Of a stretch of DNA of 64,000 nucleotides, positions 1-64,000 are shown piece after piece. Source of the stretch: Petrimonas sp. (GTDB taxonomy: Bacteria; Bacteroidota; Bacteroidia; Bacteroidales; Dysgonomonadaceae); the NCBI GenBank assembly GCA_012839475.1, contig DUNG01000020.1:186001-250000 (forward strand). The letters are read 5' to 3'. A program made the position numbers and the translations under genes. Each line of letters begins with the position of its first letter. Position 1 is the stretch's first letter. Below the pieces are notes generated by a model, which made no database searches, was not told where the DNA came from, and saw only the letters and a program-made list of their open reading frames with translations.

Positions 1-1350
1 AACTACGACATCATCATCAACCCCGACAGGGGCGACCTGGAGATATGGCGTAATAGGGTAATCGTGGAGGACGATGAACTGGAAAATCCCAACTTGCAAG
101 TCACCCTATCTGAAGCACTGACGATCGATGACGATTTTGAAATAGGGGAAGAGCTAACGGATGCGGTATCACTTGACCGCTTCGGCCGACGCACCATCCT
201 AAACCTGCGTCAGACGCTGGCCTCGAAAATACTGGAGCTGGAGAAAGACAACCTCTTTAACAAGTACAAGGAGAAGGTGGGCGAGATCGTTTCGGGAGAG
301 GTGTACCAGGTATGGAAAAAAGAGATCCTCTTACTGGACGACGAGCACAACGAGCTTATCTTGCCCAAAACGGAACAGATACCAAGCGACTTCTTCCGCA
401 AGGGAGAACACGTGCGCGCAGTGGTGGCACGGGTGGAGAGCAAGAACAACAACCCGAAGATCATCCTCTCGCGTACGTCGCCAGTCTTCCTGGAGCGACT
501 ATTCGAGCACGAGATACCGGAGATCGCCGATGGCCTTATCACCATCAAAGCGATTGCCCGTATCCCCGGTGAACGGGCCAAGGTGGCGGTGGAAGCATAC
601 GATGACCGGATCGACCCGGTGGGCGCATGCGTGGGAATGAAGGGATTCCGCATTCACGGGATCGTAAGAGAACTTCGTAACGAGAACATCGACGTTATCA
701 ATTACACCAATAACATCACGCTCTTCATCCAACGTGCGTTGAACCCCGCCAGGATCAACTCCATCTCGGTGAAAGAGGAAGAGCGACGAGCAGAGGTATT
801 CCTCAACCCGGAGGAGGTATCGCTGGCCATCGGTAAAGGGGGAGCCAACATCAAGCTGGCCTCCATGCTTACCGGCTACAACATAGAGGTATTCCGCGAT
901 ATCGACGAGGTGGACGAGGAGGATATCTACCTGGATGAGTTCCGCGATGAAATTGATGGCTGGGTAATCGACCAGCTCAAGAAAATAGGGTGTTCAACCG
1001 CTAAGAACGTGCTGAACATGAACCGGGAACGAATCATACGGGAGGCGGACCTCGAAGAAAGCACCGTGGATGAAGTGCTGGCTATCCTGCGCTACGAGTT
1101 CGAAGATGACGAGGAACTCGATGAGACGTATGACGACGAATACAGCGGGGAAGATATTGAAGAGACCGAAGAGGTTGAGGTCAACGACGGGGAAGAGGTT
1201 GAGGAGAACGAGGAAGTTGAAGAGGGCGAGGAGCCGGAAAGCGTTGAGGAGGAAACCGAAGACGAGGAGGAAGAGGAAGAAGAGATCGACCAGGAGCTGG
1301 AAAGCACTGAAGACGATGAGGAGGATAATAAACCCAAAGAGAACGCCTGA
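1..1350 (+). CDS. nusA: Transcription termination/antitermination factor NusA (5' end outside window)
   Basis: NusA binds RNA polymerase and nascent RNA to control pausing, termination and antitermination in the cytoplasm. The reading frame is open from base 1 (NYDIIINPDRG...), so the true start lies upstream; the GTG at 64 is internal. In window residues, the end of the N-terminal RNAP-binding domain is followed by an S1 domain (about 93-165), KH1 with GMKG near 210 and KH2 with AIGKGG near 276. After about residue 365 comes a tail of more than 80 residues that is almost all Glu and Asp. Such acidic tails are common in Bacteroidetes NusA. infB follows after 48 bases in the usual nusA-infB order. 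The family assignment is secure. Confidence 0.97.
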   Translation, partial: NYDIIINPDRGDLEIWRNRVIVEDDELENPNLQVTLSEALTIDDDFEIGEELTDAVSLDRFGRRTILNLRQTLASKILELEKDNLFNKYKEKVGEIVSGEVYQVWKKEILLLDDEHNELILPKTEQIPSDFFRKGEHVRAVVARVESKNNNPKIILSRTSPVFLERLFEHEIPEIADGLITIKAIARIPGERAKVAVEAYDDRIDPVGACVGMKGFRIHGIVRELRNENIDVINYTNNITLFIQRALNPARINSISVKEEERRAEVFLNPEEVSLAIGKGGANIKLASMLTGYNIEVFRDIDEVDEEDIYLDEFRDEIDGWVIDQLKKIGCSTAKNVLNMNRERIIREADLEESTVDEVLAILRYEFEDDEELDETYDDEYSGEDIEETEEVEVNDGEEVEENEEVEEGEEPESVEEETEDEEEEEEEIDQELESTEDDEEDNKPKENA

Positions 1351-1398
1351 TTGAACGTGGGCAAATAACATCAAGGAGTAAAGGATAAACAAAGATAT

Positions 1399-4300
1399 AT
1401 GTCTATAAGACTGATCAAAGTATCGAAAAATTTGAATGTGGGAATCAGCAGCCTCGTTGAATTCCTGCAGAAGAAAGGTATTGAAGTAGAAGCAAATCCT
1501 AACGTTAAAATCGAGGATGAACATTACGAGATACTTCTCAAGGAGTTCGGTAAGCACAAGCATATTCGCCAAGAGGCGATCGAGACAAGGGAGAAGTTGC
1601 AGCGGCGCGATGACAAGCGCGAAATCGTTGCGATAGAGGGATACGAGCTGCCCGAGGAGCAGCCTGCCAAGAAACGGGCGAAACGTGAAACCATTGAGAC
1701 GAGGGTGCCGGAAGAGATGAAGCCCCAGTTTAACGTGGTGGGTAGCATCGACCTGGATACCTTGACGGAAAAGAAGGGCGCTCCCCAAAAAGAGGAGCCC
1801 GCGAAGCCTGAACCCGAAGCCGTGAAACCGGTGAGCGAGAAGAAAAAGCCGGATACCCCCGCCCAAGAGGTACCTGTACAAGTGGAAGAAGAAATCCCGA
1901 CGAAGGAGAAAGAACAAAAGAAAGGCAAGGAGACGGAAAAAGAGGCGGTAGAGAAGACCAAACAAGAACAGGAACCGATAGTGGCCGATATACCCGCGAC
2001 AACCGCTGAAACCCAAGTAGCGATAGAAGCGAAAGTACCGTCTGAAGAGAAGGTGGAACAAACGGCCGAGCCCACACCCAAACGAGAATCCCCCGTGAAA
2101 GCGGAGAAGAAAAAGACCGAAAAGAAAAAGAGCAAGGAACAGAAAGTCGAGGAACAGGCAACCCAGGTAAAGGCCGAAAAGAAAGCGAAGAAAAAAACCA
2201 GCAAACCAGATAAACAACCGGTAACCGAGGAACAAGAAGACGAAGTCTTCCGCCTGCGTTCCAGCCTACCTGAACCGAACATCGTGGTGAAAGGTACCAT
2301 CGACCTTAACGCGATCAATGACCGCACGCGTCCTGCCCGTAAGTCCAGGGCGCAACGCCGTAAAGAACGCCTTGAAAGAGAACAGAGGGCAGCTGGTAAG
2401 AAGGGTAAGGAAGAAGCGGTTAAACAGCTGAAGAAAGAGGCGATTGACGACGACAGAAGATCAGACGCAGACTCAGACAGCAGAAAGAAAAAACGACGCC
2501 GCATACGCTCCAGCAAGGTGAATATCGATAAACCTGGTAGCTACTCCCAATCGACGAGGGGCGACCGAAGGGGATCCCTCAGGAGACCTCTGAGAGCGGA
2601 GGTGAGCGATGAGGACGTGCAAAAACAAATTAAGGAGACGCTGGCAAGACTCACCGAGAGAAGAAGCAAGCGGGCCGCTGCCAAGTACCGACGCGAAAAG
2701 AGAGAAGCTACCGCCAACAGGCAAAGGGAGGAACTCAAGCAACAAGAGAGAGAGAGCAAGGTGTTGCAGTTGACCGAGTTCGTAACAGTCAACGACCTGG
2801 CCAACATGATGGACGTGCCAGTCACCGACGTCATCTCTACCCTCATGAGCATTGGGGTGATGGTGGCCATCAACCAGCGACTGGACGCGGAGACAATTAA
2901 TATCGTGGCAGACGAGTATGGCTTCCAAACCGAGTTCGTGAGTACCGACGTGATCGAGGCGATCGCCGAGGAGGAGGACAGGCCGGAAGACCTGCTGCCA
3001 AGACCGCCCATCGTGACCGTGATGGGACACGTGGACCACGGGAAAACATCGCTGCTTGACAACATACGAAGCACCAACGTGATCGCGGGCGAGGCCGGCG
3101 GCATCACCCAGCATATCGGTGCCTACAACGTTACGCTCCCCAGCGGGCGCAAGATCACCTTCCTGGACACACCGGGCCACGAGGCGTTTACCGCTATGCG
3201 TGCCCGCGGCGCGAAGGTGACCGACGTGGCCATCATCATCGTGGCGGCAGACGATAACGTGATGCCCCAAACCGTGGAGGCGATCAACCACGCGGGCGCG
3301 GCGGGAGTTCCCATCGTGTTCGCTATCAACAAGATCGACAAGCCGGGCGCCAACCCCGAAAAGATAAAAGAGAAGCTGGCCGAGATGAACTACCTGGTAG
3401 AGGATTGGGGAGGAAAGTACCAATCGCAAGATATCTCTGCCAAGAAAGGTATCGGTATCCGGGAACTACTCGAGAAGGTGCTTCTGGAAGCAGACATGTT
3501 AGAACTGAAAGCCAACCCAAACCGAAGGGCATCCGGATCCATCATCGAGTCGTCACTTGATAGAGGCCGCGGCTACGTCGCAACCGTCCTGATCGAGAAC
3601 GGCACGTTGCGCCAAGGTGACATCGTGCTTGCCGGCTCCTACTTCGGACGCGTCAGGGCTATGTTCAACGAACGGAACCAACGGATCGAAGAGGCACGAC
3701 CCGCCGAACCGGTCGTGATCCTTGGACTTAACGGTGCCCCCCAGGCAGGTGACACGTTTAACGTGATGGAGACCGAGCAGGAGGCACGCTCCATAGCCAA
3801 CCGCCGCGAACAGCTGCAACGAGAACAATCGATACGTACACAGAAGATGCTCACGCTCGACGATATCGGTCGCCGCATCGCGATAGGCAACTTCCAACAA
3901 CTGAACATCATCGTGAAAGGCGACGTGGACGGTTCGGTCGAAGCACTATCTGACTCACTTATCCAACTCTCTACCCAAGAGATCGAGGTGAACGTGATTC
4001 ACAAGGCCGTGGGGCAGATATCGGAATCGGACATCACCCTGGCGGCCGCGTCAGATGCGATTATCATCGGCTTCCAGGTACGCCCCTCCCTTGGTGCCCG
4101 AAAAGAGGCGGAAAGAGAGGGGGTGGAAATCAGGCTCTACTCCATCATTTACGATGCCATCGAAGAGGTGACCGCCGCTATGGAAGGTATGCTCTCCCCC
4201 GATATCAAGGAGGAGATTACCGGTAACGTGGAGGTGCTTGAGGTGTTCAAGGTATCGAAAGTGGGCACCGTGGCAGGCTGCATGGTACGCGACGGGAAAA

Positions 4301-4506
4301 TTAAACGCTCTAACCAGGTACGCCTTATCCGTGACGGGATCGTGATCTTCACGGGTGAAATCGATTCGCTGAAGCGATTCAAGGACGACGTGAGGGAGGT
4401 TGCCTCGGGGTACGAATGCGGCATCTCGATACGTAACTTCAACGATATCAAAGTGGGCGACGTGATCGAGTCATTCGAAGAGATAGAAGTAAAGAAAACC
4501 CTCTAA
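1399..4506 (+). CDS. infB: Translation initiation factor IF-2
   Basis: IF-2 is the GTPase that places initiator fMet-tRNA on the 30S subunit and promotes subunit joining. The 1035-residue protein has an N-terminal IF2_N-like helical module (about 1-55), a long Lys/Glu/Pro-rich linker (about 60-400) and a second IF2_N module (about 455-510). The G domain carries GHVDHGKT (about 543), DTPGHE (about 588) and NKID (about 643), followed by domains II-IV. The charged linker is long, as in other Bacteroidetes, and accounts for the long open frames on the opposite strand. It starts at ATG 1399, directly downstream of nusA. Confidence 0.98.
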
Positions 4507-4539
4507 AAGACAGAAAGGTATTCACGCTATAAAAAATAG

Positions 4540-5109
4540 ATGAGCATGGCAAGAAAAGCATTATTAGGACTTAGTATAGCTGTTTTGTTGACGAGCGCAC
4601 CCGTATTGGCACAACAGGTTACACAACAAACGCCGCAACGGGTGGCACAACAGCCAATGCAGCGGGAAACCGTCGCGTACGTGAACACGACGGAGTTGCT
4701 AAACGCGTTCCCGGAACGGGAGGCAGCGACCCAGCATCTGATCACCTTAAGCCAAAACTATAAAGAGGAACTCGAGTTGATGCAAAGCGAGTACAACAAG
4801 AAATACTCCGATTACATCACCTACCAATCCTCGCTCGCGGAGAACATCAAGCTGCGCCGCATGCAAGAGCTTACCGAACTGGAGAAAAAGATGCAGCAAT
4901 TCATGGACCTGGCACAAAAGGATATTGAAACACAGGAAGCCAGTCTGCTGGAACCGCTTATGGATCAGATTAGTAAGGCTATCCAGCAGGTGGGGGTTGA
5001 ACAGGGATTCACCGTGATATACGACATGGCGAACCCGGGAATCGCTTTCGTGACGCCCAAAGCAGTGGATGCCAACCCCTACGTGAAGGAAAAATTAGGC
5101 ATCAATTAA
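4540..5109 (+). CDS. OmpH/Skp-family periplasmic chaperone
   Basis: The 189-residue protein has a Sec signal peptide (hydrophobic stretch about 7-22, cleavage near LAQ-Q). A Gln-rich spacer is followed by an OmpH/Skp domain: a conserved AYVNTTELL start, a long coiled coil (about 75-130) and a C-terminal VIYDMANPGIAF strand. Skp proteins form trimers that hold unfolded outer-membrane proteins in the periplasm. It lies 33 bases after infB and 38 bases before murI, so co-transcription is likely. The start at ATG 4540 could instead be the Met two codons later. Which Skp paralogue this is cannot be told from the sequence. Confidence 0.88.
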   Translation: MSMARKALLGLSIAVLLTSAPVLAQQVTQQTPQRVAQQPMQRETVAYVNTTELLNAFPEREAATQHLITLSQNYKEELELMQSEYNKKYSDYITYQSSLAENIKLRRMQELTELEKKMQQFMDLAQKDIETQEASLLEPLMDQISKAIQQVGVEQGFTVIYDMANPGIAFVTPKAVDANPYVKEKLGIN

Positions 5110-5147
5110 ATTACTGGAATCCAAGGGAAAAAGATGCCAAGGAAAAA

Positions 5148-5981
5148 ATGAAAGCGGGTGCCATTGGGATTTTTGATTCCGGGTACGGCGGGCTAACCGT
5201 CTTGTCGGAGATCCGGGCACGAATGCCCCGGTACGACTACCTATACCTTGGTGATAACGCCCGGGCACCGTACGGGAACCGCTCCTACGAGCGGGTGTAC
5301 CAGTTCACCCTCGAAGCGGTAAAGTGGTTTTTTGACAAAGGATGCCACCTGGTCATCCTGGCGTGCAACACCGCATCGGCAAAGGCACTCCGCACCATTC
5401 AACAGGTGGACCTCCCCAGGATGGATCCCTACCGAAGGGTGCTGGGGGTAATTCGACCAACGGCGGAACGGGTGGCCCGCTTCACACGAAGTGGGCACGT
5501 AGGTGTGCTGGGAACCGTCGGGACCATCCAGTCGCGTTCCTACGAACTGGAGATTGCCAAGTTGCATCCCGGGCTGGCGGTCACGGGTGAAGCGTGCCCA
5601 ATGTGGGTGCCGCTGGTGGAAAATAGGGAGCACGATAAGCCAGGTGCCGACTATTTCGTGAAACAGCACCTTGACCGCCTGCTCAAACGAGACCCCATGA
5701 TCGATGCCATCATCCTGGGATGTACCCATTATCCCCTACTCATCGATAAGATACGGGACTACCTACTGAATGAGATAGCCGTTATCCCGCAAGGGAAAGA
5801 AGTGGCGGAGAGCCTAATGGAGTACCTGCACCGACACCCGGAAATGGATGTCAGGTGTACCAAGGGAGGAACCGTACAGTATTACACGACCGATTCACCG
5901 GACAAATTCAACCAGATGGCATCGCTCTTCATGAACGAGCCGGTCGATACCCGAAAAACATCACTCGAGATAACAAAATGA
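5148..5981 (+). CDS. murI: Glutamate racemase
   Basis: MurI converts L-glutamate to D-glutamate for peptidoglycan. The protein has 277 residues, the usual length. It shows the N-terminal GIFDSGYGG motif and both catalytic cysteines: C73 in ACNTAS and C192 in GCTHYP. Its stop overlaps the start of the CvpA-like gene by four bases (ATGA at 5978-5981), which indicates translational coupling. Confidence 0.97.
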   Translation: MKAGAIGIFDSGYGGLTVLSEIRARMPRYDYLYLGDNARAPYGNRSYERVYQFTLEAVKWFFDKGCHLVILACNTASAKALRTIQQVDLPRMDPYRRVLGVIRPTAERVARFTRSGHVGVLGTVGTIQSRSYELEIAKLHPGLAVTGEACPMWVPLVENREHDKPGADYFVKQHLDRLLKRDPMIDAIILGCTHYPLLIDKIRDYLLNEIAVIPQGKEVAESLMEYLHRHPEMDVRCTKGGTVQYYTTDSPDKFNQMASLFMNEPVDTRKTSLEITK

Positions 5982-6589
5982 ACGCGTTTGATATCCTTAT
6001 ATTAATCTTGCTGCTGCTCGCCTTCGTACATGGTTACCGGAAAGGGTTGATCATGCAGTTAGTGGGATTGGCCACCATCATCCTTGCTGCCATCTTTGGA
6101 GGCAAGCTGGCGGCAGTGATCCTCCCGGAGCTCGTACGACTAATCAAGCTCACTCCCGAGGTGGCGAAAGTAATCTCCTACGTGCTCGCCTTCACAGGTA
6201 TCGCAGTCGTGATCGCACTGGTAGGTCGACTCGTACAACGGTTCATCGACGTGGTGTTCCTTAGCTTCGTGAACCGTCTCGCCGGTGCACTGGTAGCCTC
6301 TGGCGCATTGATGGTACTTCTGAGTGTCCTCCTGAATCTGGTACTGATACTAGATAGAAACGAGACGCTCATTAAACCCGAGCTAAAGGAAGAATCATTC
6401 TTCTTCCGGCGGGTAGAGGCAGTGGTACCCGCTATCGTACCCTACCTGAACCGGGAGTTCTGGGAAGAGCACGTGCCGGAAAAATACCGGGAAGAGGTTG
6501 AAACGAAAACGAACGATATCCACTACCCTGTCCTGCCCGCGATTACTGTCGACTCGCTCTTCCAACAACGTCATTTTAATGTAGATTGA
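5978..6589 (+). CDS. CvpA-family inner-membrane protein
   Basis: The 203-residue protein begins MNAFDILILI at ATG 5978, overlapping the murI stop. The open frame extends further upstream inside murI, but that part is not membrane-like, so this start is preferred. It has four hydrophobic segments (about 5-25, 28-48, 62-84 and 100-125) followed by a soluble tail. CvpA homologues are known from colicin V production and envelope stress tolerance; the molecular activity is not settled. The position between murI and the phospholipid genes fits an envelope role. Confidence 0.82.
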   Translation: MNAFDILILILLLLAFVHGYRKGLIMQLVGLATIILAAIFGGKLAAVILPELVRLIKLTPEVAKVISYVLAFTGIAVVIALVGRLVQRFIDVVFLSFVNRLAGALVASGALMVLLSVLLNLVLILDRNETLIKPELKEESFFFRRVEAVVPAIVPYLNREFWEEHVPEKYREEVETKTNDIHYPVLPAITVDSLFQQRHFNVD

Positions 6590-6642
6590 TACTGAGGGAG
6601 ACGGGAGACGGGAGATCGTGAACGAAAGATGAACAAGAATTG

Positions 6643-7335
6643 ATGCTGAGATATATTCATAAAGAGGGAAAGCCCGCGCTGGCGAAGATGTTTATCGTGC
6701 TGTTGATACTCAACGGTGTGCTACTTCTATGCCTGCCCAGCCACTGGCTCCCGATTACCGTCCTCGCAATATCGATCGTACTGTTCGCGATAACCCTCTA
6801 CTTCTACCGACAACCGCGCCGGGTGTACCAGGGAGAGCTACACGGGCTGGTGAACACACCTACAGACGGCAAGGTGGTGGTGATAGAAAAAGTGTTCGAG
6901 AAGCAGTTCTTTAACGAAGAACGCATTCAGGTCTCTATCTTCATGTCGCTCTTCAACGCCCACGCCAACTGGGTGCCGGTGAGCGGCAAGATTACCCACC
7001 TGTCACACGTGGCGGGAAATTTTTGGGCGGCCTACCTCCCCAAATCGAGCCACGAGAACGAACATACCAACATCGTTATCGAGACCCTCAACAACGGTAG
7101 CATCCTGACGAAACAGATTGCCGGTGCCATCGCCCGAAGGATTGTCACCTACGTGAGCGAGGGCGAAGAGGTGACTATCGGCTCTCAGCTGGGGTTCATC
7201 AAGCTAGGCTCACGGATGGATATCTTCCTACCCGTCGATAGCGAAATAATGGTGAAGCTGGGTGAACAGGTGCGGGCCAATGTCACCGTTTTGGCCCGAT
7301 TGCCCGAAGTCAAATCGCCCGAAATCAAACGATAA
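6643..7335 (+). CDS. psd: Phosphatidylserine decarboxylase (short, archaetidylserine-decarboxylase-like type)
   Basis: The enzyme removes CO2 from phosphatidylserine to give phosphatidylethanolamine at the inner membrane. The 230-residue protein has two N-terminal membrane segments (about 14-50) and the autocleavage motif LGSRMD. Ser190 would become the pyruvoyl prosthetic group after cleavage between Gly and Ser. The short form with GSR rather than LGST is usual in Bacteroidetes. A TTG codon directly precedes the chosen ATG. pssA follows after six bases, so the two successive steps of phosphatidylethanolamine synthesis are linked. Confidence 0.95.
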   Translation: MLRYIHKEGKPALAKMFIVLLILNGVLLLCLPSHWLPITVLAISIVLFAITLYFYRQPRRVYQGELHGLVNTPTDGKVVVIEKVFEKQFFNEERIQVSIFMSLFNAHANWVPVSGKITHLSHVAGNFWAAYLPKSSHENEHTNIVIETLNNGSILTKQIAGAIARRIVTYVSEGEEVTIGSQLGFIKLGSRMDIFLPVDSEIMVKLGEQVRANVTVLARLPEVKSPEIKR

Positions 7336-7341
7336 ACCAGT

Positions 7342-8130
7342 ATGCGAAAGCAGATTCCCAACCTACTCACGCTCCTCAACCTCCTCTCGGGTTGTGTTGC
7401 GATCACGCTGGCGTTCCAAGGGCGCTTCACGGGCGTGGCCATCGCCGTGCTAATCGCCGCCCTGTTCGACTTCCTGGACGGCATGGCGGCCAGGCTACTG
7501 AATGCTTACTCGCTGCTGGGGAAAGAACTGGACTCGCTGGCAGACGTGGTAAGCTTTGGAGTGGCGCCCGCCTCGGCACTTTTCGTCTTCTTAAGGGATG
7601 GTCTGTTACGCCCCGGTGGAGCGCTATCCACGGATGGCACGCTGTTACCAGGTGACTCACTGCTCCCGGGTAACCCTCAACTCCTTGAAAGTACACTGCT
7701 CCCCGCACCCCTTCTGACCATTATCCCTTACCTGGCATTCTTGATCCCGCTTTTCTCGGCCTACCGACTCGCCAAATTCAATATCGACGAGCGCCAATCC
7801 CGCTCCTTCCTGGGCCTGCCCACGCCGGCCAACGGCCTGTTCTGGGTCGGCTATTGCCAAGGTATCCACACCCTGCTACCGATTGCGGGGCAAGCTCTGT
7901 TGTACATCACCCTCGGCTTCCTTATCCTGCTCACCCCACTTATGGTCACCGAGTTGCCCATGTTTTCCCTGAAGATGGATCGGTTCGCGGTAAAAGGTTA
8001 CGAACGACAACTGCTGCTCGCGGTGCTGGTTATCGCCTTCGTCGCCCTGTGGGGATTCGTGGGCATCGCCATGGGGGTACTCGCATACATCCTGCTCTCG
8101 CTTATTCCGCACCCCAACGCCAAATATTAA
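7342..8130 (+). CDS. pssA: CDP-diacylglycerol--serine O-phosphatidyltransferase
   Basis: PssA makes phosphatidylserine from CDP-diacylglycerol and serine, feeding the decarboxylase encoded just upstream. It is a 262-residue polytopic membrane protein. The CDP-alcohol phosphotransferase signature is complete: DG..AR near 46-51, then G..., D and D in the spacing DG-x2-AR-x8-G-x3-D-x3-D. Residues about 85-122 form an unusual loop rich in LLPG/LLES-like repeats, between two membrane helices. The loop does not touch the catalytic motif. Confidence 0.94.
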
Positions 8131-8303
8131 GGCGGCTCACTAACGACCAATCACGCCCACCGTACGAAACGCCCCCTACAAGAGTGCATACCAATCCTTA
8201 CCGCTGTCTCTTTCGGCCGGGAAATTGTTAAATAATATAAACCGGTTAGAGAAGCTAGTAGGAACGTTGTATCTTTACTGTGTAATCGAACTTATTGCCA
8301 TTT

Positions 8304-8558
8304 ATGGGGGTCATTATTAAATTTTTCCTGTTCTTTCTCGTTACCTATCTTATTTTAAGGTCGATAGGGAGGTTGCTGTTTGGTATACGCTACAAACAGA
8401 ACAGCTTTCGCCACGGGACTCCCCGCGGTAGACAACCTCGTCGGGAATCACCCAAACAGCCTGAAACACAACAAGACAGGATTATCGGCTACCAAAAGAA
8501 AAACTTTGAATCGACCGAGGTGGAGGATGCCGAATTCGTGGAGATCAAAGAGAAGTGA
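8304..8558 (+). CDS. Small DUF4834-like membrane protein
   Basis: The 84-residue protein starts at ATG 8304 with one N-terminal membrane helix (about 3-22). A basic, Pro/Gln/Arg-rich stretch follows, then an acidic tail. This is the architecture of the Bacteroidetes DUF4834 family, whose function is unknown. A TTG at 8295 in the same frame is a weaker start. The 170-base gap after pssA contains the sequence TATCTTTA (about 8269-8276), one base off a Bacteroidetes -7 box, so it may have its own promoter. Confidence 0.65.
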   Translation: MGVIIKFFLFFLVTYLILRSIGRLLFGIRYKQNSFRHGTPRGRQPRRESPKQPETQQDRIIGYQKKNFESTEVEDAEFVEIKEK

Positions 8559-8579
8559 ATCCCCGTAAAGGGCCAACAA

Positions 8580-8610
8580 TTGCATTATCAGCCATTTTTG
8601 GTTATTTTTG
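8580..8610 (+). promoter_or_regulatory. Bacteroidetes sigma-ABfr-type promoter of the sulfonolipid operon
   Basis: A -33 element TTG (8580-8582) and a -7 box TATTTTTG (8603-8610) are separated by exactly 20 bases, matching the Bacteroidetes consensus. Transcription would start near 8616, about 40 bases ahead of the ATG at 8657. The site separates the following operon from the nusA-pssA block. Confidence 0.8.
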
Positions 8611-8656
8611 CATGGAGATCATTGGGAAAATCATTCACATCATATAAGAAATCAGT

Positions 8657-9919
8657 ATGACAGACATTTTTGATCGGTTAAAAAGTGCCGAAGGTCCGCT
8701 CGAGCAGTATCGCAAAAAAGCGGAGGGGTACTTCATGTTCCCCGAATTGGAAGGGGAGATTGCCCCTAGGATGAAGTTCCTCGGCAGAGAAGTAATCACC
8801 TGGAGTTTAAATAATTACCTGGGACTAGCCAACCACCCGGAAGTACGCGAGGCGGATGCCAAGGCCGCGGCCGATTGGGGTATGGCCTACCCCATGGGCG
8901 CGCGGATGATGTCGGGACAAACAAAGTTGCACCGTGAACTGGAAGAGAAACTCGCCCGGTTCGAGAAGAAAGAGTCGGCCTACCTGCTCAACTACGGCTA
9001 CCAGGGCATGGTCTCCATCATCGACTCCCTGGTCACCCGGAACGACGTGATCGTGTACGACTCCGAGTCGCACGCCTGCATCATGGACGGCATCTTCCTC
9101 CACAAGGCCAAAGGAGGCAAAAGCTACGTCTACCCGCATAACGACATGGAGCGGTGCGACAGGATGCTGGGCTTCGCCACCCGCCAAGCCAAAGAGAACA
9201 ACGGCGGCATCCTGCTCATCACCGAAGGGGTGTTTGGCATGTCGGGCGACCTGGGCGACCTCCCGGGGATTCTCAAACTGAGGGAGAAGTACGATTTCAG
9301 GCTGATGATCGATGACGCCCACGGCTTTGGCACCATGGGCGAGACCGGAGCGGGTGTCAGCGAGCATTTCGGGGTGATGGACGAGGTGGACATCTACTTC
9401 GCAACCTTTGCCAAGTCGATGGCTGGTATCGGAGCATTCGTTGCATCTGAGAAGGCGATTGTGGACTCGCTCAAGTACAACATGCGGTCGCAAATCTTCG
9501 CAAAATCCCTTCCCATGCCGATGGTCGTGGGCGCACTCAAGCGGCTGGAGATGCTCCAAACGCAACCCCAGCACAGAGAGAACCTCTGGAAGGTAGCCAA
9601 AATGCTGCAAGAGGGACTGGTCGCCGAAGGGTTTAACATCGGCAATACCCAGTCGCCCGTCACGCCGGTCTACCTGAGCGGCACCGTGGCGGAAGGTACC
9701 AACGTGGTAGTCGACCTCCGCGAGAACCACCACGTGTTTTGCTCTATCGTGGTCTACCCGGTGGTTCCCAGGGATGTGATCATGCTCCGGCTAATACCCA
9801 CCGCATCGCACACCAAGAGGGAAGTAGAGGAGACCATTGAAGTATTCAAGAAAATCAAGGCCAACCTGGATGCCGGGAAGTATAAAGCAGACGAGGTGCA
9901 GTCGATGGCAGTCTCGTGA
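8657..9919 (+). CDS. Alpha-oxoamine synthase, probable cysteate C-acyltransferase (sulfonolipid synthesis)
   Basis: This PLP enzyme condenses an amino acid with an acyl thioester with loss of CO2. The 420-residue protein has the full fold: the substrate-side MGARMMSG motif, YDSESHA (PLP-stacking His), DDAHGFG (PLP-nitrogen Asp) and TFAKS with the PLP lysine at 253. Homologues include serine palmitoyltransferase, KBL, BioF and the cysteate acyltransferase of capnine synthesis. The next gene looks like cysteate synthase and the third is a ketoreductase, so cysteate is the likelier amino-acid substrate. Serine palmitoyltransferase is the main alternative. Its stop overlaps a possible GTG start of the next gene. 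Confidence 0.72.
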   Translation: MTDIFDRLKSAEGPLEQYRKKAEGYFMFPELEGEIAPRMKFLGREVITWSLNNYLGLANHPEVREADAKAAADWGMAYPMGARMMSGQTKLHRELEEKLARFEKKESAYLLNYGYQGMVSIIDSLVTRNDVIVYDSESHACIMDGIFLHKAKGGKSYVYPHNDMERCDRMLGFATRQAKENNGGILLITEGVFGMSGDLGDLPGILKLREKYDFRLMIDDAHGFGTMGETGAGVSEHFGVMDEVDIYFATFAKSMAGIGAFVASEKAIVDSLKYNMRSQIFAKSLPMPMVVGALKRLEMLQTQPQHRENLWKVAKMLQEGLVAEGFNIGNTQSPVTPVYLSGTVAEGTNVVVDLRENHHVFCSIVVYPVVPRDVIMLRLIPTASHTKREVEETIEVFKKIKANLDAGKYKADEVQSMAVS

Positions 9920-9936
9920 TTAAAAAACCTAACACC

Positions 9937-11271
9937 ATGCTTCGAGTAAAAATTCAAAACAAGTACACCTTAACCTGTACCCAGTGCGGGACGGAAACCC
10001 CCAATTTCTGGACCTGGTTCGATCAGGGGCAGCAATGCCCCAAGTGCGGTAGCAAGCACTCCGAAGTTTCGTATAACCGTAGGTATCAACGGTTGCCCCG
10101 CATCATCAAGCGCACGCCCAACAGTTTCTGGCACTACTTCCCCTTCCTGCCGCTGTTGCGCAGACGTCACATCGTGAGCAAGGGGGAAGGAGCCATCCCC
10201 CTGGAGCGGTGGACCTTCTTAGAGGAATTCGCGAAGAGAGAACACGGGCTCAACATTCAAGTGCACGTCTATCGAAACGACCTGAACGGGGGCACCGGGA
10301 CCTTCAAGGACATCGCAGCCTCATTGGCTGCCAGCCTCTTCAAGGAGATCGGTATCAATCAGTACTGCATCGCCTCCACCGGTAACTCGGCCACGGCCTA
10401 CGCCATGTACCTCTCCATGGCTGGCGTCAACTGCTCCGTCTTCATGCCGGAAGATGCCCTAAAGGCCTCCGAAGCCACCATTAGCTCCTACGGGCAACAG
10501 GTCTTCCGGGTGATGGGCGACTACGCCAAGGCGAAGGAGATTGCCGCGGGATACGCCGCGGCCCACAACATACCTATTTCGGCCGGTAACATAGACCCCA
10601 TACGGGTAGAAGCTAAAAAGACGATGGTCTTCGAGTGGCTCCGCCAGATAGACCAGATACCCGATGTCTATATCCAGGCGGTGAGCGGTGGCACGGGCCC
10701 CATCGCCATCGATAAGGGGATACGTGAGATCAAAACCATCTACCCCGAGTTGAAGAACCCCCGCTTCCTGCTGGTACAGACCGACAAGTGCGACCCCATG
10801 GTTCAAGCGTGGGAAACGGCAGAAGCAGCCGGTTTCCCCAAAGGGTTCGAGAAGAACTACCCCATCATCGAAAATCCCCAGACCGAGGTTCCCACCTTAG
10901 CCACCGGCAACCCGGGTACCTACCCCATCGTGGCGAAGCTGGTGAAGGAGTCGGGAGGAAGCTTCCTGCGGATGCGGGAAGAGAAGCTCCTGCCCGTTGG
11001 CAAGCTGATGGCCTACGAGAAGAAGGTAATACCCGGACCCGCCTCGGCGGTCTGCATGGCCGGATTCTTCATCGCCCTTAAAAAGAACCTGATTAAAGAT
11101 GGGGAGACGGTGCTTGTGAACATCGGGGAGGGAGCCAACCGTGCGCCCTACTTCCTGGAACAGATGATCTACACCACGCGTAACGTGAAAAATGTAGAAG
11201 AGTGCTCGCCGCACGTCATCGACGACTACCGGGCACAACTCTGGAAGGAAGTGCTGGAGGAGGATGAATGA
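9937..11271 (+). CDS. Probable cysteate synthase (threonine-synthase-like, PLP-dependent)
   Basis: The protein belongs to PLP fold type II. Archaeal cysteate synthase, a threonine-synthase relative, uses O-phosphoserine and sulfite to make cysteate. From ATG 9937 it has 444 residues. It shows an N-terminal zinc-ribbon-like pair (CTQC near 13 and CPKC near 37), the PLP-lysine motif GGTGTFKD with K124, STGNSA for phosphate binding and a C-terminal NIGEGANR. A GTG at 9916 would overlap the previous stop by four bases and is an alternative start. The ordinary pathway neighbours of threonine synthase (thrA, thrB) are absent, while a lipid-type acyltransferase and reductase flank it. Plain threonine synthase is the alternative. 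Confidence 0.72.
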   Translation: MLRVKIQNKYTLTCTQCGTETPNFWTWFDQGQQCPKCGSKHSEVSYNRRYQRLPRIIKRTPNSFWHYFPFLPLLRRRHIVSKGEGAIPLERWTFLEEFAKREHGLNIQVHVYRNDLNGGTGTFKDIAASLAASLFKEIGINQYCIASTGNSATAYAMYLSMAGVNCSVFMPEDALKASEATISSYGQQVFRVMGDYAKAKEIAAGYAAAHNIPISAGNIDPIRVEAKKTMVFEWLRQIDQIPDVYIQAVSGGTGPIAIDKGIREIKTIYPELKNPRFLLVQTDKCDPMVQAWETAEAAGFPKGFEKNYPIIENPQTEVPTLATGNPGTYPIVAKLVKESGGSFLRMREEKLLPVGKLMAYEKKVIPGPASAVCMAGFFIALKKNLIKDGETVLVNIGEGANRAPYFLEQMIYTTRNVKNVEECSPHVIDDYRAQLWKEVLEEDE

Positions 11272-12059
11272 AGAACGGTAAAACGATATGGATCACGGGG
11301 GCATCGTCAGGCATTGGCGAGGCGTGTGCTTACCTGTGGGCCAAGGAGAAGGCCAACCTCATCCTCACCGCAACCCGCGTGGAGCGGCTAATCGAGGTAC
11401 AAGAAGCGTGCATCCGCCTGGGGGCACAGTGCGAGGTGCTGCCCTACGACCTGTCCGACTTAGCGGGCATTGATGGGTTGACCGACCAGGCAATCGGCCT
11501 CTTTGGAAGCATCGACATCGTGTTCCTCAACGCCGGCATCAGCCAGCGTGCCCGTGCCCTGGATACCTCGTACAGCGTGGACAAGAAGATCATGGACGTC
11601 AACTTCTTCGCCCCGGTAAAGATCGCGAAACGGCTTCTGCCCACGATGATCGCCAACGGGGGCGGCACGGTAGCGGTCACCACCAGTATCTCGGGTAGGT
11701 TTGGCTTCCCGCTGCGCTCGGCCTACGCGTCGTCAAAGTTCGCGTTGTACGGCTTTTTTGAAACTGTTCACGCTGAATATTACGACCAGAATATCCGGGT
11801 GGTAATGGTTTGCCCCGGGCGGGTAAAGACCAACATCTCCTACAACTCGCTGAAAGGCGATGGCCAAAAGCATGGCCAAATGGACGATGGGCAGGCAGGT
11901 GGCATCTCTTCGGAAAAGGCGGCACGAAAAATCGCACGGGCTATCCAACGCCAAAAACCGGAGGTGCTGGTAGGTGGGAAAGAACTGCTGATGGTATACA
12001 TCAAGCGGTTCCTGCCGGGAGTGGCAAGGAAAATAGTGAGGAAAATCAAGGCAACGTGA
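11268..12059 (+). CDS. Short-chain dehydrogenase/reductase, probable 3-oxo-sulfonolipid reductase
   Basis: This is a classical SDR of 263 residues. It has the NADP(H) motif GASSGIG (about 11-17), the NAG motif, a catalytic Ser in TTSISG and YASSK (Tyr/Lys pair near 149-153). The C-terminus is basic and partly hydrophobic, suggesting membrane association. Reductases of this type follow alpha-oxoamine synthases in sphingoid-base and capnine synthesis, reducing the 3-keto group. Its ATG overlaps the upstream stop by four bases (11268-11271), so it belongs to the same operon. The exact substrate is inferred from context. Confidence 0.72.
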   Translation: MKNGKTIWITGASSGIGEACAYLWAKEKANLILTATRVERLIEVQEACIRLGAQCEVLPYDLSDLAGIDGLTDQAIGLFGSIDIVFLNAGISQRARALDTSYSVDKKIMDVNFFAPVKIAKRLLPTMIANGGGTVAVTTSISGRFGFPLRSAYASSKFALYGFFETVHAEYYDQNIRVVMVCPGRVKTNISYNSLKGDGQKHGQMDDGQAGGISSEKAARKIARAIQRQKPEVLVGGKELLMVYIKRFLPGVARKIVRKIKAT

Positions 12060-12192
12060 TTGAATGTCTTTCACGACACGAAAACAAAATGCAAATCAAC
12101 AACCAATCACACGCCTAACGATAAACGACCAAGTCAATCAACGAAAAAACGGCTGCAGCCAAGGTGAACAATAACTAGTAAAAAAAGCAACC

Positions 12193-13302
12193 ATGAGTAG
12201 CAACAAGGGATTTATTATTTCGGGAATTCAACAGGTAGGTATTGGCGTGGAAAACCTCTATGAGGCGTGGAGTTACTACATCGACCTGTTCAACATGGAC
12301 ATCCGCATCCTGGAAGACGACAAGACGGCGGAACTGATGCTCCCCTACACCGGGGGCAAGCCGCAGCGACGTCACGCCTGCATCGCCGTGAACATGCAGG
12401 GCGGTGGCGGTTTCGAGGTGTGGCAATACGCTGAGCGTAAGCCCCAACCCCTCGGCTTCGAGTTGAACATGGGCGACCTGGGGGTGTTGGCCTGCAAGAT
12501 CAAAAGCCGCGACGTGGCAGCCGCCTACGAGCAGTTCTCGAAAAACCCCAAAGCTAACCTCGTTGAAGAAGTAAATAAAAGCATTGACGGCCATCCCACC
12601 TTCTACATGAAAGACCCGTACGGCAACCTGTTTCAGGTGGTTCAGGACGATTACATCTTCAAGGATGAGAAAAAGCTGACCGCCGGCGTGGCGGGTGCCA
12701 CCATCGGGGTCACCGATATCGACCGAGCGATGACCGTGTACCGCGACATCCTGGGATACGACACCATCGTGGCCGATGAGACCGGTACCTTCGCCGACTT
12801 TAAAGCCCTCCCGGCTGGAACGCGTGCCTACCGACGGCGACTGCTCACCCATTCGAAGCCGAGGAAAGGGAGCTTCAGCCAGCTCTTCGGCTCCTCCACC
12901 ATCGAGCTGGTACAAGCGCTGGATCGCACCCCCAAGAAACTGTACGAAGGGCGCTTCTGGGGCGACCCGGGCTTTATCCAGGTCTGCTTCGATATCCGCG
13001 ACATGGAGGCGCTGGGGAAATTCTGCGCGGAGAAAGGATATCCGTTCACCGTGGACAGCAGCCAACGGTTCAAGGAGGGCGACTCGTTCGATATGGGCGA
13101 TGCCGCCGGCCAGTTTGCCTATATCGAGGATCCCGACGGCACCCTGATCGAGTTCGTGGAGACCCACAAAGTGCCTATCGCCAAGAAGCTGGGACTGAGC
13201 CTCAACCTAAAAAACAGGCACCCCGAGAAGCCCCTGCCCAAGTGGATGCTCAAGGCGCTCAGCCTGATGCGGGTGAAATCGGAAGACCTGCTCAACAAGT
13301 AG
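12193..13302 (+). CDS. Two-domain VOC (glyoxalase/dioxygenase superfamily) protein
   Basis: The 369-residue protein holds two vicinal-oxygen-chelate modules, about 8-160 and 170-325. Each ends in the typical DPxGxxxxxV/E strand (DPYGNLFQV and DPDGTLIEF), where the last residue is a metal ligand. The first strand carries Gln (GIQQVGI) rather than His. A basic C-terminal extension (about 330-369) has a possible amphipathic helix. VOC proteins include glyoxalase I, epimerases and HPPD-like dioxygenases. The substrate is not recognisable. It lies 133 bases after the reductase on the same strand and may act on the same lipid or its precursor. Confidence 0.7.
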   Translation: MSSNKGFIISGIQQVGIGVENLYEAWSYYIDLFNMDIRILEDDKTAELMLPYTGGKPQRRHACIAVNMQGGGGFEVWQYAERKPQPLGFELNMGDLGVLACKIKSRDVAAAYEQFSKNPKANLVEEVNKSIDGHPTFYMKDPYGNLFQVVQDDYIFKDEKKLTAGVAGATIGVTDIDRAMTVYRDILGYDTIVADETGTFADFKALPAGTRAYRRRLLTHSKPRKGSFSQLFGSSTIELVQALDRTPKKLYEGRFWGDPGFIQVCFDIRDMEALGKFCAEKGYPFTVDSSQRFKEGDSFDMGDAAGQFAYIEDPDGTLIEFVETHKVPIAKKLGLSLNLKNRHPEKPLPKWMLKALSLMRVKSEDLLNK

Positions 13303-13380
13303 CGCTAACATTTCCTCGGCTGCCATTAAAAAATGGGCCATTATCCATAAAATAATCAAGGATAAGTGGCGAAAAATGGG

Positions 13381-13388
13381 TAAATTTG
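13381..13388 (+). promoter_or_regulatory. -7 box ahead of gpmI
   Basis: TAAATTTG matches the TAnnTTTG consensus 40 bases ahead of gpmI. No convincing TTTG lies 19-21 bases upstream. An imperfect hairpin just before it (about 13337-13371, GCCA/TTATCC pairing with GGATAA/GTGGC) may end the preceding transcript. Confidence 0.5.
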
Positions 13389-13427
13389 CACTCCAATAAT
13401 GGATAACAAAAAAACACCCTATAAAAA

Positions 13428-14954
13428 ATGAGGAAAAAAGCATTACTGATGATTTTAGACGGTTGGGGCATTGGCGACCAATCCGAGGCAGATTTAATCT
13501 ACAACACCCCTACCCCATACTGGGACAAACTATTGGCTACTTACCCGAACGCGTACTTGCTGGCATCCGGCGAAAACGTGGGTTTGCCTGACGGCCAAAT
13601 GGGTAACTCGGAAGTGGGCCACCTGAATATCGGTGCGGGACGGGTGGTCTATCAGGATTTGGTGAAAATCAACCGGGCTTGTCGCGATAACAGCATCCTT
13701 GACAATCCCAAAATCATTAAAGCCTATTCATATGCACGTGATCATAAGAAAAAAATCCACCTGCTCGGGCTGGTTTCTGACGGTGGCGTACACAGCTCAT
13801 TGGAACATCTGTTCAAGCTGATTGATATCGCGAAAGAGTACGGCGTTGAAGATACTTACGTTCACGCGTTTATGGATGGACGTGACACCGACCCGAAAAG
13901 TGGGAAAGGCTTTATCGAGCAACTTCAAAACCACGTTGATAAAACAACGGGAAAAATCGCTTCCATCGTCGGCCGTTACTACGCGATGGACCGCGACAAG
14001 CGCTGGGAACGTATAAAAGAGGCGTACGACCTCTTGGTTAGCGGCGTGGGAACACCCGCGACCGACATGGTTCAGGCCATGCAAAACTCTTACGACAACG
14101 GGGTTACCGATGAGTTTATCAAACCAATCGTTCACGTGGATGCCGATGGCAATCCCGTGGCCACCATCGAAGAGAACGATGTGGTGATCTTCTTTAACTT
14201 CCGCAACGACCGCGCGAAGGAGATGACCATCGTTCTCACGCAAGAAAACATGCACGAGCACGGTATGCACACCATCCCGTTGCAGTATTTCACGATGACG
14301 CCTTACGACAGCACGTTTAAAGGGCTGCATGTACTTTTTGATAAGGACAACGTGGAAAACACGATGGGCGAATACGTTTCCAACCTTGGCCTGAAGCAGC
14401 TGCGTATAGCAGAAACCGAGAAGTTCGCACACGTGACGTTCTTCTTCTCAGGTGGACGCGAAGCGGAATTCCCGGGTGAAGAGCGCATCCTTGTCCCGTC
14501 TCCCAAGGTGGCCACGTACGACTTGAAGCCGGAGATGAGCGCACCCGAAGTGGCCAACGAGATGGTGAAAGCACTTGATTCTCAAAAATACGACTTTATC
14601 GTGCTAAACTTTGCAAACGGCGATATGGTGGGACATACCGGTGTGAAAGAGGCGATTATTGAAGCGGTTAAGGTAATCGATAAGTGTGTAGAGAAAGTGA
14701 TTGAAGCGGTAAAGGCGAATGACTATGAAGCCATTATCATTGCCGACCACGGGAATGCCGATAACGCCATCAATCCCGATGGTTCACCCAACACGGCGCA
14801 TTCGTTGAACCCGGTGCCACTGGTTTACGTGACGAAAGAGAAAAACGCGACCGTTGAACCCGGTATTTTGGCTGACGTGTCGCCCACGCTTTGCCAGGTG
14901 ATGGGCCTTGATGTTCCGAAAGAGATGACGGGAAAACAGTTGATTACCTTTTAA
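13428..14954 (+). CDS. gpmI: 2,3-bisphosphoglycerate-independent phosphoglycerate mutase
   Basis: The enzyme interconverts 3- and 2-phosphoglycerate in glycolysis using two Mn ions and a phosphoserine intermediate. The 508-residue length is typical. It has the N-terminal [10 protein letters not shown] metal site, the nucleophile Ser near 61 in [14 protein letters not shown], and the C-terminal metal sites ADHGNAD and [11 protein letters not shown] single-gene unit is likely: it has its own -7 box upstream and a strong hairpin downstream. Confidence 0.98.
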
Positions 14955-14973
14955 ACAAGCTGCCGCCTTTTCG

Positions 14974-15019
14974 CTCAGTATATTGCGGATAAATGGCAAA
15001 TTATCCGCAACATACTGAG
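14974..15019 (+). terminator. Long hairpin after gpmI (probable terminator)
   Basis: Arms of 19 bases (14974-14992 and 15001-15019) pair with a single mismatch around an 8-base loop, 19 bases after the gpmI stop. An AT-rich run with several T follows. The stem is longer than most intrinsic terminators. Confidence 0.75.
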
Positions 15020-15230
15020 GATAATTTAATTTTTACGCTTACCCGTTTAGGAACATTCGTTTAATTCCAATTAGGAACATTCGATTAGTCCAATTTTAGA
15101 GCAGGATCGGTAAAGATATCGTTCCTGCTTTTTGCTGATAATTTTCACGCCCAAAAAAAGAGACTCCTGTTGGTCAACATATAGACGCGACGGGGAAACT
15201 GTTTTACCGGAAAGGCAAATCTAATACCAA
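15020..15230. other. Gene-free stretch at the left edge of the accessory island
   Basis: Between the gpmI hairpin and the first 120-bp repeat there is no credible complete gene. It holds a 23-base tandem repeat (15047-15093). From about 15151 an open frame without a start runs into the direct repeat and ends at 15321; it reads like the C-terminal remnant of a lost gene (motifs GQHIDATGK and WMKQYLFNN). I do not recognise the parent family. Confidence 0.6.
15047..15093 (+). repeat. Two tandem copies of a 23-24 bp repeat
   Basis: Copies at 15047-15070 and 15071-15093 both begin TTAGGAACATTCG and end CCAA, differing at a few central bases. The function is unknown. Confidence 0.75.
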
Positions 15231-15231
15231 C

Positions 15232-15352
15232 AAGGTTGCTACTAAGAAGGTTGTTACTAAGAAAGTTGTTTCTGATCCGGTAATGACGCTATGGATGAAA
15301 CAGTACCTATTTAACAACTGAAAATCCTTTCCACTTTTTGGAGCTGGTACAA
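15232..15352 (+). repeat. Left copy of ~120-bp direct repeat flanking hicAB
   Basis: This 121-base segment is nearly identical to 16076-16197. The shared part encodes the same C-terminal peptide (…DPVMTLWMKQYLFNN then stop), including KV(V/I)TK repeats, and continues past the stop to CACTTTTTGGAGCTGGTAC. Both copies therefore derive from the 3' end of one gene. Confidence 0.9.
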
Positions 15353-15380
15353 AATAACATGAAAGCAGTTGCTTTTTTTC

Positions 15381-15410
15381 TTGCCGTTGATAGTATTTTT
15401 ACTATCTTTG
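15381..15410 (+). promoter_or_regulatory. hicAB promoter with palindromic operator
   Basis: A -33 TTG (15381-15383) and a -7 box TATCTTTG (15403-15410) are 19 bases apart. A perfect inverted repeat, GATAGTA and TACTATC (15389-15395 and 15400-15406) with a TTTT centre, overlaps the -7 box. It is well placed for repression by the HTH-bearing HicB. Confidence 0.8.
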
Positions 15411-15440
15411 TGATGTCGAGCAATAACTAATTACAATGCA

Positions 15441-15635
15441 ATGAAAAGATACAAGGTAAAAGAAGTTATAGTCCTACTATTAAAAGATAATTGGTTTATT
15501 GCTCGTCAAAGGGGAAGTCATAGGCAATTTAAGCACCCGACAAAAAAAGGTACAGTTACAATAAACGGAAAACCTAATGAAGTTTTAGATCAATTTGTTT
15601 TAAATAGCATTTGGAAACAAGCAGGTTGGCGATAA
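15441..15635 (+). CDS. hicA: HicA-type mRNA interferase toxin
   Basis: The 64-residue protein matches HicA (YcfA) in size and layout. It has a dsRBD-like fold with the catalytic His in RGSHRQFKHP (about 26-35) and a VTINGKPNEV strand. HicA toxins cleave mRNA in a translation-independent manner. The antitoxin gene follows after 25 bases. ATG 15441 is favoured, 31 bases after the -7 box. Confidence 0.9.
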   Translation: MKRYKVKEVIVLLLKDNWFIARQRGSHRQFKHPTKKGTVTINGKPNEVLDQFVLNSIWKQAGWR

Positions 15636-15660
15636 GTCCCTTGCACAAATTAATAAAAAA

Positions 15661-16062
15661 ATGGAGAAACTGATTGCAAAAATAGGATATGCAGATCGTA
15701 ATTATAGCGCGCTTGTTGAATTGCCGGACGAGGTGGTGGTGGTTACCCATAGCACGTTAGAGGGCGTGAAAAACGCGGTTATTGAATCGTTAGAATTTTC
15801 AAAAGAAGGACATTTGGAAAGTGGAAAAAACGTGCCGGCTTGGGTAAACGATTATGAAGTGGAATATGAATTAGAAGTTTCGGCACTTTTACAATATTTG
15901 GATGGAATTTTAACCCGGTCGGCACTGTCGCGTGTAACCGGCATTAATGAACGTCAACTTGGGCATTACGCTACCGGACATCGCAAACCACGGGCAAAGC
16001 AGCGTGAGAAAATCATTAACGGCATTCGTCGCATAGGCGAAGAGTTTCTATCTGTCGTGTGA
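15661..16062 (+). CDS. hicB: HicB-type antitoxin with C-terminal HTH
   Basis: The 133-residue protein has a degraded RNase H-like HicB domain (about 1-65) that should neutralise HicA. A C-terminal helix-turn-helix (about 80-125, SALSRVTGINERQLGHYATG) would bind the operator inside the hicA promoter. The toxin-first order is normal for hicAB. Its stop is only 13 bases ahead of the right direct repeat. Confidence 0.88.
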   Translation: MEKLIAKIGYADRNYSALVELPDEVVVVTHSTLEGVKNAVIESLEFSKEGHLESGKNVPAWVNDYEVEYELEVSALLQYLDGILTRSALSRVTGINERQLGHYATGHRKPRAKQREKIINGIRRIGEEFLSVV

Positions 16063-16075
16063 GTTGTTGTTTGAA

Positions 16076-16197
16076 AAGGTTATTACTAAGAAGGTTGTTA
16101 CTAAGATCATTGTTTCTGATCCGGTAATGACGCTATGGATGAAACAGTACCTCTTTAACAACTAAAAATTAGTGTCCACTTTTTGGAGCTGGTACAA
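16076..16197 (+). repeat. Right copy of ~120-bp direct repeat flanking hicAB
   Basis: This segment matches 15232-15352 with scattered substitutions. It retains the same C-terminal coding remnant, ending in a stop near 16162. The hicAB pair and its promoter lie exactly between the two copies. Confidence 0.9.
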
Positions 16198-16213
16198 CAA
16201 GCGTACAACAAAA

Positions 16214-16276
16214 CATCAAAAACGAACAGCAAAATGCATCAAAGACGAACAGCGAAATACATCAAAAACGAACAAC
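16214..16276 (+). repeat. Three-copy 23-bp tandem repeat upstream of DUF4143 fragment
   Basis: Units start at 16214, 16237 and 16260, each beginning CATCAAARACGAACARC; the third is incomplete. The array ends 49 bases ahead of the open frame at 16326, a position like that of a protein-binding array. Confidence 0.85.
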
Positions 16277-16325
16277 GCCCTTGTTTCATTAAAATAATAA
16301 ACGTAACTTTCCTCTATAAGTTGAA

Positions 16326-16883
16326 ATGGAGGGTACTTCAATGACAACGTTTAACAGTTACGTGAAGGCTTTAGAAAAACTGTTCGTTATCGAAGACATA
16401 GAGGCGTGGTCGCCTGCTATTCGTTCAAAAACGGTTATTAGAACCGGAAAAAAGCGCTGCTTCATCGACCCCTCGATAGCCGTGGTCGCCTTGGGTGCCT
16501 CTCCACGTAGCCTGGAGCTTGACTTGAAAACGTTTGGCTTTATTTACGAATGTCTCTGTATGCGAGATCTGAAAATATACTCACAATCATTGGGCGGGAG
16601 ATTATCATATTATCACGATAAATATGGGTTGGAAGCTGACGCGGTTCTTCATCTCGATGACGGCAGGTACGCGCTGATTGAGTGCAAGCTTGGTAGTAGA
16701 GACATAGATGCCGGGGCTAACAATTTGTTGAAGCTAAAAGAGCTCGTAACCGAAAGAAATAACAGAGATAAGCAGGTATCTATGAGGCTCCCCGATCTGC
16801 TGATAATATTGACCGGGGGAAAAATTGCCTACACGAGAGAAGATGGCGTAAAAGTGATTCCACTGGGTTGTTTGAAAGATTAA
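16326..16883 (+). pseudogene. C-terminal remnant of a DUF4143 ATPase
   Basis: The 185-residue open frame matches only the C-terminal part of AAA_14/DUF4143 proteins. It has the winged-helix end (YVKALEKLFVIEDIEAW) and the PD-(D/E)XK-like module with E..AVLHL and IECKLG. Intact members have roughly 380-450 residues with an N-terminal P-loop ATPase, absent here. ATG 16326 has no good promoter, and the upstream bases do not encode the missing part. It may still be translated; a fragment is the simplest reading. Confidence 0.7.
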
Positions 16884-16917
16884 GCAAAAAAGCGTTGTTA
16901 CCAAATCTCATCAGGGC

Positions 16918-17005
16918 ACCCCTACAATGAACCAAAAAACACCCAATTTTACCCCTGCAATGAGCCAAAAACAGCCAACATTACCCCTGCAATGAAACAT
17001 TTTGC
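16918..17005 (+). repeat. Three-copy ~32-bp direct repeat upstream of the intact DUF4143 ATPase
   Basis: Units begin at 16918, 16951 and 16983, each with ACCCCTRCAATGARMC followed by an A-rich stretch; the last is shortened and runs into the -7 box. The array sits directly against the promoter of the ATPase at 17039, so a regulatory role is plausible. Confidence 0.8.
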
Positions 17006-17006
17006 T

Positions 17007-17014
17007 TATATTTG
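17007..17014 (+). promoter_or_regulatory. -7 box of DUF4143 ATPase gene
   Basis: TATATTTG fits TAnnTTTG 25 bases ahead of the ATG at 17039. No TTTG is found 20 bases upstream; the direct repeats occupy that position. Confidence 0.6.
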
Positions 17015-17038
17015 CATTGAAAATCAAATTATTATTCA

Positions 17039-18376
17039 ATGTTTAAGCGAAATATAGAAGCCCGACTACATAAATGGGCAAAAAGTCCCTATCGAAAACC
17101 GCTGATCTTGCGTGGAGCAAGACAGGTAGGAAAGACAACCGTGGTTAATCAATTCGCGGAAAACTTCGAGAACTTTATTTCCATCAATCTCGAAAAGTCC
17201 GCGGCTAAAAACCTTATAGAAAGCGTAGATGAAGTGAAAAAGTTGCTCCCCCTACTCTTCCTTTATGCCAATAAAACACGAAAAGAAGGACGTACTCTGC
17301 TGTTTTTTGATGAAATTCAAAACTCCGCACATACCGTCTCACTACTGCGCTATTTCTATGAAGAGACTCCCGAGATTCACGTTATTGCCGCGGGATCACT
17401 TTTAGAGACGATGTTAGACAAGCAGATCTCATTGCCCGTGGGACGAGTGGAATACATGGCCCTTCATCCATGCTCCTTCTCCGAATATTTAGTCGCTATA
17501 CATGAAAACGGACTTTTGCAGGCAATCAACGAGAAGGAAAGTGTCAATGTATTTCATCAACCACTCATTGAACATTTCGAGCGTTATGCCCTTATCGGCG
17601 GAATGCCCGAGGTGGTTGCCCGATACACTACCGAACGTGATATCGTCGCGCTTTCCAAAACCTATAACGAATTGTTGAACGCCTACAAAAACGACGTGGA
17701 AAAGTATGCTGAGACCAACACTCAAGCAGCCGTCATTCGTTATATCCTTGAGGAGGGATGGACTTTTTCGGGACAAACCATAACCTTGGGTGGATTTGCC
17801 GGATCGCCATACAGAGCGCGTGAAACCAGTGAAGCATTTCGCACGCTCAACAAAGCCATGTTGTTGGAATTAGTCTACCCCACTACCAATACCATAATGC
17901 CCGCGGTATCCGACCTTAAAAAAGCACCCAAACTGTTTTGGCTCGATGCCGGTATAGTGAATTACGCTGCCGGCATTCAACGAGAGTACCTATTGCATAA
18001 AGACCTAATGGATACGTGGCGTGGTAACGCCGCGGAACAAATTGTCGCACAGGAGTTGAAAGCACTATCCAATGACGTGGGTTTCAAACGAAACTACTGG
18101 CGCCGCAACAAACGTGGCAGTACCGCGGAAGTCGATTTCGTGTGGATTCAAGATGGGCTGATTATCCCAATAGAAGTGAAAAGCGGACACAACGCCCATC
18201 TAAAATCGATTCATCAATTTATGAATGAAACCAATCACGATGTGGCGGTGAGGGTTTGGTCGGGTAAATTCAGCATTGATGATGTTAAAACCAATGCAGG
18301 AAAGTGTTTCAGGTTGATTAATCTACCCTTTTATCTAATTTCAAAACTACCTGAAATATTGGAGGAAACAATCTAA
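17039..18376 (+). CDS. AAA_14/DUF4143 family ATPase
   Basis: The 445-residue protein has an N-terminal P-loop ATPase with Walker A GARQVGKTT (about 25-33) and Walker B LLFFDEIQ (about 90-97). A wing region follows, then the C-terminal DUF4143 nuclease-like module (DFVW...IPIEVKSG near 375-395). The family is abundant and variable in Bacteroidetes, and its cellular role is not established. The E-x-K arrangement resembles PD-(D/E)XK enzymes, but activity is unproven. It is one of three related genes in 4 kb. Its upstream direct repeats suggest its own regulation. Confidence 0.9.
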   Translation: MFKRNIEARLHKWAKSPYRKPLILRGARQVGKTTVVNQFAENFENFISINLEKSAAKNLIESVDEVKKLLPLLFLYANKTRKEGRTLLFFDEIQNSAHTVSLLRYFYEETPEIHVIAAGSLLETMLDKQISLPVGRVEYMALHPCSFSEYLVAIHENGLLQAINEKESVNVFHQPLIEHFERYALIGGMPEVVARYTTERDIVALSKTYNELLNAYKNDVEKYAETNTQAAVIRYILEEGWTFSGQTITLGGFAGSPYRARETSEAFRTLNKAMLLELVYPTTNTIMPAVSDLKKAPKLFWLDAGIVNYAAGIQREYLLHKDLMDTWRGNAAEQIVAQELKALSNDVGFKRNYWRRNKRGSTAEVDFVWIQDGLIIPIEVKSGHNAHLKSIHQFMNETNHDVAVRVWSGKFSIDDVKTNAGKCFRLINLPFYLISKLPEILEETI

Positions 18377-18976
18377 ATATTTGAAGTTCAACAATATTCA
18401 TAACTGCAAAGTACAACGCAACGGAAAGGAAGTAACCCGTAAATCGGATGAGCACTTAGACTTTTAATTTTCAAACAATAAAGCTATCTCATCCGGGATA
18501 ACAACAAAAGGTGGGAAAACACGAACTTGCTCATCAAAAGAAGATGCCATTAATGCAATAACTTGAAAGAATGCACTAGTTTTTCCAGTATCCATAAATA
18601 AACGGTTTTAAAAGACAATTCTTAAGCTATACTATTTTCTGTACGATAAATTAAACAGGTGAAGCCTTACATCAAGTTCTCGTTAAGCAAAGTTCATTCT
18701 TTCTTCGTATCTTTCCAGCTTGGGTAATGATTGAATTCGTTAGGATTTGCCAGTAGCGACTTGTTTCTACTTTCATTTTTTTATTTTTTCTTCAATGTAC
18801 ACGGAGTGAAAAAACGCGAATGCAGCTATCAACAGTCCAATGATAAAAAGGATAACACTCTTGTGTTCTCGAATAAATATGATAATTTTATTCATTTTCC
18901 ATGCCTTTTTATTCCCCATTTTGTTGTTTACAAACAACAGTTTTTTGATTTATTGTTGTCCGGAGCAACAGTTTGC
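18377..18976. other. AT-rich 600-bp stretch with gene debris
   Basis: The two flanking ATPase genes converge here. A 103-codon open frame on the plus strand (18731-19042) has composition typical of chance AT-rich frames and overlaps the end of the minus-strand ATPase, so it is not called. On the minus strand, 18464-18595 reads 43 residues ending in DEIALLFEN and a stop; it looks like the C-terminus of a lost gene. No promoter or terminator was recognised. Confidence 0.5.
18464..18595 (-). pseudogene. Possible small ORF or 3' gene remnant
   Basis: ATG 18595 opens a 43-codon frame with a protein-like composition (MDTGKTSAFFQV start, IPDEIALLFEN end). A stop lies five codons upstream of the ATG. 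I do not recognise the family. It may be a remnant of a gene otherwise lost from this island. Confidence 0.3.
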
Positions 18977-20131
18977 CTAAAACAGGTCTACAATGTTATT
19001 CCAAGCGATAACCTTTCCTTCTTTCCTAACTTGAGGAGTTAAACCGCCATAAATAAGGTAGGGCACTGCCTGAGCGTTCAATTTCCCGTAATAATCGAGT
19101 CCCTTAAAAAAATCTGAAGAGATAGTCGAAGATGATTTTATCTCTATACTTTTCACTTGAAGTCCCGAATCAATCAGACAATCCACCTCGTTACCGGTAG
19201 AATCGCGCCAGTAATATAACGGGGGAACGATAGCCCTGTTGTAATGATACTTCATTAAATCAGAAACAACCAAATTCTCAAAGAGAGCCCCCCTGGCCCA
19301 ATGGGTGGCCAATTCGCGCTCATTGCGTATACCCAACAGGCTGCAAGCAAGACCGGTATCATAAAAGTAAAGCTTGGGAGTTTTCAGGATCCTCTTCGAG
19401 AAATTTTGGAAATGGGGCCGAAGCACAAACGTTATAAAACTGCTTTCTAAAATGGAAAACCAGGACTTCACCGTCTTCAAATCTACGCCCAACTCATTGG
19501 CAATATGGCTGTAGTTTAGCAACTGGCCTATCCTCCCCGCGGCCAAACGCATGAACCGTTGAAACTGGTACAGGTTACCCACATTAACTACCTGTCTCAC
19601 ATCACGTTCGACATAGGTTTGAATATAGGATGGGTAAAAAAGCGTGGGGTGGATGTCGGCATCGTGTAAACGAGGATAAAATCCTTGAAAGATGCTTGTT
19701 TCAAAATTATCAATCGCTTGCCCTGACGCTCTTAATTCAGCAATGCTCAAGGGCAATAGGTGCGTAACAAAAACCCTGCCTGCCAGCGATTGGGAGATCT
19801 TTTCTAAAAGCAGGAAGTTCTGAGAACCGGTTAAAATATATTTGCCCGGCCTGTTTGCCTCATCGCTTGCGGTCTGAATATAGGAAAACAGATCGGGATA
19901 ACGCTGCGCTTCGTCAATAATTACCCCCGATTGAAATTGAGATAAAAACAGACGAGGATCGGATACCGCCGCTTCAAGCGTATCGGGATTTTCTAAGTTC
20001 ACGTACGCATAATCGGGAAAAGTAAGGCGGGCAAGGGTAGTTTTACCCGACTGTCGGGGACCGGTTATCGAAATAATGGGCATCTTTGACGCCATATCTC
20101 GCAGTAGTTGGCTAAGTTCTCGTTGTATCAT
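18977..20131 (-). CDS. AAA_14/DUF4143 family ATPase
   Basis: The 384-residue protein has Walker A GPRQSGKTT (about 23-31), Walker B GVIIDEAQRYP (about 90), a sensor-like LTGSQNF and a C-terminal DUF4143 module with DSTGNEVDCLID...SIEIKSS. It belongs to the same superfamily as the gene at 17039 but is only distantly similar in sequence. The start at 20131 lies four bases after a minus-strand TATCTTTG box, so the mRNA may be leaderless. A 17-bp-arm palindrome sits just upstream. The biological function is unknown. Confidence 0.9.
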   Translation of the reverse strand: MIQRELSQLLRDMASKMPIISITGPRQSGKTTLARLTFPDYAYVNLENPDTLEAAVSDPRLFLSQFQSGVIIDEAQRYPDLFSYIQTASDEANRPGKYILTGSQNFLLLEKISQSLAGRVFVTHLLPLSIAELRASGQAIDNFETSIFQGFYPRLHDADIHPTLFYPSYIQTYVERDVRQVVNVGNLYQFQRFMRLAAGRIGQLLNYSHIANELGVDLKTVKSWFSILESSFITFVLRPHFQNFSKRILKTPKLYFYDTGLACSLLGIRNERELATHWARGALFENLVVSDLMKYHYNRAIVPPLYYWRDSTGNEVDCLIDSGLQVKSIEIKSSSTISSDFFKGLDYYGKLNAQAVPYLIYGGLTPQVRKEGKVIAWNNIVDLF

Positions 20132-20135
20132 AGCG

Positions 20136-20143
20136 CAAAGATA
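20136..20143 (-). promoter_or_regulatory. -7 box of the minus-strand DUF4143 ATPase
   Basis: The minus strand reads TATCTTTG immediately before CGCT and the ATG. Start of transcription about five bases after the box would coincide with the start codon. Confidence 0.5.
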
Positions 20144-20159
20144 ATACCCACGATCGAGT

Positions 20160-20194
20160 TTTGCAAATCTGGAATTGAATTCCAGATTTGCAAA
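20160..20194. repeat. Perfect palindrome with 17-bp arms
   Basis: Arms 20160-20176 and 20178-20194 are exact reverse complements around one G, with core AATCTGGAATT. It lies between the minus-strand ATPase promoter and the T9SS operon. It could be an operator for the ATPase gene, or a recombination or terminator-like site. Confidence 0.85.
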
Positions 20195-20267
20195 TAAAAT
20201 GAACCGAACCAGCTAAAAAAACAGGAAAACACGCAATTTTTCGGCCATTTTGCAGTTATAGGTAGTG

Positions 20268-21440
20268 ATGAAGAAACAGCCATTCTTTCGCATGCGAAGA
20301 AAGTCCGCTGGCGAGTTGCTACATGCGGTAAAGACGAAGCAACGATTCATAGGGTTACTCTTCCCGTTCTTCTGTTGCGCATTCACTATGCAGGCGCAAT
20401 GGGATGCCTCGTGTGACCAGTACTGGGCGACACGCAGCATCTCCAACCCATCGTTTGCCGGGGAGACGGGAGCTATCCGGGCAGTGGCATTCTACCGCAA
20501 GCCGTGGAGCGGCCTGTCAGTCGATATGCCCTTCGAATTCCTGGGGAGACGGCACGGTATCGGGCTGTTCACGCAGATCGTGAAAGCTGAAATGGACGGG
20601 ACAGACGGCATGACCGGAACGGCAGAAACGGTCGGTAAGAGCGGGGGACTCGGAACGTCTCACCGGACGGAGGCACCCCGCAACACCTTGATGGCCGCAC
20701 AATACAGCTTCAAGCAGGAGGTGGGCAAAGGATTCCTCAACGTGGGACTTCAAGCCGGGCTCTACGAGGTAACGTTTAACGCGGGCGATCGTACGAGTAT
20801 CACCACCTCCCTCTCATCGAGCCAGGGGGGCAACGTGTCGGCTCGGGGCAACAAGAAATTGTTCGACGCGGGAGCCGGTATCTCTTGGACGGCACCCTCG
20901 TATTTTGTCGGTTTTTCACTCTTGCATATAAACCAACCCAAGCTCCAGTCATACAACCGGGAAATCGCTCACGAAAATGCGAGCGACCTACCACAACAAT
21001 CAGACCTTCATCAACCTTCAGGCCCCCCGCAACTATCAGGCCTCTCACAACCACCAGTCCTCTCACAACTATCGACAGGGTCGAATGACTCCCTCGTTTC
21101 ATACATTCCACGCGCCTATAATTTCATGGCGGGGTACAATATTCAATGGCTTCAACCGTTAGAGATACAACCGATGGTGTGGTTGCGAAACAGCTCGGGC
21201 AAGACGACGGTAGACGCCACGCTTCGACTGGAGTACGACAAAAAGTTCTCGGCGGGTGCCTCCTGGCGCATAGAGCAGGGGTACGTGGTTTTCGCGGGCA
21301 TCAACATTAAAGGGATAGAAGTAGGATACGCTTATGGGCGGCACACCAAAACCAACCACGAGCTGTACCTCCGGTATCAGTTCCCGCTGGAAGCCTTCAA
21401 ACCGAAACGGCAACCCCATAAAAGCATTCGGTTACTGTAA
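20268..21440 (+). CDS. porP: PorP/SprF-family type IX secretion outer-membrane protein
   Basis: PorP/SprF proteins are outer-membrane beta-barrels of the type IX secretion and gliding machinery. The 390-residue protein has a long basic N-terminus followed by a hydrophobic segment ending in AQ, then the family's opening signature (W..S.DQYW..RS..NPSFAG). It ends with barrel strands and the YRYQFPLE-like terminal motif. Residues about 238-272 form a Pro/Gln/Ser/Leu-rich insert. The start is uncertain: GTG 20265, ATG 20268 or the later Met at 20292. gldK follows after 17 bases. Confidence 0.88.
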   Translation: MKKQPFFRMRRKSAGELLHAVKTKQRFIGLLFPFFCCAFTMQAQWDASCDQYWATRSISNPSFAGETGAIRAVAFYRKPWSGLSVDMPFEFLGRRHGIGLFTQIVKAEMDGTDGMTGTAETVGKSGGLGTSHRTEAPRNTLMAAQYSFKQEVGKGFLNVGLQAGLYEVTFNAGDRTSITTSLSSSQGGNVSARGNKKLFDAGAGISWTAPSYFVGFSLLHINQPKLQSYNREIAHENASDLPQQSDLHQPSGPPQLSGLSQPPVLSQLSTGSNDSLVSYIPRAYNFMAGYNIQWLQPLEIQPMVWLRNSSGKTTVDATLRLEYDKKFSAGASWRIEQGYVVFAGINIKGIEVGYAYGRHTKTNHELYLRYQFPLEAFKPKRQPHKSIRLL

Positions 21441-21457
21441 GACGAGAATAAGATCAA

Positions 21458-22864
21458 ATGAATAATCATTTATCAATGAGAAGATACATTTTTTTCGCAC
21501 TGTTGCTGTTACTCACGGTCGCCTCCTGCGGGAGAAGGGGCATCGGGAGCAGCGTCGGGGGCGAACTCACCGGGGTGCCGGTCGGCAAGGTATGGAGCGA
21601 GCCGACCCCCTACAACATGGTGCTAATATCGAGGGGCTCCTACACGATGGGGGCGGGCCAGATCGACTCCCTTTGGGGCATCACCATCCCCTCCCGCAGG
21701 GTATCGGTGGACGATTTCTGGATGGACGAGACCGAGATTACCAACTCGCAATACAAGCAGTTCGTTTACTGGGTACGCGACTCCATCATCCGAGAACGGC
21801 TGGCGGATCCGGCCTACGCGGGCGATGACTTTTACAAGATCACCGAGGACGAATACGGCGAACCCATCACCCCCCGCCTCAACTGGTCGCTCCCCATCCC
21901 CTGGAAGCTCAACACCGAGGAGGAAGAGGCGGCCATCAACAGCCTCTACACCACCCATCCCATCACCGGTAAAACCATGCTGGACGTCCGCCAGTTGAAC
22001 TTCCGCTACGAATGGTTCGACGCGGCAGAGGCGGCACGCGAGCAATACGGGCTCGGCCCGACGGGGCTGACTCCTAACGGGGAAGGGGCAGGCAGCCGAA
22101 ATGAAACCGTGCTTATCACGAAAGACACGGCCTACATCGCCCCGGATGGACGCATCGTGAACGAGACCATCACCCGCCCGTTTAGCGGACTATATGACTT
22201 CGTGCATACCCGCATCGTGAACATTTACCCCGATACCACCTGCTGGGTGAATGACTTCCCTGAGGCGGACAACGAACGCTACCTGCGCCACTACTTCTCG
22301 CACCCCGCCTACGCGCACCACCCGGTGGTGGGTGTCTCGTGGGAGCAAGCCACCGCCTTTTGCGCATGGCGCACCCTCTTCCTCCGCCGAAGCATCAACC
22401 GGGAAGACGTGATCGTTGAGCGGTACCGGCTGCCGACCGAAGCAGAATGGGAGATGGCGGCCCAAGACAGCGAGATCATCAACGAGAGTGGCTGCTTTCA
22501 GGCCAACTTCAAATCGGGCGACGGGGGATACGCCGCGGATAATCACCTGATTACCGCCAAGGTGAGGAGCTTCAAGCCCAACCTGTACGGGCTATACGAT
22601 ATGGTGGGAAACGTGGCAGAGTGGACCGCCACCGATTATACCGAAGCGGGCAACAAGCTAATGGGCGATATAAACCCACAGTACCGCCGTAACCCATCGG
22701 GAGACGACTTCCACCCGACCCACCGAAAAGTGGTAAAAGGAGGATCGTGGAAAGATATTTACCCCTTTATCCGCCCTGACCTACGCGATAGCGAACAGCC
22801 TAACCAAGGGCGATCCTATATCGGCTTCCGTTGCGTCCGCACGCGGGTAAGCACGGGAGATTAA
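21458..22864 (+). CDS. gldK: GldK/PorK lipoprotein of the type IX secretion system
   Basis: This 468-residue lipoprotein has a signal peptide ending in a lipobox (TVAS-C near residue 24) and a formylglycine-generating-enzyme (SUMF1-like) fold. Landmarks are YTMGAGQ near 65, DFWMDETEITNSQY, PVVGVSWEQATAFCAW, RLPTEAEWE and the terminal YIGFRCVR. GldK/PorK and GldN/PorN form the periplasmic ring of the T9SS. The order porP-gldK-gldL-gldM-gldN is the standard T9SS locus. Confidence 0.96.
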   Translation: MNNHLSMRRYIFFALLLLLTVASCGRRGIGSSVGGELTGVPVGKVWSEPTPYNMVLISRGSYTMGAGQIDSLWGITIPSRRVSVDDFWMDETEITNSQYKQFVYWVRDSIIRERLADPAYAGDDFYKITEDEYGEPITPRLNWSLPIPWKLNTEEEEAAINSLYTTHPITGKTMLDVRQLNFRYEWFDAAEAAREQYGLGPTGLTPNGEGAGSRNETVLITKDTAYIAPDGRIVNETITRPFSGLYDFVHTRIVNIYPDTTCWVNDFPEADNERYLRHYFSHPAYAHHPVVGVSWEQATAFCAWRTLFLRRSINREDVIVERYRLPTEAEWEMAAQDSEIINESGCFQANFKSGDGGYAADNHLITAKVRSFKPNLYGLYDMVGNVAEWTATDYTEAGNKLMGDINPQYRRNPSGDDFHPTHRKVVKGGSWKDIYPFIRPDLRDSEQPNQGRSYIGFRCVRTRVSTGD

Positions 22865-22902
22865 TCGAAAACCACGGCAAAAATCAAACAATAAGCGAAC
22901 CT

Positions 22903-23805
22903 ATGAACGCCTATAGCAAATACAAGAACCGACTGGAACAGTTTCTCCAGACCGAACGGGGAAAACGGTTTATCCACTTCGCCTACAGCATCGGCGCCGC
23001 CATCGTCATCCTCGGCGCCATGTTCAAGATCCTCCACCTCCCCTTTGGCAACGAAATGCTATTTATTGGCATGACGACCGAAGTGATCGTGTTCATCCTG
23101 TCGGCATTCGACCGACCGGTGCAGGACTACGCGTGGGAGGAGGTCTTCCCGGTACTGAGCGGGAAAGGGGCGATTACCGGGGAACCAGTCAGTAAACAGC
23201 CATTTCCCGTGGAGCAAATGAGTAGGGAAACGGCGGCAAGAGAGCCTTTTGCTGGAGAGACAATCGCCAGAGGACCGATTGTCGAGGGGCCAATTACCAG
23301 AAGCCCAATCGTCAAAGAACCTGTCTCCGGAGAACCTTTCGATAGAGGAGCAGCCATTAGAGAACCGATGACAAGAGAATCTGAAACCCTTCGGCATGAT
23401 CTCTCATCAACCAGCGAAGAGTATGGTCGACAGATGGAGAGCCTGAATCGCACGCTATCGGGCCTCAACTCCCTCTACGAAGTGCAACTCAAGAACATCA
23501 GCGGCCAGCTCGGCACCATCGAGCAGATCAACGCGGGACTGAACCGTCTCCGCTCGGTGTATAGCGATGCCCTACCCGACGGGACCTCCATCAAAGAGGA
23601 GACGGACAAGATGGCACGGCAACTCAAGGAGTTAAACGATGTCTACGGACGTATGCTGCACGCCATGACGGTACACGGTGGGAACTATCCCGCCAGTCGC
23701 GATGATTATTTTACGCGCAACAACGAGAACAGGGATGACCACCGTTCTCAACGGGGCGACGACCACACGTACCGTAACGACAACCCTTCGTATAACCGTC
23801 CATAA
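22903..23805 (+). CDS. gldL: GldL/PorL inner-membrane motor protein of the T9SS
   Basis: GldL and GldM form the inner-membrane proton-driven motor that powers type IX secretion. The 300-residue protein starts at ATG 22903. Two membrane helices lie at about 24-44 and 50-66; the first ends in the conserved MFKILHLPFG. A long cytoplasmic part has coiled-coil stretches (about 165-255). Between them, about 85-160, is an irregular repetitive linker rich in REPF/GPI/EPV units, and a polar Asp/Asn/Arg tail ends the protein. The membrane and coiled-coil parts identify the family firmly. Confidence 0.93.
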   Translation: MNAYSKYKNRLEQFLQTERGKRFIHFAYSIGAAIVILGAMFKILHLPFGNEMLFIGMTTEVIVFILSAFDRPVQDYAWEEVFPVLSGKGAITGEPVSKQPFPVEQMSRETAAREPFAGETIARGPIVEGPITRSPIVKEPVSGEPFDRGAAIREPMTRESETLRHDLSSTSEEYGRQMESLNRTLSGLNSLYEVQLKNISGQLGTIEQINAGLNRLRSVYSDALPDGTSIKEETDKMARQLKELNDVYGRMLHAMTVHGGNYPASRDDYFTRNNENRDDHRSQRGDDHTYRNDNPSYNRP

Positions 23806-23817
23806 ACCAACCGAGCC

Positions 23818-25368
23818 ATGGCAGTAAACAGTCCCCACTCCCCCCGTCAGAAAATGATTAACGTGATGTACCTGGTGTTCATCGCGATGCTGGCATTGAA
23901 CGTTTCGGTGGAGGTACTGGACGGGTTCAAGACGGTGGACGATAGCCTGGGCGACTCCTCGGCCACGCTGAAAGAAAGAAACGGGTTGATCATGGACGAG
24001 TTGACCGCGTACAACGTGGAGAACCCAGAAAAAGCGGGCGAATGGTACGAAAAAGGAGTGCAGGTACGTGCCATGAGCGATTCAATCGTTGATTACATCC
24101 AATTTCTCAAGCTTCGGATGGTACAAGAGGCGGATGGGAAAAAGGGAAACCTCGATAAGATCAAGCACATGGACGACATAAGCGCCGCCTCCATGGTCAT
24201 GCTGTCGCCCATCAACGGGGAGGGCGCCAAGTTAAGGACATCAATCGACCGCTACCGGGAAGCGGTCATCAGCCACGTCACTGATCCCGCCCGAAAAGCG
24301 ATCATCAACAAAAACCTGAGTACCGAATCGAGTGCAGCCCCCAAAAGCTGGGAAGAAGCCCTCTTCGAGCAGATGCCCCTGGCGGCAGCCATCACCATGC
24401 TCACGAAGATAGAGAACGATATCCGCTCGTCGGAAGGGGAAGCGTTGACCCACCTCCTCAACAACGTGGACGAGGGGGACGTGCGGGTAAACCGACTGAA
24501 TGCGTACCTGATCCCCGAATCGGACATCGTGATGCAAGGAGCCAGCTATAACGCCCGGGTCATCCTCGCGGCGGAAGACACCACCCGATCACCCACCCTC
24601 TTCGTGGGGGGCGCCGTCTTGACCGGTGAAGAGCCAAACCGATTTTCCGTACCGGCTACGCGCACGGGCACTTTCCCGGTGGAAGGGTACGTGGAGATGA
24701 AGGACGACAATGGAACGGTAACACGCCACCCGTTCAGCAGCAGTTACACCGTGATCGAGCCGATGGCCTCCATCGCACCCACGTTGACAAACGTGCTCTA
24801 CGCGGGCATCGACAACGAGATAAGCATCTCGGTACCCGGTATTGCCCCCGGCAACGTCCAGGCAACAATGGATAACGGTACGCTCACCCGCCGGGGTAAC
24901 CACTGGGTGGCTCGCCCCGCGACGGTGGGACAGAACACGGCCATCACCGTCACCGCACGAACCACCGACGGGACACCACGCCGCGTGGCGGTACAGGAGT
25001 TCAGGGTACGCCCCCTCCCCGACCCCACCCCCTACATCGCGTACGCCGATGCCGAAGGCCGCCCCGCCACCTTTAAGGGTGGTTCGCTATCGAAGGCGGT
25101 GCTGATGAACAGCCAAGGCATCGAAGCCGCCATTGACGACGGCATCCTCAACGTGCCGTTCCAAGTGAAGAGCTTCCGGGCCGTCTTCTTCGACTCCATG
25201 GGGAATGCCATACCGGAAGTATCCAACGGCGACCGCTTCTCCGACAGGCAGAAGGAGCAGATCCGCCGCCTATCGAGGGGGAACTACTTCTACATCTCGG
25301 GCGTGCGGGCAGTAGGGCCGGACGGCACGGAACGGGAGATCGCCGTGATGGAGGTAAGGGTACAGTAA
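23818..25368 (+). CDS. gldM: GldM/PorM periplasmic motor protein of the T9SS
   Basis: The 516-residue protein has a short cytoplasmic N-terminus (SPRQKMINVMYLV), one membrane helix (about 14-32), a helical domain D1 and three beta domains (D2-D4) ending in AVMEVRVQ. GldM spans the periplasm and transmits GldL motor torque to the GldK/GldN ring. It begins 12 bases after gldL. Length and opening motif are typical. Confidence 0.96.
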   Translation: MAVNSPHSPRQKMINVMYLVFIAMLALNVSVEVLDGFKTVDDSLGDSSATLKERNGLIMDELTAYNVENPEKAGEWYEKGVQVRAMSDSIVDYIQFLKLRMVQEADGKKGNLDKIKHMDDISAASMVMLSPINGEGAKLRTSIDRYREAVISHVTDPARKAIINKNLSTESSAAPKSWEEALFEQMPLAAAITMLTKIENDIRSSEGEALTHLLNNVDEGDVRVNRLNAYLIPESDIVMQGASYNARVILAAEDTTRSPTLFVGGAVLTGEEPNRFSVPATRTGTFPVEGYVEMKDDNGTVTRHPFSSSYTVIEPMASIAPTLTNVLYAGIDNEISISVPGIAPGNVQATMDNGTLTRRGNHWVARPATVGQNTAITVTARTTDGTPRRVAVQEFRVRPLPDPTPYIAYADAEGRPATFKGGSLSKAVLMNSQGIEAAIDDGILNVPFQVKSFRAVFFDSMGNAIPEVSNGDRFSDRQKEQIRRLSRGNYFYISGVRAVGPDGTEREIAVMEVRVQ

Positions 25369-25388
25369 ACCATTCAAACAAAAACAGT

Positions 25389-26297
25389 ATGCAAGCAAAA
25401 GTACGACTGATATGGATTCTAAGCATGGTGGCCATCAGTATGGTGGCTATCGCCCCGCTATTCCCCCAGGAAAACGCGCGATGGTCCCGCGTGATTTACC
25501 GCCAGCTTGACCTCACCCAAGAGGCCAACGCACCGCTCTATTACATGAAAACAACCAGCGGAGAGCAATCCAGCCTCTTTACCATGCTTTTCCGGCTGCT
25601 TCAGAACGATGCCATCCCCGCCTACGAATACCTTGATGGTCAGGAACGGTTCACCGACGAGTACCGAATTAACTTTAAAGAGTTCCTGGACAGGTTTAGC
25701 ATCTACTACCAAGAGGATAACGGGAAGATCACGGTGGATGATGCCGATATCCCGAGCCACGAGGTGCTAGCCTACTTCCTAAAGGAGGTGTACTACTTCG
25801 ATTCCCGCAGCTCAAACTTCATGGTGCGCCCCTTCGCCCTCTGCCCCGTCCTCCTTCGCCGTGACGACCTCGATAACGTGGCCACCCGATACCCCCTCTT
25901 CTGGGTACCTTACGATGAGCTGGAACCACATACCCGAAAGATGCCAGTGATGACCTCTACCCTCAACAACAGCATGAACGGAACCGTGGACGACTTCTTC
26001 CGACTCAGGAAATACGATGGTGAAATCTACAAGGCAGGGAACCCGAGGAACCTGGCCATCGCCCAGTATACCTCCAGCCCGGAGGAGATGAAAGCCGAGC
26101 AAGAGCGCATCGAAAAGGAGTTGAAGGATTTCGAAAAAGGGTTGTGGATAGACGAGGATGAGCTTATTCCCACCGAACCATCCACCAACCGCCCCGACCG
26201 CCGAAATACGAAAACAAGGGTCTCCCGCCGCGATCGACGACCCGGGAGCAACCCTTCCAGCAGTTCATCAGTCACCATGCGCGACCGCAGATATTAA
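25389..26297 (+). CDS. gldN: GldN/PorN periplasmic ring component of the T9SS
   Basis: The 302-residue protein has a Sec signal peptide (about 5-25) and the GldN domain, including W.RVIYRQLDLT near the mature N-terminus and a YFLKEVYYFD block near 125. The C-terminal tail is basic and disordered (Arg/Pro/Ser-rich). GldN partners GldK in the outer-membrane-associated ring. It ends the operon; no clear terminator was seen in the 50 bases after it. Confidence 0.95.
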   Translation: MQAKVRLIWILSMVAISMVAIAPLFPQENARWSRVIYRQLDLTQEANAPLYYMKTTSGEQSSLFTMLFRLLQNDAIPAYEYLDGQERFTDEYRINFKEFLDRFSIYYQEDNGKITVDDADIPSHEVLAYFLKEVYYFDSRSSNFMVRPFALCPVLLRRDDLDNVATRYPLFWVPYDELEPHTRKMPVMTSTLNNSMNGTVDDFFRLRKYDGEIYKAGNPRNLAIAQYTSSPEEMKAEQERIEKELKDFEKGLWIDEDELIPTEPSTNRPDRRNTKTRVSRRDRRPGSNPSSSSSVTMRDRRY

Positions 26298-26346
26298 TAC
26301 ACCCTAAGAGTCAACTTAGAGGCATAATGTGTGAATCTGAGGAATA

Positions 26347-26394
26347 TTTGCGCATACCGAAATAAGTACTTATATTTGTACGTAAAACGTACAA
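26347..26394 (+). promoter_or_regulatory. yefM-yoeB promoter and operator
   Basis: A -33 TTTG (26347-26350), 20 bases of spacing and a -7 box TATATTTG (26371-26378) match the consensus fully. A perfect inverted repeat, TTGTACGT and ACGTACAA (26376-26383 and 26387-26394), overlaps the -7 box and contains the TGTAC core typical of YefM operators. Confidence 0.88.
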
Positions 26395-26397
26395 AAA

Positions 26398-26658
26398 ATG
26401 AAAACAACAAATTATACGGAGTTGCGTAACAACATGAAGTCTTACCTTGACAGCGTGGTAAACGACAATGAACCCCTATTGATTTATCGCTCTAATAACA
26501 AGAGCGTTGTAATAATATCACTGGAAGAGTATAATGCGATAAAAGAGACCGAATATATCATGAAGTCGCCGGCAATGATGGAACTATTGCGTGAAGGGGA
26601 TAAGGAGGTTGAACAGGGAGGGGGTACATCCATCGAAATTGACGATTTATGGAAATAA
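26398..26658 (+). CDS. yefM: YefM/Phd-family antitoxin
   Basis: The 86-residue protein has the N-terminal Phd/YefM DNA-binding fold (MKTTNYTELRNNMKSYLDSV, then VVIISLEEYNAI) and an acidic C-terminal tail that would wrap the toxin. It should neutralise YoeB and repress its own promoter through the overlapping palindrome. Its stop overlaps the toxin start by ten bases. Confidence 0.93.
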   Translation: MKTTNYTELRNNMKSYLDSVVNDNEPLLIYRSNNKSVVIISLEEYNAIKETEYIMKSPAMMELLREGDKEVEQGGGTSIEIDDLWK

Positions 26659-26924
26659 TATTCCTTTCACAAGCCCTTAAAGACCGAGACTATTGGAAGG
26701 CGACCGGAAACAAAGCCATCATGAGAAGAATTAGCGCGTTACTGTCTGATATAAAAGCACATCCCTACACCGGTATAGGCAAACCGGAAGCCCTAAAATT
26801 TGACCTACAGGGAAAGTGGTCAAGGAGGATTAACTCGGAACATAGAGTCATTTACTCCGTGCGTGAAGATGAAGAGGGCATGGTGGTATACATCTATTCC
26901 ATGCGGTACCATTATCGGAAATAA
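26649..26924 (+). CDS. yoeB: YoeB-family ribosome-dependent mRNA interferase
   Basis: This 91-residue RelE-fold toxin has the YoeB hallmarks: IGKPEALK, SRRINSEHRVIY and a C-terminal MRYHYRK containing the catalytic His-Tyr. YoeB cleaves mRNA in the ribosomal A site. It overlaps the antitoxin gene, as is usual for this pair. Confidence 0.93.
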   Translation: MEIIFLSQALKDRDYWKATGNKAIMRRISALLSDIKAHPYTGIGKPEALKFDLQGKWSRRINSEHRVIYSVREDEEGMVVYIYSMRYHYRK

Positions 26925-26930
26925 AATCTG

Positions 26931-26962
26931 TTTGGCACGTTCGGTAGAAATAATTATTTTTG
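26931..26962 (+). promoter_or_regulatory. Promoter of the sialate O-acetylesterase gene
   Basis: TTTG (26931-26934), exactly 20 bases, and TATTTTTG (26955-26962) make a full consensus promoter. It begins seven bases after the yoeB stop and leaves a leader of about 60 bases. Confidence 0.85.
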
Positions 26963-27026
26963 TATGTACACGAACAACATGAGAGTCATCCATAATAAAT
27001 AGAATGTAAAGTAAAAATTACCCATC

Positions 27027-28451
27027 ATGAACAGATTTATCAAATTAGCATGCGTAGGACTTATCCTTTCCCTCTCCTCCCTCCTGTTTACCGTGAACGC
27101 GGAGGTGAAAATGCCGGCCATTTTTGGCGACAACATGGTACTGCAACAACAGTCGGACGTGGCGATTTGGGGTTGGGCCAAAGCGAATAGCCAGGTGCGG
27201 GTCGTCACCTCCTGGAACAAGAAAAGCTACTCGACAAGGAGCGACGGGCAAGGTTATTGGAAGCTAACGGTAAAGACACCGTCAGCTGGTTTCACCCCCT
27301 ACACCATAACCGTGAGCGACGGGCAGTCGATCACGCTCGACAACGTGTTGATCGGTGAGGTATGGGTCTGCTCCGGGCAGTCCAATATGGAGATGCCCAT
27401 GAAGGGATTTACCGATCAACCCATTGAAGGTGGTCCGGAAGCGATCGCGACCTCCACGAACCCCGGGATTCGCCACTTCACGGTAAAAAAAGCCTCTAAG
27501 GCGGCTCCACAAGAAGATTGTGAAGGTATTTGGAAGATCGCCGGGCCGGGAACAACACCCAACTTCACGGCGACCGGCTACTTCTTCGGACGACTGCTGA
27601 ACCAGGCGCTGAACGTGCCCGTGGGCTTGATCCACACGAGCTGGGGCGGCTCCCGCATCGAAGCGTGGATGACCCCTTCTTCCATTAAAAGCGTGATCGC
27701 CGACGTTGAGATACCTGCCACCGACACGGAGATTAAATCGCAAAACGGTTCACCCACCGTGCTGTATAACGGCATGTTACATCCCCTCGTGGGGTATGGC
27801 ATTCGCGGTGCCATCTGGTACCAGGGAGAATCCAACCGGGGCGAACCCGACAGATACGTCGAGCTCTTTGACAAGATGGTGCGTGAATGGCGTGCTATAT
27901 GGGAGGTGGGAGAATTCCCGTTCTACTATTGCCAGATCGCCCCCTACAATTACGGGGGAGGGCTTAACTCGGGATACATACGCGAAGCACAAGCCAAGGG
28001 AATGAAGACAACTCCCAACACGGGAATGGCCGTGTTGATGGACTCCGATAGCCCCGGCTGCATCCACCCGCCGAAAAAGAGAGAAGCCGGCGAGCGTATG
28101 GCACTTTGGGCATTGGCAAAGACATATGGCGTAGAAGGCATACACTACAGGAGCCCGGAGGTTGAATCCCTCACGATCGAAGGGCGTGTGGCTATTGTCA
28201 CGATGGATCTGCCTGCCAGTCCTGGGCTAACCACGTACGGGAAAGAGATCTATCAGTTTCAAATCGCGGGTGAAGACAAACGATTCCACCAAGCCAAGGC
28301 CGCTCTTGTTGGGAATCGGATTTTCCTCTTCTCACCCCACGTGAAAAATCCGGTGGCCGTTCGTTACTGTTTTAACGACACGGCAGACACGGAGATATTC
28401 ACCGTAGAGGGGAACCTCCCGGTTTCCTCGTTCCGCACTGACGATTGGTAA
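27027..28451 (+). CDS. Sialate O-acetylesterase (SGNH hydrolase)
   Basis: The 474-residue exported enzyme has a signal peptide (about 5-25, NA-E). A beta domain (MPAIFGDNMVLQQ) precedes an SGNH hydrolase with the nucleophile Ser in CSGQSNMEMP (about 118). A Gly/Asn block lies in WYQGESN (near 268) and the catalytic His in GCIHPPKKREAGERMA (near 348). The family removes acetyl groups from sialic acids or from acetylated xylan or other glycans; the substrate is not determined here. It is a single-gene unit with its own promoter, followed by a bidirectional terminator. Confidence 0.9.
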   Translation: MNRFIKLACVGLILSLSSLLFTVNAEVKMPAIFGDNMVLQQQSDVAIWGWAKANSQVRVVTSWNKKSYSTRSDGQGYWKLTVKTPSAGFTPYTITVSDGQSITLDNVLIGEVWVCSGQSNMEMPMKGFTDQPIEGGPEAIATSTNPGIRHFTVKKASKAAPQEDCEGIWKIAGPGTTPNFTATGYFFGRLLNQALNVPVGLIHTSWGGSRIEAWMTPSSIKSVIADVEIPATDTEIKSQNGSPTVLYNGMLHPLVGYGIRGAIWYQGESNRGEPDRYVELFDKMVREWRAIWEVGEFPFYYCQIAPYNYGGGLNSGYIREAQAKGMKTTPNTGMAVLMDSDSPGCIHPPKKREAGERMALWALAKTYGVEGIHYRSPEVESLTIEGRVAIVTMDLPASPGLTTYGKEIYQFQIAGEDKRFHQAKAALVGNRIFLFSPHVKNPVAVRYCFNDTADTEIFTVEGNLPVSSFRTDDW

Positions 28452-28490
28452 TCCCTGTTCCAACGTCTGAGATTATCTTCCAACAAAGAC

Positions 28491-28530
28491 CAATGACCTT
28501 TCACGTCAGCTTCGATGTGAAAGGTCATTG
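28491..28530. terminator. Bidirectional terminator between convergent genes
   Basis: Perfect 14-base arms (28491-28504 and 28517-28530) flank a 12-base loop midway between the esterase and ugd stop codons. T-rich sequence follows on both strands, so it can end both transcripts. Confidence 0.85.
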
Positions 28531-28556
28531 CTATTAGACTTGCTTTAACGTATTTA

Positions 28557-29876
28557 TTACTTCTGACCAATACCGCTGTAGTCGAACCCGTGAGAAGCCA
28601 ACTCGTCGCGGTTGTAGATATTGCGCCCGTCAATCACCAGCCGTGTGTTCATGATTTTCGAAAGGATGGACCAGTTGGGCAGCCGGAACTCTTTCCACTC
28701 CGTTGGCACGATCAGGGCATCAGTACCGTTCGCCGCATCGTAGATATCGGTAGCGTAGTAGATGGTATCACCTAAAGAGCGGCGGGCCTCTTCCATAGCG
28801 GCGGGATCGTATGCCCGCACCGCAACTCCTGCCTTCAGCAGGGCACGTATCAGCGTCAGCGAGGGAGCCTCGCGCACATCATCGGTTTCCGGTTTAAAGG
28901 AGAGTCCCCAGACGGCGACCGTTTTGCCTTGCAGCTTCCCCTCGAAGTAGTTGCTTAGCTTATCGAACAGCACCTCTTTTTGTCGGTCGTTCACCTCCTC
29001 CACCGCCTTGATTACCCGCATCTCGTAGCCGTAATCCTCCGCCGTCTTGATGAGTGCCCGGATATCTTTCGGGAAGCAGCTGCCCCCGTAGCCGCAACCG
29101 GGATAGAGAAAGCTTCTGCCGATGCGCGAATCGCTCCCCATCCCACGGCGCACCATGTTCACGTCGGCCCCCACCCGTTCGCACAGGTTGGCCACGTCGT
29201 TCATGAAGCTGATGCGGGTAGCCAGCATCGCATTGGAGGCGTACTTGGTCATCTCGGCAGAGAGAATATCCATGAAGATCACCCGGAAGTTATTCAGCAG
29301 GAAAGGGCGGTATAGGCGGGTCATCAGCTCCTTGGCATGCTCTGTCTCCACCCCCACTACCACCCGGTCGGGACTCATGAAATCACTCACGGCAGCCCCC
29401 TCCTTCAGGAACTCGGGGTTAGAGGCCACGTCGAAGGTCAGGTCGTTCATTCCCCGCTCATCCAGTCGCTTCCTGATCAGATCCCTCACCTTAAATGAAG
29501 TACCCACCGGAACGGTACTTTTCGTCACGATCAGCAGGGGGGTAGTCATATGGTCGGCAATGGTCTGCGCTACCGTCATTACCTGCGAGAGATCGGCCGT
29601 GCCATCATCCTCCGAGGGGGTACCTACCGCGATAAAGACCATATCCATATCATTCAGCACCGATGGCAAGTCCGTCGTGAAGTGAAGCCGGTTCGCCTCG
29701 TGATTCCGCACCACCAGGTTTTTTAGTCCCGGCTCGTAAATGGGGATTACCCCTTTCTTCAGTCCTTCGATCTTCTCCCTATCGATATCCACGCAGGTCA
29801 CCTCCACCCCCATCTCGGCAAAGCAAGCACCGGAGACCAGCCCCACGTATCCCGTTCCTACAACTGCTATCTTCAT
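28557..29876 (-). CDS. ugd: UDP-glucose 6-dehydrogenase
   Basis: The enzyme oxidises UDP-glucose to UDP-glucuronate for capsule, LPS or glycan synthesis. The 439-residue protein shows GTGYVGLVSGACFAE (NAD binding, residue 7 on) and the catalytic Cys in GGSCFPKD (near 265). The C-terminal substrate domain contains WGLSFKPETDDVREAPS. It is the last gene of a long minus-strand series, 66 bases after the permease gene. UDP-N-acetylmannosamine dehydrogenase is less likely, given the sequence around the active-site Cys. Confidence 0.95.
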   Translation of the reverse strand: MKIAVVGTGYVGLVSGACFAEMGVEVTCVDIDREKIEGLKKGVIPIYEPGLKNLVVRNHEANRLHFTTDLPSVLNDMDMVFIAVGTPSEDDGTADLSQVMTVAQTIADHMTTPLLIVTKSTVPVGTSFKVRDLIRKRLDERGMNDLTFDVASNPEFLKEGAAVSDFMSPDRVVVGVETEHAKELMTRLYRPFLLNNFRVIFMDILSAEMTKYASNAMLATRISFMNDVANLCERVGADVNMVRRGMGSDSRIGRSFLYPGCGYGGSCFPKDIRALIKTAEDYGYEMRVIKAVEEVNDRQKEVLFDKLSNYFEGKLQGKTVAVWGLSFKPETDDVREAPSLTLIRALLKAGVAVRAYDPAAMEEARRSLGDTIYYATDIYDAANGTDALIVPTEWKEFRLPNWSILSKIMNTRLVIDGRNIYNRDELASHGFDYSGIGQK

Positions 29877-29942
29877 ACGATATTATTATATTTTGGTTAA
29901 AAGTGCATGAGACCTATGACGTTATAAATCATCATACTGACT

Positions 29943-31181
29943 TCATACCATTTTGCTATTTACATTCAACTTCTTCCGTAAATTATTGACCGGGTAGAGT
30001 ACCGTCAGCATGCTGATAAGGCTCACCGAGACAAAAACGACCAGGATATCTGAAAACTTGACGATTACCGGGTAAGCATCGATGATGTAAGCACCAGGCA
30101 CATCGCTCAAGCGAAGGAGACCGTAATGTTGCTGCAACAAGCAGAGAACCAAGCCAAGCAGTATTCCTGCCACGATACCGATAAAGGTGATCAACCACCC
30201 CTCGTACAGGAAAATACGGGAGACCAGGTCGTTGGAAGCACCCATATGCTGCAGGCTTCGGATATCTTCCTTTTTTTCGACGATTAGCATCGACAAGGAA
30301 CCCACCACGTTAAACACGGCGATAAGCAGGATAAAGGCCAGGATTAGAAAGGTCACCCACTTCTCGATTTGCAGCATACGGTACGACTCCTTCTGTTGTT
30401 CGAAGCGATCCTCCACGAGGAAAGCACCACCCAGCGCCTCCTGCATCTCCCGTTTAACCCGCTTTACCGAAGCGTTCGGCGCCAACTTGATATCGAGTGA
30501 GGTCACCTCGTTGGTGTAGTGAAACAGCTCCCGGGCCAAGGTGATGGGAACAATCACCATCTGGTCGTCATAGTCCGGCGAGTTAAGGGTAAACACCCCT
30601 CCTATCTGCAGGTAACCCCGGTTGAACGCCGCCGCGGGGTTGGCGAGGTTCACCCGCTCATCCCGCTTGGGTGCGTACACCTCGATCGCGTTGATAAAGC
30701 CGGGCCGTGCACCCAGGGTAATCGCCACCCCGCTTCCCAGCGTGGCGTAATCCACCACGTCCTCCCGCAACCGGAACGAACCATCAATCACCAGCTTGTC
30801 CATATCGGTCATCAGCCGGAACTCCTCCGAAACCCCCTTCATCAGGACCGGTGACTGGTTGTCATCGAATACGAAAAGGGCATTCTCCTCAAGCGACTCA
30901 GATACCATCTGAACGCCGCTCACCCCCAACGCCTTGTCGAACTCAGGGGTATGCCAATCGAACACCTTCCCCTCTTTGACGCTGATCTTCAGGTCGGGAT
31001 CGAACGCATTAAACATCCCCTCCACGATGCCACCAAAGCCGTTAAAGACCGACAAGACGCACACCATCGCCATGGTAGCGATGGCGATACCGCACACCGA
31101 AATCATGGAGATCACGTTGATGGCGTTGTGCGACTTCTTGGAGAAGAGGTAGCGGCGCGCTATAAAAAGGGAGACGTTCAT
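29943..31181 (-). CDS. LolC/LolE-like ABC transporter permease (FtsX/MacB superfamily)
   Basis: The 412-residue protein has an N-terminal membrane helix (about 19-42), a large periplasmic MacB-like domain (about 45-255) and three C-terminal helices (about 275-300, 320-345 and 370-395). The first residues (FIARRYLFSKKSHNAINVIS) are typical of Bacteroidetes lipoprotein-release permeases. No LolD ATPase gene is adjacent, so it would pair with one encoded elsewhere. It starts nine bases after rbfA. Confidence 0.85.
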   Translation of the reverse strand: MNVSLFIARRYLFSKKSHNAINVISMISVCGIAIATMAMVCVLSVFNGFGGIVEGMFNAFDPDLKISVKEGKVFDWHTPEFDKALGVSGVQMVSESLEENALFVFDDNQSPVLMKGVSEEFRLMTDMDKLVIDGSFRLREDVVDYATLGSGVAITLGARPGFINAIEVYAPKRDERVNLANPAAAFNRGYLQIGGVFTLNSPDYDDQMVIVPITLARELFHYTNEVTSLDIKLAPNASVKRVKREMQEALGGAFLVEDRFEQQKESYRMLQIEKWVTFLILAFILLIAVFNVVGSLSMLIVEKKEDIRSLQHMGASNDLVSRIFLYEGWLITFIGIVAGILLGLVLCLLQQHYGLLRLSDVPGAYIIDAYPVIVKFSDILVVFVSVSLISMLTVLYPVNNLRKKLNVNSKMV

Positions 31182-31189
31182 TCGAGCAA

Positions 31190-31528
31190 TTAATCGTTCT
31201 TCAACAGCCGATCGATGTTCTCGATGTAGTCGAGGGAATCGTCCACGTGAAACACCAGCTCTGGGATTACGCGAAGCTGGTTCCTAAGGCGTTTGCCCAG
31301 GTTGTAACGCACCGTTTTCACGTTCTCGTTGATGTTCTCCACCAGCTCTTTCGCTTTTTCCGATGGGAAGACGCTCAGGTACGCGTGCGCGATTCCCAGA
31401 TCGGCCGTGGTACGCACAGTGGTCACTGAAATCAGTACTCCCGGCATCTTTTTGGTCTCAAGTAGAAAAATCTCGCCCAACTCCTTCTGGATCAGCCGGT
31501 TTATCTTTAGTAATCTGTTCGATTCCAT
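31190..31528 (-). CDS. rbfA: Ribosome-binding factor A
   Basis: RbfA is a single KH-like domain protein for 16S rRNA 5' end maturation and 30S assembly. The 112-residue protein has the expected RLLKINRLIQKELGEI N-terminus, TDLGIA-like central strand and LRVIPELVFHVDDSLD C-terminal motif. It is encoded away from the nusA-infB block, with which it is linked in many other bacteria. Confidence 0.95.
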   Translation of the reverse strand: MESNRLLKINRLIQKELGEIFLLETKKMPGVLISVTTVRTTADLGIAHAYLSVFPSEKAKELVENINENVKTVRYNLGKRLRNQLRVIPELVFHVDDSLDYIENIDRLLKND

Positions 31529-31617
31529 AATTGCTCTATTTTTTACGTGTAAGGATTGGTTGTAAAACCCTTGCCGTCTTGACGAATCAAGTGTTCAACT
31601 ATCCAGACACGTGCAGT

Positions 31618-32295
31618 CTATTTTTTACGTATAAAGGTCAGCCCGTCGCGCAGCGGGAGAATCACCTTCTCCACCCGGGTATCCTCTGCCAGTCGCTCAT
31701 TAAATTGACGAACGGCACAAGTAGCACGGTCGTCGCTCTTCATCTCGCCAGCCACCTTACCGTACCAGAGCGTGTTGTCCGCCAGTATCACGCCCCCCTT
31801 CCGAACCTTTGGGAGGGTCACCTCGTAATGCATCCAGTAATCATCCTTGCCGCCATCCAGGAAGGCCAGGTCGAAGCTCTCATCGGGAAACGACGGGACG
31901 ATATCTGCCGCGTCACCAACATGAAGCGTCACCTTGTGTCCATGCTCCGATGTTTTGAGGTAAGCCCGGATGGTATCCTCCAGTTCGTCGTTCACCTCGA
32001 TGGTATGCACCTCTCCGCATTCATTGAGTCCCTCCGCGAAACAGAGCGCAGAGTAGCCGGCGAAGGTCCCGATCTCCAACACGCGGGTAGCCCCAATCAC
32101 CTTGGTCATCATCGCAAGGAGGCGACCTTGCAGGTGCCCCGAGTTCATAGCGGGGTACAACATCTTCACGTGCGTCTCCCGATCGATCTGCTTCAGCAGA
32201 TCGGGTTCGGGGTCGATGCAGGAGAGGATATACTCCTCGAGGGTTTCTATCTCTTTCTGGTTTTCCGGGTTCATCCTCAGCTTCTTCACCCTCAC
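31618..32295 (-). CDS. Class I SAM-dependent O-methyltransferase
   Basis: The 225-residue protein belongs to the catechol-O-methyltransferase-like family (Methyltransf_3). The SAM motif is VLEIGTFAGYSA (about 65). The metal/substrate site is in FLDGGKDDYWMHYE, followed by LADNTLWYGKV. It methylates hydroxyls of an unidentified small molecule. Its start overlaps the pyk stop by four bases, and rbfA follows after 89 bases. A 3-methylcatechol-type or tRNA substrate cannot be excluded. Confidence 0.88.
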   Translation of the reverse strand: MRVKKLRMNPENQKEIETLEEYILSCIDPEPDLLKQIDRETHVKMLYPAMNSGHLQGRLLAMMTKVIGATRVLEIGTFAGYSALCFAEGLNECGEVHTIEVNDELEDTIRAYLKTSEHGHKVTLHVGDAADIVPSFPDESFDLAFLDGGKDDYWMHYEVTLPKVRKGGVILADNTLWYGKVAGEMKSDDRATCAVRQFNERLAEDTRVEKVILPLRDGLTFIRKK

Positions 32296-33767
32296 GTGGT
32301 ATAGTCCGGCAGGTTATAGCGCTCTTTCGCCTCCAGCACCCGCCACGCGTCCACGATCTCCAGGTAGGTGGTACCCCCAGTCTGCCCTAGACTACCCCCA
32401 AGGTAAGCCACCCGGTCTCGCGGCTCAATCATCTTCTTGTCGATCAAGCGCTGGATTGCCTCGCTAAAGTAGGCCCGGCGGCTCTCCTTGGTGTTGCCGT
32501 CGCCCTTTCCCGATTGATACTCAGCCCATATACCATATGACAGGGCCAGTTCGCGCGCCAGTCGCTTGGTAGTAGTGATCGCGTAAACGGGATTTTTTCC
32601 CCTGAACGCAGCCATCACCCGGGCTGTCCGACCCGTGTGGCTATCCGTCACGATCGCCTTCACGTTAAGTCTCCTTTGCGACTTCACCGCCTGCTTGGCC
32701 AGGAACTCCGTCACCTCCCGGTCGTCGCCCTTGTAGGGTACCCGGATATCGTTTTCGCCCAGCTTGGTCTTTTCCGCCTCATAGGCCGTCTTCGCCATGG
32801 TTCGCACCGCCTCTACCGGGTACTTCCCGTTGGCAGTTTCGCCACTAAGCATCACCGCATCGGTTCGGTAGTAGATCGCGTTGGCAATATCGGTAATCTC
32901 GGCGCGGGTAGGTCTTGGGTGCTCAATCATGGAGTGCAGCATCTGCGTGGCAACGATCACCGGTTTCTTGTGATGGATGGCCTTGCGGATAAGTACGCGT
33001 TGGATCCCCGGGATCTTCTCCTGGGGCACCTCAATCCCGAGGTCACCGCGAGCGATCATGATGCCGTACGCCACCTCCAGTATCTCATCTACCTTATCCA
33101 CGCCCTCCTGGTTCTCAATCTTGGCGATGATCTTCATGGGGCTTCCCAACTGGTCAAGTACCTCTTGCACCGCCAGCACATCCTCCTTGGTACGAACAAA
33201 CGAGTGGGCGATAAAGTCGAGTCCCAGCTCCTCGGCCAGGGCGATAAAGCGCTTATCCCTATCCGTAATGGGAGGCAGATTGATACGCACCCCGGGGATG
33301 TTCACGCTTTTCCGGCTCCCCACTACACCCTGGTTGGTAGCCACGCAAATCAGTTGATCACCGTCCACCGCCTCCACCTTCAGCTCGATCTCCCCGTCAT
33401 CGATCAGGATACCATCGCCCACCTGTATCTCCTCCATGATGTTAGGGCAGGAGAGATAGATAGTCTCGCGACACGAGATCCCCTCAGGGTTACTCACGAT
33501 GTTCACCCGGTCGCCCGTCTTCAACTGGATAGGACTTTCGGTAACGGTGGTACGTATCTCCGGTCCTTTCGTATCGACCAAAAGGGCAATCCGGTCGGAC
33601 ACCTCCCGCACGTTATGCACGATTTGCCGAATACCCTTCTCATCCAGGTGGGCGGAGTTCAACCTCACCACGTTCATACCCTCGTTGAAGAGCTCTTGGA
33701 GGAACGGCACATCGCACTGTTTATCGGATATGGTGGCAACGATCTTGGTATGTTTCTTCATTTTCAT
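32292..33767 (-). CDS. pyk: Pyruvate kinase
   Basis: Pyruvate kinase transfers phosphate from phosphoenolpyruvate to ADP. The 491-residue protein has the N-terminal KIVATISDK and VRLNSAHLDEKG, the active-site MIARGDLGIEVP (near 230) and SGETANGKYPVEAV, then a C-terminal allosteric domain. A second Met two codons in (33761) is an alternative start. It follows aroQ by two bases and overlaps the methyltransferase gene, so all are co-transcribed with PFOR. That places PEP-to-pyruvate and pyruvate-to-acetyl-CoA steps in one operon. Confidence 0.97.
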   Translation of the reverse strand: MKMKKHTKIVATISDKQCDVPFLQELFNEGMNVVRLNSAHLDEKGIRQIVHNVREVSDRIALLVDTKGPEIRTTVTESPIQLKTGDRVNIVSNPEGISCRETIYLSCPNIMEEIQVGDGILIDDGEIELKVEAVDGDQLICVATNQGVVGSRKSVNIPGVRINLPPITDRDKRFIALAEELGLDFIAHSFVRTKEDVLAVQEVLDQLGSPMKIIAKIENQEGVDKVDEILEVAYGIMIARGDLGIEVPQEKIPGIQRVLIRKAIHHKKPVIVATQMLHSMIEHPRPTRAEITDIANAIYYRTDAVMLSGETANGKYPVEAVRTMAKTAYEAEKTKLGENDIRVPYKGDDREVTEFLAKQAVKSQRRLNVKAIVTDSHTGRTARVMAAFRGKNPVYAITTTKRLARELALSYGIWAEYQSGKGDGNTKESRRAYFSEAIQRLIDKKMIEPRDRVAYLGGSLGQTGGTTYLEIVDAWRVLEAKERYNLPDYTT

Positions 33768-33769
33768 CG

Positions 33770-34207
33770 TTATCGCTCTCCCTCTTTTTTAACGGATAGG
33801 ATGGCCTCCACCGCCAACCGGTAGGAGTCGAGGCCAAACCCAGCAATCACGCCGAGACAGACGGCCGACAACAAAGATTGATGCCGGAACGCCTCCCTCG
33901 CGTGCACGTTGGAGATATGAACCTCGACCACCGGAGCGGGGATTGCCTTGATCGCATCACGGATGGCCACGGAGGTGTGGGTATACCCCCCCGCGTTCAG
34001 GATGATGCCATCGCTGCTAAACCCCGCCTCCTGAATCGCGTTGATCAGCTCCCCCTCGACGTTCGACTGAAAGTAGTCGAACCCGATACCGGGGTAAGCC
34101 TCTTTGAGGCGATTCAGGTAGTCGCTGAAAGCCACCCCACCATATACAGCGGGCTCCCTCAACCCAAGCAGGTTGAGGTTAGGCCCGTTGATAATATAGA
34201 TCATCAT
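33770..34207 (-). CDS. aroQ: Type II 3-dehydroquinate dehydratase
   Basis: AroQ converts 3-dehydroquinate to 3-dehydroshikimate in the shikimate pathway. The 145-residue protein matches the dodecameric type II family: NGPNLNLLG with the Arg/Tyr lid (REPAVYG), NAGGYTHTS with the catalytic Asn/His region and EVHISNVHAREAFRHQS. Its start overlaps the PFOR stop by four bases. Confidence 0.97.
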   Translation of the reverse strand: MMIYIINGPNLNLLGLREPAVYGGVAFSDYLNRLKEAYPGIGFDYFQSNVEGELINAIQEAGFSSDGIILNAGGYTHTSVAIRDAIKAIPAPVVEVHISNVHAREAFRHQSLLSAVCLGVIAGFGLDSYRLAVEAILSVKKEGER

Positions 34208-37200
34208 TCTTGCTCAAACGACGCTTGCGTCATCCGCACGTAGGAGCGGTAACGCCACTGCGCGTTCTCTTTCGCCGCCTCGAACAGCTCTTCGGCCTCA
34301 TCCGGGAACGACTTCAGGAGTTGGGTATAGCGTACCTCGCCCATGAGGAAGTCGCGGAACTTATCCCATTGTGGCTCCTTGCTGTCGAGCTGGAACGGGT
34401 TTTCACCCTGAGCCTCCAGGCGCGGGTCGTAGCGCCACAGGTGCCAGTAACCGCTCTCAACGGCCTCTTTCTGCTCGAACTGGGAACGTCCCATTCCCCT
34501 TCTCAGCCCGTGACTGATACAGGGCGAGTAGGCGATCACGAGGGAAGGCCCGTTATACGACTCGGCCTCTCTCAATGCCCGCAGCGTCTGTCCCTGGTTC
34601 GCGCCCATGGCCACTTGCGCTACGTAGACGTAGCCGTACGTGGTGGCGATCATGCCCAAATCCTTCTTACGGATCCGCTTACCCGCGGCAGCAAACTTGG
34701 CCACGGCGGCCATCGGAGTCGCCTTGGACGACTGCCCACCGGTATTGGAGTATACCTCGGTATCGAGCACCAGGATGTTGATGTCCTGGCCGCTGGCGAT
34801 CACGTGGTCGAGCCCGCCAAAACCGATGTCGTATGCCCATCCGTCACCACCGAACACCCATATCGAGCGCTTCACGAAGTACTTCTCAAGCGAAAGGATC
34901 TCCTTGGCGATGGGTTGATCGGAACCGGCCAGCACCTTCAGCAACTCTGCCGAGGTAGCTTTCGACGCGTCCGCATCATCCTTGCCTTCGATCCATGCAC
35001 GGAAGGCTGCCTTCTGCTCCTCGGTGAAGTCGTCTGACGCGAGCGCTTGCCCCATCAGGTTCACCAGGCGGTCGCGCATGCTATCTTGCGCGATCGCGAA
35101 CCCGTAACCAAACTCGGCGTTATCCTCGAATAGCGAGTTGGCCCATGCCGGCCCCTTCCCCTCCTCGTTCTTGGTGTAGGGGGTAGACGGTGCGGAAGCC
35201 CCGTAGATGGACGAGCAACCGGTCGCGTTCGCGATCATCATCCGGTCGCCAAACAGCTGTGTAATCAGCTTCACGTAAGGTGTTTCCCCGCATCCGGAGC
35301 ATGCCCCCGAGAACTCGAAGAGCGGCGTCGCGAATTGCGAGTTCTTCACGTTCGATTTCACGTCGACCAAGTGCTGTTTGCTGGTCACGTTTTCTATCAT
35401 GTAGTCCCAGTTCTTCTGGTTTTCAAACTGCGTTTCGATGGGCACCATCTCGAGCGCCTTCGCTCCCCTCATACCGGGGCACACATCAACGCAGTTGCCG
35501 CAACCCAAGCAGTCAAGCACGTCCACCTGCATGCGGAACGCCATGCCAGCAAATTGCCTGCCTGTCGCCTTGAGAAGATCCACCCCTTCGCCCACGCCCT
35601 TTTGCTCCTCTTCATCGAGCAGGAACGGGCGGATGGTCGCGTGCGGACAGACGTACGCGCACTGGTTACACTGGATACAGGTCTCGGGGTTCCAAACCGG
35701 AACGAAGGCCGCTACGCCCCTCTTCTCGTAGGCGGCGGTACCCATTTCCCACGTGCCGTCCTCACGGCCCTTAAAGGCCGATACCGGCAGGTCGTACCCG
35801 CGCTGCGCGTTCATGGGGCGCACCACCTTCTGGATGAACTCGGGCGCGTTGTCCGGAGCTTCGTCCTTCACCTCGATATTCGCCCACTCCTTCGGCACCT
35901 CCACCTCGATCACGTTACCACCACGCTCAACGGCGATGTAGTTCATGTTCACCACCGCTTCCCCTCTCCTTCCGTAGGAGGTGACGATGAATTTCTTCAT
36001 CTGCTCCACGGCCAGGTCATACGGGATCACGTTGGATATCTTGAAGAATGCCGACTGCAAGATGGTGTTGGTGCGGTTGCCCAACCCTATCTCGCTGGCG
36101 ATTTGGGTAGCGTTGATGATGTACATGCGGATATTATTTTTCGCTAAGTAGCGCTTCACCCTGTCGGGCAGGTGGTTGCCCACCTCCTCTTTAGGCCAGA
36201 CCGAGTTGAGCAGGAAGGTCCCGTTCTTCTTCAGCCCCTTGGTCACGTCGTACAGGTTCAGGTATGCCGGCACGTGGCACGCCACGAAGTTCGGGGTATT
36301 CACCAGGTATGTCGAGCGAATGGGGTTATCCCCAAAGCGCAGGTGCGAACTGGTAAAACCGCCCGATTTCTTGGAGTCATACGCGAAATAGGCCTGCACG
36401 TACTTATCGGTGTTGTCGCCGATAATCTTGATGGAATTTTTATTGGCTCCCACCGTGCCGTCAGAGCCAAGCCCGTAGAACTTAGCCTCGTAGGTAGTAT
36501 CGTCCATGGCGATCTCCTCCTTGACGGGGAGTGACTTAAAGGTCACGTCGTCCACGATACCGATGGTAAAGTCGTTCTTCGGCATCTTCATCGACAAGTT
36601 CTCGTACACCGAGAGGATCTGTCCCGGGGTGGTGTCTTTCGACGACAGCCCGTAGATACCGCCCACGATTTCGGGAGCGTTCTCCTTGCCGTAGTAGCTA
36701 TCCTTCACGTCCAGGTAGAGCGGCTGACCCGTGGAGCCGGGCTCCTTGGTACGGTCCAGCACGGCGATGCGCTTGACGCTCTTCGGGATAACGGAGAGCA
36801 GCGCGTCCGCCTTGAACGGGCGGTAGAGGTGCACTGCCACCAGCCCCACCTTCTCGCCTTTCGACGTTAGGTAGTCAACCACCTCGCGTGCGGTCTCGGT
36901 CACCGATCCCATGGCGATCACGATCCTTTCGGCTTCGGGGTGGCCGTAGTAGTCAAACAGACCGTACTTGCGACCAGTCACCGCGGCCAGCTTCTCCAGG
37001 TACTTCTCCACGATATCCGGCACCGCGTCGTAGAACGGGTTAGACGCCTCACGCGCCTGGAAGTAGATATCGTCGTTCTGCGCGGTACCGCGTGTTACCG
37101 GATTATCCGGGGTAAGCGCCCTGTCTCGGAACGCTTTCAGCGCCTCCTGGTTGACCAGCGGCGCGAGATCTTCATTCGACAACGCCTCAATCTTCTGTAT

Positions 37201-37743
37201 CTCGTGCGAGGTACGGAAGCCATCAAAGAAGTGTAGGAAGGGAACGCGGCTCTCGATAGCGGCCAGGTGTGCCACCGCTGCCAAGTCCATCACCTCCTGC
37301 ACCGAGCCGGTGGCAAACAGGGCCACGCCGGTGGGACGAGCGGCCATCACGTCCTGATGGTCCCCGAGAATAGAGAGCGCCTGAGCCGCTATTGCGCGTG
37401 CCGACACGTGAAACACGCCAGGCAGCAATTCGCCCGCCATCTTGTACATGTTGGGCAGCATCAACAGCAGTCCTTGTGAGGCCGTGAAGGTTGACGTGAG
37501 GGCACCCGCTTGCAGCGAACCGTGCATGGCTCCCGCCGCTCCCGCCTCAGACTGCATTTCCTTAACCAGTACCGGTTGGCCGAAAATGTTTTTCCTACCG
37601 GCAGCCGCCCATTCGTCAATATACTCCGCCATGGTGGAGGAGGGCGTGATCGGGTAGATAGCTGCCACCTCGCTGAACATGTAAGCGATATGCGCCGCAG
37701 CCTGGTTACCGTCGATGGTCAAATACTTTTTTTTCTTTGTCAT
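34204..37743 (-). CDS. nifJ: Pyruvate:ferredoxin (flavodoxin) oxidoreductase
   Basis: This single-chain enzyme oxidises pyruvate to acetyl-CoA and CO2 and reduces ferredoxin or flavodoxin, a hallmark of anaerobic metabolism. The 1179-residue protein has the pyrimidine-binding domain (about 1-250), transketolase-C-like and gamma domains, and a two-cluster ferredoxin domain (CIQCNQCAYVCPHA near 690 and CLGCGNCVDVCPG near 745). The TPP domain includes CSGCGE near 815 and VFGGDGWAYDIGFGG. It is the first gene of the PFOR-aroQ-pyk-methyltransferase operon. Confidence 0.98.
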   Translation of the reverse strand: MTKKKKYLTIDGNQAAAHIAYMFSEVAAIYPITPSSTMAEYIDEWAAAGRKNIFGQPVLVKEMQSEAGAAGAMHGSLQAGALTSTFTASQGLLLMLPNMYKMAGELLPGVFHVSARAIAAQALSILGDHQDVMAARPTGVALFATGSVQEVMDLAAVAHLAAIESRVPFLHFFDGFRTSHEIQKIEALSNEDLAPLVNQEALKAFRDRALTPDNPVTRGTAQNDDIYFQAREASNPFYDAVPDIVEKYLEKLAAVTGRKYGLFDYYGHPEAERIVIAMGSVTETAREVVDYLTSKGEKVGLVAVHLYRPFKADALLSVIPKSVKRIAVLDRTKEPGSTGQPLYLDVKDSYYGKENAPEIVGGIYGLSSKDTTPGQILSVYENLSMKMPKNDFTIGIVDDVTFKSLPVKEEIAMDDTTYEAKFYGLGSDGTVGANKNSIKIIGDNTDKYVQAYFAYDSKKSGGFTSSHLRFGDNPIRSTYLVNTPNFVACHVPAYLNLYDVTKGLKKNGTFLLNSVWPKEEVGNHLPDRVKRYLAKNNIRMYIINATQIASEIGLGNRTNTILQSAFFKISNVIPYDLAVEQMKKFIVTSYGRRGEAVVNMNYIAVERGGNVIEVEVPKEWANIEVKDEAPDNAPEFIQKVVRPMNAQRGYDLPVSAFKGREDGTWEMGTAAYEKRGVAAFVPVWNPETCIQCNQCAYVCPHATIRPFLLDEEEQKGVGEGVDLLKATGRQFAGMAFRMQVDVLDCLGCGNCVDVCPGMRGAKALEMVPIETQFENQKNWDYMIENVTSKQHLVDVKSNVKNSQFATPLFEFSGACSGCGETPYVKLITQLFGDRMMIANATGCSSIYGASAPSTPYTKNEEGKGPAWANSLFEDNAEFGYGFAIAQDSMRDRLVNLMGQALASDDFTEEQKAAFRAWIEGKDDADASKATSAELLKVLAGSDQPIAKEILSLEKYFVKRSIWVFGGDGWAYDIGFGGLDHVIASGQDINILVLDTEVYSNTGGQSSKATPMAAVAKFAAAGKRIRKKDLGMIATTYGYVYVAQVAMGANQGQTLRALREAESYNGPSLVIAYSPCISHGLRRGMGRSQFEQKEAVESGYWHLWRYDPRLEAQGENPFQLDSKEPQWDKFRDFLMGEVRYTQLLKSFPDEAEELFEAAKENAQWRYRSYVRMTQASFEQE

Positions 37744-38048
37744 AAACGATGTTGTTTTGAATGTATGATTATAAATTAGTTAGTTTTTTCGCTGTCAACC
37801 CCTCGAGGTTTCAATTCCCTAATGCCTCAACCCTTTAACGTTTCGACTCCTTGGGTATAAAGCACGAAATTAGTACAAAAAAGTGGAAGCAGCAAGCGAA
37901 GCCGTCACTTTATCTACTATGTCGCATTGCAATGATTGCACGTGAGTGAGTGCGTGGAGGTAAACATGCCGAAACAGCACCGTTAGGAACGAAACGCGAT
38001 CAACAAACAGGAAAAACAACCCAACACGATGGCGAAAGTGTAATCGCG
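37744..38048. other. 305-bp intergenic region upstream of PFOR
   Basis: It separates the asparaginase stop from the PFOR start, both on the minus strand, and should hold the PFOR promoter. I found no exact minus-strand TAnnTTTG box, RNA element or small gene in it. Confidence 0.5.
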
Positions 38049-39098
38049 TTAGGAGGGTTCACTAACGGTTATTTCGCCCCGGAGGGAGGTCTCCATCAAG
38101 CGGCACACCTCTTGGGAAGATTTTCCTGAACCCAGCAGGATCATCAGCTTCGCGAGCGCCGCCTCGGTGGTGATGTCATACCCACTAATCACGCCCAGCT
38201 TTTGCAACTGCTGCCCGTTTTTGTAACGGTGCATCTCCACACGGCCGTAGAGGCACTGGGTGACGTTCACAACGACCAGGCCGCGGTCAATCGCGTTTTT
38301 CAGCCGTTCGGTAAACCACGGGGTGATGGGCGAGTTTCCGCTCCCGTAGGTCTCCAGGACGAGCCCCCGCAGGCCGGGGATGTCCAGGTGCGCGCTCACC
38401 ACCTTCTCGGAGATACCCGGGAAGAGCTTCAGCACGGCCACGTGCGAGTCCATCTCGTAATGAAACCGCACCGGTCGGTCGTAATCGGGTGAGAGGATAA
38501 ACTTGTCGTTGTAGCGGATGTTCAACCCTGCCTCGGCCAGGTTGGGGTAGTTGGGGCTGGTGAACGCGCTGAAGTTGTCCGCGTTCACCTTGGTCGTCCG
38601 GTTACCCCGCATCAGCAGGTTCTGCATGTAGACCGTCAGCTCCGGCACGGCGGGTCTGCCTAAAGCGTCCTTATCCGCGGCGATCTCCAACGCCGTGATC
38701 AGGTTCTCCTTCCCGTCGGTCCTCAGTTTCCCGATGGGCAGCTGCGAACCGGTGAATATCACCGGCTTGGTCAGGTTCTCCATCATCAACCCCAGCGCCG
38801 AGGCGGTGTAAGCCATGGTATCGGTTCCATGGAGAATAACGAAGCCATCGTAGGTGTCGTACTGCTCCTCGATCACCTTCACCATCTGTTGCCAAATAGC
38901 AACGGACATATCCGATGAATCGATAGGCGGGTCAAACAGGTAGCTGTCCACGTTGAATTTCAGCCGTTGTATCTCCGGCATATTCGAGCGCAGGTGGCTG
39001 AACTTAAAGGGCTCCAAGGCCCCGGTCACCACATTTTCCACCATACCGATGGTCCCACCGGTATAGATAAGCAACACGTTGGCATTGCTATCGATCAT
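38049..39098 (-). CDS. ansA: Type I L-asparaginase
   Basis: The enzyme hydrolyses asparagine to aspartate and ammonia. From ATG 39098 it has 349 residues, the usual length for the cytoplasmic type. The two catalytic threonines lie in LIYTGGTIGM (N-terminus) and LHGTDTMAYT (near 90), with the Lys/Asp pair further on. In-frame Mets at 39116 and 39149 would add a basic, non-conserved N-terminus and are less likely. No signal peptide is present from the chosen start. Confidence 0.92.
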   Translation of the reverse strand: MIDSNANVLLIYTGGTIGMVENVVTGALEPFKFSHLRSNMPEIQRLKFNVDSYLFDPPIDSSDMSVAIWQQMVKVIEEQYDTYDGFVILHGTDTMAYTASALGLMMENLTKPVIFTGSQLPIGKLRTDGKENLITALEIAADKDALGRPAVPELTVYMQNLLMRGNRTTKVNADNFSAFTSPNYPNLAEAGLNIRYNDKFILSPDYDRPVRFHYEMDSHVAVLKLFPGISEKVVSAHLDIPGLRGLVLETYGSGNSPITPWFTERLKNAIDRGLVVVNVTQCLYGRVEMHRYKNGQQLQKLGVISGYDITTEAALAKLMILLGSGKSSQEVCRLMETSLRGEITVSEPS

Positions 39099-39182
39099 GG
39101 TTCTCTTGTTATACATAAAGCTCGCTGAAAACCTTCGCTTTGAAAGCAAACAAAAACAATAATGTTACATCACACGAAATCC

Positions 39183-39208
39183 GCTTGCAAATATAACAAT
39201 TTGCAAGC
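39183..39208. promoter_or_regulatory. Inverted repeat over a minus-strand -7 box upstream of ansA
   Basis: Ten-base arms, GCTTGCAAAT and ATTTGCAAGC (39183-39192 and 39199-39208), flank six bases. The minus strand also reads TATATTTG at 39188-39195, a -7 consensus about 90 bases ahead of ansA. It may be an operator; a terminator for the small gene upstream is the alternative. Confidence 0.5.
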
Positions 39209-39230
39209 AATAACCTATCATTTTGCTGGA

Positions 39231-39413
39231 TTACTTTATTTTCAGCAGGCCATAGACAGCCGTGATACACAAGAAGACAATGATAACGGTCATCCAAACA
39301 GTATCACGAAACCCCGTTATTCTTGAAATATGCAGTAGAAAAGATATAGCAAGGCTGGTTATCACGAGTAATAACACTATTTTCAGTATTTTAGATTTAT
39401 TGGATTGTTTCAT
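39231..39413 (-). CDS. Small two-helix membrane protein
   Basis: The 60-residue protein has a Lys-rich N-terminus and two hydrophobic segments (about 9-28 and 38-57) separated by a charged turn. The gene is supported by a second, frameshifted copy at 44293-44476 that keeps the same protein sequence across the shift, which indicates past selection for coding. I do not recognise the family. A neighbouring 73-bp repeat accompanies both copies. Confidence 0.6.
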   Translation of the reverse strand: MKQSNKSKILKIVLLLVITSLAISFLLHISRITGFRDTVWMTVIIVFLCITAVYGLLKIK

Positions 39414-39535
39414 TTTTCATCAACCATCATCGGTGCCGCTCAAGTGAACATCTACATTTACATCAGTTGCACTTATTCTTCAAGGTATATAGATTAAACA
39501 AAACATAACAGCAAGAAGTTCACGTGCATAGGTGA

Positions 39536-39608
39536 GATACTGTTCCAAAAAGTGTGTAAATCCTATCCTTATAGGCACCGAATATTTACACTAGCTTTAT
39601 CCCTTCAT
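39536..39608 (+). repeat. 73-bp direct repeat, left copy
   Basis: It is identical to 44515-44587 except for two bases. It begins GATACTGTTCCAAAAAGTG and ends TTTATCCCTTCAT. The first part resembles an insertion-sequence end because the right copy pairs with a nearby inverted copy. Confidence 0.92.
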
Positions 39609-39759
39609 TCCAATTCTTATTATACAATCTCCGGAGATTCTTCTTCCGGTAAAGTTAGGGAACTTTTCCGGCAAATGAGGGAAATAGATTAAGTCCTGGA
39701 AAAACATGTACTTGTTTCAGTAGGCAGTTTTGTAAACAAAAACAAGCCGTATTAAACCG

Positions 39760-39810
39760 TTATGTTGCTTGATTGTTGGAGCGACTGATTTCCTTAAAGG
39801 GATTCAGAAC
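39760..39810 (-). pseudogene. C-terminal remnant of a flavodoxin-ferredoxin gene
   Basis: The minus strand reads VLNPFKEISRSNNQAT and a stop, preceded directly by another stop. It aligns with the last residues of the intact protein at 44840-45751 (NPNISLREIIRSNKQT...), and the bases around the two stops are also alike. The rest of the gene is missing here. Confidence 0.75.
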
Positions 39811-39879
39811 TTACAAAAGAGTGATGAAATTTCCCGAATAATTCATATATTTACAAAACTTTACCGCACGTGATAAAAA

Positions 39880-40770
39880 ATGACGAATCAATCACACCAT
39901 TCATTCTTAACCCTGCGAGAGGCGATTATAAGTATCGGCCATGAGTGGCAGGAAAAAGATTTTTATTTCTATCATGGTGTACTTCCTATAATCGATAACG
40001 CGATCACCGATACGAAAGATTACGTTGGCATCTTGTTGTGTACCGATGGTGATATAGATATTAGCATCAATCAAGTAGATTACAATATAACGTCATCCAC
40101 CTTGCTTATCGCCTACCCGTCGTCTATTATACAGGTTATTCGTTCAAAAGGGGAGTATCACGGAATACTTCTGTTTGTATCACGCGATTTTTTAGCTAAA
40201 CACATCTTAAACACCCAACTGGTAAAACCTTTTCGCCAAATCACCAATCATCAATACACACTTGCTCACATCACTAGAGAAGAACAGCAGGTCCTTATCG
40301 ATATTTACAAATTGATTCACAGGAAAAGTAACACCAAAAACTCCCTGTTTCAGTTAGAAACATTACGGAATCTGTTTTTGGTGTTTGTTTGCGAAGTAGC
40401 TGAAATTTTCTTGAAAAGCAAAAAAGTGGAGACTCACTCCACGAGGAACGAGGAGATAACCGATGCTTTTTTAAATTTGCTTACACAGCCGATAAAAGCA
40501 AGCCACAAAACAGCCTATTTCGCCAACAAGTTGCATATTTCCCCAAAGCACTTGATTAAAGCGATAAAAACTACCACCGGAAATTCTCCGGGTATTTTTA
40601 TCAATAAGCAGCTAATAGACAATGCCAAGTTGTTGTTGACTGACAATCAGCTCACTATTGCCCAAATTTCAAGAGAACTCGGGTTTTCAGAAACAGCATC
40701 ATTTAGCAGCTTTTTTAAAAAACAGACAGGACAAACACCCACCCAATACAGAAACTTAAAGCCAAAATAG
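39880..40770 (+). CDS. AraC-family transcriptional regulator
   Basis: The 296-residue protein has an N-terminal cupin-like sensor domain (about 1-170) and a C-terminal AraC/XylS double helix-turn-helix (about 195-292). The second recognition helix region is IAQISRELGFSETASFSSFFKKQTGQTPTQYR, split here as its usual landmarks IAQISRELGF and GQTPTQYR. The effector and targets are unknown. It occupies the same position relative to the ferredoxin remnant as the regulator at 45879 does to the intact ferredoxin gene, though the two regulators are only distant relatives. Confidence 0.92.
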   Translation: MTNQSHHSFLTLREAIISIGHEWQEKDFYFYHGVLPIIDNAITDTKDYVGILLCTDGDIDISINQVDYNITSSTLLIAYPSSIIQVIRSKGEYHGILLFVSRDFLAKHILNTQLVKPFRQITNHQYTLAHITREEQQVLIDIYKLIHRKSNTKNSLFQLETLRNLFLVFVCEVAEIFLKSKKVETHSTRNEEITDAFLNLLTQPIKASHKTAYFANKLHISPKHLIKAIKTTTGNSPGIFINKQLIDNAKLLLTDNQLTIAQISRELGFSETASFSSFFKKQTGQTPTQYRNLKPK

Positions 40771-41058
40771 AGAACTTCAAACAATAAAAAGCGAATGTCA
40801 ATTAATTTCAATAGCCACCTTCTTGCTTAACTTTGAGTCCACTCAGAAAAGTCGGGGCAAACGTTTCGTGATTTATTAACACTCAATATTTAATTAGTGT
40901 TTTCATAGGGGAAGTCGTAGCTTATAAAAAAATGTAACTTTGGTAAGTCCTTTTTTGCAGATGTACTGATAAGAGATTTTGATGGCGCGATGGAGTTTTA
41001 CATTGTCTTAAACTGTTAGGGAGTCAAAATATCTATTGTCAGAGCAATAATTGTAGGG
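40771..41058. other. Intergenic region with a copied glycosyltransferase 5' fragment
   Basis: Two TAACTTTG boxes (40828-40835 and 40935-40942) match the -7 consensus, without clear -33 elements. Positions 40951-40991 repeat, with one or two differences, the sequence at 42264-42304 in the beginning of the second glycosyltransferase gene. Confidence 0.65.
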
Positions 41059-42234
41059 ATGTGTGAGATACTTTGCATAACGCATAAATATCCGCCCGCG
41101 ATAGGTGGAATGGAGAGACAGAGCTATGAACTCACCAACGGCCTCAAACAATATTATAAGACGCATGTAATCGCATATGATGACAACAGCAACAAGACCC
41201 TCTGGTTTGCCAAATTGAGGAGAAGGGTGAAGAAATTCCTGAAAGGGCATCCAAACATCAAGCTTATTCACCTTAACGATGGAGGTATGGGCGTAGCCTG
41301 CCTCTGGTTGCAAAAACTACCCCATGTACCGGTTATTGTAACCTATCACGGTTTAGATATCACTTTCCCATTGGGAGTGTACCAGCAAAAAATTGTTCCA
41401 AAACTGGTTGAATTTGCCGGTGCCATCTGTGTCAGCAGTTTTACCAGAAACGAGTGCATAAAGCGCAATTTTAGCGAACATACCACATTTACTGTACCGA
41501 ATGGTGTGGATACATCGTTAAAAGATATTCCTTTTAACAGAGAGGAGACGATAGATCGATTAAAAAACGTTTATGGAGTAAATGTCGAGGGGAAACATAT
41601 CGTGATGTCATCCGGCAGACCGGCCTTACGCAAAGGGTTTTCATGGTTTATCAGAAATGTTATGCCAAAACTAAACAGTGATGTGATATTTCTGATGACC
41701 GGACCCATGGAAGATGATCGGCCGTTTATCAGCAACTGTATATCACTTCTACCTGAAAAAAGCAAACATAAAGTGGAACTCTTTTTGGGAACTGCCAGCG
41801 ACACGAAAAACATACAGGAACTGCTCAAAACGACACCCAATATTTACCATTTGGGTGGCGTACCCTACAACGACCTTATGCAGGTATTCTCATTGGCTGA
41901 TCTGTTTGTAATGCCAAATATACATGTCGAAGGAGATGAAGAGGGATTTGGTTTGGTTGCCCTCGAAGCAAGCATACGAGGCACATACGTGTTGGCTTCA
42001 AATATGGAGGGCATTACCGAAGCGGTTATAGATGGCAAAAATGGTTCCTTGATGCCACCCGAAGATGCTGAGGCATGGGCCAATAAAATAGAGGAGTTGT
42101 TGAACAATAAACCGAGGTTGGAAACTATGGCCAGAGAGGGTCAGGCATTCACTGACGAAAACTTTTGCTGGGACAAGATGGTACTTGGCTATAAAGCGGT
42201 TTTCGACAAAACAATACATTCACCAAAAGAATAG
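41059..42234 (+). CDS. GT4-family glycosyltransferase
   Basis: The 391-residue protein has the GT-B fold of family 4 transferases. The N-terminal acceptor domain opens with THKYPPAIGGMERQSYEL. The C-terminal donor domain has SSGRPALRKGF and the E-x7-E motif in EGFGLVALEASIRG (about 296-310). It transfers a sugar from a nucleotide donor, probably on the cytoplasmic side during glycan or glycolipid assembly. Donor and acceptor are unknown. The second transferase follows after five bases. Confidence 0.92.
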   Translation: MCEILCITHKYPPAIGGMERQSYELTNGLKQYYKTHVIAYDDNSNKTLWFAKLRRRVKKFLKGHPNIKLIHLNDGGMGVACLWLQKLPHVPVIVTYHGLDITFPLGVYQQKIVPKLVEFAGAICVSSFTRNECIKRNFSEHTTFTVPNGVDTSLKDIPFNREETIDRLKNVYGVNVEGKHIVMSSGRPALRKGFSWFIRNVMPKLNSDVIFLMTGPMEDDRPFISNCISLLPEKSKHKVELFLGTASDTKNIQELLKTTPNIYHLGGVPYNDLMQVFSLADLFVMPNIHVEGDEEGFGLVALEASIRGTYVLASNMEGITEAVIDGKNGSLMPPEDAEAWANKIEELLNNKPRLETMAREGQAFTDENFCWDKMVLGYKAVFDKTIHSPKE

Positions 42235-42239
42235 ATAGC

Positions 42240-43403
42240 GTGTCACACAAGATTAAAGTTGCTTTTTTTGCAGATGTGCTGATAAGAGATTTTGATGGCG
42301 CGATCAAGACCGTCTATCAGCTTATTGACAGGTTGCCTACCGAGAGGTTTGAATATCTCTTTTTCTCCGGCATGCCCCCGAAGCATGATTTCCCGTATAA
42401 GGTTGTAAAAGTTCCATCGTTGATCATACCGTTTAATACAACCTACAAGGTATCGCTTCCCCGACTCGCGCATGCCAAAATATTGAAAGAGTTGCATCGG
42501 TTTAAGCCTGATGTTATCCATGTTACAACCCCATCACTACTCGGTTTTTTCGCGAAACGATACGCTGTAAAGAACGATATTCCCATTGTGAGTATCTACC
42601 ACACCCACTTTATCTCTTACATGCAGTACTACTTTAAAGGGGTTCCCTTTATGATTCGCTTTGCTGAAAACCTTACTGAAAAGGTGTACCAGAAATTTTA
42701 CAACCGTTGCGAGCTGGTATATGTTCCAACAGATTTTATGATTGATAAACTGGTAGAGTACGGGGTGGAGCGAAAAAGGCTTAAGCAGTGGCATAGGGGA
42801 CTCGATACCGAACTGTTCAATCCTGACAGGAAAGATAAGGATTACATTCGGGGTCTTACGAATAATAAAAAGCCATGCCTGCTCTACGCCTCCCGCATAG
42901 TGTACGAGAAAAACGTGGAGTTGCTGTTTGAAATTTATGACGAGGTTGAGGCAGAAGGTATTGACGTGAATTTTATAGTTGCCGGAAATGGAATGGCCGA
43001 GTTAGAGGCGCGGGAGAGAATGCCCAATGCCATTTTCATGGGCTACATAGATCATAATGAATTGGGCAAACTGTACGCCTCTACCGATATTTTTATATTC
43101 CCATCCATATCGGAGACCTATGGTAATGTAGTCATGGAGGCGATGGTGTGCGGGTGCATCCCGGTAATCGCACGGGGTGGCGGTTCGCAGGCTCTTGTTG
43201 AAGATGGGGTAAATGGATTTTTATGCGACCCCAATGACTCCTCCCACTTTATTGAAAAAATCAAATTACTTTTAAACGACGCTTCGATAAGAAAAAAAAT
43301 GAGGAAGGCAGGTAAAAAATACTTACCCCTGTTGAATTGGAACAACCTTGCATCCATCTATTTCTCCGACATCGAGAAAATTGGGATGTCGTACAAGAGA
43401 TGA
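42240..43403 (+). CDS. GT4-family glycosyltransferase
   Basis: The 387-residue protein opens with a glycosyltransferase subfamily 4-like domain (VAFFADVLIRDFDGAIKT). It continues with VIHVTTPSLLGFFA and a donor domain containing ASRIVYEKNVELL and SISETYGNVVMEAMVCG. The layout resembles diacylglycerol or phosphatidylinositol mannosyl/glucosyltransferases of the GT4 family. The only upstream start in frame is GTG 42240, which keeps the whole conserved N-terminus. It probably acts in the same pathway as the preceding gene. Confidence 0.9.
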   Translation: MSHKIKVAFFADVLIRDFDGAIKTVYQLIDRLPTERFEYLFFSGMPPKHDFPYKVVKVPSLIIPFNTTYKVSLPRLAHAKILKELHRFKPDVIHVTTPSLLGFFAKRYAVKNDIPIVSIYHTHFISYMQYYFKGVPFMIRFAENLTEKVYQKFYNRCELVYVPTDFMIDKLVEYGVERKRLKQWHRGLDTELFNPDRKDKDYIRGLTNNKKPCLLYASRIVYEKNVELLFEIYDEVEAEGIDVNFIVAGNGMAELEARERMPNAIFMGYIDHNELGKLYASTDIFIFPSISETYGNVVMEAMVCGCIPVIARGGGSQALVEDGVNGFLCDPNDSSHFIEKIKLLLNDASIRKKMRKAGKKYLPLLNWNNLASIYFSDIEKIGMSYKR

Positions 43404-43440
43404 GTGACTAAAATGCCACTTGCTATTGGAATCTGCTTGT

Positions 43441-43806
43441 TTAAACGCCCAGCACGATAGCCGGGTCAATATCAAGTTCTTTGCTAATGGTGCGTGCTGT
43501 TTTCAGGGTGGGTTCTGCTTTGCCTGTAAGGTAGTCACTTACGCGCGACTGGCTTAATCCAAGCAGTTGAGCGAGTCCTTCTTGCGTAAGATTCATTTCT
43601 GACATGCGTAGTTTCATAACATCGGGCAAGGTGGGTGTCCCGATTGGATAATGTTCATCTTCATATTCTTCAGCCAAATCTACAAGAAGATCAAGCTCCA
43701 GAACTCGCGGATCCGACATTGGAGCGTGTTCGTCCACTTGCTCGATTAACTCTTCCACGCGAAGCATGACGGAGTTGTAAGTATTTTCATTTTTTATTGT
43801 CGCCAT
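43441..43806 (-). CDS. higA: HigA-type antitoxin (XRE HTH)
   Basis: The 121-residue protein has an N-terminal helical extension and a Cro/C1-type helix-turn-helix (about 65-115, MNLTQEGLAQLLGLSQSRVS region). It should bind and inhibit HigB and repress the operon. The gene lies six bases after the toxin gene, in the toxin-first order of higBA. Confidence 0.92.
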   Translation of the reverse strand: MATIKNENTYNSVMLRVEELIEQVDEHAPMSDPRVLELDLLVDLAEEYEDEHYPIGTPTLPDVMKLRMSEMNLTQEGLAQLLGLSQSRVSDYLTGKAEPTLKTARTISKELDIDPAIVLGV

Positions 43807-43812
43807 AACGTT

Positions 43813-44109
43813 TTATATTTTTGTAATATCTTTAATTTTATCGTACTGTTCATGCGTGCCTACAAAACGAATGAGAACTGTTTGAGTGGTAAATTGAATG
43901 ATAACCACCAAGCGGAAATCGTTTCCTTTCACGTTGAATACATATCGTTTATTCCCCACGCTATCGACTGAATTAAACGATTTTTTGATGTCGCTAAAGC
44001 AGGTCCATCGTGCTTTTTTTGTCACCATGTACCATTTTTGCAATGGTATCTCCGATTCAGGATACCGGGTATAAAAATCTCGTAACGCTTTTTTTGATAT
44101 TATTCTCAT
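43813..44109 (-). CDS. higB: HigB-type mRNA interferase toxin
   Basis: The 98-residue protein matches the HigB_toxin family of the RelE superfamily: RIISKKALRDFYTRYP start, W..V..AR.TCFSDIKKSF, GNKRYVFNVKGNDFRLVV and a C-terminal VRFVGTHEQYDKI. It is expected to cleave mRNA on the ribosome. ATG 44109 lies 20 bases after its -7 box. Confidence 0.93.
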   Translation of the reverse strand: MRIISKKALRDFYTRYPESEIPLQKWYMVTKKARWTCFSDIKKSFNSVDSVGNKRYVFNVKGNDFRLVVIIQFTTQTVLIRFVGTHEQYDKIKDITKI

Positions 44110-44129
44110 TCATCGCCTCGTTTGCTTTA

Positions 44130-44161
44130 CAAAAATACAACATCATTATGCGCTTTGCAAA
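44130..44161 (-). promoter_or_regulatory. higBA promoter
   Basis: On the minus strand, TTTG (44161-44158), exactly 20 bases, and TATTTTTG (44137-44130) form a full consensus Bacteroidetes promoter about 20 bases ahead of higB. Confidence 0.85.
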
Positions 44162-44292
44162 TATTCTTATCGAAAAAACAAATGTTTCATGTTTTTTCAG
44201 CCTGTAAAAATCATCTAACCCACGCTTAAAACTCCAGGCAGGCGAAAGAAACAGACGTGTGGGTGTTTTTCGTACCTTGAGCTCACGTTATA

Positions 44293-44476
44293 TTACTTTA
44301 TTTTTAACAGGCCATAGACAGCCGTGATACACAAGCAGACAATGACAACGATCATCCAAACAGTATCATGAAGCCCTGTTTTTCTTGAAACATGTAATAA
44401 CAAAAGGTATAACAAGGCCGGTTATCACGAGTAATAACACTATCTTTAGCACTTTAGATTTGTTAGACTGTTCCAT
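44293..44476 (-). pseudogene. Frameshifted copy of the small membrane-protein gene
   Basis: From ATG 44476 the frame reads MEQSNKSKVLKIVLLLVITG, close to the intact gene at 39231-39413. It then shifts by one base near codon 25; the rest continues in another frame (HDTVWMIVVIVCLCITAVYG) to a stop at 44293. The one-base difference is direct evidence of inactivation. Confidence 0.85.
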
Positions 44477-44484
44477 TTTTTTTC

Positions 44485-44538
44485 TTACACACTTTTTGGG
44501 ATACTACCGAATATGATACTGTTCCAAAAAGTGTGTAA
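44485..44538. repeat. Inverted repeat at the edge of the 73-bp repeat (IS-end-like)
   Basis: TTACACACTTTTTGG (44485-44499) and its exact complement (44524-44538) are 24 bases apart. The right arm belongs to the 73-bp repeat. Facing 15-base arms of this kind suggest remains of insertion-sequence ends. No transposase gene is nearby. Confidence 0.65.
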
Positions 44539-44587
44539 ATCCTATCCTCATAGGCACCGAATATTTACAATAGCTTTATCCCTTCAT
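44515..44587 (+). repeat. 73-bp direct repeat, right copy
   Basis: It is the partner of 39536-39608, with two mismatches. It lies between the frameshifted small membrane-protein gene and a broken small reading frame. Confidence 0.92.
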
Positions 44588-44595
44588 GGCATCTG

Positions 44596-44751
44596 CTACC
44601 CCTCGTTAGGAAAAGCTTCCTTGATTTTCCTATGCATCTCGAACGCTAGCCTCTAAGCCTCTTTGGGAGGAACCGGGTTCTTCGCCCACTCTTCCATCTC
44701 TTTTAGGCAACGCTCTGTTGATTCCTTGTGGAATTGATTCGAGTATTTCAT
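44596..44751 (-). pseudogene. Small gene with an in-frame stop
   Basis: From ATG 44751 the frame encodes 32 residues (MKYSNQFHKEST start, NPVPPKEA), then a TAG at 44655-44653, then 18 more in the same frame (RLAFEMHRKIKEAFPNEG). The amphipathic, protein-like sequence on both sides of the stop suggests a recently broken small gene. The family is not recognised. Confidence 0.45.
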
Positions 44752-44839
44752 TGGTTTGTTCGTTTTCACTACTTCCCATTTTATACAAAAGTTGCCATCA
44801 AGTCATCTGTGCACTCCCTCACTACGGTTAACAGACGTA

Positions 44840-45751
44840 TTAAACCGTTTTGTTTGTTTGTTTATTGGAACGAATGATTTCTCTTAAAGAGATATTCGGG
44901 TTTCTAAAACGGGCCTCGGGATTGCGCTCCCCGGGCCATCCCTCGCGGGCCGACTTAAGTGTAAGCGCCTTATGTGGGCAGTGATGCACGCAGGCAAGGC
45001 AAAACTCGCATTGTCCGGCATACTGCAACCCGTCCTCCCCGAGCGAGAAGTTATCACGCGGACACACATCGGCACAAGTCAAACACTCTGCACAGCGATC
45101 TTTCCTTAACTCCAGCAACCGATCGGCCGTCATGGAGAAGTGGTGATCCCGCATATTCTTAAGTCTTTCTTCGGTGAAGAACCCCATATCAGTAGGAGCA
45201 ACAAAATTCTTTTGTGCGCCTATATCCTCCAGTATCATGGCAAGATTCTCGTCAATGTTCTTGTCGATAGCCATCTGCTCATTCATGTCAAATACCGGCA
45301 GGTAGACATCCACCATCAGGATAGTCTGAACGTAATTGTTGACTACACCCTGCTCCTTGGCAAAGTCGTTCCACCACTCGGCTACACTCACGGAGGCATT
45401 GCCGTAGGTGATGACCGAGAAGATATAGGGTGCTTTGAAGGTTCCCTTCGTGACAAACTCGCGGACAATCATCGGGGCAGAGGCCACATAATCGGGAAAG
45501 ACAAAACCAATCTCATCAGCCTCATAGACCAGCTCATCCTTCTTCAGTTCCTGAGGGATACTAAGCGGATTATCAGAAAACTGTTTGGCAATGAACAAGG
45601 AGTTGCCGGTAGCGGTGAAATAGAACACAAGCCGTTTCTTCCCATTCGCCCTGTCTTTCAGGATAGCGGCATGGGTTCGGGGCGCAATACCCGCCATCAA
45701 GGTGGCGGCCAGCCCGGCGCCCATAATTTTCAATGTGTCTCTTCGGTTCAT
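44840..45751 (-). CDS. EFR1-like flavodoxin-ferredoxin fusion with Tat-type signal
   Basis: The 303-residue protein begins with MNRRDTLKIMGAG and a hydrophobic stretch ending THA, which resembles a twin-arginine signal peptide. A flavodoxin-like domain follows (YFTATGNSL FMN-phosphate loop near 47, then GFVFPDY). Two 4Fe-4S motifs, CAECLTCADVCP (220-231) and CEFCLACVHHCP (248-259), end the electron-transfer part. Export of a folded flavin/Fe-S protein by Tat would be consistent, but members of this family are often cytoplasmic. It is divergent from the AraC-type gene at 45879. Its electron partner is unknown. Confidence 0.85.
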   Translation of the reverse strand: MNRRDTLKIMGAGLAATLMAGIAPRTHAAILKDRANGKKRLVFYFTATGNSLFIAKQFSDNPLSIPQELKKDELVYEADEIGFVFPDYVASAPMIVREFVTKGTFKAPYIFSVITYGNASVSVAEWWNDFAKEQGVVNNYVQTILMVDVYLPVFDMNEQMAIDKNIDENLAMILEDIGAQKNFVAPTDMGFFTEERLKNMRDHHFSMTADRLLELRKDRCAECLTCADVCPRDNFSLGEDGLQYAGQCEFCLACVHHCPHKALTLKSAREGWPGERNPEARFRNPNISLREIIRSNKQTNKTV

Positions 45752-45878
45752 AATAATGACATCTTGGTGATTCTTTTAATATTCGTTACTTTTACAAAGA
45801 TGGGGAGAATCATTTCATTACAACTTTCACAAATTGCGCTTTATCTTTCACTTTTTTCGCAAACCTTCTTATCTTTGG

Positions 45879-46703
45879 ATGATGAACTTTTTTTATTCAG
45901 AAAAAATAGAGGATATCACGCTACCTCACCCGGCCGATTCCTGCCTTCACCTTATCTGCCTTTCAGGGGAAGGTAGCCTAACCTATTTCGACCGCCTTTT
46001 TCAATTCCGGCAAGGAGACTTGCTGGTGCTGTCCCATCCAGATGCCATTTCAAACCTGGTCATTTCCCCTAACTGCAAAGGAGAATTCCTTGCTGCCGAT
46101 TATCGTTTCCTCAAGAACCTGCTTCCCCCAAACAACTACAGCATCGGCGGCAGCATCAGCCTTTATGGAAACCCGATCATCTCGTTGACAGAGGAGCAGT
46201 TATACATCTTTCTGGAAGACATCCGCCGAATTCGCGACAGGATATCAGAGTCGGATCATCGCTTTTACCGGGAGGTTATGGGAAGCCTTTGCCTTACAAT
46301 GATATACGATATCTTCGAGTTTCACTCCAGACGGGAAGGCGAAAGCACCATTACTGAACGTGCAGGAATCATCGTCGGCGAACTAATGCGTCTGCTCTCC
46401 AAAGGAACCTCCCGTACCGAACGCAGCGTAAGCTGGTATGCCAAGCATCTTAACGTGAGTGAGAAGTACCTTTCCACAACGGTCAAGCGGATGACGGGAG
46501 CCAGCGTGATGTCATACATCGATCGACACACTGTCCCCATTTTGAAGGAATACCTGAATGATTCGCGGTACTCGCTCACGCAAATTGCGGATATCATGAA
46601 CTTCTCCTCGCTCAGCTATTTCAGTCGCTATTGCAGCAAACACCTGGGCATGAGTCCCAGTGCATACCGTGCCAGCCTTCAGCCGGGGAAACAGACAGTA
46701 TAG
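45879..46703 (+). CDS. AraC-family transcriptional regulator
   Basis: From ATG 45879 the protein has 274 residues: an N-terminal cupin-like domain (GSLTYFDRLFQFRQGDLLVL) and a C-terminal AraC double HTH (about 175-270, with LTQIADIMNFSS and GMSPSAYR). A TTG at 45834 in frame would add an unlikely Phe-rich N-terminus. The sequence TATCTTTG (45870-45877) lies directly before the ATG and could be a -7 box giving a nearly leaderless mRNA. Its divergent placement suggests that it controls the flavodoxin-ferredoxin gene. Confidence 0.88.
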   Translation: MMNFFYSEKIEDITLPHPADSCLHLICLSGEGSLTYFDRLFQFRQGDLLVLSHPDAISNLVISPNCKGEFLAADYRFLKNLLPPNNYSIGGSISLYGNPIISLTEEQLYIFLEDIRRIRDRISESDHRFYREVMGSLCLTMIYDIFEFHSRREGESTITERAGIIVGELMRLLSKGTSRTERSVSWYAKHLNVSEKYLSTTVKRMTGASVMSYIDRHTVPILKEYLNDSRYSLTQIADIMNFSSLSYFSRYCSKHLGMSPSAYRASLQPGKQTV

Positions 46704-46831
46704 ACACACAAAGCCATTATCGACCGATGGTCGAGACAACTGTTACGGAAAATCCCGATTTATTCGTGTAAATTTTGAAGAAATAATCACAAGTATATCA
46801 CTCTCTAAACATAATTACCAATATTTGCAGT

Positions 46832-48001
46832 ATGGAACCATCAAAAAGAAATTTTATTAAACATGTTGGGCTGATTGGCGCGACAGGATTGATTGCAGGC
46901 TCCCAATCAATTTACGCAAATCCATTGAATGCCGGAGCGCAAAGTTCATCTGTTTTCAACGTGAAAGACTTTGGGGCCAAAGGTGATGGGATAACCGCTG
47001 ACAGCGAGGCCATTCAGAAAGCACTGGATGCAGCGGGAGAAGTACAGGGTACGACCTATTTTCCTTCAGGGAATTACAAATGTCACGATTTAAAGGTTCA
47101 TCCATACACAACAGTGTTAGCAGAACCACAGTGGGCATATAGTCCTGATGCCGGGGCTGTACTTACTATTGACAGCGAAAACGCTGATTGCGTTTTAAAC
47201 ATTTCCGAAGCCTACGGCTGTCACATACGAGGAGTTTTTCTACGGGGGAACAGAAATGCTCAAAAGGTCCAACACGGTATCTTTCAAAACCATGCTGAAG
47301 CATTTACAGCCAGAGAAAATGCACCTGTCATTGAAGATGTAAGCATCAATTCTTTCTCGGGGCATGGCGTTTACCTGTTAAGGATATGGCTATTTATTAT
47401 TCGACACAGTATTTTTAAAGGAAATGCAGGGCATGGTGTATGCATCTTAGGTTGGGATGGATTTGTAACCGATAATCAGTTCTCCGGCAATGGGAAAAGC
47501 GGTTTCGCAACGGAAGTAGGTGGAGGTAGTACCGTGATGTTTACATGCAACCGCGTGGAATGGAATGGTGAATATGGTCTGCATCTGGCGGGGGGCGACT
47601 GTTGGAACGTGACAGGCAATGCCTTCGACCGGAATTATGGGGCAGCCATTGGTGCCTACCGGGTAAGTAATTCCACTTTTACCGGAAACGTTTTCCGTAG
47701 AAACGGGAAAGATGCTCAGAATGTGCCGGAAGGATTGGAAGAATCCTGCCAAATGGTGATATCACAATGCAGGGGCATAACGGTTACAGGTAACTCGGGA
47801 GCCGTTGGCAGAGATGACAACGGTAAAGGCAGGTGGACCCCCAATTACGCATTTTGGGTAAAGGACAATGCTTGTAGTATCATTACAGCCAATGCTTTTT
47901 CGCGCGGCTACCTGAAAGAGATGATCTTGGATAAAGGGGGTAACGAAGCAGATTTTTTAATCAATAACAACATCGGTTCTCTGTTTGAAATACCCTCTTA
48001 G
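46832..48001 (+). CDS. Exported right-handed beta-helix protein (pectate-lyase-like superfamily)
   Basis: The 389-residue protein has an N-terminal SKRNFIKHVG plus hydrophobic stretch ending YAN, a signal peptide of Tat-like form with KR instead of RR. The mature part starts with FNVKDFGAKGDGITADSEAIQKAL, the opening of the pectate-lyase-3/GH28-type helix. Parallel beta-helix coils follow, rich in N-x-F and GN motifs. Such proteins are glycan lyases, hydrolases or binding proteins. I could not place catalytic residues, so the activity is unknown. It is a single gene between the AraC gene and pgk. Confidence 0.78.
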   Translation: MEPSKRNFIKHVGLIGATGLIAGSQSIYANPLNAGAQSSSVFNVKDFGAKGDGITADSEAIQKALDAAGEVQGTTYFPSGNYKCHDLKVHPYTTVLAEPQWAYSPDAGAVLTIDSENADCVLNISEAYGCHIRGVFLRGNRNAQKVQHGIFQNHAEAFTARENAPVIEDVSINSFSGHGVYLLRIWLFIIRHSIFKGNAGHGVCILGWDGFVTDNQFSGNGKSGFATEVGGGSTVMFTCNRVEWNGEYGLHLAGGDCWNVTGNAFDRNYGAAIGAYRVSNSTFTGNVFRRNGKDAQNVPEGLEESCQMVISQCRGITVTGNSGAVGRDDNGKGRWTPNYAFWVKDNACSIITANAFSRGYLKEMILDKGGNEADFLINNNIGSLFEIPS

Positions 48002-48090
48002 TGAAAATTGAGAACGGTCGAACATGATAGTTTTTCAAAAAACGGGTAATTTGACACGCCGTGAAGTAGAAAAACATCCTTATTTTTTAG

Positions 48091-48098
48091 TACCTTCG
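48091..48098 (+). promoter_or_regulatory. Possible -7 box ahead of pgk
   Basis: TACCTTCG differs from TAnnTTTG at one base and lies 64 bases ahead of pgk. A matching -33 TTTG was not found at 19-21 bases. Confidence 0.4.
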
Positions 48099-48162
48099 CG
48101 ATCAGGTTTATCCATCGAACCCAAACAACCACGAAGCAACATTAAAATTAATAGATAGAATT

Positions 48163-49425
48163 ATGCAAACAATGGACTCGTTTAATTTTGCCGGTAAGAA
48201 GGCATTCGTGCGCGTGGACTTTAACGTGCCGCTGAATGAAAAATTCCAAATCACGGACGACACGCGCATCCGCGCAGCTATCCCCACCCTGAAGAAGATA
48301 CTGAGCGATGGGGGTAGCGTGATCATCGGATCGCACCTGGGAAGACCCCAAGGACCGTCCGACAAGTTTTCTCTGAAACATATCCTTGGCCGTGTATCGG
48401 AACTGCTGGGCACCGAGGTGCAGTTTGCCGACGACTGCGTTGGTGAAGAGGCGAAAGCAAAAGCGGCCGCGCTGAAACCGGGCGAGGCACTGCTGCTTGA
48501 GAACCTGCGGTTTTACGCCGAAGAGGAGGGCAAAGCACGCGGGCTGAAGGAAGACGCCACCAAAGAGGAGGTGGATAGTGCGAACAAGGCTACCAAAGAG
48601 TCCCAAAAGGCATTTACCAAAAAGTTGGCCTCCTACGCCGACGTGTACGTGAACGACGCGTTCGGCACTGCCCACCGGGCACACGCCTCCACCGCGCTCA
48701 TCGCAGACCACTTCGACGCAGAACACAAGCTGTTCGGCTACCTGCTGCAAAACGAGATCAACGCCGTGGAAAAGGTGATGAAGGATACCCAACGGCCCTT
48801 CACAGCCATCATGGGTGGCTCCAAAGTGTCCTCGAAAATCGATATCATCCGGAACCTGCTTGACAAGGTGGACAACCTGATCCTCGCGGGGGGCATGACC
48901 TACACGTTCGTAAAAGCGGATGGTGGGAAGATCGGCGACTCAATCGTAGAAGATGATAAGCTCGACCTCGCGAGAGAGCTCGTGGCACTGGCCAAAGAGA
49001 AAGGGGTGAACCTCGTGATGGCCACCGACACGAAGATAGCTGACAGCTTTAGCAACGATGCCAAAACCGACTTCTGCCCGGTAAACGAGATACCAGACGG
49101 GTGGCAAGGACTTGATATTGGTCCCGAATCGGCGAAATTATTCTCAGAGGTGATCAAGGGCTCAAAAACCATCCTGTGGAACGGGCCGGTCGGTGTGTTC
49201 GAGTTCGAGAACTTCGCCGTGGGATCAAAAGCGATATCCAATGCCATCGTGGAGGCTACTAAAAACGGAGCATTCTCCCTGGTTGGTGGGGGTGACTCGG
49301 TGGCTTGCGTCAACAACTTCGGCCATGCCGAAAAGGTCTCCTACGTTTCTACCGGGGGAGGTGCACTGCTGGAGATGATCGAAGGCAAGGTGCTCCCGGG
49401 CGTGAAGGCCATTCGCGGCTATTGA
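48163..49425 (+). CDS. pgk: Phosphoglycerate kinase
   Basis: The enzyme makes ATP from 1,3-bisphosphoglycerate. The 420-residue protein has the N-terminal [15 protein letters not shown], the substrate site [20 protein letters not shown] and the C-terminal nucleotide motif VGGGDSVA with [10 protein letters not shown]. The start at ATG 48163 is three codons before another Met. A terminator hairpin follows directly. Confidence 0.98.
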
Positions 49426-49458
49426 TCCACTACCCAACGTTCCGATTTTTCAGTTTTT

Positions 49459-49493
49459 CGCCTTTTTGAAGCGGAAATCCGCTTCAAAAGGCG
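49459..49493 (+). terminator. Intrinsic terminator after pgk
   Basis: Arms 49459-49475 and 49478-49493 pair over 16 bases with one bulged T and a two-base loop, followed by TTTCGGCTTT. It separates pgk from pheT. Confidence 0.85.
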
Positions 49494-49517
49494 TTTCGGC
49501 TTTCAAAGTAAGTTCAC

Positions 49518-51980
49518 ATGATTATATCCTACTATTGGCTCAAAGAGTACCTGCAATTTGACCTCTCCCCGCAAGAAACCGCGGATGCCCTCACGGACAT
49601 CGGCATCGAGGCGGAAGGCGTGGAGGAGATACAATCCATCAAAGGGGGGCTGGAAGGCCTGGTCATTGGGCAAGTGCTGACTTGCACCCGCCATCCCAAC
49701 TCCGATCACCTGCACCTGACCACCGTGGATATCGGCGACGGGGCAGAACCGTTACACATCATCTGCGGTGCACCCAACGTGGCGGCCGGGCAGAAGGTGG
49801 TGGTGGCCCCCATCGGCACCAAGCTCTACGACGACGATAAGGTGTTCACCATCAAGCGCACCAAGATACGGGGCGAGGAGTCACTGGGCATGATCTGCTC
49901 GGAGAGGGAGATTGGTACCGGCACGTCGCACGAGGGCATCATCGTGCTGCCCGATGACGCGCGGGTGGGTACCCCCGCCAAGGAGTACTACAACGTGCAG
50001 AGCGACTACCGGATAGAGGTCGACATCACCCCCAACCGGGTGGATGCGGCATCGCATTTCGGGGTGGCACGCGACCTGGCTGCCTACCTCAAGCAGGCGG
50101 GCAAGCCCTTTGAGCTCAAGAAGCCCTCAGTCGACACGTTCACCGTGGACACCGAAGAGGGGGGTATCGAGGTGGTGGTGGCCAATCACGTGGCCTGCCC
50201 TCGCTACTCGGGGTTGACCATCCGTGGAGTGACGGTGAAAGAGAGTCCCGACTGGCTGAAAAACCACTTGACCACCATCGGGCTGCGCCCCATCAACAAC
50301 GTGGTGGATATCACCAACTTCGTGCTGCACGAAACGGGACATCCGCTCCACGCGTTCGATGCGGGCTACATCACGGGAGACGAGGTGGTGGTGCGCACCC
50401 TGCCGAGCCAAACGAAATTCACCACGCTCGACGAGCAGGTGCGGGAGCTGGACGAGAACGACCTGATGATCTGCAACGCCGAAGAGGGGATGTGTATCGC
50501 CGGCGTGTTCGGGGGACTTCAATCCGGGGTGACCGAGGAGACGAAAGATGTTTTCCTGGAGTCGGCCTACTTCCACCCCACATGGGTACGAAAAACCGCT
50601 AGGCGGCACGGGCTGAATACCGACTCATCGTTTCGCTTTGAACGGGGGGCGGACCCAAACAACACCGTCTACGTGCTCAAGCGTGCCGCCATGCTTATCA
50701 AGGAAGTGGCTGGCGGGATTATCGAGGGAACCATACGGGATATCTACCCCAAACCCATCGAACGCCCCAAGGTAACGCTCTCCTATCCCAAGATGACCGC
50801 CCTTATCGGGAAAGCGATTCCCAAGGAGGAAATTCGAAGCATCCTCCAGAGCCTGGAGATAGATATCGAGGCGGAGAAAGGGGAAGAGCTCCTGCTCCGC
50901 ATACCCACCTACCGGGTGGACGTGACCCGCGACGTGGACGTGGTCGAGGATATCCTCAGGATATATGGTTACAATAACGTGGAGGTCTCCCATGCCCTAA
51001 GGGGCAGCCTGTCGTTCCAAACGGCGACCGACCGGAAGCATAAGCTGCAGACGCTCGTCTCGGAACAGCTCACGGCGAACGGGTTCCACGAGATCATGAA
51101 CAACTCGCTCACGAAGCGTAGCTACTACGAGTCGAGCGAGATGCACCCCATCAAAAACAGCGTGACGCTGCTGAACCCGTTGAGTAACGACCTGGGGGTC
51201 ATGCGGCAAACGCTCCTCTACGGGGGGCTTGAGAGCATCGCCTACAACCGCAACCGGAAGCACCAAGACCTACGGTTCTACGAGTTCGGGAACTGCTACT
51301 TCTACAACCCGGAGCGGAAAAGGGAAGAGGACCCGGTGGCCGAGTTCTCGGAGGAGTACCGCGTGGGACTATGGATATGCGGGAAACGGACCCACAAGAA
51401 CTGGGCCGTCAAAGAGGAGCAGAGTTCGGTATACGAGCTGAAGGCACACGTGGAGAATATCCTGAAGAGACTGGGCATTAGCGAGAAAGCCCTTCGGTTC
51501 GAACCCATCGAGAACGAGGTGCTCTCCAGCGGGGTGAGCATCGCCACCCACAAGCATCCCATCGGTAGTTTCGGCATCGTGTCGCCACGCCTTCTCAAAG
51601 CGTTCGATATCGACACAGAGGTGTTCTACGCGGAGATGAGCTGGGATCGGCTGATGATCGAGGCCGAAAGGCAATCGGTACGCTTCTCGGAGATACCCAA
51701 GTTCCCCGCCGTGAGCCGGGACCTGGCGCTGCTGATCGACCAACAGATCCCCTTCTCGCGGATCAAGGAGATCGCGCTCGCGTCGGAGAAGAAGCTGCTG
51801 AAAGAGGTGACGCTGTTCGACGTGTACGAGGGCAAGAACCTGCCGCAGGGGAAGAAGTCGTACGCGGTGAACTTTGTACTGCAGGATGAGGAGAAAACGC
51901 TGACCGACCAGCGGATTGACGAGGTGATGAAGCGGATACACCGCAACCTGGAGAAGGAACTGGGCGCTCAATTGAGGTAA
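49518..51980 (+). CDS. pheT: Phenylalanyl-tRNA synthetase beta subunit
   Basis: PheT pairs with PheS (not in the window) to charge tRNA-Phe. The 820-residue length is typical. The domains run in the normal order: an N-terminal B1, a tRNA-binding OB-fold B2 (VLTCTRHPNSDHLHLTTVDIG near 57), the B3/B4 editing domain, B5 and the catalytic-like core (NNSLTKRSYYE, LLNPLSNDLGVMRQTLL). The C-terminal anticodon-binding FDX-ACB domain begins near 725 (KFPAVSRDLALLID). It starts 24 bases after the pgk terminator. Confidence 0.98.
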   Translation: MIISYYWLKEYLQFDLSPQETADALTDIGIEAEGVEEIQSIKGGLEGLVIGQVLTCTRHPNSDHLHLTTVDIGDGAEPLHIICGAPNVAAGQKVVVAPIGTKLYDDDKVFTIKRTKIRGEESLGMICSEREIGTGTSHEGIIVLPDDARVGTPAKEYYNVQSDYRIEVDITPNRVDAASHFGVARDLAAYLKQAGKPFELKKPSVDTFTVDTEEGGIEVVVANHVACPRYSGLTIRGVTVKESPDWLKNHLTTIGLRPINNVVDITNFVLHETGHPLHAFDAGYITGDEVVVRTLPSQTKFTTLDEQVRELDENDLMICNAEEGMCIAGVFGGLQSGVTEETKDVFLESAYFHPTWVRKTARRHGLNTDSSFRFERGADPNNTVYVLKRAAMLIKEVAGGIIEGTIRDIYPKPIERPKVTLSYPKMTALIGKAIPKEEIRSILQSLEIDIEAEKGEELLLRIPTYRVDVTRDVDVVEDILRIYGYNNVEVSHALRGSLSFQTATDRKHKLQTLVSEQLTANGFHEIMNNSLTKRSYYESSEMHPIKNSVTLLNPLSNDLGVMRQTLLYGGLESIAYNRNRKHQDLRFYEFGNCYFYNPERKREEDPVAEFSEEYRVGLWICGKRTHKNWAVKEEQSSVYELKAHVENILKRLGISEKALRFEPIENEVLSSGVSIATHKHPIGSFGIVSPRLLKAFDIDTEVFYAEMSWDRLMIEAERQSVRFSEIPKFPAVSRDLALLIDQQIPFSRIKEIALASEKKLLKEVTLFDVYEGKNLPQGKKSYAVNFVLQDEEKTLTDQRIDEVMKRIHRNLEKELGAQLR

Positions 51981-52042
51981 GCTAAAACAGGAAACAACCA
52001 CCTGGGCTTTCCTACGAAAGTACCGGGCAAAGTGAATAGACA

Positions 52043-52762
52043 ATGGGAAGAGCATTTGAATACCGCAAGGCGCGCAAGCTGAAGCGGTGGGGCAACATGG
52101 CCCGCGTTTTCACCAAGCTGGGAAAAGAGATCACGATGGCCGTGAAGGCCGGTGGTCCCGACCCGGATACCAACCCCAGGCTGCGGGTGCTGGTGCAGCA
52201 GGCCAAGAAGGAGAACATGCCCAAGGATAACGTGGAGCGGGCCATCAAGAAGGCAACCGACAAGGATTTCTCCGATTACAAGGAGGTGGTCTACGAGGGG
52301 TACGGCCCCTACGGCATCGCCATCGTGGTGGAGACGGCTACCGACAACACCACCCGCACCGTGGCCAACGTGCGCAGCTATTTCAACAAGCATGGGGGTT
52401 CGCTGGGGACGACCGGCAGCCTCGAGTTCCTGTTCGACCACAAGTGCGTCTTCAAGATAGCCCCCAAGGAGGGGGTTAGCCTCGAAGAGCTGGAGCTGGA
52501 ACTGATCGACTACGGGGTGGACGAGCTGGAGGTGGAGGAAGAGGATATCCTGCTCTACGGCGACTTCACATCCTACGCCGAGATACAGAACTACCTCGAA
52601 GGAAACGGGTTCGAGATCCACTCGGCCGAATTCGAACGCATCCCGCACGATACCAAGACCCTAAACGACGAGGAGCGGGCACAGATCGAGAAGCTGCTGG
52701 AGAAGTTCGAAGAGGATGAGGACGTGCAAAACGTCTTCCACAACATGGCAGTTGAGGAGTAA
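52043..52762 (+). CDS. YebC/PmpR-family DNA-binding regulatory protein
   Basis: The 239-residue protein has the family's N-terminus (MGRAFEYRKARKLKRWGNMA), the helical Lys-rich region (QQAKKENMPKDNVERAIKKAT) and the two alpha/beta domains (VYEGYGPYGIAI, NKHGGSLGTTGS). Members act as transcription regulators, and recent work on the family also links some to ribosome stalling relief. It follows pheT by 62 bases on the same strand. Confidence 0.93.
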   Translation: MGRAFEYRKARKLKRWGNMARVFTKLGKEITMAVKAGGPDPDTNPRLRVLVQQAKKENMPKDNVERAIKKATDKDFSDYKEVVYEGYGPYGIAIVVETATDNTTRTVANVRSYFNKHGGSLGTTGSLEFLFDHKCVFKIAPKEGVSLEELELELIDYGVDELEVEEEDILLYGDFTSYAEIQNYLEGNGFEIHSAEFERIPHDTKTLNDEERAQIEKLLEKFEEDEDVQNVFHNMAVEE

Positions 52763-52824
52763 GGCCATAAAAGTGTATGAACAGTAGATGAGTAAGGGCA
52801 GTAGAAACGTAAGGGAGCGAATCG

Positions 52825-53706
52825 TTACAAGAAGAGCAAGCTTAACGCCATAACAGCCATCCCGCCAATCAACCCGTAAATGGCATGGTGATGCTTCCCG
52901 TACTCTTCAGCCGCGGGCAGCAGTTCATCGAACGAGATGTAGACCATGATCCCGGCGATCATCCCGAACAGTACCCCCAACATCGCTTCCGTAAGGAAAG
53001 GTGCCAGTACCAAGTAGCCCACGATAGCACCCAGCGGCTCTGACAACCCCGAAAGTAGCGATAACCAGAATGCCTTTTTTCGGTTACCCGTCGCGTAACA
53101 TATCGGGACCGAAACGGCGATGCCTTCCGGGATATTGTGTATGGCAACGGCTATGGCAATAGGGATGGCTATTTTTATATCTTTCAATCCAGACAAAAAG
53201 GTCACCATGCCCTCGGGGAAGTTGTGAATCGCAATCACCAGCGCGGTAAACAAACCAATACGCAGCATTTTGTGGTCGATCTCCCGTTTACCTCCCATCT
53301 CTCTGAGTGCTCCCCTTTTCATTCTCTTTTTCCTACCCCTTTGCTCGGATATGCATCTAACATCCTCTACCGAGTGCATTTCGTGAGGATTGGCTCGCTC
53401 CGGTACCAGCCAGTCAATAATCGCTATCACGAAAATACCGGCGAAAAAGGAGAGAATGGTGTAAAACTCGCCCGTCATGCCACCATATATTTCCCTCAAG
53501 GTGTCAAACGAGTCGGACAAAAGCTCTACGAACGAGACGTATATCATGATGCCGGCGGAAAAACCCAACGATACCGAAAGGAGCGTCTTGTTGGTCCGCT
53601 TTGTGAAAAACGCGATGGCCCCGCCCACACCGGTCGAGAGACCAGCGAACAGGGTGATTAAAAAAGCGATGAGCACCTGATCTTGTGCCACTTCTATCGT
53701 TTCCAT
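52825..53706 (-). CDS. ZIP-family divalent metal transporter
   Basis: The 293-residue polytopic protein belongs to the ZIP family (zinc/iron import into the cytoplasm). The metal-site helices are HNFPEGMVTF (near 170) and HNIPEGIAVSVP (near 200). A basic, His-containing cytoplasmic loop lies at about 115-145. This matches ZupT-like transporters of about 270-300 residues. ATG 53706 is preferred over TTG 53712. It converges with yebC. Confidence 0.93.
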   Translation of the reverse strand: METIEVAQDQVLIAFLITLFAGLSTGVGGAIAFFTKRTNKTLLSVSLGFSAGIMIYVSFVELLSDSFDTLREIYGGMTGEFYTILSFFAGIFVIAIIDWLVPERANPHEMHSVEDVRCISEQRGRKKRMKRGALREMGGKREIDHKMLRIGLFTALVIAIHNFPEGMVTFLSGLKDIKIAIPIAIAVAIHNIPEGIAVSVPICYATGNRKKAFWLSLLSGLSEPLGAIVGYLVLAPFLTEAMLGVLFGMIAGIMVYISFDELLPAAEEYGKHHHAIYGLIGGMAVMALSLLFL

Positions 53707-53848
53707 TGCCAAAGTTGAATGAATCTATTTTACGAAGCGCGAAGTTGGCACTTTTATTGCAAATAATCAAATGCTATTTATTGGTGCTTTTCCTGTGAGA
53801 CTGTTTTTTAACGAGGGTGCAAGGGGATTTAGCGGCCAGATCAGATCA

Positions 53849-54952
53849 TCATTTTTGGGGAAGCGATTGGCGAGCAAAGTAGGTGTCGAGCGCCTTCCGG
53901 GCAGCGACGAACGAGCTTTTGCGAGACTGTAGCACCTCCTCTTCGAGGTGAGCGAGTAACCGGGCGATCTCGGGATCGTTGTAAAAGCTGCCGCGGAGAC
54001 GCTCGTTAATGGTTTCGAACATCCAGTACTTCGACTGCTCCTTCCGCTTTCGGTTGAAGTACCCGTTCTGCTTCACGAAGTCGATATAACGGTGCACCAT
54101 GTCCCACACCTCTACTATCCCCAACCCGTAGTAACCGGAGTAGGTGAGCACCTCGGGGCTCCACCCAGATTCGGGGAGCGGAAAGAGGTGCAGCGCGTTG
54201 CTATAGTGGCGTTGGGCCATCTTCGCCTTCGGGATGTTGTCGCCATCGGCCTTGTTGATCACGATGCCATCGGCCATCTCCATAATACCCCGCTTGATAC
54301 CTTGCAACTCATCTCCCGTGCCGGCCAACTGAATCAAGAGGAAAAAATCGACCATGGAGTGAACCGCGGTTTCGGACTGCCCCACCCCCACGGTCTCTAC
54401 AAAAACGTAGTCGAATCCTGCCGCTTCACATAGCACGATGGTCTCCCGGGTTTTACGGGCCACCCCACCGAGCGATCCCGCCGAAGGGGAAGGGCGGATA
54501 AACGCGTTGGGCTCGTTGGATAACCGCTCCATACGGGTTTTATCGCCTAAGATGCTTCCTCTTGATAGTTCGCTGGAAGGGTCGATAGCTAATACCGCCA
54601 GCTTATGCCCTTTTTCCAGGAGGTGCATGCCGAAGGTGTCGATGGAGGTGCTTTTCCCCGCGCCCGGAACACCCGTTATCCCGACCCGGATAGAATTTCC
54701 CGCGTGCGGCAAGCACTTCTCGATAATGGCCTGCGCCTTTTCAAAGTGCGATGGCAGGGAGCTCTCCACCAGGGTAACCGCCTGGCTCAGGATCACCCGG
54801 TCGCCCGACAGGATGCCCTCCACGTACTCATCTGCCGTTCGCCTTACCCCCTTTGGTCGTTTTTTAAGGTAGGGGTTCACCGTCGGGGGCTGAGGCACCC
54901 CCTTATTGACGCTTATACCCACATATCTGGGATCGTTCTCAGGATGTTTCAT
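53849..54952 (-). CDS. meaB: MeaB/ArgK-family GTPase (methylmalonyl-CoA mutase chaperone)
   Basis: MeaB-type GTPases protect and load adenosylcobalamin-dependent mutases. The 367-residue protein has Walker A GVPGAGKST (near 94), AIDPSSELSRGSILGDKTRM, ETVGVGQSE and the base-recognition NKAD. A C-terminal dimerisation helix follows. The mutase subunits (mutA/mutB), often adjacent, are not in this window. Confidence 0.94.
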   Translation of the reverse strand: MKHPENDPRYVGISVNKGVPQPPTVNPYLKKRPKGVRRTADEYVEGILSGDRVILSQAVTLVESSLPSHFEKAQAIIEKCLPHAGNSIRVGITGVPGAGKSTSIDTFGMHLLEKGHKLAVLAIDPSSELSRGSILGDKTRMERLSNEPNAFIRPSPSAGSLGGVARKTRETIVLCEAAGFDYVFVETVGVGQSETAVHSMVDFFLLIQLAGTGDELQGIKRGIMEMADGIVINKADGDNIPKAKMAQRHYSNALHLFPLPESGWSPEVLTYSGYYGLGIVEVWDMVHRYIDFVKQNGYFNRKRKEQSKYWMFETINERLRGSFYNDPEIARLLAHLEEEVLQSRKSSFVAARKALDTYFARQSLPQK

Positions 54953-55059
54953 TTGGAATACCTAATCTAACGAACTCAACTTTCACGTGTAAGCCTTTTT
55001 TGTTTCATGGAAAAACGGTAACGTATTCATCCGCGAAAGTTCAATTCCCTTTACAATAA

Positions 55060-55101
55060 AAGCCGAATGAAGGCCTTTCGTGAAGATACCCCATTCGGCT
55101 T
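55060..55101 (-). terminator. Terminator of the DUF1573 gene
   Basis: Ten-base arms AAGCCGAATG and CATTCGGCTT (55060-55069 and 55092-55101) enclose 22 bases. On the minus strand they are followed by TTTTATTG, 21 bases after the stop at 55123. Confidence 0.75.
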
Positions 55102-55122
55102 ATTATACCCTTTCAACAATGT

Positions 55123-55506
55123 TTACTCCCTGGGAGTCACTTTCCCCTTGATAGTAAGCACGTAAACCGTGTCGGGAACATTGCTGTAGACCCGTATGCT
55201 CTTGCTGAATGCTCCGGGACGGTTCATGGTCGTATAACGGGCAGAGATGCTCCCGCTCTTACCTGGCAAGATGGGCTCCTTGGAATAGGAGGGAGTAGTA
55301 CACCCGCAGGACGACGATACCCGGTGAATAACCAAAGGGGCATCGCCCTTGTTGGTAAACTCGAACTGGGTAGTCACCGCACCTGCCTCTTCCTTAATGG
55401 TACCAAAATTGTGCTCCATTTTCTTGAATTCTACCTTCGGCTTCTGCGCGAACACGATCCCGCCGCACAAAAACAGGCACGTGACCAGTAAACAGACCTT
55501 TTTCAT
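55123..55506 (-). CDS. Exported DUF1573 protein
   Basis: The 127-residue protein has a signal peptide (about 1-20) and one DUF1573 Ig-like domain with the family motif VSSSCGCTTPSY (Cys pair near 69-71) and ITARYTTMNRPG-like strands. DUF1573 proteins are abundant in Bacteroidetes, and their function is unknown. A minus-strand TACCTTTG box (55567-55560) lies 54 bases upstream; it overlaps no obvious -33 element. Confidence 0.9.
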   Translation of the reverse strand: MKKVCLLVTCLFLCGGIVFAQKPKVEFKKMEHNFGTIKEEAGAVTTQFEFTNKGDAPLVIHRVSSSCGCTTPSYSKEPILPGKSGSISARYTTMNRPGAFSKSIRVYSNVPDTVYVLTIKGKVTPRE

Positions 55507-55559
55507 ATGATTATTGATTCAAAATGTTATAATTTAGCTAATAGCTCCTTAATCTGATA

Positions 55560-55567
55560 CAAAGGTA
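55560..55567 (-). promoter_or_regulatory. -7 box of the DUF1573 gene
   Basis: TACCTTTG on the minus strand fits TAnnTTTG in the 82-base gap between the alpha-2-macroglobulin stop and the DUF1573 start. The nearest TTG is only 16 bases upstream. Confidence 0.5.
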
Positions 55568-55588
55568 ACAATTTAGTTTAACCCAAGC

Positions 55589-58500
55589 TTATTCTTTAAC
55601 ATTTATTCGCTCACCAGCCGTGCGCGAAGTAAATTCCGGGGCGTACATGCATTGTACCGTGGCCATTCCGTTGGAGTAACTACCCACCCGATTCACGTGA
55701 ACTGCATATTCAAAAACATAGGTACCCTTGGGCAACGCATCGAAGTAGAAGCTCGTGGAGGCATCCTTAGAGGTCTTGTAATAGAGGATACCGTTCTGCC
55801 ACCCGCTACCGGAAAGCTGGTCGACAGGCTCAAAGCAAGCCGGGCGCATATCTTTCAGATGCACGTACTCCAGGTCCCGGTCGCTTCGCAACGTGAGCCG
55901 CACCACTACTTTATCACCCACCTTCAAAAGGTGTTCCTCAGTAATCCTTACTAACTGAATGCCCGAGGGAGTTGTCTCCTCCACGAAAAGTTGCTTTTCT
56001 ATGTCAAGCGCTCCATCCGTTTTAACGATCCGGTCCAGCTCCTCGTAATACTGCCAGTACAATGCTCCCCACGCGGGCGTATTACCACGATGTGTCACTG
56101 TGGCTCTACCCATCTCCGGTTTTATCTCCGTTCCGCTCCACGAACTTTTAACGTAGCCCGTTCCCAACTCTTTGGAAGTCGACTCAACCGGCTGGTCGCC
56201 CAAGTGGATGACCGTCTCGCCGGTAGATGCAAACCAGTCGCTGCCTGTACTTAACAGCGCGTACACGGCATCCATCGTGGCGTGTGTCGACTCCCATAGC
56301 TGGGCCTGCTTCTGTTTCAGCAACCACCGCTTCATCTCGTCCATCTCATCGGCTTCGGGGCCCGCCTCCCGGAACGCATCCATGATAAAGGTATGCACCG
56401 TAACAGCCGAGCTCGACATAAAGACCGAAGCGCGGTTATTGGCCCAATACATCCCCAGCTCATCTGATCGTGTAGCATGCTCGCGAAACGAATTGATAAT
56501 GGCACTGGCCGTGCTGGTATCGCCTTCACAACTCATCAGCAAGGAGATTAGCGCCCGCTCGTACAACCCGTACCGGGTCCAGTTCTCCTTAAGCACCAAT
56601 TGGTAGAAGTCGGCCATCTCACGCACCTCGTCGTCCAGGGAGTATTCCCCGTAGGCCGAACGAACAAAGAGATATTCCAGGTCAACCCTGGAGATGGTTT
56701 TTATCTTCTCCCACTCCTTGTTGTACTGCTTCAACGTGTTAAAGCGACGAAGTGCCTCCGCATCGATATAGTCGACCGCCCGTTCCTGCATAGCCATAAC
56801 ATCGTATGTTAGCTCACCGGCTCCCAAAGCCTTGAGTTGCTGAAAACCGTACAAGATATAGTGGGTGATGGGCACGCTTGGTTGGAACCCTTTAAACCAG
56901 CTCCACCCACCCTGGTTACTCTGTAGCTCCCGAAGTCGATCCACGGCCGTTCGCATCAGGTAGCGTCCCCGGTTCATGTCGAACAGCAACGCCAACTTCT
57001 CTTTCCGCTCGGTTTCATTCCGTGCCTCCAGGACCCAGGGTGTCTCTTCCAGCAGCACGTTCTTCAGCTCCTGGTTCCTTTCAAGATTGGAGAGGAGGGT
57101 TCCCTCATCACCCCCAAGCCTCTTCCACGCCTCCACCATGGCCGTTACCTTGGGATAAGCCTGCGCGATATGCGTACCCATCGAGGCAGCATAGTAAGAG
57201 GCAAACCAAGCAACCGCGCTCTCGTTATCGGGTTGTTGCAACACGGGCAACGCCTGCACCACGTACCAAGCAGGGTTGGACGTAAATTCCAGCGTCAGCC
57301 TGTAGTCTTGTCGAGTGGGTGACGCTCCCTGTAGCAACCCCTCCATGATGAATGTTTTTGTTTCGTTTCCCTTCACATCCATCCGCCTCGTTTCGGTTGT
57401 CAACGCCTGATTGGGCAATAGCGCCAGTGCGTGCTGCTCGCCATCGCTAAACCGTTCGCTCCTCGCCACGACACGAACACCCAGGAGGTCCCTATCGTTC
57501 GGCACGTTGAACATCCAGGCAGCATCGGTTGAGGCGTTAGGGGCAAGGGAAAAGGGTAGCGAAGCCGTAGTCAGCGAGGCTGTCTCCACTGCTTCACCGG
57601 TCGCCGGGTCGAAGAACTCCAGCGTCACGCTCCCCTGCTGGGTGCTATCAGAGAGGTTAGACACCTTGGTCGCGATTGACGCCCGATCGCCATGCCGCAA
57701 GAACCGCGGCATATTGGGTGTTACCATCAGCTCCTTTCGGGAGACAGCCAACTCCTCCACGCTGCCACTATTCATTCGCTTATCATGCGCCAGCACCCTG
57801 AACCGCCAACGGGTATTGCTCTCGGGAACCGTGAAGGCGATCACCGCCTCCCCCTCTTCGTTGGTACGTAGCGTGGGATAGAAGAACGCCGTCTCATTAA
57901 AGTTGCGACGTACCTGTGGAGTATCGTCACCCGTTTCCTCCTCCTGTCGACCGGGGGCGGTTGAAGCTTCATCACGCTTCGTCGCCCCAAAGGCAACAAC
58001 TGCCGCCTCTTCTAGGATGGTCTCGTTTGCCGCTACCATATAACCCGAATCGTCCAACATCGAAGCTTGTGGTGAAGTTCCACGAATGCGAAACATCATC
58101 CTGCCCGAGTAATGCAGCGAATAGTCGAACCAATTCAACCGGTCGTAGTTAAACAAGGGTATACCCTTGAATAAAAACGGATAAAAGCCCCTGATCGATG
58201 TCTGGTCATACGCGTGGTCGCTCAACAACCCCATCATAAAATGGTAGCGGTCACCCGATAAGCGGGAAAAATACCAAGGTGACGTTGGGTAGATATTATC
58301 TAACGAGAAGTCGTACATCGAGGCCAACAGCTCCGCCACCGCGGGATTCCCACTGGCATCCATCACCGTAACACGCCACTCCTCCTCCGCACCGGGTCGA
58401 ATCTTGTCGCGAAAGACAGAGAGTTTCACGGTAAGCTCCTTGCTCTCTTTCACCGAGCGAAGGTCGGACCGGTGAGTATAAAACTCCTCATCTTTAAAGT

Positions 58501-61474
58501 AGCTGAGCATCAGGGTGATCCCATCCTTATACTCCTCTTTGTAGGGAAGCACGAAGCGCTTGTTCTCATTATTCAGTGCTACCCACCTTCTTTCAAGCAA
58601 ATCATTTTCCTGCCACAGCTCGTACAGCACATGCAGGCGAGAGGTCGCCCCAAGGATTACCTCGGCAAGTTTGCCCGGGGCAAAATCACGACTCTTCTCC
58701 ACGAACCAGTTGTTTGTTTGTATCGGTGGACGCTTATCGGTGTAAGCGAAAAGGATTACATCTTTCTCCGTCTCCACGGAATTGCCTTGTTGGTCCTTCG
58801 CCTCCAACATCACCCGGTACTTGCCGGAGGGCAGGGTTGTCAACCTCTTGGCCAGCTCTACCTGTTCACCAGTCTCGAAAAAGCCTTCGCCCACCAATCG
58901 ATTCAGGGAGTCGTTTTCTTGCAAGGAGTATATCCGGTAGCTACCCGATGCAAACACCTCGTTCCCATCAAGGTTTTTGGTGGTGATCATCACCTTCTCC
59001 CCACTCCCCTTCTCCCAACGGTCGCTCATCTCCAGTGACAGGAATAATGACGCGTCTCCCACCGGGACCGTGTAGGAGCCGGTCTGGGTTTCGCCATTCA
59101 GGTCGGTCACGCTCGCGTCCACCACAAACGAACAGAACGAGCGGACAGAGAGGTGGGTATCCGGCCTTTGGGGAGTGAATGAGATCTCGAAGCGACCCTC
59201 CTCGTCGGTCTGCACAGCTCCCTCGGCAAACAGTTCCGAGACACCTCCCCAGGACCACCACGCGAACGGCCGTCGATTTACCCGGTAGGTCACCGTCGTA
59301 TTTTGTAATTTGATCCCGGAGAAACTTTCCACCCTCCCTTTCAGCGTGATCGACTCATTAAACGCGTAGGTCTCATCAATCTTGTCAAACGACACCTCGA
59401 ACGTGGGTCGTTTGTACTCCTCCACCCTGAAATAGGTGCTTCCCGCATCCGATTCAATGGTGAAGTTCCCGGGGAGCAATCCATGCGGTAAGGTGAACTC
59501 GCCCGATACCGAACCGTACTCGTTGGTCGTCGCCTGATGTTTAGACAGCTCCCGATTATTCGCATCGTAAAGCGTCAATTCAATCGGCTGTTTTCCTACC
59601 ACTTGTGCGCTATCCTTCTCTTCCCGTGTTAAGACAGCCTTGTAAAAGACCGTCTGACCCGGACGGTACAGCCCACGATCAGTGAAAATAGAGGTGATAA
59701 CCCGTTCGTCCTCCTCCTCACCACGTTGCCACTGGTAGCTGTAAGGAAGGCGGTACAGAAGTAACCCGTTATCGTCACCCGCTACGGCGTGATAAAACAG
59801 GTCGTGGTTGGGCAACTCTTTGTTATACACGGCGAATCCCAGCTTGTTGACCGGCAGGGAGGTTACTTGGGTCAGCGTTGAGTTACGCCAGTTACCAGGA
59901 AGCTTGTAAATCACTACCCGCGCATCGGTCACCGGCTCCCCGGTCACCCGGTTCACCACGAAGAAGTCGTACCGGTCCTCTCCCGACACCCGGGAAAAAA
60001 GCGCCAAGTCAGATATAGAAAAAAAGTACTCCGACGGGGTTACCCCCTCTGTTTCGGGCGAGGTATGGATGATCAGCACGTAACTCCCCGGCTCCTTTAA
60101 ATGAAACCGAATAGAGGTCTCGCTATTGCTGTAAGGTGCACTTTCCGGTAAATACACCGGGATATCTTTGACGAAACGGCGTTGCCCTTCTAAATTATTC
60201 CGGTTACCGTGCCGAACCATCTCCACCTCCTTGGGTGAGTCGACACGATACAGTTTCGCGGTCATCGAGCGAAGGTTCTTAAAGGTTACATCCAGCTTTA
60301 CCTCGCTTTCGGGCAAGAACGTTTTGTTGCCCGAGACGGTGAACCCAGGCTGAGTGAGTATTTGCAACTGGTTCTCCAGGAGCGCGATTCGTTCGTAGTT
60401 GGGATAAGCTCGCACGGTCTCTTTCAACATCTCATACAGCTCCTTTGTTTTTCGATTACTCCCTGCGTTATCCTGCTTATCCATCTGCCATGGCTCATTC
60501 TGATAAATCTGCGCGATTATATTGATGACCTCAACGCTCATTTCATCGCCTTCCCACTTATCGAGCAGATGTTGGAGCGAGGGGAGCGCATGCGTTTGGT
60601 AGTAACTCTGGAATCGAGTGAGGTGGTCGAGCTTCTCCAGCTCGGTCAGCAGTATGGAAGCCTCCATCCCCCTCTCCAGAAGCGAAGCCAGTTGTTGACG
60701 GTATATCTCCAGCGTCCACACCTCGTACTGCCCCGGTTGCGGTTCGAAGGGTAACTTCACGAACTGTTCGGCAGGCTGGAACAGCTCCTCCATGGTAATC
60801 CCTTTTTCTGCTAACAAACGGCTTACATCCTCGTTGCCCTGTATCTGCTTGAACAGCTCGAGGCTCCTCCTCGCAAGAAAATCATACATGCTGGGGAAAA
60901 AGCGCCGCGAATCCTTACCCAGCTCTACAACAGCCGCATAGGAGTCGACGGTTGATGCTAACAGCTCATCTCTATAGGCGAGTGACATGTTAAGGTGCTC
61001 CACCACCTTGTTCAGCAGGATACCCCGTGTCCACTCCTTCATATCATCGGGTACGAAATCACCCAACTCGGTACGCTGGTCAATATTCCAACGATCTTTC
61101 TGGTAGTATTGCAGGTAGAGCTCACCCAACATGGAGTGCAAGAGCGCACGCTCTACCCTGTCGTGGCTCTGCGCCAACATCTCGTTGAGGTTATGGAAGA
61201 TCAGCGTGTCATTTTTGGCATCCTGGGCCAGATCGTACTTCCCTTGATGAATTAGTGCCTTTATCACTTGCGGGCTGTTCTGATCTTCAGTGGCCATGCG
61301 TAATATCTCGTCCACCTTATCGGAGGCCGACTTGGGAAGGGAGTTCTGTTCAAACTCGGCTACCGCCGCCCAGAGCTTTTCGTAGGAGTCGTTGTTCGGG
61401 GAGCGATTAGCTTGGGGGAAAATGGCAAGTGAAAGCATAGATATGAGGAGGATAAGGGTTATCTTATTCATCAT
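55589..61474 (-). CDS. Alpha-2-macroglobulin family protein, thioester-less
   Basis: This protein has about 1961 residues with a signal peptide (MMNKITLILLISMLSLAIF, cleaved near QA). After a long helical N-terminal region (about 20-370) come MG domains, including the MG2-type YRPGQTVFYKAVL block (near 640) and an ANG/bait-like region. The A2M domain (WRFRVLAHDKRMNSG) and a helical TED-like domain follow. The Cys-Gly-Glu-Gln thioester is absent; the matching region reads LQQPDNESAVAWF. Bacterial A2Ms may trap proteases or guard the periplasm. A partner pbpC gene is not adjacent. ATG 61474 or 61471 gives the proper signal peptide; an earlier frame start at 61519 does not. Confidence 0.93.
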   Translation of the reverse strand: MMNKITLILLISMLSLAIFPQANRSPNNDSYEKLWAAVAEFEQNSLPKSASDKVDEILRMATEDQNSPQVIKALIHQGKYDLAQDAKNDTLIFHNLNEMLAQSHDRVERALLHSMLGELYLQYYQKDRWNIDQRTELGDFVPDDMKEWTRGILLNKVVEHLNMSLAYRDELLASTVDSYAAVVELGKDSRRFFPSMYDFLARRSLELFKQIQGNEDVSRLLAEKGITMEELFQPAEQFVKLPFEPQPGQYEVWTLEIYRQQLASLLERGMEASILLTELEKLDHLTRFQSYYQTHALPSLQHLLDKWEGDEMSVEVINIIAQIYQNEPWQMDKQDNAGSNRKTKELYEMLKETVRAYPNYERIALLENQLQILTQPGFTVSGNKTFLPESEVKLDVTFKNLRSMTAKLYRVDSPKEVEMVRHGNRNNLEGQRRFVKDIPVYLPESAPYSNSETSIRFHLKEPGSYVLIIHTSPETEGVTPSEYFFSISDLALFSRVSGEDRYDFFVVNRVTGEPVTDARVVIYKLPGNWRNSTLTQVTSLPVNKLGFAVYNKELPNHDLFYHAVAGDDNGLLLYRLPYSYQWQRGEEEDERVITSIFTDRGLYRPGQTVFYKAVLTREEKDSAQVVGKQPIELTLYDANNRELSKHQATTNEYGSVSGEFTLPHGLLPGNFTIESDAGSTYFRVEEYKRPTFEVSFDKIDETYAFNESITLKGRVESFSGIKLQNTTVTYRVNRRPFAWWSWGGVSELFAEGAVQTDEEGRFEISFTPQRPDTHLSVRSFCSFVVDASVTDLNGETQTGSYTVPVGDASLFLSLEMSDRWEKGSGEKVMITTKNLDGNEVFASGSYRIYSLQENDSLNRLVGEGFFETGEQVELAKRLTTLPSGKYRVMLEAKDQQGNSVETEKDVILFAYTDKRPPIQTNNWFVEKSRDFAPGKLAEVILGATSRLHVLYELWQENDLLERRWVALNNENKRFVLPYKEEYKDGITLMLSYFKDEEFYTHRSDLRSVKESKELTVKLSVFRDKIRPGAEEEWRVTVMDASGNPAVAELLASMYDFSLDNIYPTSPWYFSRLSGDRYHFMMGLLSDHAYDQTSIRGFYPFLFKGIPLFNYDRLNWFDYSLHYSGRMMFRIRGTSPQASMLDDSGYMVAANETILEEAAVVAFGATKRDEASTAPGRQEEETGDDTPQVRRNFNETAFFYPTLRTNEEGEAVIAFTVPESNTRWRFRVLAHDKRMNSGSVEELAVSRKELMVTPNMPRFLRHGDRASIATKVSNLSDSTQQGSVTLEFFDPATGEAVETASLTTASLPFSLAPNASTDAAWMFNVPNDRDLLGVRVVARSERFSDGEQHALALLPNQALTTETRRMDVKGNETKTFIMEGLLQGASPTRQDYRLTLEFTSNPAWYVVQALPVLQQPDNESAVAWFASYYAASMGTHIAQAYPKVTAMVEAWKRLGGDEGTLLSNLERNQELKNVLLEETPWVLEARNETERKEKLALLFDMNRGRYLMRTAVDRLRELQSNQGGWSWFKGFQPSVPITHYILYGFQQLKALGAGELTYDVMAMQERAVDYIDAEALRRFNTLKQYNKEWEKIKTISRVDLEYLFVRSAYGEYSLDDEVREMADFYQLVLKENWTRYGLYERALISLLMSCEGDTSTASAIINSFREHATRSDELGMYWANNRASVFMSSSAVTVHTFIMDAFREAGPEADEMDEMKRWLLKQKQAQLWESTHATMDAVYALLSTGSDWFASTGETVIHLGDQPVESTSKELGTGYVKSSWSGTEIKPEMGRATVTHRGNTPAWGALYWQYYEELDRIVKTDGALDIEKQLFVEETTPSGIQLVRITEEHLLKVGDKVVVRLTLRSDRDLEYVHLKDMRPACFEPVDQLSGSGWQNGILYYKTSKDASTSFYFDALPKGTYVFEYAVHVNRVGSYSNGMATVQCMYAPEFTSRTAGERINVKE

Positions 61475-61563
61475 GAGGTTTTTTACTGGGTTTACTGGAG
61501 TTATTAGGCTTGTTGGCACGGTTTACTTTACGGTCACCTATTATTTAACAATTTCAAGTACGA

Positions 61564-61595
61564 TTTGTTTTCCGTCAAGAATCAATCTATTTTTG
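61564..61595 (+). promoter_or_regulatory. Promoter of the lytic transglycosylase gene with a ~200-base leader
   Basis: TTTG (61564-61567), exactly 20 bases, and TATTTTTG (61588-61595) form a full consensus promoter on the plus strand. Transcription from about 61600 would include both 79-bp tandem repeats before the ATG at 61804. Confidence 0.82.
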
Positions 61596-61622
61596 TAATT
61601 TTGTAACCGCTTCAGAAAAGAG

Positions 61623-61780
61623 TGAACTTTTGCGTTAAGCAAGACGAGCAGAAAACGAACAAGTTCGTGTTATGCCGTTGCGAGCAAAAGTGCAACGAAG
61701 CTGAACTTTTGCGTTAAGCAAGACGAGCAGAAAACGAACAAGTTCGTGTTATGCCGTTGCGAGCAAAAGTGCAACGAAGC
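61623..61780 (+). repeat. Two perfect 79-bp tandem repeats in a 5' leader
   Basis: Units 61623-61701 and 61702-61780 are identical, and a third begins (TGAAG) at 61781. Each unit contains CGAACAAGTTCG (self-complementary). Across the junction GCAAAAGT pairs with ACTTTTGC, so the RNA can fold into repeated hairpins. Frames through it are short and look like chance. Confidence 0.95.
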
Positions 61781-61803
61781 TGAAGTTTTAATAATAGATA
61801 GAT

Positions 61804-62784
61804 ATGAAAAAATCAACCCAATTTGTCTCGATAGGCACCCTGCTTGCAGGGATTGGAGTGCTGCTGTTCGCGTTATCATCGTTGAATAGCGTTAAAAAGG
61901 TGGAGTCAAACCGACCGTTGGTACTCTCCATGACCGCCTCCGTGGCAATTCCCGAACAGATGGAGTTCGCGGGCGAGAAAATCGTCTTTGACCGCTACGA
62001 CCGGCGTGAGCGGATGGACCGGGAGCTGAACAGCTTCACCTACTTTCACTCCACCACCCTACTTCTCTTTAAGCGGGCCAACCGGATGTTCCCGGTAATT
62101 GAACCCATCCTCGCGAGGGAGGGGATTCCGGATGATCTCAAATACCTCGCGGTCATCGAAAGCAGCCTGGATCCACGGGCGGTCTCCCCTGCCCGTGCAG
62201 CGGGGCTATGGCAGTTCCTCCAAACCACGGCAAAGGAGTATGGACTTGAGGTGAGCGCCACGGTAGACGAGCGTTACCACGTTGAGAAATCGACCGAAGC
62301 CGCCGCAAAGTATCTAAAGAGCGCCTATGCGAAATACGGTTCCTGGAGCGCAGCCGCACTCTCCTACAACGGGGGGCAAGCCCGGATCAGCAATGAGCTG
62401 AGCAATCAGAAAGTGAACGATGCACTCGACCTCTGGCTGGTGGAGGAAACCACCCGCTACTACTACCGCCTGTTAGCAATTAAGCAGGTATTTGAGCACC
62501 CACGCCGGTACGGATTCGTGATTCAACCCGAGCACCTCCACAAGCCGATGGAGTTCAAGAAAGTGGAGGTATCGACATCCATCGCCGACCTGGCCGATTT
62601 TGCCCGGCAGCACGAGGTCACCTACGCCCAATTGAAGGAGTTCAACTCGTGGCTGCGCGACCGGAAGCTGACCAACAGCAGCGGCAAGACCTACACGATC
62701 CTGATCCCCACGCGTGATGCGCTCTATTACAAGAAGGGTGATAAGCCCAAGGTGCATAGCGCGGCTTGGGTTGAAGGGTTATAA
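61804..62784 (+). CDS. Membrane-anchored lytic transglycosylase (MltD-like, SLT domain)
   Basis: The enzyme cleaves the MurNAc-GlcNAc bond of peptidoglycan to form 1,6-anhydromuropeptides. The 326-residue protein has one N-terminal hydrophobic helix (about 9-28), a linker and an SLT domain. The catalytic Glu is in [19 protein letters not shown] (near 119), with LSYNGG further on (near 185). A C-terminal region resembles a LysM-type or MltD wall-binding module (about 245-320). Production may be controlled by the repetitive leader. uvrA follows after 18 bases. Confidence 0.9.
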
Positions 62785-62802
62785 ACAGAGGAAACTTTTA
62801 AC

Positions 62803-64000
62803 ATGGAACAGATAGAGGTGTACGGTGCCAGGGTACACAACTTGAAGAATATCAACGTGACGATCCCGCGTGACGCGCTGACCGTGATTACCGGCTTGAG
62901 CGGCAGCGGGAAATCGTCACTTGCCTTCGACACCCTCTTCGCGGAGGGGCAGCGGAGGTATATCGAGACCTTCTCTGCCTACGCCCGCGGCTTCCTGGGG
63001 AAGCTGGAACGGCCCGACGTGGACAAGATCATCGGGTTGAGCCCCGTCATCTCCATCGAACAGAAGACCACTAACAAGAACCCACGGTCGACCGTCGGCA
63101 CCGCTACCGAGGTATATGACTTCCTGCGACTCCTCTACGCACGGGCCGGCGAGGCCTACTCCTACCATACCGGGGAGAAGATGGTGAAGTACACCGACGA
63201 GCAGATACTGGAATTGATCCTGGAGAACTACATCGGCAAGAAGATCTACATCCTGGCGCCCGTGGTGCGAAACCGAAAGGGGCACTACCGGGAGCTATTC
63301 GATCAGATACGGAAAAAGGGGTACCTCTACGCACGGGTCGATGGTGAGGTCCGAGAGATTCTCCCCGGGATGAAGGTGGACAGGTACAAGAACCACAGCA
63401 TCGAGATACTGATTGACAAGCTCGCGGTTTCCAACCGGTTTGCCGACAAGCTAAAAAGCAGTGTCCGCACGGCGATGAGGCAGGGGTCGGGCCTAATCCT
63501 CATACAGGACGTGGAGGCCGACGAAATACGCTACTACAGCCGAAGCCTGATGTGTCCCACCACCGGCCTCTCGTACAGCGAGCCGGCACCCCACAACTTC
63601 TCGTTCAACTCCCCCCAGGGAGCGTGCCCCCGTTGCAAAGGGATTGGAACGGTGGACCAGGTGGACGTGGAAAAGGTGATTCCCGACCCATTGTTGAGTA
63701 TCGCGAGGGGGGGCATCGCACCGCTCGGCAAGGAGCGGAGCAGCCTGATCTTCTGGCAGATCGCTGCACTTTGCGAAAAACATGGGGTCACCCTCAAAAC
63801 CCCTATCAAGGATATCCCCAGCGAGGCCATCGACGAAATCCTATACGGTACGGGTGAGCGGTTAAGGATAAGGAACGAGGCGCTGGGCAACTACAACTAC
63901 ATGGTATCTTACGACGGGGTGGTGAAGTACATCGAGATGCAACAGGACGAAGACGCGTCGGCCACCGCGCAAAAGTGGGCGGGACAGTTTATTACCACCT
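62803..64000 (+). CDS. uvrA: UvrABC excision nuclease subunit A (3' end outside window)
   Basis: UvrA recognises bulky DNA damage and loads UvrB in nucleotide excision repair. The first 399 codons are present, from ATG 62803. They include the ABC Walker [10 protein letters not shown] (near 33), [17 protein letters not shown] and the first zinc-finger region [20 protein letters not shown] followed by ACPRCKGIG. The second Cys of the first pair is replaced by Thr, as I recall from Bacteroidetes UvrA proteins. The open frame runs to the window end. Confidence 0.97.

Follow-up and report, generated by a model that had tools for sequence, protein, structure and literature searches.

Does the gene group that begins near position 8,600 of the window (the whole stretch of 64,000 nucleotides from Petrimonas sp. 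that was analysed) direct the synthesis of capnine, the base of sulfonolipids, and which of its products would then supply cysteate? A first-pass annotation had proposed a sulfonolipid (capnine) operon at this place, and the present analysis supports it: a SulA-type synthase (AOS), a PLP enzyme that is not ThrC and an SDR were all found in place. The locus is very probably a capnine operon with a cysteate synthase of a third type, to which a VOC protein is probably accessory. The pathway itself is already known; the type of its first enzyme appears to be undescribed. The features, all on the forward (+) strand, are as follows.

6640..7335, +: psd, phosphatidylserine decarboxylase; outside the pathway, often upstream in Proteiniphilum-type loci
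7342..8130, +: pssA-like CDP-alcohol phosphatidyltransferase (101.7 bits, cut-off 107); a frequent upstream neighbour
8580..8610, +: Bacteroidetes-type promoter, TTG ... TATTTTTG
8657..9919, +: predicted SulA/CapB-type cysteate acyl(-ACP) transferase (AOS), 420 aa; PLP Lys253, SulA-diagnostic Lys283
9916..11271, +: threonine-synthase-like fold II PLP enzyme with zinc ribbon, named CapA3 here, probable third-type cysteate synthase; 451 aa from GTG, likely start ATG 9937
11268..12059, +: SDR, 263 aa, probable 3-ketocapnine reductase (KCR/CapC role) from motifs and position
12193..13302, +: two-domain VOC protein (glyoxalase/dioxygenase fold), 369 aa; candidate fourth pathway gene

The reading frames of the AOS, PLP enzyme and SDR genes were confirmed, as were the residues named earlier: the AOS PLP Lys253 (in TFAKS), the zinc-ribbon cysteines and the YASSK motif at residues 153-157 of the SDR. 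Overlaps of four bases, or nearly so, had been described. The one between the PLP-enzyme stop and the SDR start (ATGA, 4 bases) is real, but the one between AOS and the PLP enzyme exists only if GTG is used. Aligned homologues of the PLP enzyme begin near the ATG at 9937, and with this likelier start the two genes are separated by a 17-base gap. Upstream, psd and pssA (6640-8130) are present as stated, but the operon does not follow them directly: an 87-aa ORF (8295-8558), which has relatives at 28 of the 80 named loci, lies in between. These named loci are the best 80 of 244 relatives, and their scan therefore leans to close relatives.

In the proposed route, the PLP enzyme would exchange the phosphate of O-phospho-L-serine for sulfite, yielding L-cysteate; the SulA/CapB-type synthase would join cysteate and acyl-ACP to 3-ketocapnine with loss of CO2; the SDR would convert 3-ketocapnine to capnine with NAD(P)H; and an N-acyltransferase would complete the lipid. 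Enzyme types, key residues, gene order and co-inheritance were read from the sequences, and every substrate and product is inferred. Known cysteate synthases use sulfite. The three predicted activities match the capnine pathway in kind, as had been claimed, but not in order, since the genes run CapB-CapA-CapC rather than in the sequence of the reactions. An inspection by eye of the 30 most frequent neighbour clusters around these 80 loci, themselves the best 80 of 244 relatives, turned up no recognisable N-acyltransferase.

Judged by profiles, solved relatives and residues, the synthase is of the SulA/CapB type. Its best PDB relatives were SulA (7u7h, E 4.6e-167) and cysteate-C-fatty acyltransferase (28eh, 8.5e-164), SPT being found at 2.4e-71, and it shares 60.7% identity over 407 aligned residues with SulA of Alistipes finegoldii (PDB 7u7h; PMC9304779). 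Its K253 and K283 correspond to the PLP Lys251 and to Lys281 of SulA, the latter being diagnostic and replaced by Ala in SPT (PMC9304779). Across the loci read, 103 of 103 SulA-like ORFs kept the diagnostic lysine and 102 of 103 the PLP lysine, while the diagnostic site is occupied by Ala in the SPT and by Asn in the Kbl of the same genome. Assignments as SPT, glycine acetyltransferase or BioF were ruled out by profile scores, PDB relatives and the SulA lysine. A preference for serine, which the first-pass annotation had regarded as fatal to its proposal, could be approached by sequence proxy only, and by this proxy the enzyme is SulA-like, not SPT-like.

Sphingolipid synthesis draws on the same superfamily, with the same reaction type, and on the same SDR class, and the genome does contain an SPT. 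The locus might accordingly be read as a sphingolipid operon: serine palmitoyltransferase activity would fall to the synthase and 3-ketosphinganine reduction to the SDR, the PLP enzyme being there incidentally. This is most improbable, as the SPT of the genome is a different gene, scoring 670 bits with NF047600 (serine palmitoyltransferase, Bacteroidota type; cut-off 640) against 303.9 for the synthase, and as the synthase combines the SulA lysine with high identity to SulA. Because the genome holds a true SPT in addition to the SulA-type gene, both lipids are possible. The joint occurrence of the two genes may speak against the mutual exclusion of sulfonolipids and sphingolipids suggested previously (PMC10191378), which thereby becomes directly testable.

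The PLP enzyme of the capnine operon has zinc-ribbon Cys 21, 24, 41 and 44, invariant in 11 aligned sequences, and its PLP Lys131 in TFKD. It exceeded no NCBIfam cut-off: it scored 90.5 bits with TIGR00260 (threonine synthase, cut-off 167.1), 162.6 bits with NF006050 (threonine synthase, the nearest curated family by score, cut-off 303) and 100.7 bits with TIGR03844 (CapA2, cut-off 324.9), the window-type clade in 40 genomes of the order ranging from 94 to 134 bits with the latter. A phylogeny, suggested as a check with the first-pass annotation, kept it apart from threonine synthases: these grouped with PRK08197 proteins opposite the window clade plus CapA2 (support 99/97, unrooted, with a long-branch warning). 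The PLP enzyme formed a separate supported branch outside the threonine-synthase clade, long-branch warnings applying to both trees. Four sequences, namely T_L186, X_L054 and X_L060 (all three in a wrong frame) and X_L047 (set aside along with them for no sound reason), were left out of both trees and of the residue and identity comparison; the second tree, which gave the 99/97 split, was also made without the ThrC of the genome (long branch) and 11 similar rows. An identity as ThrC was ruled out by the cut-offs, the tree and the presence of another, true ThrC elsewhere in the genome, and one as CapA2 by the cut-off and the separate branch.

The archaeal-type cysteate synthase CapA2 (PDB 9k3c) belongs to the same superfamily and shares with the PLP enzyme eight residues that are absent from the threonine synthases compared, but mean identity is higher to threonine synthases (25.5-27.4%) than to CapA2 (19.4%), and members of the window clade retain a zinc ribbon of the form CxxC...CxxC. 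The CBS-like CapA1 (PDB 9k2p, Capnocytophaga) is known to serve the same pathway, but represents another branch of fold II PLP enzymes and was matched by fold only, threonine synthases scoring best by sequence. The AlphaFold model (pLDDT 92.4) gave structural Z values of 33.3-39.7 with threonine synthases, 34.4 with CapA2 and 31.4 with CapA1, so that the fold does not separate functions. A GGTG loop, at first sight diagnostic, was dropped because it also occurs in PRK08197 proteins. The PLP enzyme is probably a third type of cysteate synthase, neither CapA1 nor CapA2. Effects of sulfonolipids on gliding, on the development of choanoflagellates and on inflammation have been reported (PMC9304779, PMC11211663), and the genome-based recognition of sulfonolipid producers hinges on recognising cysteate synthase. 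Producers could be missed, since a window-type enzyme lies over no NCBIfam cut-off and might be labelled threonine synthase.

Within the family, the PLP enzyme and SulA were present in exactly the same 44 of 101 genomes (lists compared); G017 (E 7e-4) and G022 (4e-4), which matched the PLP enzyme weakly, lie outside the 44. In the order sample of 198 genomes, the enzyme occurred in 40 and CapA2 in 50, with an overlap of 0 (p 2.6e-6); a fragment in G598 (311.9 bits with TIGR03844) is not among the 50. Co-occurrence with SulA, counted there at E up to 1e-100, was weak (33 of 40 genomes, p 0.08) because SulA is common in this sample. The 7 genomes without a SulA match include several incomplete ones, but also G512, with a listed completeness of 99%. 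All p-values are descriptive, the genomes not being independent.

In 69 of 77 named loci (from the best 80 of 244 relatives), the PLP enzyme has SulA upstream of it. SulA heads the operon here, whereas the genes sought were nearby in only 6 of 34 SulA regions without a window-type PLP enzyme: CapA1 in 4, where a 9k2p-type gene (E 2.9e-150) precedes SulA, an Hdr-like set in 1 and VOC in 1. SulA was not found nearby in 20 CapA2 regions. Sulfate-assimilation genes, which produce sulfite, lie near the PLP enzyme in 13 of 39 order relatives versus 0 of 54 control regions; none is nearby in the other 26 (some on short contigs), nor at the window locus. The synthase might be SulA while the PLP enzyme makes threonine or another beta-substituted alanine, cysteate coming from elsewhere, as the nearest curated family and the best solved relatives, by sequence and by fold, are threonine synthases. 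We consider this very unlikely in view of the separate ThrC. Cysteate is also what the other findings point to: the enzyme is inherited exactly as SulA is within the family, it never shares a genome with CapA2 in the 198, and some relatives have it linked to genes that produce sulfite.

The SDR shows the cofactor and YxxxK motifs of the KCR/CapC 3-ketocapnine reductases (PMC11211663) and is probably a reductase of this kind. Of the 75 named loci (from the best 80 of 244 relatives) that leave room for one, 52 have such an SDR downstream. SDRs form a large family, and it is by its position that the reductase is identified here. In Chryseobacterium gleum and Alistipes, KCR/CapC genes were reported not to be clustered with the cfat and Cys genes (PMC11211663), unlike the operon arrangement found here. 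The enzyme assayed earlier had no genetic validation, according to PMC9304779, and the operon backs the participation of an SDR in the sulfonolipid pathway on genetic grounds.

The promoter described upstream of AOS is present as TTG-N20-TATTTTTG, ending 46 bases before the ATG. In 42 of 69 loci, TAnnTTTG stands no more than 160 bases ahead of the SulA gene (shuffle mean 5.7, random windows 5.4), and in 16 of 69 a suitably spaced TTG accompanies it (0.5 and 1.0, respectively). Scanning the region for sigma-70 sites yielded 3 versus 2.8 expected, no more than chance. With an SPT also encoded in the genome, the operon could be present but silent, no sulfonolipid being made; the intact frames, the retained catalytic residues, the recurrent promoter element and the conservation of the operon across genera of the family render this very hard to credit.

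A fourth gene probably belongs to the operon. The VOC gene was found in 63 of the 198 order genomes, each also with SulA or a window-type PLP enzyme, and in none of the 50 order genomes lacking both. So far unstudied, it is a fourth candidate for the pathway, and its product is probably an accessory of it, as far as its distribution tells. A broader reading, for and against which we would lean equally, is that a third lineage of cysteate synthases exists in Bacteroidales, supplied in some species by an operon devoted to turning sulfate into sulfite, and that the VOC protein is a dedicated sulfonolipid enzyme. It would then be epimerase- or glyoxalase-like, acting on 3-ketocapnine or capnine, and not an oxygenase, because its hosts are presumed anaerobes and because what look like its metal positions show, in the alignment, Gln/Gln/Glu instead of His/His/Glu. 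This conserved gene (12193-13302) had been absent from the first-pass annotation. At the position of Gln263 in the window protein, two distant relatives (L171 and L263) carry His.

The first-pass annotation had proposed a capnine (sulfonolipid) operon here, and its three reading frames, motifs and promoter were all found in the window sequence. The region is arranged as follows.

6640-8130, forward: psd and pssA
8295-8558: open reading frame of 87 aa
8657-9919, forward: synthase of the SulA/CapB type, an alpha-oxoamine synthase (AOS) of 420 aa
9916-11271, forward: PLP-dependent enzyme
11268-12059, forward: short-chain dehydrogenase (SDR)
12193-13302, forward: two-domain VOC protein of 369 aa (glyoxalase/dioxygenase superfamily)
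13428-20131: gpmI and three DUF4143 proteins, two with an AAA_14 domain
20265-26297: porP, gldK (FGE-sulfatase domain), gldL, gldM and gldN, type IX secretion/gliding genes

Two details of that description changed. Four-base or near overlaps had been proposed throughout, but homologues of the PLP enzyme begin at the counterpart of ATG 9937, which is therefore the likelier start and leaves a 17-base gap at the synthase junction. Likewise, psd-pssA lies upstream as described, but not directly, the 87-aa frame standing between pssA and the promoter. This frame had no match in NCBIfam or Pfam profile searches, and relatives occurred in 28 of the 80 named loci (the best 80 of 244 relatives), mostly between pssA and SulA. 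The motif TTTG-N16-20-TAnnTTTG, as for Bacteroidota promoters, occurred six times in the whole window against 0.64 expected from shuffles.

Among solved structures, the synthase matched SulA of Alistipes finegoldii (7u7h; E 4.6e-167, 60.7% identity) and the cysteate-C-fatty acyltransferase 28eh (E 8.5e-164) by sequence, and serine palmitoyltransferase (SPT) far more weakly (E 2.4e-71). According to PMC9304779, Lys281 is the active-site residue distinguishing SulA from SPT. Its counterpart here is K283, and this lysine was present in all 103 SulA-like frames of the loci read, as was the PLP lysine in 102, the remaining frame being partial. At this site, the SPT of the genome carries Ala, and its remaining AOS protein, which we read as Kbl and whose gene has a threonine-dehydrogenase-like neighbour, carries Asn. 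In a distant family (f41, L263:2837-6349), a single fusion protein combines the synthase with an AMP-binding acyl ligase and with an acyl carrier domain, an arrangement that fits acyl-ACP as donor.

The PLP enzyme scored below every NCBIfam cut-off (NF006050, 162.6 against 303 bits; TIGR03844, 100.7 against 324.9; TIGR00260, 90.5 against 167.1). A true ThrC elsewhere in the genome reached 312 bits (cut-off 167.1). Among 101 Dysgonomonadaceae genomes, the enzyme and SulA were found in the same 44 and neither in the other 57. Among 198 Bacteroidales genomes, the window-type enzyme was detected in 40 and TIGR03844 proteins over the cut-off in 50, but never together (p 2.6e-6). SulA was present in 141 of these genomes, including 33 with the window type and 46 with TIGR03844 proteins, and 62 SulA-bearing genomes had neither enzyme; because SulA is so common in this order, its enrichment with the window type was not significant in this sample alone (p 0.08). 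Across 392 genomes of the phylum, 148 had SulA-type synthases (E up to 1e-100); among the matches listed, none but the window itself exceeded 32% identity to the PLP enzyme, and none of the five other Bacteroidales genomes of that sample matched it.

The structure titled CapA2 of A. finegoldii, cysteate synthase (PDB 9k3c, for which no publication was found in the open literature), is of the TIGR03844 type and CapA1 (9k2p) is CBS-like; the window enzyme, if it is a cysteate synthase, would therefore represent a third type. PMC10191378 assigns an archaeal-type cysteate synthase to Alistipes and Odoribacter. In PMC12927429, capnine lipids were measured in Labilibaculum (Marinifilaceae); CapB matched there at 61% identity but CapA at no more than 32%, as would fit the existence of other CapA types. 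Among the titles and abstract openings listed from the open literature, none described a third cysteate synthase type or the VOC gene, although a prior description is possible.

The window clade formed a single group in both careful trees (support 96/92 and 98/97). In the second, an unrooted split with support 99/97, subject to a long-branch warning, placed it with CapA2 and apart from threonine synthases and PRK08197 proteins, the opposite of the grouping with true threonine synthases that the first-pass annotation had named as refuting its reading. The join with CapA2 had support 95/83 when the first tree was drawn from the ThrC of the genome. Since both trees carry long-branch warnings, a common origin with CapA2 is only suggested. 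At eight positions (D202, Y203, G224, Y252, Q254, A255, W299 and Y336), the window clade and CapA2 agree on a residue that the other groups lack, even though CapA2 is the least similar of them over the full sequence (19.4% identity versus 25.5% and 27.4%). These residues lend modest support to the kinship, because the window clade likewise shared six exclusively with PRK08197 and five with ThrS, and CapA2 only one with each.

Among the named loci with room for each comparison, which lean to close relatives, SulA lay upstream of the PLP enzyme in 69 of 77 and an SDR downstream in 52 of 75. The VOC gene was there in 41 of 62, and the complete set of four in 39 of 61. The two nearest named records (97% and 96% identity) were labelled Bacteroidales or Bacteroidetes bacteria, and after them came Proteiniphilum and its like, with P. 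acetatigenes DSM 18083 at 85%; the source is thus probably Proteiniphilum or a near relative. The SDR carries its class motifs and sits together with the synthase and PLP-enzyme genes, unlike the KCR genes that PMC11211663 describes for two species, which lie apart from cfat and the Cys genes. A heterodisulfide-reductase-like set (HdrA, HdrB, HdrC and DsrK-like, all below NCBIfam cut-offs) accompanied SulA and the window-type enzyme at 20 of the 80 named loci and in 4 of 39 Bacteroidales relatives (loci L135, L137, L145, L146, L151, L286, L289, L292, L340 and others), and might act as a partner in redox or sulfur chemistry.

Genes of the cysH, cysD and cysN type convert sulfate to sulfite, which cysteate synthases of the known kind need. 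Two genomes (G551 and G653) had the order VOC-cysH-cysD-cysN-permease-cysQ-enzyme, the window-type gene being last, and G593 had the same except that an unrelated SDR gene separates the permease from cysQ. In G551, CysH, CysD, CysN and CysQ exceeded curated cut-offs and the permease had CitMHS and TrkA_C domains. At least one sulfate-assimilation gene was nearby in 13 of 39 Bacteroidales relatives (10 without three CysH matches at 31-33% identity), versus none of 20 CapA2 regions and none of 34 SulA regions that lack the window type, 18 of these 34 being from outside the order. Fisher's test gave p 3.1e-6 (13/39 versus 0/54), for regions of unequal length, some of them short contigs; p was 8e-5 with the 36 controls from the order only, and 0.001 with the strict 10. 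A Cys gene occurred in only two of the 80 named loci, so the close relatives are arranged differently, and none of the cysH, cysD, cysN, permease and cysQ set was found at the window locus.

The VOC gene was found in 63 of the 198 Bacteroidales genomes, 57 with SulA and six with the window-type enzyme but no SulA match, and in none of the 50 lacking both (hypergeometric 1.2e-10). It was present in 57 of 141 SulA genomes (23 of the 33 that carry the window type, 13 of the 46 that carry CapA2 and 21 of the 62 that carry neither); as most of them lack it, not all sulfonolipid synthesis can depend on it. It adjoins SulA in one CapA2 genome (G590, L283), and a 52% identical VOC protein (L263, 7285-8349) is encoded about 0.9 kb after the AMP-ligase/ACP/synthase fusion of G279. 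Its predicted model (pLDDT 82) resembled 4huz (Z 24.2, rmsd 3.1, 276 aligned), as well as 3oaj and maize glyoxalase I.

In many Proteiniphilum-type loci, porP is immediately 3' of the VOC gene. In the window they are separated by the 13428-20131 block, which, as many relatives differ there, is possibly an insertion. Sulfonolipids support gliding in other Bacteroidota, according to PMC9304779.

PMC10191378 suggests that sulfonolipids and sphingolipids may be mutually exclusive. The window's genome had SulA plus a true SPT that exceeded its curated cut-off (670 against 640 bits; locus L002, G000:C30). At the level of gene content the two thus coexist, and SPT was also over the cut-off in all ten further SulA genomes of the family checked, which we chose ourselves; 42 of the 44 SulA genomes of the family, the pool for this choice, had an SPT-like match.
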